Positions 1-35,049 of a stretch of 35,049 nt of DNA are shown piece after piece. The DNA is from Tepidimonas sp. (lineage in GTDB: Bacteria > Pseudomonadota > Gammaproteobacteria > Burkholderiales > Burkholderiaceae_C). Made by a program: the position numbers and the translations under genes. The stretch's first letter is position 1. Every line of letters begins with the position of its first letter. The stretch lies in the NCBI RefSeq assembly GCF_029335975.1, contig NZ_JARJMT020000035.1:1-35049 (forward strand), written 5' to 3'. The notes beneath the pieces are model-generated. The model was not told the origin of the DNA. It saw nothing but the letters and a program-made list of their open reading frames with translations, and did no database searches.

Positions 1-1314
1 GGCACGGTCGGCCAAGCGCCGATCACGCCGGATTTTGCGCTGCGGCTGGCACATGCGGTCGGCCAGGTGCTCAAGCGCAGCGAGGCGCGCCCCACCGTGT
101 TGATTGGCAAGGACACGCGCATTTCTGGCTACATGTTGGAGTCGGCTCTGGAGTCGGGCTTCAATTCGGCCGGGGTGGATGTGGTGCTGCTCGGGCCGGT
201 GCCGACGCCGGCGGTAGCGTACCTGACGCGCGCACAGCGGGCCAGCCTGGGCGTTGTGATCAGTGCCAGCCACAACCCTTACCCAGACAATGGCATCAAG
301 TTTTTCAGTGCCCAGGGCACCAAGCTGCCCGACGAGTGGGAGCTGGCGGTGGAAGCGGCACTGGCGCAGCCCCCGGCGTGGGTGGAGTCGGCCGGATTGG
401 GTACGGCGCGGCGCCTTGGGGATGCCGCCGGGCGCTACATCGAGTTCTGTAAAAGCACCTTCGACCAGGACCTGAGCCTGCGCGGCCTCAAGGTCGTGAT
501 CGACGCGGCACACGGCGCGGCCTACCAGATCGCGCCGGCGGTGTTCCATGAGCTCGGCGCCGACGTGGTACCGGTTGGCTGCAGCCCCAACGGTCGCAAT
601 ATCAACGACGGTGTGGGTGCCACGCATCCGCAGACACTCGTCGCTGCGGTACGCGCGCATGGGGCCGACTTGGGGATTGCACTGGACGGTGACGCCGATC
701 GGTTGCAGATGGTGGACGCCAGTGGCCGCCTTTACGACGGCGACGAGCTGTTGTATGTGCTCGCGGACGACCGCCTGGGCCGCGATGAGGTGGTCCCGGG
801 CGTGGTCGGCACGCTGATGACGAACATGGCCATCGAGCAAGCGCTGGCCGCACGCGGCGTGCGACTGGAGCGTGCCAAGGTCGGCGACCGCTATGTGCTG
901 GAAGAGCTGCATCGCCATCACTGGCTGTTGGGCGGGGAGGGCTCGGGCCACTTGCTCATCCTGGACAAGCACACCACGGGCGACGGCATCGTCTCGGCGT
1001 TGCAGGTGCTGCAGGCCTGTCTGCGCCAGCAGCGCACGCTCGCGCAGGTGCTGCAGGGCGTGGAGCGCTTTCCGCAGGTGCTGCGCAATGTACGGCTGGC
1101 CCCAGGTGCGGACTGGCGTGCCAACCTTGGGCTGCAGCAAGCGCAGCGCGAGGCCGAGGCGGCGCTGGGCTCGGACGGCCGCGTGCTGATCCGCGCCAGC
1201 GGCACCGAGCCTGTGCTGCGCGTGATGGTAGAGGCGCGCCGCGCCGACGATGCCGAGCGCTGGGTCGCGCGGTTGGCCGAAGCAGCCCACGCAGGCAGAA
1301 CAGGTGTGGTCTGA
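1..1314 (+). CDS. glmM: Phosphoglucosamine mutase, 5' end missing
   Basis: GlmM isomerises glucosamine-6-phosphate to glucosamine-1-phosphate in the cytoplasm, on the way to UDP-GlcNAc for peptidoglycan and lipopolysaccharide. The reading frame is open from base 1 ([12 protein letters not shown]...), which is family sequence normally about 12-13 residues after the start, so only the extreme N terminus lies outside the window. All four alpha-D-phosphohexomutase landmarks are visible in order: the phosphoserine loop ISASHNP, the metal loop DGDADR, the sugar-binding GEGSGH, and the phosphate-binding [14 protein letters not shown] near the C terminus. The stop is TGA at 1312-1314. The gene looks intact and ordinary. 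In related bacteria it follows folP and ftsH, which would lie to the left. Downstream lies decayed DNA, so glmM is probably the last gene of its transcript. Confidence 0.96.
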
Positions 1315-1558
1315 ATACCTGTCGGACATGCGTGATGACGCCCAGGGCGCCAACCTTGCTCAGTGGTGGGTTTACTGGCTATCGCGGATCGCGCTGTTCG
1401 GTGGTGCCGTGGGTTTGCGCAGCGTCTGGAACACCCGAAGCCATTGGCCCGAAATCCGGTACGGGGTCCACGGGTGGAAATCCCTGGCGTCCGCGCTGCA
1501 TTAAATACGTTGCGAGCGTGACGATGGCCTGCAACTCCACGTCTGCGCCATGTACCGC
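1315..1558. other. Gene-free stretch, no recognised content
   Basis: About 240 bases between the glmM stop and the orfA remnant. Open frames cross it but none has recognisable protein sequence or a start with a ribosome binding site. It may be further decayed mobile-element DNA because it abuts the transposase remnant, but I recognise no terminal repeat and no terminator. Confidence 0.4.
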
Positions 1559-1750
1559 TCATACCCGCGAGAGCTCCATTTGCTCGGGCGTGACCGGCTT
1601 CGTCCCCGGCCCGTTGAGCTTGCCCGCATCCAATGCCTTGACCCAGCTCCTTCGCTACCACCCCTGCCGTCTGGCCAGCCTTCACGCGCTTGACCGCCAA
1701 CTCCCGAAATTCGGGCGTGGCGTGTATTCCTGCTTCGGTATCTTCCTCAA
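1559..1750 (-). pseudogene. Decayed IS3-family OrfA (transposase helix-turn-helix subunit) remnant
   Basis: Read on the minus strand from a TTG at 1750, three frames together spell an IS3-type OrfA: RKIPKQEYTP, then EFRELAVKRVKAGQTAGVVA plus KELG, then VKALDAGKLNGPGTKP and VTPEQMELSR, ending in a premature stop at 1559-1561. The first frame break fits a 5-base tandem duplication (ACGCC repeated) just before the EFREL codons. The second fits a deletion between two CTGGG copies, removing the turn of the helix-turn-helix that should lie between KELG and VKAL. A purine-rich GGAAGGAGAG lies upstream of the TTG. The C-terminal leucine zipper and the whole of orfB are absent. It cannot make a working transposase. 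The family call rests on recalled OrfA sequence patterns. Confidence 0.72.
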
Positions 1751-1828
1751 CTTACTCTCTCCTTCCAATCTACCGGGGCCTCATACCCCATCCCTTGGAA
1801 GACGAAATTTCGGGGAAGCTCACACCAC

Positions 1829-1915
1829 GGCTGGCAGATTGGTGTGACGGCCGAGTCGCTGGGGATCAGCCGTCAGAATTTGTGGGAGCGCATGAAGCGA
1901 CTCGGCATCCACTGA
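1829..1915 (+). pseudogene. Orphan C-terminal Fis-type helix-turn-helix fragment (NtrC-like regulator tail)
   Basis: The plus-strand frame ending at TGA 1913-1915 reads VTAESLGISRQNLWERMKRL then GIH. This is the typical last helix-turn-helix of sigma-54-dependent response regulators and other Fis-like proteins. Upstream the frame runs straight into the transposase-remnant region with no AAA+ domain or receiver domain, so only the last 25-29 codons of a former gene survive. An insertion or recombination event through the neighbouring IS element is the simplest cause. No start codon with a ribosome binding site is visible, so it is probably untranslated. Confidence 0.55.
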
Positions 1916-1937
1916 TGCTTCTGTTGGATGTCGCGGT

Positions 1938-2840
1938 TCAAACCTCCCGCCTCCACAGCGCCTGCCCAGCGCGGATCCGGCAGCCCGGCTCGACCCCGTC
2001 CGCCAGCCGCCACTGCGCTGGCACGAACAGGATGATCGTCGAGCCATGCTCGAACCATCCCATTTCCTGCCCGCGGCCCAGGCGCACATCGCAGGGCAGA
2101 TTGTGTGCGCCGCGCCAGCGCAGATGCAGCGTGATGTCGAGGAAGTGCAGCCGGATGCTGGCCACCAGGATCGCCGCCACCGGCACCAGTGCGATCGGGC
2201 TGCCGTCTGGCAGCGCCGCTTCGATCAGCGCGCGCTCGTTGCGGCAGAACAGCGCCGGGATGCGCCGCAGCGCCGGCGGGTTGACGTTGAAGACGTCCCC
2301 GTTGACGTAGCGCACGCGCTGCACATGCAGGTCGGCCGGGGCGTGGAAACGGTGGTACATCGTCGAGGTCAGCCGCAGCGTGACAAACCGCCCATTGGCG
2401 TGCACGGCCGCAGCTTCGGGGCCGATCAGGTCCTCCAGCCGGTACGGCATGCCTTTGGCCTGCCAGGCGGTGGTGCCGTGCACGTCGCCACAGGCGCCCA
2501 CAATGGCGTCGCACGGGCTGCACAGCACATTTGCGTCGGGGTCGAACGGGCGCGCGCCCTCGCGCAGCGCGCGCGTAAACACATCGCGCAGGCTGCGGTA
2601 TTCGGCGGCAGCGGCCTCGCTCAAATCCAGGTCGGCAAACAACCGCCAGATCGACAGCATGAATCGCGTCAGCGCTGGGCTGTCGATGCGGCTTAAGCGG
2701 CCCATCAGCAGCGTCAGCGCCACACGCGGCACATGGTTGGTCAAGGCGTAGTTCAGCGTCTCGTGCTGCAGCACGCGGTCGCGCCAAGCGCGCCAGCCAC
2801 GGGACGCCGCACCGATTTTCACAGGCGTGTCAAAGGCCAT
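1938..2840 (-). CDS. psd: Phosphatidylserine decarboxylase proenzyme
   Basis: Psd converts phosphatidylserine to phosphatidylethanolamine at the inner membrane and is a pyruvoyl enzyme that cleaves itself. The minus-strand frame from ATG 2838-2840 gives 300 residues, the normal proenzyme length. The self-cleavage site is visible near the C terminus as EHGSTIILF, the serine of GST becoming the pyruvoyl group of the small alpha chain. The conserved substrate-side segment YHRFHAP lies in the middle of the beta chain. A longer in-frame start exists at 3005, but the family-like sequence begins at MAFDTPVKIG and the longer start would run deep into the divergent aminotransferase gene. It is divergent from that aminotransferase with about 43 bases between starts. 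It opens a block of membrane-lipid genes. Confidence 0.93.
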   Translation of the reverse strand: MAFDTPVKIGAASRGWRAWRDRVLQHETLNYALTNHVPRVALTLLMGRLSRIDSPALTRFMLSIWRLFADLDLSEAAAAEYRSLRDVFTRALREGARPFDPDANVLCSPCDAIVGACGDVHGTTAWQAKGMPYRLEDLIGPEAAAVHANGRFVTLRLTSTMYHRFHAPADLHVQRVRYVNGDVFNVNPPALRRIPALFCRNERALIEAALPDGSPIALVPVAAILVASIRLHFLDITLHLRWRGAHNLPCDVRLGRGQEMGWFEHGSTIILFVPAQWRLADGVEPGCRIRAGQALWRREV

Positions 2841-2864
2841 GCGTACAACTGTCGCCGAACCTGT

Positions 2865-2880
2865 TGAAAGAATGGTGACA
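2865..2880 (-). promoter_or_regulatory. Weak PhoB-box-like pair upstream of psd
   Basis: On the minus strand TGTCA (2880-2876) is followed 11 bases later by TTTCA (2869-2865), the pitch of a PhoB direct repeat but with one mismatch in the second half. No convincing -10 follows. Marked because better boxes occur at two other lipid promoters nearby. It could well be chance. Confidence 0.2.
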
Positions 2881-2883
2881 ACG

Positions 2884-4605
2884 ATGATCGAACCGACCTG
2901 GTTGGGGGCTGCAGCGGCACTGGCCGCGGCACCGTGGGGTTGGCAGCGGCTGCGCCTGTCGCGTGCCAAGCATCCGTCGCTGGCCGGGCACCAGCGTATG
3001 GCCAAGCGTGTGGCCCGCTGGCTACCTGGCTATGCGCTGCAGGCGCCGCAGGCGTTTGCGCTGGACGGTGCCCCGGATCATGTGCTGCAGGCACGCTTAC
3101 AGGGCTGGCAGGCGCTATCGCAACGCCTGCGCGCTGCCGCGCCGCAGACGTTGGCGCTGACCGCGCAGGCACGCGAAGGTATGCCGGATCTGCGCCTGAC
3201 TGGGCGCTACCGCGTGCCTTATCCCTTCGCTGAGCTGGCGCGCGAGCTGCCGGTGGGGGCGTTTTGGGCACGCAATGACGGTCCGTGGCTGATCGACCTC
3301 GACGGCAACCGTTTCCTCGACTTGACTGGCTCCTACGGCGTCAACGTGCTGGGGCTGGACTTCTACAAGGACACGATGGAAGAGGGCGCACGCCTGGGGG
3401 CGGCGCTGGGCCCGGTGCTGGGCGGTCTGCACCCATGCGTGGCCGACAATGTCGCGCGGCTCAAGGCCCTCAGCGGCCTCGATGATGTAACGTTTCATAT
3501 GTCCGGCACCGAGGCGGTGATGCAGGCGGTGCGGCTGGCGCGCTACCACACCGGGCGGCGCTACGTGGTGCGCTTTGCTGGCGCCTACCACGGTTGGTGG
3601 GAGGATGTGCAGCCCGGGCCTGGCAACCCGTTGCCGCCGCGCGAGACTTATACGCTGGCCGAGATGAGCGAGGCGACCCTGGAGGTGCTGCGCACCCGGC
3701 GTGACATTGCTTGCGTGCTGGTCAACCCGCTACAGGCCCTGCACCCCAACCGCGCCGCCCCGAGCGACTCCACGCTCGCCAGCGGCACGCGCGCAGCGGG
3801 CTTTGACCGCGAAAGGTACACGCGCTGGCTGCAGCGCCTGCGCGAGGCTTGCACTGAAGCCGGCATCGCGCTGATCTTCGATGAGGTGTTCGTTGGCTTT
3901 CGACTGGCCTTGGGCGGTGCACAGGCGTACTTTGGCGTGCAGGCTGACCTCGTTTGCTATGGCAAAACACTGGGTGGTGGTCTACCCGTTGGCGTGGTAT
4001 GTGGCAAGCGGCGATGGATGGAGCGCTTCCGTCCCGAGCATCCGGCCGACCTGTGTTTTGCGCGCGGCACCTTCAACGCGCATCCCTATGTGATGGGCGC
4101 CATGAACGCCTTCCTGCGTGCGCTGGAGCGTCCGCAGGTGCGTGCCGCCTACGACGGCCTAGACGAGCGCTGGCGCGCGCGCGAGCGACGCTTCAACGCG
4201 GCGCTGGAGGCCGCTGGCGTGCCAGTGCGGGTGGCCGGGCTATCATCCATCTGGACGGTGCTCTACACCCAGCCGGGGCGCTACAACTGGTTACTGCAGT
4301 ATTACCTGCGCGATGCCGGGCTGGCGCTGAGCTGGGTGGGCACCGGGCGCCTCATCTTCCCAATAGCGCTGGAGGAGGCCGTGTTCGAGGAAGCGTTGCA
4401 GCGCTTTGTCCGCGCTTGCCACCTGATGCAGGCCGATGGCTGGTGGTGGCGCGACGAGACCCTGCCGAACACGGCCTGGGCCAAGCGCCTGCGCCGCAGT
4501 CTGCTGCGCGAGGCGCTGGCCGCTTGGCTCAGCCGGCGCGAGGATGGCCCGGATCGAGCAGCTGACCGCGCAGCAGATACAGCGGCGCGCGGTGGTACAG
4601 CTTGA
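2884..4605 (+). CDS. Class-III PLP-dependent aminotransferase (glutamate-1-semialdehyde aminomutase-like)
   Basis: A 573-residue fold-type I, class-III aminotransferase, reaction unknown. The PLP lysine sits in LVCYGKTLGGGLPVG (Lys361 from this start), preceded by the cofactor-ring aspartate in FDEVFVGFRLALGG; SGTEAVMQAVRLARYHTGR is the class-III PLP phosphate segment. The protein exceeds usual GSAM (about 430 residues) because of an N-terminal extension of about 130 residues and a C-terminal tail. The extension starts with a hydrophobic alanine-rich run that might anchor it to the membrane. In-frame starts at 2827, 2839 and 2872 are possible; 2884 and 2872 avoid overlap with psd, and none has a strong ribosome binding site. 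It is not likely to be HemL, which lacks these extensions. Its 3' end overlaps the convergent Mpo1-like gene by 77 bases. The setting suggests an amino group for a lipid head group or long-chain base, which is inference only. Confidence 0.85.
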   Translation: MIEPTWLGAAAALAAAPWGWQRLRLSRAKHPSLAGHQRMAKRVARWLPGYALQAPQAFALDGAPDHVLQARLQGWQALSQRLRAAAPQTLALTAQAREGMPDLRLTGRYRVPYPFAELARELPVGAFWARNDGPWLIDLDGNRFLDLTGSYGVNVLGLDFYKDTMEEGARLGAALGPVLGGLHPCVADNVARLKALSGLDDVTFHMSGTEAVMQAVRLARYHTGRRYVVRFAGAYHGWWEDVQPGPGNPLPPRETYTLAEMSEATLEVLRTRRDIACVLVNPLQALHPNRAAPSDSTLASGTRAAGFDRERYTRWLQRLREACTEAGIALIFDEVFVGFRLALGGAQAYFGVQADLVCYGKTLGGGLPVGVVCGKRRWMERFRPEHPADLCFARGTFNAHPYVMGAMNAFLRALERPQVRAAYDGLDERWRARERRFNAALEAAGVPVRVAGLSSIWTVLYTQPGRYNWLLQYYLRDAGLALSWVGTGRLIFPIALEEAVFEEALQRFVRACHLMQADGWWWRDETLPNTAWAKRLRRSLLREALAAWLSRREDGPDRAADRAADTAARGGTA

Positions 4606-5140
4606 TGTCGTGGAATGGGTCGGTGACGATTTTCGTTACCCAGACGAGACCGGTGTAGAGGTCTTTCTCGACCCACAATTGCAGCACCCGCACCAGCAGG
4701 CCGCCGATACCAATGGCGAACCACAGCCAGCCCACGTTATGCCAAAAGCCACGCCAGTCCTCGTGCGGCTGCAACCATCCGAAGGCCGTTGGGTCCCACA
4801 CCAGCAGCAGGGGTGAGGCGGCCCACACCGCCATCAGCACCACTTTGCGCCGCAGGTTGTAGCCGACCTTGACCGCCTCCTTGTACTCGTGCGTAACTTG
4901 GTTGACGTGGTCATAGCCCTTCGGCTCGAAGAAAAAGTGCCCCGATTGGCGCGTCACCATCGAGATGCCCCAGGCGATCAAGGCTGCGGTGGCTGGATCC
5001 CGGAATAGCCAGGCGTAGGCGAGCACGAAGCTGATTGCACTGATGAAATGCAGCGTCTGGTTGATGCGGCTTTGATGGTAGTAGCGGTGGTCATCCCATC
5101 GTTGCTCATGCAGCGTATTCAAAAAGCGTTTCAACATCAT
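4529..5140 (-). CDS. Mpo1-like (DUF962-type) integral membrane protein
   Basis: A 203-residue membrane protein with several hydrophobic segments (about residues 30-60, 95-115 and 133-155). Near the N terminus it has YHQSRINQTLH, which fits the YHxxxxNxxxH signature I associate with the Mpo1/YGL010w family, followed by SGHFFFEPKG and further histidines in HEYKE and FHDIKLYHRAP. Yeast Mpo1 is an iron-dependent dioxygenase that shortens 2-hydroxy fatty acids by one carbon in the endoplasmic reticulum. Whether this bacterial relative does the same is unknown. The start ATG at 5138-5140 has GAGGA about 8 bases upstream. The gene converges on and overlaps the aminotransferase 3' end, and it is divergent from the glycosyltransferase, sharing a 170-base control region with it. 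Confidence 0.7.
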   Translation of the reverse strand: MMLKRFLNTLHEQRWDDHRYYHQSRINQTLHFISAISFVLAYAWLFRDPATAALIAWGISMVTRQSGHFFFEPKGYDHVNQVTHEYKEAVKVGYNLRRKVVLMAVWAASPLLLVWDPTAFGWLQPHEDWRGFWHNVGWLWFAIGIGGLLVRVLQLWVEKDLYTGLVWVTKIVTDPFHDIKLYHRAPLYLLRGQLLDPGHPRAG

Positions 5141-5233
5141 TGTGGGTCCTCATCCAGGGGAGACAGGGGAGCGGAACTGCGTGTGCCAGGCAGGCATGAC
5201 GGGCCCGGCGAGTGTCATGGTTGCGACATCGTG

Positions 5234-5249
5234 TGACGCCACGGTGACG
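5234..5249 (-). promoter_or_regulatory. Possible PhoB box facing the Mpo1-like gene
   Basis: On the minus strand CGTCA (5249-5245) recurs exactly 11 bases later (5238-5234), each one mismatch from TGTCA. It points toward the Mpo1-like gene and lies in the control region shared with the glycosyltransferase. No good -10 is visible at the expected distance. Confidence 0.3.
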
Positions 5250-5268
5250 TCCACGCCCGCAGCACGGA

Positions 5269-5285
5269 CTGTCATATGCGTGTCG
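5269..5285 (+). promoter_or_regulatory. PhoB box upstream of the GT4 glycosyltransferase
   Basis: CTGTCAT begins at 5269 and GTGTCGC follows at an 11-base pitch (TGTCA 5270-5274, TGTCG 5281-5285). This closely matches the direct-repeat PhoB site and its spacing. By analogy with the pstS promoter, where the -10 starts 16 bases after the second repeat starts, the -10 would lie at about 5297-5302, where the match to TATAAT is poor, as is usual for activator-dependent promoters. The start codon is only 25 bases past the box. Confidence 0.6.
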
Positions 5286-5310
5286 CACGCTGTGGCCAAG
5301 CTCACCGGTC

Positions 5311-6561
5311 ATGGATGCACGCCTAACGATCGAGAGATTTCCGCCACGCCGTGCGCTGCTGCGCGTCTCGGTGGTTACCGAAACCTTCCCACCCGAAATC
5401 AACGGCGTGGCAACGACAGTGGAGCGGCTGGTGCGTGGGCTGCAGTTGCGCGACCACGATGTGCAGGTGGTTCGGCCGCGCCAGGCAGCCGACGCCTACG
5501 ACCACGACGGCAGTCGCTTAGGGCTGGAGCAGGTCCTCACGCGCGGCCTGCCCATCCCGCGCTACCCTCAGTTGCGCATGGGGTTGCCGGCGCAGCGTGC
5601 GCTACAAGCGCTGTGGATGCGCCGCCGGCCTGACCTGGTGCACATCGCCACCGAAGGGCCGCTGGGATGGTCGGCGCTGCGCATCGCGCGCAAGCTGCAG
5701 CTGCCGATCAGCACGGACTTTCGCACCCACTTCGATGCCTACAGCGAACACTATGGTGTGGGCTGGCTGCGCCGCTCGGTGCAAGCCTACCTGCGGCGCT
5801 TTCATAACCACGCGGACTGCACGCTGGTGCCCACTGAGGGCCTGAGCCAGCAACTGCGCGCGGCGGGATTCGAGCGGCTGATCGTCGTGCAGCGCGGGGT
5901 AGACACACAACGCTTCACCCCAGCGCTGCGCCACCCAGCGTTGCGTGCGGTCTGGGGCGTGCAAGATGGCGAGCGTGTGCTGTTGTATGTGGGCCGTCTG
6001 GCGCCGGAGAAAAACTTGGCACTGCTGGTCAACGCCTACGAGGCCATGCGCGCCGCAGCGCCGAACTGGCGACTGGTGGTGGTGGGCGACGGGCCGCAGC
6101 GCGCCTGGTTGACACAGCGTTGCCCGCAGGCGGTGCTGCTGGGAGCGTTGACCGGCGAGTCGCTGGCCCAGGCCTATGCCAACGGCGACTTGTTGGTCTT
6201 TCCCAGCCTGACGGAGACTTACGGCAACGTGACGCTGGAGGCATTGGCCAGCGGCCTGCCGGTGCTGGCCTTTGACTACGCCGCAGCGGCCGAGGTGGTG
6301 CGCCAGGGTGACAGTGGCCTGTTGGCGCCGGTGGGAGATGCAGATGCTTTCCTGCAGCTCGCCCGCGCGGCGGCCGTCGACGAGATGCTGCTGCAGCGGC
6401 TGCGCACCGGCGCGGTGCAAGCAGTGCAGCACTTGAGCTGGGAGCGCATCGTCGAGCAGGTGGAGTCGATTTGGCTGCGGTTGTTGGCGGCGCACGCGGC
6501 CGGGCCGGCAGTGGTCAAGTCCTCCCCGTGGTGGGACGGTCTGCCCGCCACCGGCGCGTGA
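5311..6561 (+). CDS. GT4-family glycosyltransferase, probable diacylglycerol glycosyltransferase (Agt/MgtA-like)
   Basis: A 416-residue retaining GT-B enzyme. The N-terminal acceptor domain starts RVSVVTETFPPEINGVATTV, as in the MgtA/PimB-like branch of GT4. The donor domain shows YVGRLAPEKNLALLV and the E-x7-E nucleotide-sugar motif FPSLTETYGNVTLEALASG. Members of this branch put hexose, glucuronate or mannose on diacylglycerol or phosphatidylinositol. In alphaproteobacteria such an enzyme (Agt) acts with PlcP to replace phospholipid by glycolipid when phosphate is short. Here a PlcP-like gene lies 2 kb away and a PhoB box sits directly upstream, so I infer an Agt role; sugar and acceptor are not readable from sequence. 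The ATG at 5311 has no ribosome binding site and would lie at or next to the predicted transcript start. The 3' end overlaps the convergent lplT-like gene by 47 bases. Confidence 0.82.
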   Translation: MDARLTIERFPPRRALLRVSVVTETFPPEINGVATTVERLVRGLQLRDHDVQVVRPRQAADAYDHDGSRLGLEQVLTRGLPIPRYPQLRMGLPAQRALQALWMRRRPDLVHIATEGPLGWSALRIARKLQLPISTDFRTHFDAYSEHYGVGWLRRSVQAYLRRFHNHADCTLVPTEGLSQQLRAAGFERLIVVQRGVDTQRFTPALRHPALRAVWGVQDGERVLLYVGRLAPEKNLALLVNAYEAMRAAAPNWRLVVVGDGPQRAWLTQRCPQAVLLGALTGESLAQAYANGDLLVFPSLTETYGNVTLEALASGLPVLAFDYAAAAEVVRQGDSGLLAPVGDADAFLQLARAAAVDEMLLQRLRTGAVQAVQHLSWERIVEQVESIWLRLLAAHAAGPAVVKSSPWWDGLPATGA

Positions 6562-7789
6562 GCGCCCACAGCAGCGCCAGTCCCAGCGCCATCACCGCAC
6601 CAAGCGCGGACAGCAGCGGCACCAACGGCCAGTCGGCGTGCATCGCCAAGGCGAGTGCCCCCAACATGACCAGCACGCTGGCGTTCTCGTTGAAGCCCTG
6701 GATGGCGATCGACTGCCCCGGCTGCAATAACCGGTGGCCGCGATACTGCAACAGCGCATTCATCGGCACCACGAGCATCCCCCCCAGCGCCCCGATGATG
6801 AGCAGCCCCGACACCGCCAAATCCAGCCTTCGGGCATGCACGGCCACTGCCAGCAGCATCCCCAGCGCCACCCCGAGAGGCAAAACGCGCCAGGCCCTGC
6901 GCAGTTCCACCCGACGCGCCACCCACATCGCGCCGGCCACCACACCCAGCGCAACAGTGGCCTGTAGATAGGCCGCTTGCGACAGTGGCAATCCCAGCCG
7001 CAACTCGGCCCAACGCAGCACGGCGATCTGCATCAATGCGCCAAAGCCCCAGAACCACGTCGTCACCGCCAGCGACAGCCCGCCGAGCGGGTCCCGCCAC
7101 AGGCGCAGGTTGTCTCGCCAAAAGCGTGGCCACAGCGCTGGCCAGTCGCCCAGCCGCAGCACACGCCGTGCCGGCCGGGATGGGATGTGGCGGTTGCACC
7201 AGGCCGCCAGCCCATACAGCGACAGCACCGCTGCAAACGCTGGCAGCAGCGCCGTCGTGGTCAGCCAACCGTGCAGCCCCAGCGACGCAGGCGCGTGTGG
7301 CGACTGCCAGGTTGGCGACACCCACCAGCCACCCAGCGCGGTGCCCAGTAGCACTGACAACACCACCGAGACTTCCACCCAGCCGTTGGCGGCCACCAAA
7401 TCGCGTCCCGGTGTCGACTCGGTGATCCAGCCATATTTGGCTGGCGCGTACAACGCCGCCGCCAGCCCCAAGAGCGCGAAAGCCGCCAATGGGTGCGCAC
7501 CTGCCAGCAGGGCCACCACCGCTGCTGCCTTCAGCGCATTCATACGCCCCATCAGTACGTTCTTGCGCACGGCATCGGCCCAGGCACCGGCCACCGGCGC
7601 GAGCAGCACATAGCTCCAGGTAAAGGCAAACTTCAGCAGCGGGGCCCACCACTGTGGGTGGCGCTGCTCCTGTAGATAGGCGATCGCGACGATCAGCACC
7701 GCATGGTCGGCCAGCCCTGAGAGGAACTGCGCCGCCAGCAACCAAAAAAAACCCGCTGGCATGGGGGCTGCAGTCTGGCCAGGCTGCAT
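6515..7789 (-). CDS. lplT: Lysophospholipid transporter LplT-like (MFS)
   Basis: A 424-residue major facilitator protein with about 12 hydrophobic segments. It opens FFWLLAAQFLSGLADHAVLI and has the LplT-type loop ALYAPAKYGWITESTPGRDL followed by NGWVEVSVVLSVLLG. In E. coli LplT flips lysophospholipids across the inner membrane for re-acylation by Aas, and lplT and aas are adjacent. No aas is next to it here. Its neighbours make or break membrane lipids, so it may retrieve lyso-lipids produced by remodelling, or carry lyso-ornithine lipid; both are inference. The ATG at 7787-7789 faces a 143-base region shared with olsB. The stop at 6515-6517 lies inside the glycosyltransferase 3' end. Confidence 0.85.
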   Translation of the reverse strand: MQPGQTAAPMPAGFFWLLAAQFLSGLADHAVLIVAIAYLQEQRHPQWWAPLLKFAFTWSYVLLAPVAGAWADAVRKNVLMGRMNALKAAAVVALLAGAHPLAAFALLGLAAALYAPAKYGWITESTPGRDLVAANGWVEVSVVLSVLLGTALGGWWVSPTWQSPHAPASLGLHGWLTTTALLPAFAAVLSLYGLAAWCNRHIPSRPARRVLRLGDWPALWPRFWRDNLRLWRDPLGGLSLAVTTWFWGFGALMQIAVLRWAELRLGLPLSQAAYLQATVALGVVAGAMWVARRVELRRAWRVLPLGVALGMLLAVAVHARRLDLAVSGLLIIGALGGMLVVPMNALLQYRGHRLLQPGQSIAIQGFNENASVLVMLGALALAMHADWPLVPLLSALGAVMALGLALLWALTRRWRADRPTTGRT

Positions 7790-7823
7790 GACATGCGCAT
7801 GAAGCCTGTGGTTTTGCGCCCGG

Positions 7824-7861
7824 TGTCATGTCGCTGACACGGAACCGCCAAAGCCGTGTCA
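7824..7861 (+). promoter_or_regulatory. PhoB-box-like 11-bp repeat array upstream of olsB-plcP
   Basis: TGTCA at 7824-7828 and again at 7857-7861 are exactly three 11-base turns apart. The intermediate phases read TGACA (7835) and CGCCA (7846). This looks like a degenerate four-unit PhoB site pointing to olsB. The first two units also form a perfect inverted repeat, GTGTCA-N6-TGACAC at 7823-7840, so the site could be a palindromic operator read in both directions, including toward lplT. No strong -10 is seen; TATCCA at 7869-7874 is a weak candidate. Confidence 0.42.
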
Positions 7862-7932
7862 CGCCGGCTATCCAAGATCCCCCCCGTAGGCGGCCTCGGC
7901 GCCGCCCGACACTCAAGCGGAGATGATGCCCG

Positions 7933-8790
7933 ATGAAAGAGCTTCCGACGCCCACGCTGCACCTGTCCACTGTGGTTGGGGGCCAGACCCCGGGCCGTAC
8001 GGCCGGGAGGTTGCTTCCAGCGCGCGCGGCCGCTGCTGCCGTTGCGTCCGCTGCGCGCTTGGAGGTGGCGTGGGCGCGCCACCTCGAGGACGTGCGCGCC
8101 GCCCAGCGACTGAGGTACACCGTGTTTGCCGAGGAGATGGGGGCGCGATTGCGTTCGCCATTGCCTGGGTACGATATCGACCTGTTTGACGACTACTGTG
8201 AACATTTGCTGGTGCGCGAAGCCGACACCGGCGAAGTGATCGGTACCTACCGCGTGCTCACCCCGGCTCAGGCCAAGCGGGTTGGGTGCTTTTACAGCGA
8301 CACCGAGTTCGACTTGACCCGGTTGCGCGCGCTTCGCGAGCAGATGGTCGAGCTCGGCCGCTCGTGTGTGCATCCTCAGCACCGACATGGCGGGGTCATC
8401 ATGGCGCTGTGGGGGGCGCTGGCGGACTTCATGGTGCGCAACCGGCTCGATGTGATGATCGGCTGCGCCAGCATCCCGATGCATTACGAGGGTCCGCACG
8501 GCATCGCTGGTGGCGGCCACGCCGCAGCCAGCATATGGCGTCAGGTGCGCGAGCGCCACCTGGCACCGGTGGAGTTCCACGTCACCCCGCGGTTGCCTCT
8601 GCCGGTGCACGAGCTGGATGACACGCTCCCGGTGGAGCCGCCGGCGCTGGTCAAGGGCTACCTGCGCCTGGGTGCCAAAGTGCTGGGTGCACCAGCGTGG
8701 GATCCAGACTTCAACACGGCCGACCTGCCGATGATGATGCGACTGGCGGACCTGCCGACGCGCTACCGTCGCCACCTGTTGGGGGTGTGA
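7933..8790 (+). CDS. olsB: OlsB-like ornithine/amino-acid N-acyltransferase (GNAT fold)
   Basis: A 285-residue protein of the OlsB type (COG3176-like GNAT). OlsB joins a 3-hydroxyacyl chain from acyl-ACP to the alpha-amino group of ornithine, giving lyso-ornithine lipid, the first step of a phosphorus-free membrane lipid. The family core is clear: AAQRLRYTVFAEEMGA near residue 57, DDYCEHLLVRE, GTYRVLTP, then VELGRSCVHPQHR, the usual acyl-carrier region, and YLRLGAKVLGAPAWDPDFNT near the end. A GGAG stands about 11 bases before the ATG. The O-acyltransferase OlsA, needed to finish ornithine lipid, is not in this window. The stop overlaps the next start (TGATG), so it is cotranslated with the PlcP-like gene. 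The amino acid used is inferred from family only. Confidence 0.85.
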   Translation: MKELPTPTLHLSTVVGGQTPGRTAGRLLPARAAAAAVASAARLEVAWARHLEDVRAAQRLRYTVFAEEMGARLRSPLPGYDIDLFDDYCEHLLVREADTGEVIGTYRVLTPAQAKRVGCFYSDTEFDLTRLRALREQMVELGRSCVHPQHRHGGVIMALWGALADFMVRNRLDVMIGCASIPMHYEGPHGIAGGGHAAASIWRQVRERHLAPVEFHVTPRLPLPVHELDDTLPVEPPALVKGYLRLGAKVLGAPAWDPDFNTADLPMMMRLADLPTRYRRHLLGV

Positions 8791-9713
8791 TGCTGCGCAG
8801 CGACACTGTGGCGGGGCGCACGGCTCGCTGGCCGGATGCCGCGCTGGCGGCCAACCGGAGCGCGCCGACCGTGACGCTGGAAGGACACCGCATCGAGCCC
8901 GACGAGGATGACCATCCCGCCGAAGGTCGGGAGCGCCTGCGTACGGTGTTCATCTCCGACCTGCACCTGGGCACACCAGGCTGCCAGGCCAAGGCGCTGC
9001 TGGCGTTCCTCAAGGCACACCCAAGCGACCGGCTGTACCTGGTCGGTGACATCATCGACGGATGGCAGCTGCGCAGGCGTTGGTACTGGCCACAAAGCCA
9101 CAACGACGTCGTACAGAAGATCCTGCGCCGCGCGCGCAAAGGCTGCCGAGTCGTGTTCATCCCTGGTAATCATGACGAATTTGTGCGGGAATTCGTTGGC
9201 CATCCGTTCGGCGGGGTGCATGTGGTGGCAGAAGCCGTACACGAGACTGCCGATGGGCGACGCTTGTGGGTAACGCATGGCGACCTGTACGACGGTGTGG
9301 TCCAGTACGCCAAGTGGTTGGCCTATTTGGGCGATACGCTGTACGAATGGGCGCTGCGACTAAACCGCCATGTCAACTCATGGCGTGCCCGCATGGGGCT
9401 GCCCTATTGGTCGCTGTCGCAGTACCTCAAGCACCGCGTCAAGTCGGCCGTCAGCTTCATCACCCGATTCGAGGAAACGCTGGCGCAAGAAGCGCGCAGG
9501 CGCGGGTTGGACGGCGTGGTCTGTGGCCACATCCACCGGCCGGAGATGCGTGTTATTGATGGCGTGCTGTATTGCAACGATGGTGACTGGGTGGAGAGCC
9601 TCAGCGCTCTGGTCGAGCATGCGGATGGTCGGTTGGAGATCGTCCACTGGGCGCAGGAGCCGCCGACCGTCCCCGCCCCGGTCAGGGCCTCACCCCATCG
9701 CGCTCGCGCCTGA
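8790..9713 (+). CDS. plcP: Metallophosphoesterase, probable phospholipase C PlcP (LpxH-like family)
   Basis: A 307-residue calcineurin-type phosphoesterase with every metal motif in order: FISDLHLGTPG, LVGDIIDGW, IPGNHDEF, VTHGDLYDG and VCGHIHRPEM. The segment RRWYWPQSHNDVVQKILRRA is what I recall from the PlcP group rather than from true LpxH. PlcP removes phospho-head groups from phosphatidylcholine or phosphatidylethanolamine to give diacylglycerol under phosphate starvation, yet is often annotated UDP-2,3-diacylglucosamine diphosphatase. LpxH is about 240 residues; this protein has an N-terminal extension of roughly 50 residues of low conservation, so a later start is possible. It follows olsB with a one-base overlap. 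The alternative, a lipid A pathway LpxH, is less likely in this setting but cannot be excluded without a tree. Confidence 0.8.
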   Translation: MLRSDTVAGRTARWPDAALAANRSAPTVTLEGHRIEPDEDDHPAEGRERLRTVFISDLHLGTPGCQAKALLAFLKAHPSDRLYLVGDIIDGWQLRRRWYWPQSHNDVVQKILRRARKGCRVVFIPGNHDEFVREFVGHPFGGVHVVAEAVHETADGRRLWVTHGDLYDGVVQYAKWLAYLGDTLYEWALRLNRHVNSWRARMGLPYWSLSQYLKHRVKSAVSFITRFEETLAQEARRRGLDGVVCGHIHRPEMRVIDGVLYCNDGDWVESLSALVEHADGRLEIVHWAQEPPTVPAPVRASPHRARA

Positions 9714-9829
9714 GCCCCCAGCAGAGTCGGCACATCACAGATGGCGTCATCGATTGCAAGCCTGGAACGAAAATAATGATACGCTAAAGCCGCGTGGCCC
9801 ACTGCCTGGTCACGTTCCTGTCCTCGACC

Positions 9830-11917
9830 ATGATCCAAGCCGCCTTGAACTCCGTCCACCGTCACGTTTTTCTCGATCGCGACCAAAGCATCCTGGCCTT
9901 CAATGAGCGCGTGCTCGACTGGGCATATCGAGCCGATGTCCCGCTGCTGGAGCGGCTGCGTTATCTGGCCATCGTATCGTCGAATCTGGATGAGTTTTTC
10001 GAGGTGCGTTTTGCGCCGCACCACACAGCCCGCCTGAACAACGAACAGCGCGGAGTCGCCACGATCGATACCTACCGCGCCCTGACGCAGCGGGTGCACG
10101 CTCTGGTCGAGCGGCAATATACGATTTACAACCACGAGCTGCTGCCGGCGCTGGAAAAACGCGGCATACGCATCATCACCCACAGCCAACGCAATCCCCG
10201 TCAGCGCCGCTGGGTACGCGAGTACTTCGTCAACGAAGTGCAGCCGCTGCTGGTACCGGTGGGACTGGATCCGTCTCATCCATTTCCCCAGGTCGCCAAC
10301 AAGTCGCTCAACTTCATCGTACGGCTGGGGGGGCGTGATGCCTTCGGGCGCGAAAACGAAATCGCCATCGTCAAGGTGCCGCGGGCGCTCAAACGGTTCG
10401 TCCCGATGCCCGGCGTCAAAGGCTCCAAGCAGCTGCATTTCGTCTCCATCTCCAGTATCATCCGCTCGCATCTGACGGATCTATTTCCCGGACGGTCGGT
10501 GCTGGAGTTTTCTCAATTCCGCGTGACCCGCCACTCCGACCTCGCGGTGGATGAGGAAGAGGTCAAAAATCTGCGCACTGCGCTGAGGCTGGGTCTGCAA
10601 AAGCGCCATTACGGCCAGGCCCTGCGGCTGGAGGTGTCGGCTGGTTGCTCCGACTTCTTGGCGGGCTTTTTGCTCGAGCAATTCAACCTCCCTCCCGAGA
10701 GTCTCTATCGCGTGGCAGGCCCGGTAAATCTCGTGCGCCTCAACCAGCTGGTGGACCAGATCGATGCGCCAGCGCTGCGTTTTGAGCGCTTTACACCCGG
10801 CTGGCCGGCGGCGCTGGCGCCTGGGCAGTCGTTCTTCGAACGGCTCAAGCAAGGGGATGTGCTCATCCACCAGCCGTTCGAGAGTTTTGACGCCGTGTTG
10901 GCCTTCCTGCGCGAGGCGGTGGAAGACCCTCAAGTGCTTGCCATCAAGCAAACCATCTACCGCACCGGCTCGCGCGGCGAGATGACCGAGCTGCTGCGTG
11001 ATGCGGTGCGGCGCGGAAAAGAAGTCACCGCCGTGGTGGAGCTCAAAGCTCGCTTCGACGAGGAGGCCAACATCAACCACGCCGAGCGACTGGAGTCGGT
11101 CGGCGCGCAAGTGGTCTACGGCATCGTAGGCCTGAAAACCCACGCCAAAATGCTGCTCGTCACCCGACGCGAGGAAGGGCGGCTCGTGCGTTATGCGCAT
11201 GTTTCCACCGGCAACTACAACCCGGGTACGGCCAAGGCCTACACGGACCTGAGCTATCTCACCGCCGACGAGGCGCTGACTGCAGATGTCGATCACATCT
11301 TCGGTCACCTGGCCAGCCAGAATCGGCTGCCCCGACTGCACAAGGTGCTCATGGCGCCGTTTCATCTGCACAAAGGGATGCTGGAGCGCATCGACGCCGC
11401 CATCGCAGCAGCCAAGGCGGGGCAACCCGCGCAAATCATCCTCAAGGTGAATGCCCTGACGGATGAGCCGCTCGCACGGGCGCTGGTCCTCGCCTCGCAG
11501 GCCGGTGTGCAGGTCGATGCAATCGTGCGCGGCGCGTGCATCCTGCCGGCCGGGGTTCCTGGACAGACGGACAATGTGCGAATCCGCTCGGTGATCGGGC
11601 GCTTCCTCGAGCATTCGCGGGTGTACTACTTCCGCTGCGGTGATCAAGAGGAGCTGTGGCTGTCCAGCGCCGACTGGATGAACCGCAACATGCTGCGCCG
11701 GGTCGAACTGGCCTGGCCTGTGACCGATCCCCATTTGCGCGCCCGCGTCATGGACGAGTGTCTGCATTTGTATTTGGCCGATCAGCGCGATGCCTGGCTG
11801 CTGCAGCCGGATGGCAACTACATCAAAGCCGCATCGCTGGCCACCAAGCCCTCGCGCGGCAGCGGCTTGCCATCGGCGCAAGCCAGCCTGATGGGCCGCT
11901 ACGGCACCAAGGGATGA
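9830..11917 (+). CDS. ppk1: Polyphosphate kinase 1
   Basis: Ppk1 reversibly builds inorganic polyphosphate from ATP gamma-phosphate and is membrane-associated. The 695-residue frame has the N-terminal helical domain (RDQSILAFNERVLDWA, SSNLDEFFEVR), the phosphate-binding middle domain, and the two phospholipase-D-like C-terminal domains. The catalytic phosphohistidine lies in GLKTHAKMLLV, followed by RYAHVSTGNYNPGTAKAYTD. An upstream in-frame GTG at 9794 is less likely because family sequence starts at MIQAALNSVHRHVF. The 116-base gap after plcP has TTGCAA (9754-9759) and an A+T-rich TAATGATACGCT, a weak possible promoter, with no clear PhoB box. The stop overlaps the sixA start as ATGA. Position between lipid remodelling, ppx and pst genes fits a phosphate-management locus. 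Confidence 0.96.
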   Translation: MIQAALNSVHRHVFLDRDQSILAFNERVLDWAYRADVPLLERLRYLAIVSSNLDEFFEVRFAPHHTARLNNEQRGVATIDTYRALTQRVHALVERQYTIYNHELLPALEKRGIRIITHSQRNPRQRRWVREYFVNEVQPLLVPVGLDPSHPFPQVANKSLNFIVRLGGRDAFGRENEIAIVKVPRALKRFVPMPGVKGSKQLHFVSISSIIRSHLTDLFPGRSVLEFSQFRVTRHSDLAVDEEEVKNLRTALRLGLQKRHYGQALRLEVSAGCSDFLAGFLLEQFNLPPESLYRVAGPVNLVRLNQLVDQIDAPALRFERFTPGWPAALAPGQSFFERLKQGDVLIHQPFESFDAVLAFLREAVEDPQVLAIKQTIYRTGSRGEMTELLRDAVRRGKEVTAVVELKARFDEEANINHAERLESVGAQVVYGIVGLKTHAKMLLVTRREEGRLVRYAHVSTGNYNPGTAKAYTDLSYLTADEALTADVDHIFGHLASQNRLPRLHKVLMAPFHLHKGMLERIDAAIAAAKAGQPAQIILKVNALTDEPLARALVLASQAGVQVDAIVRGACILPAGVPGQTDNVRIRSVIGRFLEHSRVYYFRCGDQEELWLSSADWMNRNMLRRVELAWPVTDPHLRARVMDECLHLYLADQRDAWLLQPDGNYIKAASLATKPSRGSGLPSAQASLMGRYGTKG

Positions 11918-12396
11918 ACCCGATGGATCTGATTCTGTGGCGACACGCCGAAGCCGAGGACCTGGATGAAACCGACGAAGGCGGCGGCGATGACCTGTCT
12001 CGGCGCCTCACGCCAAAGGGCGAAAAGCAGGCCGCTCGCATGGCAGCGTGGCTGGACCGCCAGCTGCCCGAGGGCACCCGCATCTGGTGCAGCCCCGCCG
12101 TGCGCACCGAGCAGACGGTGCTCGCGCTTGGTCGGCGTTATCGCGTCCGGCACGAACTGGCCCCGGATGGCACGCCCCAGGCGTTGCTGGATGTGGTGCA
12201 GTGGCCTGACGCACGCCATGCGGCCTTGGTCGTGGGGCACCAGCCGACGCTCGGCCGCGTCGTGGCCGCGTTGCTGGGCATGCAAAGCGGCGAATGCTCG
12301 ATCCGCAAAGGTGCAGTCTGGTGGCTGCGGCGCCGCGAACGCCACCAAAGTTGGCAAACGGTGCTGCTGTGTGTGCAGTCGCCGGAATTGCTCTGA
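11914..12396 (+). CDS. sixA: SixA-type phosphohistidine phosphatase
   Basis: A 160-residue histidine phosphatase of the short SixA branch. The catalytic RHA motif is at the N terminus (LILWRHAEAEDLDETDEG); SPAVRTEQT and the second histidine motif VVGHQPTLGRVVAALLG follow in the expected places. SixA removes phosphate from phosphohistidine proteins; in E. coli the reported targets are ArcB and the nitrogen phosphotransferase proteins. The ATG at 11914 overlaps the ppk1 stop by four bases, so the two are translationally coupled; a second ATG at 11923 is possible. Ppk1 works through a phosphohistidine, so a direct link is conceivable but unproven. Confidence 0.9.
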   Translation: MNPMDLILWRHAEAEDLDETDEGGGDDLSRRLTPKGEKQAARMAAWLDRQLPEGTRIWCSPAVRTEQTVLALGRRYRVRHELAPDGTPQALLDVVQWPDARHAALVVGHQPTLGRVVAALLGMQSGECSIRKGAVWWLRRRERHQSWQTVLLCVQSPELL

Positions 12397-12438
12397 TGAT
12401 GGGCACACGCCTAGGCCGTGAGCGCCGCGACCCCATCA
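12397..12438. terminator. Weak hairpin between convergent sixA and ppx
   Basis: TGATGGG (12397-12403) can pair with CCCATCA (12432-12438) around a GC-rich loop of 28 bases that can itself fold. There is no T-run on either side, so it is at best a weak two-way terminator or a Rho-dependent end. Confidence 0.2.
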
Positions 12439-13920
12439 GGGCAGATCCACGGCCAGCCGCCACGCGGTCTTGTCCCAGGCGTCGGTTTCCTCCTGGAGCA
12501 GCCACGCCGACTGCGGATGCTGCCGGGCCCAGCCCGGCGGCGCGGTGAGCCGAAACTGCCGCGGCGCGTACTGCAAACGCATGGCGGCCACATCCGGGTC
12601 TTTGCGCGCATGGCACAGCAGCACGGCCAGGCGCAAGCACAGTAACTGCTTGGCGAACAGCTCCTCACCCAAGTGAGGCTCCAGCTTGCGCAATTTGCCC
12701 CGCTGACCCAGCACCAGCAGGCTCATGCGGTGCAGCTCAGGCAGCGAAAAACCCGGCGCATCCACATGGTCCAGGATATAGGCCCCGTGGCGGTGGGCGC
12801 TGGTGTGCGAGATGTGCGCGCCAATCTCGTGTAAGCGCGCTGCCCAGGCCAGTTTTTGCGAGTAGCGACCGTTGCGCGGGTCGGGCGTGGCCACTTGCTC
12901 GAACAGCCCGGTGGCCACACGGCGCACGCGCTCGGCCTGTGCCGTATCGACGGAAAACTTTTGTGCCAACCAGCGCACGGTCCGCTCACGCACATCGGTC
13001 TGATCTGACGCCCGGTCAATCAAGTCGTACAAGACGCCATGGCGCAGGGCCCCTTGCGCACGATGGACTACGGTCCAATCGAACAGCTCGAACAACGCCA
13101 GCAGCACACTCAAGCCGCCGGCCAGCACCGGCCGACGGTCATCCTTCAGACCTTCCAAGCGCACCGCGTCGACATGACCGGCACGAACCAGCCGATCCGC
13201 CACCCAATCGATCCCCTCGCGCGTGATCGCGCCTGGTGCAAAGCCAGCCAGTCCCAGCATGTCGGCCAGTGCCCCCGCTGTGCCAGAAGAAGCGTAGACA
13301 GCATCCCAACTCCCCGGCGCAAAGACGTCCAGCGCTTCGTCGACCACTGCCTTGGCCGCAATGACCGCTCTGCGTAAGGCCGCCTCCGTCACCCGCCCGC
13401 CGGGAAAGTAGCGCGCCGACCACGCCACGCTGCCCAAATCGTAGGACTCCATGCGCTGTGGGGTGTAGCCCTGGCCCAGGATCACCTCGGTCGAGCGCCC
13501 CCCGATATCGACCACCAGACGGCGTTCGTTCGACTGTGGCAACAGGTGCGACACGCCTTGATAGATGAGCCGCGCTTCCTCTCGGCCGCCGATGACGTCG
13601 ATCGGAAAGCCCAAGATCGCCTGTGCGTGACCCAAGAAATCGTCGCGATTGCGGGCTTCACGCAGTGTCTGGGTGGCCACCGCCCGCACCTGCCGGCGCT
13701 CAAACGGACGCAGCTTTTCCGCAAAACGCGCGAGGCACTCCCAGCCGCGCTCCATCGCCACCAGGCTCAGCGTCTTGTGCGCATCCAAGCCTGCGCCGAG
13801 CCGCACCGTCTCTTTCAGGTACTCGATGCGTTCGATGTGACCAGCCTGGTAGCGCCCGATTTCCAGGCGAAAGCTGTTCGAGCCGAGGTCCAGTGCGGCC
13901 AGCAGGGTTCCGTTATGCAT
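12436..13920 (-). CDS. ppx: Exopolyphosphatase (Ppx/GppA family)
   Basis: Ppx releases phosphate from the ends of polyphosphate; GppA relatives also act on pppGpp. The 494-residue minus-strand frame has the ASKHA phosphatase core: LAALDLGSNSFRLEIG at the N terminus, AVATQTLREARN, VVDIGGRSTEVILGQG and YASSGTAGALADML, then a C-terminal HD-like helical domain with HEIGAHISHTSAHRHGAYIL. The ATG at 13918-13920 (MHNGTLL) was chosen over an upstream in-frame start at 14016 because family sequence starts there and the longer version would cover the pstS promoter. It is divergent from pstS and convergent with ppk1-sixA, so synthesis and breakdown of polyphosphate flank the Pho operon. Confidence 0.93.
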   Translation of the reverse strand: MHNGTLLAALDLGSNSFRLEIGRYQAGHIERIEYLKETVRLGAGLDAHKTLSLVAMERGWECLARFAEKLRPFERRQVRAVATQTLREARNRDDFLGHAQAILGFPIDVIGGREEARLIYQGVSHLLPQSNERRLVVDIGGRSTEVILGQGYTPQRMESYDLGSVAWSARYFPGGRVTEAALRRAVIAAKAVVDEALDVFAPGSWDAVYASSGTAGALADMLGLAGFAPGAITREGIDWVADRLVRAGHVDAVRLEGLKDDRRPVLAGGLSVLLALFELFDWTVVHRAQGALRHGVLYDLIDRASDQTDVRERTVRWLAQKFSVDTAQAERVRRVATGLFEQVATPDPRNGRYSQKLAWAARLHEIGAHISHTSAHRHGAYILDHVDAPGFSLPELHRMSLLVLGQRGKLRKLEPHLGEELFAKQLLCLRLAVLLCHARKDPDVAAMRLQYAPRQFRLTAPPGWARQHPQSAWLLQEETDAWDKTAWRLAVDLP

Positions 13921-14015
13921 GCGAGGCGCCGTTTTGTCGTTTGACAGAGGTTGTTCAGCATACCAGAGTGGCTCGTCATCCCCTCTGCGGGCCCAGCGGC
14001 GAACAGAAACCGCCA

Positions 14016-14048
14016 TGTCACGAACTTGTCATAAGCTACACCTATGCT
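14016..14048 (+). promoter_or_regulatory. PhoB box and -10 of the pst-pho operon
   Basis: TGTCA at 14016-14020 and TGTCA at 14027-14031 are exact direct repeats with an 11-base pitch, the textbook PhoB half-site pair replacing a -35. TATGCT at 14043-14048 is a good -10, one to two mismatches from TATAAT. Transcription would start near 14055, giving a leader of about 50 bases with GGAG before the pstS ATG. This is the best regulatory site in the window. Confidence 0.85.
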
Positions 14049-14106
14049 CCGTCTCGGTTTGTCGATCGAGGCAACCGCACCGTTCAACCCTTGGAGAGTG
14101 TTTCCG

Positions 14107-15087
14107 ATGAAAGTCAAGAAACTCGTGGCGCTGATGGGCGTCATCACGCTGGGCTTTACGGCCCCACAGGTTATGGCTCAGGCCGCACAAGTCGATCCCG
14201 CACTGCCCAAGTACGAAAAGGCAGCCGGTGTGTCGGGTAACTTCACGAGCATCGGTTCGGATACGCTCAACAACCTCATGACCTTGTGGGCGGAGGAATA
14301 CAAGCGCCTGTATCCCAATGTCAACATCCAGATCCAGGGCGCGGGTTCGTCCACCGCGCCGCCGGCGCTGACGGAGGGCACCTCCAACTTCGGCCCGATG
14401 AGCCGTCTGATGTCGGCCAAAGAAATTGAGGGCTTCGAGAAGAAGCACGGCTACAAGCCGCACCCGGTGCCGGTGGCCATCGACGCGCTGGCAGTCTACG
14501 TCCACAAGGACAATCCGATCAAAGGCTTGAGCATCGAGGAAGTGGATGCGATCTTTTCCAGCACCCGCAAGTGCGGCGGCGCATCCGACATTACCAAGTG
14601 GGGCCAGCTCGGCATGACCGGTGAGTGGGCCAACCGCGACATCGCGCTGTACAGCCGCAATTCCGTGTCGGGTACCTACGGATACTTCAAGGAGGTCGCA
14701 CTGTGCAAGGGCGACTTCAAGCGCAACGTTGCCGAACAACCCGGCTCCGCCTCGGTGGTTCAGTCGGTGGCGACACAGCTCAACGCAATCGGCTACTCCG
14801 GTATCGGCTACAAGACCTCTGGGGTGCGTGCGCTGCCGCTGTCGAAGAAGAAAGGGGATGCGTTCGTAGAACCCGATGCCAAGCATGCGGTCGACGGCAG
14901 CTATCCGCTGGCCCGGATTCTGTACGTGTACGTGAACAAAAAGCCCAATCAGCCGCTGCCGCCGCTGGAGCGAGAGTTTTTCAAGATGGTGCTTTCGCAG
15001 CAGGGGCAAATGGTGGTGGTCAAAGACGGTTTCGTGCCGCTGCCCGCTACGCTGGCGAAAAAGGCTATCGACGATCTGACCAAGTGA
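14107..15087 (+). CDS. pstS: Phosphate ABC transporter, periplasmic phosphate-binding protein
   Basis: PstS captures orthophosphate in the periplasm and passes it to PstCA. The 326-residue protein begins with a Sec signal peptide ([19 protein letters not shown]..., cleavage probably after VMAQA). Phosphate-contacting segments are visible as [11 protein letters not shown]-like [26 protein letters not shown] and [12 protein letters not shown], with [17 protein letters not shown] near the C terminus. It belongs to the PstS branch with GSDT and SSTAPP rather than the E. coli branch, consistent with the long PstC and PstA encoded after it. GGAG lies about 10 bases before ATG 14107. An upstream in-frame ATG at 14044 sits inside the -10 and is rejected. 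It is the first gene of the Pho operon. Confidence 0.95.
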
Positions 15088-15103
15088 TCTGGAGCGCCCA
15101 ACG

Positions 15104-15715
15104 ATGAATCGATTGCATTGGATGGGCGCGGCGGTGGCTGCTGCCTTTTTGGCTGGCTGTGCGACGCAGCCGGCCACCGCTCCAACCGCCGCCACCCAAT
15201 CAGAGGCGGCCAAGCCAGCTGCGACCTCTGCCGCCACGCCCGCGGCATCCACGGCGCAGGCGCGCGAGTTCTATGTCGTGCTGCCCGAGGATGGTCGGTA
15301 CTACGCATTTGGCACATTCAAGCTCTATCAGGACTACTTGGCGCATGGCGAAGTGCCGTTGACCCGCACCCGTATTGGCGCGGGGCCAAACGGTCGCACC
15401 GTGGTGTTTGCCATCACCAACGACGATGTCAAGCGCGGCCAGGCGAGTGTGCCGGAGCAAGTATTCGACGGCAAACTGGGCGCTGCCGCGGACTTCTATG
15501 GCGAAGTGTTCAAGGACGGTCGCTACTACGTGTTCGACGAGCTGAAGGACCTGATGGATTTCGCCGCCTTCGGCGAGGTGCCGTATTCGTTTACCGATAT
15601 CGGCGCGGGCCCCAACGGCGCGACCGTCGTCTGGGTCATGAATAAGACGTCCTATGCCAAGGGGCGTCCTGCGGCGCGCATCGAACGCTTCAAGCGCTTG
15701 CGCCAGGGTGGCTAA
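15104..15715 (+). CDS. Uncharacterised lipoprotein with a duplicated domain, inside the pst operon
   Basis: I do not recognise a named family. The 203-residue protein has a lipoprotein signal with lipobox LAGC (Cys19), then an Ala/Thr/Pro-rich tether of about 35 residues. Two 58-residue repeats follow: residues 55-112 (EFYVVLPEDGRYYAFGTFKL...) and 130-187 (DFYGEVFKDGRYYVFDELKD...). By hand count 27 of 58 positions are identical. Shared landmarks are DGRYY, GEVP and IGAGPNG-TVV. It is probably anchored in the outer or inner membrane facing the periplasm. A clear TCTGGAGCG ribosome site precedes the ATG. It is 16 bases after pstS and precedes pstC, so it shares PhoB control. A role as a periplasmic helper of PstS, or as a phosphate or phospho-compound sensor, is guesswork. 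Confidence 0.88.
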   Translation: MNRLHWMGAAVAAAFLAGCATQPATAPTAATQSEAAKPAATSAATPAASTAQAREFYVVLPEDGRYYAFGTFKLYQDYLAHGEVPLTRTRIGAGPNGRTVVFAITNDDVKRGQASVPEQVFDGKLGAAADFYGEVFKDGRYYVFDELKDLMDFAAFGEVPYSFTDIGAGPNGATVVWVMNKTSYAKGRPAARIERFKRLRQGG

Positions 15716-15773
15716 TTTTTAGCTGCCTGGAAGGGGCTGGCAGGCTGCGGCGTCTGTCGGCCTCTTGTAATTT

Positions 15774-15797
15774 TTCCGCCCGTGGCTTTTGGCGGAA
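15774..15797 (+). promoter_or_regulatory. Hairpin in the leader before pstC
   Basis: TTCCGCC (15774-15780) and GGCGGAA (15791-15797) are perfect complements around a 10-base loop, in the 123-base gap between the lipoprotein and pstC. A T-run precedes rather than follows it on the plus strand, so it is not an obvious terminator. It could set the step-down in expression between the binding proteins and the permeases, or stabilise the upstream mRNA. Confidence 0.35.
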
Positions 15798-15838
15798 TGT
15801 GTTCAATCCAATGAATCCGTCCGCGCGACGGTCGTGCC

Positions 15839-18118
15839 ATGAGTTCAACCCAAGCTTCGGAACCTGCTCCTCGCAGCCTCGTTGTCACCAGCGTCGATCG
15901 TGCCATGGGTCGGCGACTGTGGATCGACCGTTGGTTCAAGCATCTCATGACCGCCGGTGGTCTGGGTGTCATTGTGGCGATTTCCGCCATTTTTTTCTAC
16001 TTGGCCAGCGTCGTCGTTCCGTTGTTCACGCCGCCGGACATCGATCGCGCGACCACGTATGCAGCGCCTGGCCAGGGCGGGCAAGTGGTGGCTCTGCAAG
16101 CCGATGAGCGGCTGGAGGAGATCATCCGGGTACAAGCCGACGGCAATGTCACATATGCGGATTTTTTTCGGGGCGATGTACACGCTAATCAACGCATCGC
16201 ATTGCCGCCACACGTGCAGGTGAACTCCATCGCTTTGGGAGATCGGGCCTCACGCACACTCGCGTACGGCTTATCCGATGGTCGGGCGGTGGTCGCCCAG
16301 GTCGGCTTTAAAACGCGTTTCGATGCCGACGCGCGTCGCATCATCGAGCCCGATATCGAATATCCCGCCGGCCAGGAGCCGATCGTACTCGATTCACAAG
16401 GACACCCAATCATTCAACTCGCCGTGCAATCGGGCGCTGATGGCACCACCGTCGTAGGCGCAAGCCAAGACGGTCGGCTACTGGTCAGCGGCATTGCGAT
16501 TGAACGCAACCCCATCACGGGCGCCGAAACGGTCGACACGCGCAGCGCTGAGGTCTTGCCTGCACCCACCGATATTCGCGAGATCATGATCGAATTCAAG
16601 CAGCGCGAAATGTATGTGCTAGCGGGCGCTCGCGAGCTGTGGCGGTACGATATTTCCGACAAGAGCGCACCCGTTCTGCTGGAAAAGATAGCGTTGGTTC
16701 CCCAAGGGGAACGGGTAACGGCGCTGACACTGCTTTCCGGGGGATTTTCGCTCATTGTTGGAAGTGATCGTGGTCGTCTCGAGCAATGGTTCCCGGTGCG
16801 AGAAGAGGGGACCCGGTTTCGTTTGACTCGAATTCGCGAATTCGAACCCATGCCGTCCGCGATCACCGTGTTGGAGCCCGAGTATCACCGCAAAGGCTTC
16901 ATGGCCGGTGACGACAAGGGTAACCTCGGCAGCTATTTTGCTACGTCCAAACGGCTGCTCTTCCAGCGCGCGGTGTCTGACCAGCCCTTGGTACGTCTCG
17001 CGTACCCGCCGCGCGGTAATGCTTATATCGCTGAAGATGCGGCCGGCCGTTTACACGTTGCCCATGTGGAAAATGACTATCCCGAAGTGTCTTTCTATGC
17101 CACTTGGCAGAAAGTTTGGTACGAGAGCTATGAGGAGCCCACTTACGTATGGCAGTCATCGGCCGCCAATGCGGATTTTGAGCCGAAATTTAGCCTCGCG
17201 CCACTGACCTTCGGTACGATCAAAGCCGCCTTCTACGCGATGATCGTGGCGGTGCCGCTGGCCTTGTTGGGCGCGATTTATACCGCATATTTCATGTCGC
17301 CCAGAGTGCGCGGATTCGTCAAGCCGACGATCGAGGTCATGGAAGCCTTGCCGACCGTGATTCTGGGTTTCCTAGCTGGACTGTGGCTGGCGCCCTTTGT
17401 AGAGAATAACCTCGCTGGCGTGCTGCTGACGGTGTTGACATTCCCATTGACATTTTTCGTGGCGGCATGGCTGTTTTATCTGTTACCGCAGAATGTTCGA
17501 TTGCTCGTACCGCCAGGCTGGGAGGCGGCCCTGTTGATTCCAGTGCTGATCGTACAGATTTGGTTGTGTTTGGCAGTGGGCCATCCAGTGGAAGCCGCTT
17601 TTTTTGGTGGTGACATGCCCAACTGGCTCAGCAATGTGGCTGGGATCAAGTTTGAGCAACGCAACTCTCTGGTGGTCGGTATCGCGATGGGCTTTGCCGT
17701 GACGCCCGCGATCTTTTCGATTGCTGAAGATGCGGTGTTTTCCGTGCCCAAGCATTTGACGACGGGATCGTTGGCCCTAGGGGCTACTCCGTGGCAGACC
17801 TTGACCCGCGTGGTTCTGCTAACGGCCAGCCCAGGGATTTTTTCGGCTATCATGATCGGTTTAGGTCGGGCCGTCGGTGAAACGATGATCGTACTGATGG
17901 CTACGGGTAACACAGCGGTGATGGATTTCAGTATTTTTACGGGCTTCCGAACTCTGTCAGCGAATATTGGCGTAGAAATGCCAGAGGCAGGTGTTGGCGA
18001 AACACATTATCGCTTGTTGTTTTTGTCGGCGCTGGTATTGTTCGGCTTCACCTTCGTGGTCAATACATTGGCTGAACTGGTGCGACAGCGGTTGCGCCAG
18101 CGATATCAAACCATTTGA
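15839..18118 (+). CDS. pstC: Phosphate ABC transporter permease PstC, long form with large periplasmic domain
   Basis: At 759 residues it is more than twice the ordinary PstC (about 320). Residues about 37-60 form a first membrane segment (GGLGVIVAISAIFFYLASVV). Residues about 65-440 form a soluble, repeat-rich domain resembling a beta-propeller, presumably periplasmic. The ABC permease core follows from about 460, with IEVMEALPTVILGFLAGLWL and the cytoplasmic EAA loop SLALGATPWQTLTRVVLLTA that contacts PstB. Long PstC/PstA pairs are known from gammaproteobacteria such as Pseudomonas and Vibrio. Base composition drops here: a sampled 60-base line (17401-17460) is 29/60 GC against 39/60 in glmM (601-660). 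The stop overlaps the pstA start. Confidence 0.93.
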   Translation: MSSTQASEPAPRSLVVTSVDRAMGRRLWIDRWFKHLMTAGGLGVIVAISAIFFYLASVVVPLFTPPDIDRATTYAAPGQGGQVVALQADERLEEIIRVQADGNVTYADFFRGDVHANQRIALPPHVQVNSIALGDRASRTLAYGLSDGRAVVAQVGFKTRFDADARRIIEPDIEYPAGQEPIVLDSQGHPIIQLAVQSGADGTTVVGASQDGRLLVSGIAIERNPITGAETVDTRSAEVLPAPTDIREIMIEFKQREMYVLAGARELWRYDISDKSAPVLLEKIALVPQGERVTALTLLSGGFSLIVGSDRGRLEQWFPVREEGTRFRLTRIREFEPMPSAITVLEPEYHRKGFMAGDDKGNLGSYFATSKRLLFQRAVSDQPLVRLAYPPRGNAYIAEDAAGRLHVAHVENDYPEVSFYATWQKVWYESYEEPTYVWQSSAANADFEPKFSLAPLTFGTIKAAFYAMIVAVPLALLGAIYTAYFMSPRVRGFVKPTIEVMEALPTVILGFLAGLWLAPFVENNLAGVLLTVLTFPLTFFVAAWLFYLLPQNVRLLVPPGWEAALLIPVLIVQIWLCLAVGHPVEAAFFGGDMPNWLSNVAGIKFEQRNSLVVGIAMGFAVTPAIFSIAEDAVFSVPKHLTTGSLALGATPWQTLTRVVLLTASPGIFSAIMIGLGRAVGETMIVLMATGNTAVMDFSIFTGFRTLSANIGVEMPEAGVGETHYRLLFLSALVLFGFTFVVNTLAELVRQRLRQRYQTI

Positions 18119-19800
18119 TGACAACCCCTACAAGATCGGATCTAGCGATGAAAGATTGGCTCAAAACGGGGGCGCCTTGGATATGGATGACCAGTGGCGC
18201 CGTGGCGTTGTCGGTGTTGTCGGTATTTTTCGTATTATGGATGACCGCTGCCAAAGGGTTGACACATTTCTGGCCGAAAGCGGTGCTGGAGACCACGTTC
18301 CGCGACGGTGACCAGCAAGTTCGTATCATCGGCGAGCTGCGAGAACGAGAGGAGGTGGCGGTGCGTCGCCTCCAGGAGGCGGGGTTCAAGATCGAAACGG
18401 ACGAGGCCTTCGTCGAGCGGGTGCTGATCAAACTTGGCAATCGGGACCTGACCGGTCAAGATTTTCGTTGGTTTCCGCAGCCGCTCTTGGGAGACCTGGC
18501 ATATCCGAAAGATATTCTCACGGTAGAACGTCACGAATGGGGAAACTTTTACGGCCATCTCAAAGCGGTCAAAGAAAATGATCGCGTCGTTGCAGAAGGG
18601 CCGCAAGCGTGGCCAGAGTTGCAAGCGCGCGTGGCCCGTGCTCAAGCGCTGTTTCGTGAAATCTTGCGCATTGAAAAATATGACATCGGTGATGTCAATT
18701 ACCGTATCGAACAGCTTCGCTTGCGCGAGCGCAAGGCGCAGCTCAGGGGGGTCCTCGATGACCGTCTGAAAGCCGAGCTCGTGCAACAGCGTGAGGCTTT
18801 GGACGCTGAGTTTGCGCAGTTGCAGGAGCGGCTACAAAAGCTTCGAGACGACATTGGACGCGATGTATTGGTCGCCGAGGTCGCCGATGGACGCGATGTG
18901 GAAATCAAACTGGCTGTGGTTGCTGATGTCTACCAAGCAAACGCCATGGGTGTGTCCCAGAAGATCGGACATTATGTACGAAAGTTCTGGGAATTCTTGA
19001 GTGATGATCCGCGCGAAGCGAATACGGAAGGTGGTATTTTCCCGGCAATCTTTGGTACCGTGGCCATGGTGCTGGTGATGTCGGTGATCGTGACACCGTT
19101 CGGTATCATGGCCGCGGTGTACATGCGCGAGTATGCCAAACAGGGGCCCCTCATTCGGGTCATCCGGGTGTCTGTTAATAACTTGGCTGGGGTTCCGTCG
19201 ATCGTTTATGGTGTTTTTGGTCTGGGCTTTTTCGTGTATGTGTTGGGTGGAAATATCGATCGATTGTTTTATCCGGAGGCATTGCCCGCACCAACCTTTG
19301 GTACCCCGGGTTTGCTTTGGGCGTCGCTAACGCTTGCCATTTTGACCTTGCCCGTGGTCATCGTGGCTACCGAGGAGGGCTTGGCGCGTGTTCCGCGTTC
19401 GGTGCGCGAGGGAAGCTTGGCGTTGGGGGCCACGAAAGCCGAGACGCTGATCCGTACCGTTCTGCCAATGGCCAGTCCTGCGATGATGACGGGTTTGATT
19501 TTGGCGGTGGCGCGCGCCGCGGGTGAAGTGGCACCCCTGATGTTGGTGGGCGTGGTCAAATTAGCCCCATCGCTGCCAATTGACGGTTACATGCCATTCA
19601 TTCATTTGGAGCGTAAATTCATGCACTTGGGGTTCCATATTTATGACGTGGGCTTTCAGAGTCCCAACGTCGAAGCGGCGCGTCCGTTGGTTTATGCGAC
19701 AGCGCTGTTGCTGGTTCTGCTGATCATGGTATTGAATCTGGCGGCCATTAAGTTGCGCAACCATCTGCGCGAGAAATACCGCGGACTCGAGAGTGTTTGA
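18118..19800 (+). CDS. pstA: Phosphate ABC transporter permease PstA, long form with coiled-coil insert
   Basis: The partner permease of PstC, 560 residues against about 290 for ordinary PstA. After a first membrane segment (about residues 17-45) comes an extra-membrane region of some 230 residues that includes a strong coiled coil, roughly residues 160-245, rich in E, R, Q and L (RLRERKAQLRG, LQERLQKLRDD). The permease core follows with IVTPFGIMAAVYMREYAKQG, NNLAGVPSIVYGVFGLGFFV and the EAA loop SLALGATKAETLIRTVLPMA. ATG 18118 overlaps the pstC stop (TGATG); a second ATG at 18148 also fits. GC is low: the line 19201-19260 counts 24/60. It shares this bias with pstC, so both genes probably arrived together. 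Confidence 0.93.
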   Translation: MTTPTRSDLAMKDWLKTGAPWIWMTSGAVALSVLSVFFVLWMTAAKGLTHFWPKAVLETTFRDGDQQVRIIGELREREEVAVRRLQEAGFKIETDEAFVERVLIKLGNRDLTGQDFRWFPQPLLGDLAYPKDILTVERHEWGNFYGHLKAVKENDRVVAEGPQAWPELQARVARAQALFREILRIEKYDIGDVNYRIEQLRLRERKAQLRGVLDDRLKAELVQQREALDAEFAQLQERLQKLRDDIGRDVLVAEVADGRDVEIKLAVVADVYQANAMGVSQKIGHYVRKFWEFLSDDPREANTEGGIFPAIFGTVAMVLVMSVIVTPFGIMAAVYMREYAKQGPLIRVIRVSVNNLAGVPSIVYGVFGLGFFVYVLGGNIDRLFYPEALPAPTFGTPGLLWASLTLAILTLPVVIVATEEGLARVPRSVREGSLALGATKAETLIRTVLPMASPAMMTGLILAVARAAGEVAPLMLVGVVKLAPSLPIDGYMPFIHLERKFMHLGFHIYDVGFQSPNVEAARPLVYATALLLVLLIMVLNLAAIKLRNHLREKYRGLESV

Positions 19801-19863
19801 TTCGTTTCATCCGGGGTTGTGCAACGCACAACGCAGCGCTACGCTTCCACGTCGAGCATAAAC

Positions 19864-20694
19864 ATGACTGAGCAAGCCAACAAAACCACTTTCGTCTCAA
19901 CCCAAGCGAATTTCCACCAGGCCGAGCCCCTGGATTCGCTTCACAAGGCGCTGGAGGTGAAAAACCTCAATCTTTGGTACGGCGACAAGCACGCGCTGCA
20001 CGACATAACCATGGGTATCCCGAAGGGTAAGGTCGTGGCCTTCATCGGTCCCAGCGGATGTGGTAAATCAACACTGCTGCGATGCTTCAATCGCATGAAT
20101 GATCTGGTCGACAACTGTCGCATCGAAGGCGAAATCCTGCACGAGGGAATCAATATCTACGACCGCAAGGTTAACGTCGCGCAGTTGCGCCGCCGCATCG
20201 GTATGGTGTTCCAGAAACCCAATCCGTTTCCGAAGTCGATCTATGAAAACGTTGCATACGGCTTGCGCCTGCTGGGGGTCAAGAACAAAGCCTACATCGA
20301 CGAGGTCGTGGAAAAGTCGCTGCGCGGTGCGGCGCTGTGGGACGAGGTCAAGGATCGGCTCGAGGCCAACGGTCTGAGTTTGTCCGGTGGTCAGCAGCAG
20401 CGTTTGGTGATCGCGCGGGCGATTGCGCTCGAGCCGGATGTGTTGTTGTTGGATGAGCCGTGCTCGGCGCTGGACCCGATTTCGACGGCCAAGATCGAGG
20501 AGTTGCTGATCGAACTGAAGGAGCGATTCACGATCGTGATCGTGACGCACAATATGCAGCAGGCAGCCCGCGTGTCTGACTACACCGCCTACATGTACCT
20601 CGGCGATCTGATCGAATACGATGCCACCGATACGATCTTCACACGGCCGAAACGCCAGGAAACCGAGGACTACATCACCGGTCGCTTCGGCTGA
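19864..20694 (+). CDS. pstB: Phosphate ABC transporter ATPase
   Basis: PstB powers phosphate import and, with PhoU, transmits transport status to PhoR. The 276-residue protein has Walker [10 protein letters not shown] (residues 62-70), the Q-loop [19 protein letters not shown] typical of PstB, the signature LSGGQQQRL, Walker [14 protein letters not shown] and the switch histidine in [18 protein letters not shown] 19864 ([10 protein letters not shown]) was chosen; an upstream GTG at 19819 would add 15 residues of poor quality. GC returns to the local norm here (37/60 in 20401-20460), unlike pstC and pstA. The 63-base gap after pstA holds nothing I recognise. Confidence 0.97.
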
Positions 20695-20718
20695 TGGCCG
20701 CTGTTTGAGGAGCAACCC

Positions 20719-21417
20719 ATGAATAAGCATATCTCCAGCCAGTTCGACGCCGAGCTCAACTCCATTTCCACGCGCGTGCTGGAGATGGGCGGTATCGTCG
20801 AGCGTCAGATCCAGTGGGCGGTGCAAGCCCTGGTCAGCGAGGACGGCGGACTGGCCAAGCGGGTGCTTGACGTCGAGCGCGAAATCAATGAGCTCGAGCT
20901 CGGCATTGACGCCGACCTGACGACCACCATCGCTCGGCGTCAACCCACCGCACGTGACTTGCGTTTTTTGATCGGCATCTCCAAGACGGTCAGCAATCTG
21001 GAGCGTGCCGGTGACGAGGCCGCGCGTATCGCGCGCATGGTGACGTCGATTGTCGAAAGCGGCTATGGCCGCCGCCTGCCGGTGTCGGAGCTGCGCTTGG
21101 CCAGCGAGTTGGGCACCGTTATGTTGCGCCGCGCGCTAGACGCCCTGGCGCGGTTGGACGTGGAAGAGGCGGTAGCCATCATGCGCGAGGATGACCGGAT
21201 CGATGTGGAGTTCAACGGGTTTGTGCGCAAGCTCGTCACTTTTATGATGGAGGATCCGCGTACGATCTCGCCGAGCTTGGATCTGCTGTTCGTTGCCAAG
21301 GCCATCGAGCGCATTGGTGATCATGCTAAGAACATAGGCGAGATCATCATCTATATCGTCAAGGGGTTGGACGTGCGCCACGCCCCGATCGCGCAAGTGG
21401 AGTCGGTGGTGCGATGA
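20719..21417 (+). CDS. phoU: Phosphate signalling protein PhoU
   Basis: PhoU links PstSCAB to the PhoR kinase and holds the Pho response off when phosphate is plentiful. The 232-residue all-helical protein has the two pseudo-symmetrical three-helix bundles of the family, each with its metal-binding motif: ERAGDEAARIARM in the first half and ERIGDHAKNIGEIIIYIVKG in the second. A strong GAGGAG precedes the ATG by about 8 bases. It lies 24 bases after pstB and overlaps phoB by ATGA, so PhoU and PhoB are translationally coupled. Confidence 0.97.
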   Translation: MNKHISSQFDAELNSISTRVLEMGGIVERQIQWAVQALVSEDGGLAKRVLDVEREINELELGIDADLTTTIARRQPTARDLRFLIGISKTVSNLERAGDEAARIARMVTSIVESGYGRRLPVSELRLASELGTVMLRRALDALARLDVEEAVAIMREDDRIDVEFNGFVRKLVTFMMEDPRTISPSLDLLFVAKAIERIGDHAKNIGEIIIYIVKGLDVRHAPIAQVESVVR

Positions 21418-22133
21418 GGAAATTGCCCCGTGTTCTGGTGGTCGAGGACGAGCCTTCGATCGCCGAGTTGATTGCTGTGAATCTGCGGCACAATGGGTTT
21501 TCGCCCATCGTTGTATTCGACGCCGATGCCGCGCAGCGCGAAGTCGACGCCGTACTGCCGGATGTCGTCTTGCTGGACTGGATGCTGCCGGGTATGAGCG
21601 GAGTGCAATTGGCCCGGCAATGGCGCGCCCACGAGCGCTCCAAGGCGGTACCAATCATTATGCTCACCGCCCGCTCCGAGGAGTCCGACAAGGTGCAGGG
21701 GCTTGACGCTGGTGCAGATGACTACATCACCAAGCCGTTTTCGACGCAAGAGCTGCTGGCGCGTATCCGCGCCGTGCTGCGCCGCCGTGCCCCGGAGGCG
21801 GTCAACGACACGGTACAAGCGGGCGGGCTAATGTTGGACGCTGCAGCGCATCGGGTTTCGTTCGAAGGACGCGAACTCAAGGTCGGACCAACCGAATTTC
21901 GATTGTTGCATTTCCTGATGAAGCATCCGGAGCGGGTCCACACACGGGCCGCGTTGCTCGACCGCATTTGGGGCGATCATGTTTTCATCGAGGAGCGCAC
22001 GGTGGATGTTCACATCAAGCGCCTGCGCGAGGCGCTCGGTTCGGCCGGTGCGTTGATCGAGACGGTGCGCGGCGCGGGCTACCGCTTCTCCCCGCGGGCG
22101 TTCGAGTCGGTTGCTGACGCCCGTTCGGCGTGA
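21414..22133 (+). CDS. phoB: Phosphate regulon response regulator PhoB
   Basis: PhoB binds TGTCA direct repeats at an 11-base pitch and activates transcription with sigma-70. The 239-residue protein has an N-terminal receiver domain with acidic pocket E11-D12, the phosphorylated Asp55 in VVLLDWMLPGMSG, and the conserved Lys in DYITKPFSTQELLARIRAVL. The C-terminal winged helix is of OmpR type (VGPTEFRLLHFLMKHPERV, ERTVDVHIKRLREAL, IETVRGAGYRFSP). The start overlaps the phoU stop. Its likely sites are visible upstream of pstS and at the lipid promoters 9-15 kb away in this window. Confidence 0.97.
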   Translation: MRKLPRVLVVEDEPSIAELIAVNLRHNGFSPIVVFDADAAQREVDAVLPDVVLLDWMLPGMSGVQLARQWRAHERSKAVPIIMLTARSEESDKVQGLDAGADDYITKPFSTQELLARIRAVLRRRAPEAVNDTVQAGGLMLDAAAHRVSFEGRELKVGPTEFRLLHFLMKHPERVHTRAALLDRIWGDHVFIEERTVDVHIKRLREALGSAGALIETVRGAGYRFSPRAFESVADARSA

Positions 22134-22199
22134 CGTTGTCGGGCCATTGCCGCGCGCGTAAGGCTGTGGCAGCCTACGCCTCGCTATGATGTTGCGCCG

Positions 22200-23513
22200 A
22201 TGATGCGTCGCTCGTTCGAACTCATCGGCGCAGTGCTCGCCGGTGGCGCCGTGACCTTGTTGTGGTCCGACGGATCCGTCTGGAGCTTTCTGGGAGCTGT
22301 CGCGGGCTCATTGGCGTGGCTGGCCGTGGACAACTGGCGCGCGCGCCGAGTCCTGGCATGGTTGCGCGAGCCCTCAGCCTCGACATTGCCCGCCGTCGGA
22401 TCCATCTGGGGCGATGTCGTTGACCGCTCCCGACGGGTATTCAAGCTGCTGAACCGTAAGGCGCGGAAAAGCAATGCCCGGTTGCAAGAATTGTTGGCGG
22501 CTATTCAAGCCTCCCCGGACGGGGTCGTATTGCTGAGTAAAGAGGGCACCATCGAATGGTCCAACCTGATGGCGGGTGAGCATCTTGGATTTGACGCCAA
22601 ACGCGATCTGGGTCAGCGCATCCGTAACTTGGTCCGCGATCCCGCCTTTATCGCCTACCTCAATCGACGCGATTTTAGTCAGCCGGTGGAAATCGACGGT
22701 CGCAAGGCCAGGCCAGGTCATCCGCAGCGCATCGCAATTCAAATATTCTCTTACGCCAAGGGGCGGCGCCTGCTGCTGACGCGCGATATCACGGCGATTG
22801 AGCTGGCCGAAACGATGCGGCGCGACTTCGTCGCCAATGTCTCGCATGAAATACGCAGTCCGCTGACGGTCATCGTCGGTTTCATCGAAACGCTGCAGAC
22901 ACTGCCGTTGCACGAGAGGGAACGTGCGCATTTTCTCGATCTGATGCGGCAGCAAGCCCAGCGCATGCAGGCCCTGGTAGACGATTTGTTGACGTTGTCA
23001 CGGCTTGAGGGCAGCCCGGATCCCGACGATTCACAATGGGTGGCTGCGGATGATCTGTTGGCTGAAGCGGGGTCACAGGCGCAGGCCTTGGCCAATGTGT
23101 TGCATGGGGGGCAGCAGACAATCGAACTGCGGCCTGGTCCAACGCTGGATGTGGCCGGCGTCCGAGGCGAATTGCTCAGTGCGATCGGCAATCTATTGTC
23201 CAACGCCATCCGGTATACCCCGGCGCAGGGTCGAGTCGAGGCCGGCTGGCGACTGTTACCCGACGATTCGGTCGAGTTTTATGTTTCCGATACGGGACCA
23301 GGCATTGCAGCGGAGCATCTTCCGCGCTTGACCGAGCGTTTTTACCGCGTGGACCGTAGCCGCTCGCGCGAAAGCGGTGGCACAGGCCTGGGGCTGGCCA
23401 TCGTCAAACACGTCGCCCAACGGCACGGTGGCCAGCTTCTCATCGAGAGCACACCGGGCCTTGGATCGACGTTTCGCTTGCGTTTTCCACCGGCGCGCGT
23501 ACTCGTGCGCTGA
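22200..23513 (+). CDS. phoR: Phosphate regulon sensor histidine kinase PhoR
   Basis: PhoR phosphorylates PhoB when phosphate is scarce. The 437-residue protein has two short N-terminal membrane segments (about residues 8-22 and 27-44) with almost no periplasmic loop, as expected for a sensor that reads PstB-PhoU rather than an external ligand. A PAS domain spans about residues 95-200 (SPDGVVLLSKEGTIEWSN). The HisKA box is VANVSHEIRSPLTVIVGFIE with His216. The ATPase domain shows NLLSNAIRYTP, SDTGPGIA and GGTGLGLAIVKHV. TATGAT at 22185-22190, ten bases before the ATG, could be a private -10, but with no good -35. The 66-base gap from phoB is the loosest in the distal operon. It converges on bcsC with only 11 bases between stops. 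Confidence 0.95.
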   Translation: MMRRSFELIGAVLAGGAVTLLWSDGSVWSFLGAVAGSLAWLAVDNWRARRVLAWLREPSASTLPAVGSIWGDVVDRSRRVFKLLNRKARKSNARLQELLAAIQASPDGVVLLSKEGTIEWSNLMAGEHLGFDAKRDLGQRIRNLVRDPAFIAYLNRRDFSQPVEIDGRKARPGHPQRIAIQIFSYAKGRRLLLTRDITAIELAETMRRDFVANVSHEIRSPLTVIVGFIETLQTLPLHERERAHFLDLMRQQAQRMQALVDDLLTLSRLEGSPDPDDSQWVAADDLLAEAGSQAQALANVLHGGQQTIELRPGPTLDVAGVRGELLSAIGNLLSNAIRYTPAQGRVEAGWRLLPDDSVEFYVSDTGPGIAAEHLPRLTERFYRVDRSRSRESGGTGLGLAIVKHVAQRHGGQLLIESTPGLGSTFRLRFPPARVLVR

Positions 23514-23524
23514 ACGATGTGCGC

Positions 23525-25963
23525 TCACCAAAGCGCGCCTATGTTTTTGGGCAAGTCGTCAGCGTACAGGCGGGTTTGAGGCTCCAGCAGGTAAACCAGT
23601 GTAAGTCCGAAGACCTGATCACGGTAGGCTGGGCCTCTTCGGTAACCCAGGCTTGCGGTTACTTGCCATTGGTCAGAGAGGCGGGCCACAGCACGAAGTT
23701 CCACCTGGCCAGCCAGACCATTTTTGCGCTCGCCGGGATAGGCGTTGGTGCAAATCGTCGGTGTGGCCGGTGCGGCAAGCGGGTGACAAGGGGCACTGTC
23801 GCGCTCGATGCTTTGCCACTGGGCACTCAATCGACCGGAAAGTAGCCAGCGTGAATGGCTGACGGTCTGAAATTGCAAAGCTGCTCCGGCACTGACAAAA
23901 CTGCGCGGGCTGAAGTAACCACCATGGCCCCAGGTGAACGCAGACAAGTCGCGCCGATAGCCTTCCCAACCCAGGCTCGGCCCCGCTTGTAGGAAGTAAA
24001 AACCGGCTGCGTCGAACGTGCGCATCAGCTCCACGCGCACAGCCGCTTGTTGGTTGTCCTCAACCGAGCGTCCGGTCAGGCGTGCGAAGCGTACTTGACC
24101 AGCCAACGACCATTGATCTGTCCAGCTGAGTCTGCGGTAACCGTCGACCAGTACGCCATCGCTTATCACCCTCCCCCAAGGCTGGCCACTGTTTGGGTCG
24201 CGCAATCCGATGAGCGAAAGAGCCGAGTCGCGAACCGGCTCGCGAAAGAGCGCGCTGCGCCATGCATGGTTCTCCGCTGTCTCCCGCCAGGCCAACTCGA
24301 AAGTAGCGGTAGCGGGTATGAGCGCGCCAGCGGGGGTCGTGCCGATGGCGAATTCAGGGCCGCTGCCTCCCAAATACGACCAGCGCAGCTGCACCGCGGG
24401 ATGCGTTCCAGTTCGAGTGCTGACGGCAGGTTGTCCGAGAACGGCAGATCCGAACGGAAGACTTTGCGCAGTCATCCCGGCATCGGCCCCGATTCCGCTG
24501 AGCTCGGCCTGGAACCAGCCATCGGCGAGCGGTGCCGCGAGTTCGAGCTGTGGTGCATGGCGCAATCGGAGATGGCTGCCCCCCGAGCTGCCTGATTTAT
24601 CGCGCGCTGCCCATCCCACGCTGATGCGCGGAGCCAGCACGCCCCTCAGCTCAGGCAGTCGTCCCGCTGGGGCGACATGCGCAGCAGAACGAGCCCGCCC
24701 TTGACTCAATAGTTGCTGCGCTCGCCAGCTTTGCCATTCATCGGCCAAGGGCCCGGGATCGACAGCGGCCAGGCGTGCGAGTTCCTCTGTCCGATTCAAG
24801 CGAATCAGGTGACCCGCCAAAGCCGCGGCCGTCGCATCGTCAGGACGCAGGCTGTAGGCGCGAGCCCAATACTTCGCTGCGTCCTCATTCGACAACCGGG
24901 CTTCAGCATTGGTGGCCAACAAGATGTGTTGGTCCGCACTGTCGGCGTCATCGCGCAAAGCCGCAACAAGCCAGCGGTATTCCTCTTCGTACCGCTGTTG
25001 GGCGCGCGCTTGCTGGGCGAGCCGGTTGGCCATTGCCGCTCGCTGCTGCTCGGCCTGCGGCAAACCGTGCAGCAGCTCGTAGGCGGCTTCGATCTCGCCC
25101 TGTTCCTGGAGGGCAGCTGCGAGTGCTTTGCGCCATTCGATGCGCGGTTCGGCGACCAAAAGAGACCGCCATAACGCGACGGCTTCGGCCCAGAGTCCCC
25201 GCCGTTGTGCATTCCAGGCCAACCGCTCGCGCAGTCCGATTGCGTCACCGTCGGCGTTGGCCAGAGCGCGCCGCAGCCAGTCGGCCTCGGCTGCTTCTTC
25301 TCCATTCATGCGTGCCTGCTCGGCTAGGGCGTCCGCCAAATCTCTGAGTTCCGCAGCCGCCCCTGGCAGCGGCTCCAGCAGCGCATAGGCCTCCTGCCCA
25401 GCTCCCCTGCGCACATAGATTTGTGCAAGACCGCGGCGCGCCGGGGCGTTGTCAGGTTCACGTGTTAGGGCCTGGGTAAACCATCGTTGAGCTTGGTCCT
25501 CACGGCCCGCGGTCAAGAGCACCCAGCCCAATCGTTGCAGTAGGTCGGCGCTGGCCACGGTTTCTAACCAATCGCTGTCCGCTTCTATGCGAGCGAGCAA
25601 AGCGCTCACGGAGTTGGTGCTTTCCGCCTCTGTCAGCAATGTGTGCCAAAGCGCTTGAGGAGCCAAGGTGCGGGCGTTGGCAGAACGCCGCGACATCTTT
25701 TTCTTGGGAGGAGTTCGCACCTCGGGGTTTTGCTGAGTAGCGGCCACCGCTTTGGACGGGGGGGCTGGCGCCTGTTTCGACGGAGGGGTGGCTATCTGGA
25801 CATCAGATCTGTACACTCGATCATCACGGCGCACGATGGCAGCGCCAGAATTTGGCTGACGCTCCAGCTGAAGGTCGTGTTCTTGGCGCATCAGGAGCTG
25901 TGGTAAACCGGCGGCTTGGGCGCTCCAAGCGTAGGCTGCGACTAGGGCGATTGACCATCTCAT
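23525..25963 (-). CDS. bcsC: Cellulose synthase outer-membrane export subunit BcsC (short form)
   Basis: BcsC carries the glucan through the periplasm and outer membrane: a TPR scaffold followed by a beta-barrel. From ATG 25961-25963 (MRWSIALVAAYAWSAQA, a signal peptide) the protein is 812 residues, well below the about 1150 of E. coli BcsC, so the TPR superhelix is shorter. TPR-like helices cover about residues 110-430 (AQRWFTQALTREPDNAPARRGLAQIY is one). A lysine/proline-rich linker with PPSK and PPKKK lies at about 60-95. The barrel begins near 480 and ends in an aromatic residue (Trp). The start overlaps the bcsZ stop as ATGA; a longer in-frame opening to 26392 has non-family sequence and is rejected. 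Confidence 0.9.
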   Translation of the reverse strand: MRWSIALVAAYAWSAQAAGLPQLLMRQEHDLQLERQPNSGAAIVRRDDRVYRSDVQIATPPSKQAPAPPSKAVAATQQNPEVRTPPKKKMSRRSANARTLAPQALWHTLLTEAESTNSVSALLARIEADSDWLETVASADLLQRLGWVLLTAGREDQAQRWFTQALTREPDNAPARRGLAQIYVRRGAGQEAYALLEPLPGAAAELRDLADALAEQARMNGEEAAEADWLRRALANADGDAIGLRERLAWNAQRRGLWAEAVALWRSLLVAEPRIEWRKALAAALQEQGEIEAAYELLHGLPQAEQQRAAMANRLAQQARAQQRYEEEYRWLVAALRDDADSADQHILLATNAEARLSNEDAAKYWARAYSLRPDDATAAALAGHLIRLNRTEELARLAAVDPGPLADEWQSWRAQQLLSQGRARSAAHVAPAGRLPELRGVLAPRISVGWAARDKSGSSGGSHLRLRHAPQLELAAPLADGWFQAELSGIGADAGMTAQSLPFGSAVLGQPAVSTRTGTHPAVQLRWSYLGGSGPEFAIGTTPAGALIPATATFELAWRETAENHAWRSALFREPVRDSALSLIGLRDPNSGQPWGRVISDGVLVDGYRRLSWTDQWSLAGQVRFARLTGRSVEDNQQAAVRVELMRTFDAAGFYFLQAGPSLGWEGYRRDLSAFTWGHGGYFSPRSFVSAGAALQFQTVSHSRWLLSGRLSAQWQSIERDSAPCHPLAAPATPTICTNAYPGERKNGLAGQVELRAVARLSDQWQVTASLGYRRGPAYRDQVFGLTLVYLLEPQTRLYADDLPKNIGALW

Positions 25964-26964
25964 GGCGTACCCTCGCGTGCGGCCAACTGGGCCAATAGGA
26001 CGAGCGTGGCTGGATAGTAGTCGAGATCCTCGAAGCGGGGCATGACAGAGCTGGGCACTTGAATGCCCAGCAAGGCTGCGATGGCCGTCACACCAGCAAA
26101 GCCACCCCAGCCATCGACAGCATCCAAATCGAAATCGGTCCAGGCGGGCAGCCGTTTGGTGCAGGCGTATCCCCCCCAAAACGCGCGGAAGGGCGCCAGT
26201 ACGAGCTCGTCGCGCTCTCCAGCCCAGGCGAGGTAAAGGGGAATGCGCAGTGCGTCGTATCCGAACCGCGCCGGCCACCCAGGAGCTGGGCGCAGCGGAT
26301 CGGCCAGAAGCAGCCAGTCGGGCGGCAGACTCCAGCGGCCGAAACGCGCCAGCCGAAGCAGCTCGCGGCCGCTGGTACGCAGGGCAGGCCATACGGGATC
26401 GGGGTCGGCGCGCGCCAGCTCCTCGATGGCGGGGAACACCCAGTAAGAAAGGTTAACCACCGCTCCTTCCGGCCGATCGAAGCCCGCGGGCGCCGGCTTG
26501 AGCACGGGCCCCCAGGCACTTGCGGCGATGAGGTGGTGCCGGATGGCCGACGCTAAAGCCAGTCCTTGTTCGCGATAGTCGGCGCGTCCAAAGCGCTCGG
26601 CGGCGCGAAGCAAGGCCCAGGTAACGAGGAGGTCGCCGTCTGCCGCGGCGTTGGCATCTTCCACACCGCGCTGCGGATGGTAGCGCCAGGCAAGCAGGCC
26701 GTCTTCACGTATCGCCAGATGCGTTCGGGTCCAATTCCACAGGCGATCGAAATGGGCGGTGTCAGCAGCCGCTTCAGCGAGCAGCATGCCGTAGCCCTGA
26801 CTCTCTGATGTACTCACTCCACCCTGACCGGTATCGATCACCCGCCCGTCGGCAGCGACGAAGCGAGTGCGCCATGTCTGCCACAGCGCAGGATCCAACG
26901 CATGGGCAGGGAGCACAAAACTGGCCATGAGGCAGCAAAGAACGAAGCTGAGCAAACGCCTCAT
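25960..26964 (-). CDS. bcsZ: Periplasmic endo-1,4-beta-glucanase BcsZ (GH8)
   Basis: BcsZ trims cellulose during synthesis. From ATG 26962-26964 the protein is 334 residues with a signal peptide ending VLPAHA. The GH8 acid is Glu54 in STSESQGYGMLLAEAA and the second catalytic acid is Asp237 in FGYDALRIPLYLAW; DANAAADGDLLVTWALLRAA is the substrate-binding strand expected between them. Length and motifs match the enterobacterial enzyme. The gene overlaps bcsB and bcsC by four bases each. An in-frame extension up to 27078 lies inside bcsB and lacks a signal peptide at its own start. Confidence 0.95.
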   Translation of the reverse strand: MRRLLSFVLCCLMASFVLPAHALDPALWQTWRTRFVAADGRVIDTGQGGVSTSESQGYGMLLAEAAADTAHFDRLWNWTRTHLAIREDGLLAWRYHPQRGVEDANAAADGDLLVTWALLRAAERFGRADYREQGLALASAIRHHLIAASAWGPVLKPAPAGFDRPEGAVVNLSYWVFPAIEELARADPDPVWPALRTSGRELLRLARFGRWSLPPDWLLLADPLRPAPGWPARFGYDALRIPLYLAWAGERDELVLAPFRAFWGGYACTKRLPAWTDFDLDAVDGWGGFAGVTAIAALLGIQVPSSVMPRFEDLDYYPATLVLLAQLAAREGTP

Positions 26965-29174
26965 GGCTTGGGATCTCCCTCTTCGACCAAATTCGGACGC
27001 TTGCGGGCTTTGAAGCGCAAGAGGAGCATACGAGAAGACCAGGCGAGAAGGAGAATCACGAGCGCCGTGCCCATCCAAGACACGGGTTTTTGGCTGAATA
27101 GGTAGCTCAAACGCATGGACCAGCCGGCGCTACCGCGCATACCTACCGCGCCGACGCGATCGGTGTAGACGGCATCGGCATCGCGCCAGAGCATGACATC
27201 CCCTGCCAGCCGACTCCATACAGCTGGCTCGATCAGTGTCGAGACGCGCTCTCGCAGCACCATCGTCTCGTCGGCGGCAAGCCAAGTGAGCAGTCTCCCC
27301 TTTCCATCGAGCCATTGCAACAGCGCAGCCTGCCGGCCTAGCGTGGGTCCTTGAAGCGTCATGTTCACGGGATCAGGACGGGTTGGGACAGTGGGCACCC
27401 CGAGCGCGAGCCAGTGCAGCCACTTGCGCCAGGCAGGCGCTGGCGTCTCCAGTAAAGGCTCCAGCCCGCTATACGAGATCCGTTTGATCGGATCGAGCGG
27501 CGCGTTTGCCAAGATCTCCGCGGGAAACTGTTTGGGGGTACCAACCAAGATCCAGTCTTCCGCCGAATTCGGTCGCGCCTGTCCGACCTGCACCTGCAGC
27601 GGTGCCAAAATTTTGGCGCGGATTTGGGCCAGACGCGCCAGCAATGTCCAAGCCGCCCCAAGGGTCTCGGAGTCGTCGTCACCCAGCCAAAGGCCCACAC
27701 TGCGCGCATCCGCATAAGGGTAGGCGCCACGTCCGACCAAGCGTAGGTCTGGCACGGCGGCGACGAGCGCATGAGAAGGCAGTTGAATGGTGGAGTCGGC
27801 GCGCACCGTCAGCCGCATGGACTCGACAGCCTGCTCGACACATTGCCCGCCTTCGGCTGGGATTAAAGAGGCGTTCAATTCGAGCCGATTGAAGCCCGGC
27901 TGCAGAAGGGCCACAGGGATCTGCACTTCATAGTCGTCATAGCGTGCCCCGTGCAGCTCGTGGAGTGGAACGGCGTGGGCAAAACGGCCGTTGACCGCTA
28001 TATTCAGCGCGGAGTCCTTGCGCAGACCGCTGCCGTAGGAGAGATTCAGGCGCAGGGACAAAAAGTCTTCTCTTGGGGTGTAAAAGTCCACCGGTAAATT
28101 GAATTCGATGGCCCGACCGCCAAAACGCCCCCGCACTTCCAGATCTTCATTCCAACCCAAAGTGCTCAAGCGCACTGGCCGATTGGCCGGCAGGTTGACC
28201 GACGCAGGCAAAGGGAAAACCCTGTCTATGCCTGTTTCGGAACGATCGGGCAGCGGCATGCGTGGGATGGCGAGGGCTTGCAGCGCACGCTCCATCTCCT
28301 GGACAGTGCCCCGTACCACGAGCAAAGGATCCTCCGGCCGCGCTGGGTGCCGCAGTAAAGCGAGCTGTGAGTCACCCGCCAGGGCCCCTCCCAGGACGAC
28401 GCCAATCGCGTCGGGTGCGCCCAGCAATACTATTGGTCCGAGCGGACCAGCTGACTGGAGCAGGGCCTCAAGAGCGCCTGGACGCAGCTCAAGCGACCGG
28501 TGCATGACGCGCAGCGGTCGATACCGCAGCTGCACAGCGGCGGCTTGGCTGGCGATGGCGCCCAACCGGATGGTATCGGAAGTGAGGGGACCGACGGTGA
28601 CGACAGTAAGTGGCTGTGATCCCCAGCGCCTCGGATCAAAGAGACGGTCGAGCTCGGCAAGGCTCAGCGGCCCATCCTGCCACCGGCCATCGAGCTCGAG
28701 CCAGGACCGTTGCGTATCGATCTGCGTCCATAGCTCAGGTGCCGATGGATCTTCGCATGCCACTGTATAGTGCTGAGCGGCGTCAAAAACCAGTCGGTGA
28801 TAACCGGGACTGAGCCGTTGCACCGGCAATTCGACGCTGGCTTCAATGCGTGGTAATTTGGGGTCGAGTGGAATCTGTGCAACCAAGGAATCGCCCAGTA
28901 AAACCCTCAATACCGAACGCTTGGGCATGAGGGCTACCGAATTGGCTGCCGCCAAATGCAGGATCAACCTCTTGGGCTCAAACCCCGCAGGGATGGGAAT
29001 GGATACCTCGGCGCGCGCGTGTACGCCGCGCAGATCGATCGGAGTGGGCGCCGGCATGAAGTGCGCCAGCGCGGCGCCCGATGGAGTCGGTACGGGTGGT
29101 GCCGCGGGCAGGGCGGCCACGGTCGGATGCCACCCAAAAAAACCTAGCGTAGATAGCAATAAAAAGCGTCTCAT
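26961..29174 (-). CDS. bcsB: Cellulose synthase periplasmic subunit BcsB
   Basis: BcsB sits in the periplasm, tethered by one C-terminal helix that completes the BcsA channel. The 737-residue frame has a signal peptide (MRRFLLLSTLGFFGWHPTVA), carbohydrate-binding and flavodoxin-like domains (DFYTPREDFLSLRLNLSYGS and EGGQCVEQAVESMRL are recognisable family stretches), and a final membrane helix MGTALVILLLAWSSRMLLL followed by a basic tail. It overlaps bcsA (stop) and bcsZ (start) by ATGA at both ends, so the four subunits are probably made in coupled amounts. Confidence 0.94.
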   Translation of the reverse strand: MRRFLLLSTLGFFGWHPTVAALPAAPPVPTPSGAALAHFMPAPTPIDLRGVHARAEVSIPIPAGFEPKRLILHLAAANSVALMPKRSVLRVLLGDSLVAQIPLDPKLPRIEASVELPVQRLSPGYHRLVFDAAQHYTVACEDPSAPELWTQIDTQRSWLELDGRWQDGPLSLAELDRLFDPRRWGSQPLTVVTVGPLTSDTIRLGAIASQAAAVQLRYRPLRVMHRSLELRPGALEALLQSAGPLGPIVLLGAPDAIGVVLGGALAGDSQLALLRHPARPEDPLLVVRGTVQEMERALQALAIPRMPLPDRSETGIDRVFPLPASVNLPANRPVRLSTLGWNEDLEVRGRFGGRAIEFNLPVDFYTPREDFLSLRLNLSYGSGLRKDSALNIAVNGRFAHAVPLHELHGARYDDYEVQIPVALLQPGFNRLELNASLIPAEGGQCVEQAVESMRLTVRADSTIQLPSHALVAAVPDLRLVGRGAYPYADARSVGLWLGDDDSETLGAAWTLLARLAQIRAKILAPLQVQVGQARPNSAEDWILVGTPKQFPAEILANAPLDPIKRISYSGLEPLLETPAPAWRKWLHWLALGVPTVPTRPDPVNMTLQGPTLGRQAALLQWLDGKGRLLTWLAADETMVLRERVSTLIEPAVWSRLAGDVMLWRDADAVYTDRVGAVGMRGSAGWSMRLSYLFSQKPVSWMGTALVILLLAWSSRMLLLRFKARKRPNLVEEGDPKP

Positions 29175-31507
29175 TCGAGATCCGGGGTTTGTGCGATAGA
29201 GTGGCTCGAGGGTGCGCCATACAATGCGCGACCCATCGGGCCGGCTGTGGAGAGGGTATTTTCCCTCCTCCCGATTTTAGATGGCGACCAGCGAGCGAGA
29301 GCGGTCAGGCATCGGTCCATCCATGCTGAAAGTCGTGCCAATACAGCGGTAAAGTGATCGGCGGCGGCGCGGCCGCCGAGGATCACCAGTCGGAAGAACG
29401 CTCCTATTACCCCCAGTCGGTCGGCCTCTTCTTGCCGGTTCAACTGTATATTCCGCCAGCGTTGGCTGTCCCCGTAGGCCAGGGCGACGATGGCGCGCTT
29501 CTGCGCCAGGTCTTGTGGCTCGAAATACAGACCGAGCGCGCCGTCACGCTGCCAGGCAATCGAGACAGGCAACTGCACCGAATAACCCAGTGCAGCGGGG
29601 GTGACCTCGATATGCAGACGACCCGCCGGGAGAAATGCGGTCGAGTCGACACCCAACTGCAGACCCGTCGCGGAAACATCGAGAATACGCGCATCCAGGG
29701 ACGTACCCGAGGTACCCATCAGTCGAACGCGCTCCTCCGCCGGCACGCGCGGCGCGCCGCGGCGCTGCCGACGCTCGTACATGGCGCCCAGCACCCCATG
29801 CTGCAGCAACAAATTGAGCACCTCCCAACTCAGGGTGATCAGGGTGACATCGCGCGACATGGGCTGTTCAAACCAGCGCCAGACACCAAATGCAAGCGAA
29901 ACCCATGCCAGCCCATAAAAAGCGTAGAAGGGCTTGACCAGCGAGGAGATGAAATCTTCATCATGGGTCGTGCCCTTGGGCGTGACTTTGAACCGCGGCG
30001 CGCGCGGGTTGCAAAACACTCGATTGATGGCACGCAGGCTGTAGAAGGACTGCAGCATTTCATAGAGCTCGGAGACGAAGCTCCAACGAACTCGACCGTA
30101 GAGCAGGTGGCCGGCGAGTAGCATCCCAGCTAGGTGCGGTAGGGTGTAGGCAGCAAATTGGGTAAGGTTGGCGTGGTAGACCTGTAGCCCAAAGATCAGC
30201 CAAGCGGAAGGTACCAGTATAAAGATTGTGCGCGCGTACGGGAATAACCAAAACAGGGTACTGTTGAAATAAGCCAGCTTTTGCCATGGCTTGAGACCGG
30301 TTCGCAGCAACGGGTTTTTCAGCAGCAGGATCTGCGTCATGCCTTGGGCCCAGCGCACCCGCTGAGTGATGAAGCCGGAATAGGTCTCCGGTTGCAGACC
30401 GGCGATGAGCGGACGGCCGTAATAGGCGCTGCGCCAGCCGCGGCTGTGCAGCTCCAGCGCCGTCTCGGCATCCTCGGTGATGGTCTGGCCAGTGAACCCT
30501 CCCACCTCGTCCAGGGCGGCGCGCCGCAATACCGCCGCCGAGCCGCAGAAGAAGGACGACTCCCAGAAATCCAGGCCGTGCTGGATGGCGCCGTAGAACA
30601 TCTCATTCTCCGGCGGCATGCGCCCGAAGATACGCAGGTTATGCTCGACTGGATCGGCATTGATGAAAAAGTGCGGGGTCTGCACCAAAAAAAGACGATC
30701 GTCAGCGAGAAAGGCGCCGACGGTGCGTTCGAGGAAATCGACGGTCGGGACGTGGTCGGCATCCAGCACTGCAATGAGTTCGCCGTCGATGTGCGGTAGC
30801 GCCGCGTTTAGGTTGCCCGCCTTGGCGTGCTCATTGCGCGCACGGGTGAGGTAGTGCGCGCCGATCTTCGCGCACAGCGCCTGGAGCTTCTCGCGGCGTA
30901 ACCGCGCCGCCGTCGCCTTGGCCGGGTCGGGGTCATTGCATTTCTGGTCAGTGCCGCCGTCGTCGAGCAGGTAGACCCGGCAACGACCTTCGGCATAGCG
31001 CATGTTCAGTGCCGCCAGCAGCGTGGTCTCCAGCAATGCAGCGTCTTCGTCGTAACTGGGCACCAGCACGTCCACCGTCGGCCAGCGGGCGCGGTCGACC
31101 GGCAGAGCTGGCATCCGGCGGTCCAAGGGCATCAGATTGACGAAGTTCCCAAGAAAAAAAATTGCGACTGCATACAGTTCGGCCAAAAAAAGCCCGAGCA
31201 TCGCTAGGGTGGATAAGATATCGGTCACCACCAAGGTTTCGCTAGCCCGCCACACGATGTAACGCGCGCTCAATAGCCCCGCCAAGGCGAGAAAAGCCAA
31301 GCGCAATTCGGGTTGTGTTCGAGCCTTACGGCGTAAGGCGAACAAAATCGCGACCGCGGTGTAGGCGAATAGACTGTGGCTGATTTCCGCGACCGGCAAA
31401 GCAGCCAGCGTCAGCCATCCCAGCGCGGCGACGGCCCACGACAGAGTGCCTACCGAAGCGGCCAGGGTGCGCTTAAGCGCGATCCAATCGGTGCGTGATT
31501 TCGGCAT
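29171..31507 (-). CDS. bcsA: Cellulose synthase catalytic subunit BcsA with PilZ domain
   Basis: BcsA polymerises UDP-glucose into beta-1,4-glucan and pushes it through its own channel. In 778 residues it shows membrane helices at about 15-120, the GT2 domain with DDG (182-184), DAD (249-251), the FFCGS finger region (319-323), TED (344-346) and QRVRW (382-386), further helices, then a PilZ domain with RxxxR (R583-R587) and DxSxxG (D610-G615). Both cyclic-di-GMP motifs are intact, so the enzyme should need that second messenger. The ATG at 31505-31507 lacks an obvious ribosome binding site. It heads the minimal operon bcsABZC; bcsQ, bcsD and bcsEFG are absent from the window. Confidence 0.97.
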   Translation of the reverse strand: MPKSRTDWIALKRTLAASVGTLSWAVAALGWLTLAALPVAEISHSLFAYTAVAILFALRRKARTQPELRLAFLALAGLLSARYIVWRASETLVVTDILSTLAMLGLFLAELYAVAIFFLGNFVNLMPLDRRMPALPVDRARWPTVDVLVPSYDEDAALLETTLLAALNMRYAEGRCRVYLLDDGGTDQKCNDPDPAKATAARLRREKLQALCAKIGAHYLTRARNEHAKAGNLNAALPHIDGELIAVLDADHVPTVDFLERTVGAFLADDRLFLVQTPHFFINADPVEHNLRIFGRMPPENEMFYGAIQHGLDFWESSFFCGSAAVLRRAALDEVGGFTGQTITEDAETALELHSRGWRSAYYGRPLIAGLQPETYSGFITQRVRWAQGMTQILLLKNPLLRTGLKPWQKLAYFNSTLFWLFPYARTIFILVPSAWLIFGLQVYHANLTQFAAYTLPHLAGMLLAGHLLYGRVRWSFVSELYEMLQSFYSLRAINRVFCNPRAPRFKVTPKGTTHDEDFISSLVKPFYAFYGLAWVSLAFGVWRWFEQPMSRDVTLITLSWEVLNLLLQHGVLGAMYERRQRRGAPRVPAEERVRLMGTSGTSLDARILDVSATGLQLGVDSTAFLPAGRLHIEVTPAALGYSVQLPVSIAWQRDGALGLYFEPQDLAQKRAIVALAYGDSQRWRNIQLNRQEEADRLGVIGAFFRLVILGGRAAADHFTAVLARLSAWMDRCLTALARWSPSKIGRRENTLSTAGPMGRALYGAPSSHSIAQTPDLE

Positions 31508-31788
31508 CGCGCGGGTAGTTCATGTTCGGAGACCCCAACGTTGCGGGCTGCTCGTCGCGTTGATTGCCCTCGAACCACAGCGGAGCGGGCGTACACGGAC
31601 GCTTAGCCAGTCGCTGGCAATGGTCGGGTTCTGAATGATATGTTCGTTATTATATGTGGCCCTCGTTTGCCGAGGGCACCTGTGTCCACGTGGCGCCCCA
31701 AGTCGGCTCCCGGTCGTTTTTGGGAGGAGCAGGTAGCCAGAGCTTGCCCGTACAGCGGTCGTTTCGTTAGCAGGCGATCGCGCCGGCG
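31508..31788. other. Intergenic region between the ArnT-like gene and bcsA
   Basis: 281 bases with the palindrome and TATAAT described separately, and a leader of about 135 bases before bcsA. No open frame with family sequence, no tRNA and no recognisable riboswitch is seen. An ATG at about 31525 begins an out-of-frame opening that overlaps the bcsA start by a few codons and is not credible as a gene. Confidence 0.5.
31649..31677 (-). promoter_or_regulatory. Candidate bcs operon promoter with abutting palindrome
   Basis: On the minus strand a perfect TATAAT (31654-31649) stands about 140 bases before bcsA. Directly upstream lies a perfect inverted repeat, GCCCTCG-N5-CGAGGGC (31659-31677 on plus), filling the spacer and -35 area. 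No TTGACA-like -35 is seen, so the promoter may depend on, or be blocked by, a dimeric regulator at the palindrome. Alternatively the hairpin is the 3' end of the upstream glycosyltransferase transcript, but no T-run follows it. Confidence 0.5.
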
Positions 31789-33576
31789 TCACCGAGGGTT
31801 CGGCATGGAGTCGGTGCGCAGCCCATCGCCGTCGGCTTGCGCGGGGGCTTCCGAACGGCGCTCGAAAACCAGCCACCTCTCGCGGTTTTCTCTCAAGCGT
31901 GGGAGCTCGGTGCGCAATTGCCAATCAGAAAGATCTTCCTTGCGTGCCAGACCCGGGAAGTCCGCCGGCATGGCTACCAGCCAGCGGCAGCGCGGCGCAT
32001 CTGGTTGTCCAAGGCGCCACACTTGCAATCCGCCGTGGTGCTGCAGTCCGGCGATGCGCGCGGCATCCAGCCCGTGCACCAATACACAATCGCCTGGTGC
32101 CACCAGTGCGGCCATCCGCTGCGACACCGGGGCCTGTCCAAGGCCGTAGTTGAGCAGCGGCAGCCACAGCGTCATAAGCAATACCCAGTTCAACGTCAGA
32201 CCTGAGGCCGACAGCACCACCCCTCTCCACAGAGCCGGCGCGCAGCGCCCCAAGCGCCATGCCACCGCACCAATCCAGGCTGCCGTGGCGACGAGGGCCG
32301 GCAGCACCAGACGCGCATCGAGTGTGGGTTCGAATCCCGGAAGCAGTCGGGCGATATTCGCTGCCGGTTTGGGGGGTATGCCGGTTTGCATGGCGATCCA
32401 GATCAGCCAGACAAGAGTCGCCGCTCCGGTGAAAAACAGCACCGCAAACCAGTCGACGAGCGCGCTAACGCTGCGCCGTAGGGTTGGCAAGGCAAAGGCT
32501 GCCAGGGCGGCCAGTGGCGGAAGCGCCAGAAGCAGACTGCGGTCATCGCCGCCGTTGAGGAAGGTGATACCCACCGCCAGGGCCGCCGCGGTCGCGGGCC
32601 AGCCGATGTGTGGCTCACGCCAGCGACCGCGCCACCGCCACAGCGTCCAGAGTGCGAAGGCTGCGGCCGGCCACAGAAACCACGCCAACAGCCGTCCAAA
32701 CCCCTGCCATGCTGCGAGGTTGGACCATGCCCCCAACCGCAAGGGGATGAGTTCGATGGCTCGATCGGCTGCCAGGGCGAGTGCAAACGCTGCACCGGCT
32801 GCGCCGAGACTACCCAACGCCGCGCTACCCCAAACTCTGGCGGGATGACCGCTGCGCCACCACCACCACGCACCCGCTGCAGAAACCACCAGCATGGGCA
32901 CGGGGCCACCGGATAATGCCCATCCCCATACGCCCGCCCACCACAGTGCCACACTCATCCAGCCGGGGACAAGCGCAGCGTTGCGGGGGGAGCGCAGACC
33001 CAGCGCTACCGCATAAAACACCAGGGCCGCAAACCCCAGTTGCGCCGCCGTGGGGGTGGCTTCATGCGCCAACATGGCCAAGCCTAACGTGGCTACCATG
33101 ACGAGAAGGGCGCCGTCAGCCAGGGCGCGCGCATAGTCCGCGGGATGGGCTTCGCCGCCGAAGGCCAGGCTCAGCGGTTGCGCGGCGGGTTCGCGCGCCA
33201 AGTGGTAGGTGGCGTACCAGGTGGCTGCCAGCGTCAGCCCAAGCAGCCCTGCGAAGGGTACCCGAACGGCCAGTTCAGCCGGCAAAGGCAGGACGCTCAG
33301 AGCGAGTGCGCCCAGCCAATAGGGCAGCCACGCGAGCGCGTCCGCGGGCGCGCCCAGCACTTCGGGGGTCCACCATGGTCCCCCGCGGTGCATGTCGAGC
33401 ATCACGGCAAACGCCGAGAGGTCTTGCGTACGCCACGGATCCCGCCCCAGAAAACCCGGCAGGATATACGCGGCCATCAACACCCAAGGTACCCAGCGGG
33501 GCAGACGACGGGCGGTATCTGCGGTAACGAGGGCGGGATTGAGGCGCTGCACGAGGCGGGGTGACGGGGAGGCCAT
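31789..33576 (-). CDS. ArnT-like (GT39/GT83-type) polytopic membrane glycosyltransferase
   Basis: A 595-residue membrane protein with about 12 hydrophobic segments and a soluble C-terminal domain of about 100 residues. After the first helix comes GFLGRDPWRTQDLSAFAVML then GGPWWTPEVLG, the pattern of the first periplasmic loop in ArnT/PMT-type transferases, where acidic residues bind a polyprenyl-phosphate sugar. Such enzymes move a sugar from a lipid carrier to lipid A, protein or polysaccharide in the periplasm. The substrate cannot be told. The ATG at 33574-33576 was chosen because the longer frame (33675) runs through the rpmE2 terminator. The ribosome site is weak. It lies upstream of bcs on the same strand, but the bcs palindrome and promoter argue for separate transcripts. 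Confidence 0.75.
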   Translation of the reverse strand: MASPSPRLVQRLNPALVTADTARRLPRWVPWVLMAAYILPGFLGRDPWRTQDLSAFAVMLDMHRGGPWWTPEVLGAPADALAWLPYWLGALALSVLPLPAELAVRVPFAGLLGLTLAATWYATYHLAREPAAQPLSLAFGGEAHPADYARALADGALLVMVATLGLAMLAHEATPTAAQLGFAALVFYAVALGLRSPRNAALVPGWMSVALWWAGVWGWALSGGPVPMLVVSAAGAWWWWRSGHPARVWGSAALGSLGAAGAAFALALAADRAIELIPLRLGAWSNLAAWQGFGRLLAWFLWPAAAFALWTLWRWRGRWREPHIGWPATAAALAVGITFLNGGDDRSLLLALPPLAALAAFALPTLRRSVSALVDWFAVLFFTGAATLVWLIWIAMQTGIPPKPAANIARLLPGFEPTLDARLVLPALVATAAWIGAVAWRLGRCAPALWRGVVLSASGLTLNWVLLMTLWLPLLNYGLGQAPVSQRMAALVAPGDCVLVHGLDAARIAGLQHHGGLQVWRLGQPDAPRCRWLVAMPADFPGLARKEDLSDWQLRTELPRLRENRERWLVFERRSEAPAQADGDGLRTDSMPNPR

Positions 33577-33604
33577 GGTTGCGAGCCTACCGGGATCGGA
33601 CAAT

Positions 33605-33632
33605 AAAAAAGCAGCCACCGGGCTGCTTTTTT
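33605..33632. terminator. Bidirectional intrinsic terminator after rpmE2
   Basis: A run of six A (33605-33610), GCAGCC, loop ACCG, GGCTGC and six T (33627-33632) form a perfect two-way Rho-independent terminator. It lies directly past the rpmE2 stop and only 28 bases before the start of the ArnT-like gene, so that gene needs its own very short promoter region or readthrough. Confidence 0.92.
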
Positions 33633-33678
33633 GTTGGGCGCTCGGCCGCAAGGGGCTGCGGCCGATGACCCCCAAACC

Positions 33679-33933
33679 TTATTTGCCGACGCGTGCGTAA
33701 CGGTTGCGGAACTTCTCGACACGGCCACCCATGGTGTCCACGCTCTTTTGCGTGCCCGTGTAGAAGGGGTGCGACTCGCTGGAAGTCTCCAGCTTGAACA
33801 GCGGCAGCTCCCGGCCGTCGTCGAGCTTGATGGTCTCTTTGGTCGGCGCGCACGAGCGAATGACGAACTGGCTGCCGTTGGACAGATCGACGAAACAAAC
33901 GTCGCGGTAGTTCGGGTGGATGCCTTCTTTCAT
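33679..33933 (-). CDS. rpmE2: Ribosomal protein L31 type B
   Basis: An 84-residue L31 starting MKEGIHPNYRDVCFVDLS and ending KFRNRYARVGK. It lacks the CxxC zinc pairs of the primary L31, so it is the zinc-independent type-B form; two isolated cysteines (DVCFV and RSCAP) remain. A clear AGGA lies about 8 bases before ATG 33931-33933, and an in-frame extension to 33987 is not family-like. It follows rho by 81 bases, a common order in Burkholderiales, and is closed by a strong terminator. In some bacteria type-B L31 is induced by zinc shortage; no Zur box is obvious here, so it may be the constitutive copy. Confidence 0.96.
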   Translation of the reverse strand: MKEGIHPNYRDVCFVDLSNGSQFVIRSCAPTKETIKLDDGRELPLFKLETSSESHPFYTGTQKSVDTMGGRVEKFRNRYARVGK

Positions 33934-33995
33934 GGTTGCTTCCTGATGCAGTAGCCACAACCGGCCCATCCGGTGCACTTGCTGCAAAGTCCACC

Positions 33996-34001
33996 ATTAT
34001 A
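33996..34001 (-). promoter_or_regulatory. -10 element for rpmE2
   Basis: A perfect TATAAT on the minus strand, about 62 bases before the rpmE2 ATG and directly after the rho stop. The region 17 bases further up lies in the end of rho and has no good -35 (TTGAGC is present but only 11 bases away). rpmE2 probably has its own start as well as readthrough from rho. Confidence 0.5.
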
Positions 34002-34014
34002 CAGCCGGCCGAGC

Positions 34015-35049
34015 TCAACCGCCACGGCGCATCAGCTCGAAGAACTCTTGATTGTTCTTCGTCTGCTTCATGCTCTTGAGCACCATCTCCATCGCCTCGA
34101 TCTCGTCCATGTTGTAGAAAAACTGACGCAGGATGCGGGTTTTCTGCAGGATCTCCGGTGACAGCAAGAGCTCTTCGCGCCGCGTGCCGCTGCGGCTGAG
34201 TTGGATCGACGGGAACACACGCTTTTCATAGAGCCGGCGGTCGAGATGCAGCTCGCTGTTGCCGGTCCCTTTGAACTCTTCGAAGATCACTTCATCCATA
34301 CGGCTGCCGGTGTCCACCAGCGCCGTGGCGATGATGGTGAGGCTGCCGCCTTCCTCCACGTTGCGCGCCGCCCCGAAAAAGCGCTTGGGCCGCTGCAGCG
34401 CGTTGGCGTCCACGCCGCCGGTCAGCACCTTACCGCTGGAGGGCAGCACATTGTTGTACGCGCGCGCCAGCCGTGTGATCGAGTCCAGCAGGATCACCAC
34501 GTCCTTTTTCAACTCCACGAGCCGTTTGGCCCGCTCGATCACCATTTCGGCCACGTGCACATGGCGTGCGGCCGGTTCGTCGAAGGTGGATGCAATGACC
34601 TCGCCGCGCACGGTGCGCTGCATTTCGGTGACTTCCTCGGGACGCTCGTCCACCAGCAACACCATCAGCGTTACCTCGGGATAGTTGGCTGTGATGGCGT
34701 GTGCCATGTGTTGCATCATCACCGTTTTACCACTCTTGGGCGGCGCGACGATCAGCGCACGCTGGCCCTTGCCGATCGGCGCGATGATGTCGATGATGCG
34801 ACCAGTGATGTTTTCTTCGCTTTTGAGGCCCTCGCGCTCCAGCTTCATCTGCTCCTTGGGAAACAGCGGCGTGAGGTTCTCGAACATGATCTTGTGTTTG
34901 TTCTGCTCCGGGGGCAGCCCATTGATCTTGTCGAGTTTGTTGAGGGCGAAGTAGCGCTCGCCATCTTTGGGAATGCGCACATCACCTTCGATCATGTCGC
35001 CGGTATGCAGGTTGAAGCGGCGAATCTGACTGGGCGAGATATAGATGTC
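34015..35049 (-). CDS. rho: Transcription termination factor Rho, 5' end missing
   Basis: Rho is the hexameric RNA helicase that ends untranslated transcripts. The frame is open to the window edge and gives the last 344 residues of about 420; the missing part is the N-terminal domain. Visible are the end of the primary RNA-binding domain ([20 protein letters not shown]), the P-loop [13 protein letters not shown], Walker [16 protein letters not shown], the Q-loop and R-loop region ([20 protein letters not shown]), and the C-terminal [18 protein letters not shown]. It looks wholly ordinary. In related bacteria trxA lies just upstream, outside this window. Confidence 0.98.

Follow-up and report, generated by a model that had tools for sequence, protein, structure and literature searches.

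A gene block in the draft genome of Tepidimonas sp. (2.15 Mb, 91% complete) is probably, at roughly 80%, a PhoB-controlled locus for membrane-lipid replacement that combines PlcP, a glycolipid and an ornithine-type lipid; this figure leaves aside the chemistry of a further cassette inside the locus. The PlcP, glycolipid and ornithine-lipid routes are already known. The new part is the cassette, which encodes a phosphatidylserine decarboxylase (Psd), an aminotransferase (AT3) and an Mpo1-like protein. Gene identities, the distinction between PlcP and LpxH, the kinship to Agt2, the conserved linkage and the conserved Pho-box sequences were computed. The features found in the window (the whole stretch of DNA analysed, 35,049 nt) are the following.

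1938-2840, minus strand: psd, second, cassette-type phosphatidylserine decarboxylase (PF02666, 177 bits)
2864-2881, minus strand: Pho-box-like site facing psd (11/14)
2884-4605, plus strand: AT3, class-III PLP aminotransferase with N-terminal helical extension (PF00202, 112 bits)
4529-5140, minus strand: Mpo1-like membrane protein (PF06127, 22.1 bits)
5233-5250, minus strand: Pho-box-like site facing the Mpo1-like gene (10/14)
5269-5286, plus strand: Pho box of GT4 (12/14)
5311-6561, plus strand: GT4, Agt2-type glycosyltransferase, predicted GADG synthase
6515-7789, minus strand: LplT, lysophospholipid transporter, divergent from olsB (NF008397, 409 bits, cut-off 297)
7823-7862, plus strand: olsB-plcP tandem Pho boxes (four half-sites with a pitch of 11 bases)
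7933-8790, plus strand: OlsB-like amino-acid N-acyltransferase (GNAT; PF13444, 126 bits)
8790-9713, plus strand: PlcP, predicted phosphate-starvation phospholipase C (by identity and tree)
9807-9824: Pho-like site before ppk1 (11/14)
9830-11917, plus strand: ppk1, polyphosphate kinase (NF003918, 1023 bits)
12436-13920, minus strand: ppx/gppA exopolyphosphatase (PF02541, 228.6 bits)
14015-14032, plus strand: pstS Pho box, the reference site (perfect TGTCAN6TGTCA)
14107-15087, plus strand: pstS (TIGR02136, 274 bits)
after pstS, up to 23513: pst-phoU-phoB-phoR reading frames (read from ORF translations)

The initial annotation had described a block of OlsB-like, PlcP, GT4, LplT and Psd proteins with polyphosphate metabolism beside it. 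All five are present, the olsB stop overlaps the plcP ATG by one base (TGATG), and olsB-plcP lies near both ppk-sixA-ppx and pst-phoBR. What the description omitted is the most unusual part of the block, AT3 and the Mpo1-like gene between psd and GT4. Two of the listed members also need qualification: LplT is encoded near the cassette in 40 of the best 80 of at least 578 candidate AT3 loci, and Psd is a second copy. No tRNAs and no Rfam families at gathering score were found in the window.

The protein at 8790-9713 is, by sequence, the phospholipase C PlcP. It shares 51% identity with Sinorhizobium meliloti PlcP and 56% with Pseudomonas aeruginosa PlcP, while the match to its own LpxH is 23% over 100 residues (E 0.015). 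In the tree it falls in the PlcP group (30 rows, including both reference proteins), which is split from LpxH (12 rows) with a support of 100/100. It is very improbable that it is instead an additional LpxH or some other lipid A enzyme whose neighbourhood is coincidental. Such a role would fit the database label of its relatives and weak matches to LpxH models, but both scores are under the cut-offs (52 bits vs 134 for NF003743; 43 vs 190.35 for TIGR01854), and a better LpxH is encoded elsewhere in the genome (G000:C197), adjoining cysS- and ppiB-like frames, with 223 bits on NF003743, above the cut-off, and 175.5 on TIGR01854, below it. The LpxH identity was rejected on the tree split, the identities, the low model scores and this separate gene. 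The expected misannotation of plcP as LpxH is indeed common: of 28 plasmid-collection records, 23 carry the label UDP-2,3-diacylglucosamine diphosphatase and 5 have no listed gene; for PlcP relatives the label is misleading. Among ten other genomes of the genus, two gave no full PlcP match.

GT4 had been read as the Agt partner of PlcP. It is of the Agt type, but of the Agt2 kind and separate from the plcP-side Agt clade. GT4 is 48% identical to the P. aeruginosa glycosyltransferase encoded downstream of plcH-plcR; this H30 gene we take to be PA0842, from its place after plcH-plcR and from the gene order in PAO1. The two proteins form a joint clade with a support of 99/98, clustering apart from Agt1, and the group of cassette GT4 proteins has a branch support of only 88/77. 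GT4 is the sole Agt-type glycosyltransferase found in the Tepidimonas genome (246 bits; next best 36), and no Agt1-type gene was detected there, with the caveat that absences from a 91% complete draft are not proof. The plcP-side assignment was rejected on two grounds: that clade stands apart, and the genome yielded no other member. In its neighbourhood, too, GT4 travels with the psd-AT3-mpo1 gene set and not as a partner of plcP. As the sister of Agt2, which makes glucuronosyl-diacylglycerol (GADG) from UDP-glucuronate (PMC8528852), GT4 is predicted to make GADG, its sugar being assigned by kinship.

For the ornithine-type lipid, the OlsB-like protein scored 160 and 148 bits on OlsB equivalog models (cut-offs 350 and 320), and olsB is found directly upstream of plcP in 16 of 40 loci of relatives. 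An OlsA candidate is encoded elsewhere in the genome (L088:2787-3734); it scored best on OlsA models (150 bits vs 90 on a PlsC-type model; cut-off 300). Since both proteins fall below the equivalog cut-offs, the amino acid of the lipid is not fixed; Acinetobacter baumannii OlsB/OlsA yield lysine lipids besides ornithine lipids (PMC11828411). The interpretation given in the initial annotation is partly supported, with the OlsA candidate on its side, a changed role for GT4 and a cassette that it missed.

The TGTCA sites reported before GT4, olsB and pstS are all present. The pair before pstS (14016/14027) is the sole perfect TGTCAN6TGTCA in the draft genome. Before GT4, TGTCA at 5270 is followed by TGTCG, with one mismatch, at 5281. 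The olsB box consists of TGTCA (7824), TGACA (7835), CGCCA (7846) and TGTCA (7857); its first pair is near-palindromic and could therefore also serve lplT. When scored over 14 positions, only the GT4, olsB and pstS sites reach 12 in the window (70,064 positions).

It is improbable that these sites are due to chance or belong to another regulator. One-mismatch sites are common: 39 in the genome with at most one mismatch, or 36 distinct ones after removal of three palindromic duplicates. The reversed pattern gave 21 matches genome-wide, and many single sites elsewhere are thus chance; the TGTCG half-site before GT4 could be counted on the same side. However, the window holds 6 distinct sites where 0.59 are expected (P = 2.4e-5), five upstream of block genes or pstS and a sixth (18249) inside the pstA reading frame. 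Their positions before the same genes are conserved. All 8 other loci of the genus have the GT4 box at the corresponding position (scores 10 to 13), 7 of the 8 have a site of at least 10 where the olsB box lies (the exception is L039), and the seven that hold psd have a site of 10 or 11 equally far from that gene.

Same-strand upstream sites of at least 11/14 were then compared with a mirror control across loci, and the excess was strong, in up to 79 loci. Such sites were found before mpo1 in 74 of 79 named loci (mirror 6), GT4 in 61/76 (10), AT3 in 33/79 (1), olsB in 9/12 (0) and ppk in 7/8 (1). They are scarce upstream of psd (8/77), lplT (9/40) and plcP (1/29). In family f66, which belongs to another, non-betaproteobacterial class, 13- and 14-of-14 boxes occur; of its six loci, four have an AT3 site of 13, one has a site of 12 and one a site of 11. 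In f56 and f63 (L128-L132) AT3 sites score only 10 or 11. The proposed Pho-type sites are therefore non-random and mostly conserved. PhoB-box sequence is conserved upstream of GT4, olsB, mpo1 and partly AT3 and is weak for psd and lplT, and the cassette appears to be phosphate-responsive.

With substrates, PhoB binding and lipid products predicted from these data, the locus may work as follows. At low phosphate PlcP would split phospholipids into a phosphorylated head group and diacylglycerol, to which GT4 would add glucuronic acid to give GADG, and the OlsB-like enzyme together with the OlsA-like acyltransferase would produce an ornithine-type lipid. Ppk and Ppx may buffer the phosphate freed from lipids, and the Psd-AT3-Mpo1-like set would act on membrane lipids under the same PhoB control. 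This places a PlcP-type remodelling locus, with GADG as its predicted glycolipid, in Tepidimonas and related Burkholderiales.

The PlcP-Agt system had been attributed to alphaproteobacteria, where it is known, and it occurs in gammaproteobacteria too, as does ornithine lipid under Pi stress in P. aeruginosa (PMC8528852). The P. aeruginosa system (PA3219 plcP, PA3218 agt1, PA0842 agt2) resembles the Tepidimonas locus in its PlcP, its Agt2 and its upstream Pho boxes. It differs in that its agt2 stands apart beside plcR-plcH, whereas GT4 accompanies psd-AT3-mpo1, in having agt1, and in that olsB directly precedes plcP in Tepidimonas. Marine plcP neighbourhoods of types 1-6 likewise combine plcP, a glycosyltransferase and Pho boxes, but the text on these six types contains no olsB-plcP, psd, aminotransferase or Mpo1-like gene (Sebastian et al., PMC4796936). 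As for the S. meliloti PlcP/Agrobacterium Agt system, the likeness is in PlcP; in the S. meliloti record plcP is found beside a LuxR regulator and an AHL synthase, with no glycosyltransferase among the seven listed features.

Cassette Psd scored 168.5 bits on TIGR00163 (cut-off 111.75), and its pyruvoyl self-cleavage motif is kept as HGST, as in 66/66 selected Burkholderiales cassette Psds; the other Psd of the genome (G000:C144) has LGST. In AT3 the predicted PLP lysine K361 and D333 are invariant in 35 aligned sequences. Among solved structures, the AMT domain of mycosubtilin synthase (6kfm) is its best match in both sequence and fold (27% identity in the fold-based alignment); unlike that domain, AT3 is a stand-alone protein whose N-terminal extension is helical. 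It is also close to glutamate semialdehyde aminomutases, but HemL was rejected (171 bits vs a cut-off of 527). The third protein is named only Mpo1-like since its PF06127 score is below the gathering cut-off of 24. His18, 22, 31, 68 and Glu72 are invariant (alignment of 35), its AlphaFold model is nearly all helical (pLDDT 89.1), and no PDB structure matched the model at E <= 0.001.

All three genes occur together in 20/20 fetched AT3 loci of other genera, from at least two classes, so a conserved lipid cassette recurs in distantly related bacteria. No description of it was found in the literature searched. Within the locus, the cassette is proposed to form an additional gene set that shares its control and serves a membrane-lipid step new to the literature; the best guess for its product is an amine-bearing derivative of a phosphorus-free lipid or of its head group.

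A doubtful alternative is that the cassette merely supports phospholipid turnover and makes no new lipid: the extra Psd would raise PE for PlcP to act on, and head-group or fatty-acid products would be cleared by AT3 and the Mpo1-like protein. The conserved self-cleavage motif is consistent with this, as are a PmtA-like methyltransferase at three cassette loci of other classes and the frequency of PlcP in AT3 genomes (18/25 vs 149/398 overall, with the caveat that the genomes are not independent and nine are of one genus). Class-III aminotransferase-fold enzymes moreover include ethanolamine-phosphate phospholyase. However, AT3 is most similar to the AMT domain and the aminomutases, and phospholyase activity is not favoured, as no chain of that name was seen among 60 of the 63 listed matches. 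A second Psd is already present, with at least two Psd matches in 24/25 AT3 genomes (one, G155, by a 22-bit fragment only). PlcP was not found in 7/25 AT3 genomes, suggesting that the cassette has no strict need for it. The commoner neighbour is a glycosyltransferase, found in 16/20 fetched loci of other genera and, among the best 80 of at least 578 candidate AT3 loci from the reference-genome scan, in 77/80 vs 29/80 for plcP.

The bolder proposal, that Psd-AT3-Mpo1 forms an undescribed Pho-regulated pathway to a new phosphorus-free, amine-bearing membrane lipid in at least two Pseudomonadota classes, is speculative and in itself unlikely. If true, the lipid, zwitterionic or cationic, would take the place of PE or PC. 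Since the cassette is apparently phosphate-responsive, mutants combined with low-phosphate lipidomics could reveal it directly. The likely substrate would be glucuronosyl-diacylglycerol from the neighbouring Agt-type glycosyltransferase. Plausibly, the Mpo1-like oxidase would convert a 2-hydroxy-acid-like site to a keto group, AT3 would aminate it to give an amino acid, and decarboxylation by the Psd-type enzyme would leave an amine, which the PmtA-like enzyme, where present, could methylate.

The window is a complete contig of a 2.15-Mb draft genome (completeness 91%). Its gene order is glmM, psd(-), AT3, an Mpo1-like gene(-), GT4, lplT(-), olsB-like, plcP, ppk1, sixA and ppx(-), then the pst-pho genes pstS, pstC, pstA, pstB, phoU, phoB and phoR. 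The olsB stop and plcP start overlap by one base. Pfam and NCBIfam scans covered all ten proteins between and including psd and pstS other than sixA; the identities of glmM, sixA and everything beyond pstS come from translations. The genes at issue are:

1938-2840, minus strand: psd
2884-4605, plus strand: AT3, class-III PLP aminotransferase
4529-5140, minus strand: mpo1, Mpo1-like membrane protein
5311-6561, plus strand: GT4, glycosyltransferase
6515-7789, minus strand: lplT
7933-8790, plus strand: olsB-like gene
8790-9713, plus strand: plcP

Between pstS and pstC is a small lipoprotein-like ORF (15104-15715), which the five other same-genus loci showing both genes (L034-L038) also keep there, the genus being as grouped in the genome collection. 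After phoR, a cellulose-synthase-like (bcs) gene set, known from translations alone, occupies 23525-31507 of the minus strand.

As the initial annotation proposed, the phosphoesterase is PlcP rather than LpxH: a 42-row tree divides 30 PlcP from 12 LpxH proteins (two solved LpxH included) at 100/100, with very long branches for L238 on the PlcP side and L224 on the LpxH side. A separate LpxH, flanked by cysS- and ppiB-like frames, has 223 bits on one LpxH model, above the cut-off of 134, and 175.5 bits on a second, below 190.35; window PlcP reaches 52 and 43 bits on the same models. It is 51% identical to an S. meliloti protein adjoining a LuxR regulator and AHL synthase, which we take to be SMc00171, and 56% identical to a P. 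aeruginosa protein whose gene order is plcP-glycosyltransferase-cyclase. The S. meliloti and P. aeruginosa proteins share 46.6% identity, and a passage of PMC8528852 gives 46% for PlcP. At E <= 1e-20, 149 of 398 genomes of the phylum hold a PlcP relative. The warning that plcP is usually misannotated as LpxH was right, because 23 of 28 plasmid-collection records matching PlcP (E <= 1e-30) carry the label UDP-2,3-diacylglucosamine diphosphatase; in the other five no gene is listed. One Burkholderiales genome (G050) carries two PlcP-like genes in separate places (L068, L069).

Among 40 relatives' loci selected around PlcP matches, plcP is followed on the same strand in 16, none of them same-genus, by another GT4 that shares 30-34% identity with the window's. 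Six of seven such plcP-side GT4 group with P. aeruginosa Agt1 at a 100/100 fork of a 51-row tree, and the remaining one, L071, stands outside on a long branch. A 99/98 clade unites P. aeruginosa Agt2 and five relatives with the window's GT4 and the latter's cassette relatives. The cassette group alone has support of 88/77 and includes one A. baumannii gene. The Agt2 reference is the gene immediately after plcH-plcR, presumably the location of PA0842 in PAO1. No plcP-side type was found by profile search in this genome (91% complete), because the profile's best match is the window's GT4 itself (246 bits) and the next reaches only 36. Agt2 forms glucuronosyl-diacylglycerol (GADG) from UDP-glucuronate according to passages of PMC8528852, and GADG is the product predicted for GT4 here; the tree alone is insufficient for sugar choice, because the Agt enzymes of A. 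tumefaciens and SAR11 produce both GADG and MGDG according to passages of PMC4796936.

An ornithine-type lipid route is probable in this genome from profile scores. The olsB-like GNAT scores 160 and 148 bits on OlsB models, below the cut-offs of 350 and 320. An acyltransferase at L088 (pyrB-/pyrC-like neighbours, judged by eye) scores 150 bits on an OlsA model (cut-off 300) and 90 on the PlsC-type TIGR00530. The sole other PF01553 match in the genome (L089) scores 42 and 83, respectively.

All eight same-genus loci of the 40-locus sample retain the genes from mpo1 to ppx as a block. L036 is without psd and AT3 because it begins at a contig end, and the pst side differs in L032 and L039. The olsB gene immediately precedes plcP in 16 of the 40 loci. 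Window-type GT4 also accompanies psd-AT3-mpo1 in L052, L054, L055 and L057, loci in which olsB does not immediately precede plcP. A second sample held the best 80 of at least 578 AT3 candidates and is therefore skewed to close relatives; within 9.5 kb of AT3 it has mpo1 in 80, psd in 77, GT4 in 77, lplT in 40, plcP in 29 and olsB in 12. Two loci (L166, L179) unite ppx, sixA, ppk, psd, AT3, mpo1, GT4, lplT, an Agt1-type gene, plcP, olsB and an olsA-like gene (40 and 32% identical).

The TGTCA-type repeats noted earlier before GT4, olsB and pstS held up. Genome-wide, only the pstS box matches TGTCAN6TGTCA perfectly; of the genome's 36 distinct sites with no more than one mismatch, the window holds six, against 0.59 expected (P = 2.4e-5). 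Sites were scored over 14 positions with CTGTCAYN4CTGTCAY, a published consensus in which the final base of both halves was relaxed. In the window only these three sites reach 12, and other same-genus loci keep the GT4 box in place in 8/8 and the olsB box in 7/8.

In the best 80 of at least 578 loci, sites of at least 11 on the gene's own strand within 170 bases were counted, after loci that lacked a usable start or enough sequence had been removed. They precede mpo1 in 74/79, GT4 in 61/76, AT3 in 33/79, olsB in 9/12, ppk in 7/8, lplT in 9/40, psd in 8/77, plcP in 1/29 and agtB in 0/3, counts that are not independent because the loci are related. The mirror pattern gave 6, 10, 1, 0 and 1 for the first five genes and 0 for the others; random 170-base windows drawn from these loci, boxes included, gave 3.1% of 3000. 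The six loci of f66, a family of another class, have AT3 sites scoring 13 (L121, L123, L125, L127), 12 (L124) and 11 (L122). Their glycosyltransferase sites score 14 in L121, 13 in L122 and L124, and at most 10 on the own strand in L123, L125 and L127. AT3 sites reach at most 10 or 11 in f56 and f63 (L128-L132) and are uneven in L133-L138 (best 12).

AT3 relatives occur in 25/398 phylum genomes (E <= 1e-90). Of these 25, 18 also match PlcP and nine belong to one genus; counted by genus, PlcP is found in 8/11. Four of the 25 are in this order (this genome counted), one is elsewhere in the class and 20 are in other classes, the latter by PlcP kinship probably largely alphaproteobacterial. The alphaproteobacterium Sphingomonas parapaucimobilis is one named example: its 385-kb plasmid carries the cassette (L245:8045-12137) as an asd-labelled Psd, aminotransferase, hypothetical protein and methyltransferase. 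In all 20 loci examined of the 24 others (G186, G217, G417 and G436 left out), psd, AT3 and mpo1 occur together. A glycosyltransferase lies nearby in 16: three have the window type, seven an Agt1-type, and the other six a weak GT4 match together with a different gene order. The three frames measured among these six are 911 to 958 residues long. No glycosyltransferase match was found near the cassette in L129-L132. A methyltransferase adjoins mpo1 in three scanned loci (L121, L128, L130; PmtA model 134-151 bits, cut-off 390), and downstream in L133 is a two-domain acyltransferase, PF19576 plus PF13444, presumably paired as in OlsF.

The cassette Psd is a second copy. At least two Psd matches are found in 24/25 AT3 genomes, one of those in G155 being only a 22-bit fragment; G186 has one. 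All 66 selected Burkholderiales cassette Psds carry HGST at the place where this genome's other Psd has LGST. AT3 retains the lysine and aspartate that we take to be its PLP residues. Among solved proteins, the AMT domain of mycosubtilin synthase is the nearest to AT3 by sequence and fold alike (model pLDDT 82.7); that domain transfers an amino group to a keto group of an acyl chain. The Mpo1-like protein has a confident, almost wholly helical predicted structure, for which PDB gave no match at E <= 0.001.

In the most probable scheme, PhoB would activate GT4, mpo1 and AT3, and olsB-plcP at low phosphate. PlcP would release diacylglycerol for conversion to GADG by GT4, and OlsB with OlsA would form the ornithine-type lipid. 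The cassette would also work on lipids. Its enzyme classes would permit serial oxidation, amination and decarboxylation, with methylation where a PmtA-like gene occurs; that these yield an amine-bearing head group is a guess. Passages of PMC8528852, PMC4796936, PMC9239053 and PMC11828411 already describe PlcP, Agt and ornithine-lipid routes, gammaproteobacteria included. No description of psd-AT3-mpo1 was found in titles, abstract openings and passages of the open-access papers that the searches listed, and as far as those papers show this set is the new element.

One gene past agt1, the plcP-agt1 record of P. aeruginosa has a short gene with an Mpo1-like annotation (L243:7432-7749). This may be chance, or a sign of an Mpo1-like role in P. 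aeruginosa glycolipid remodelling.
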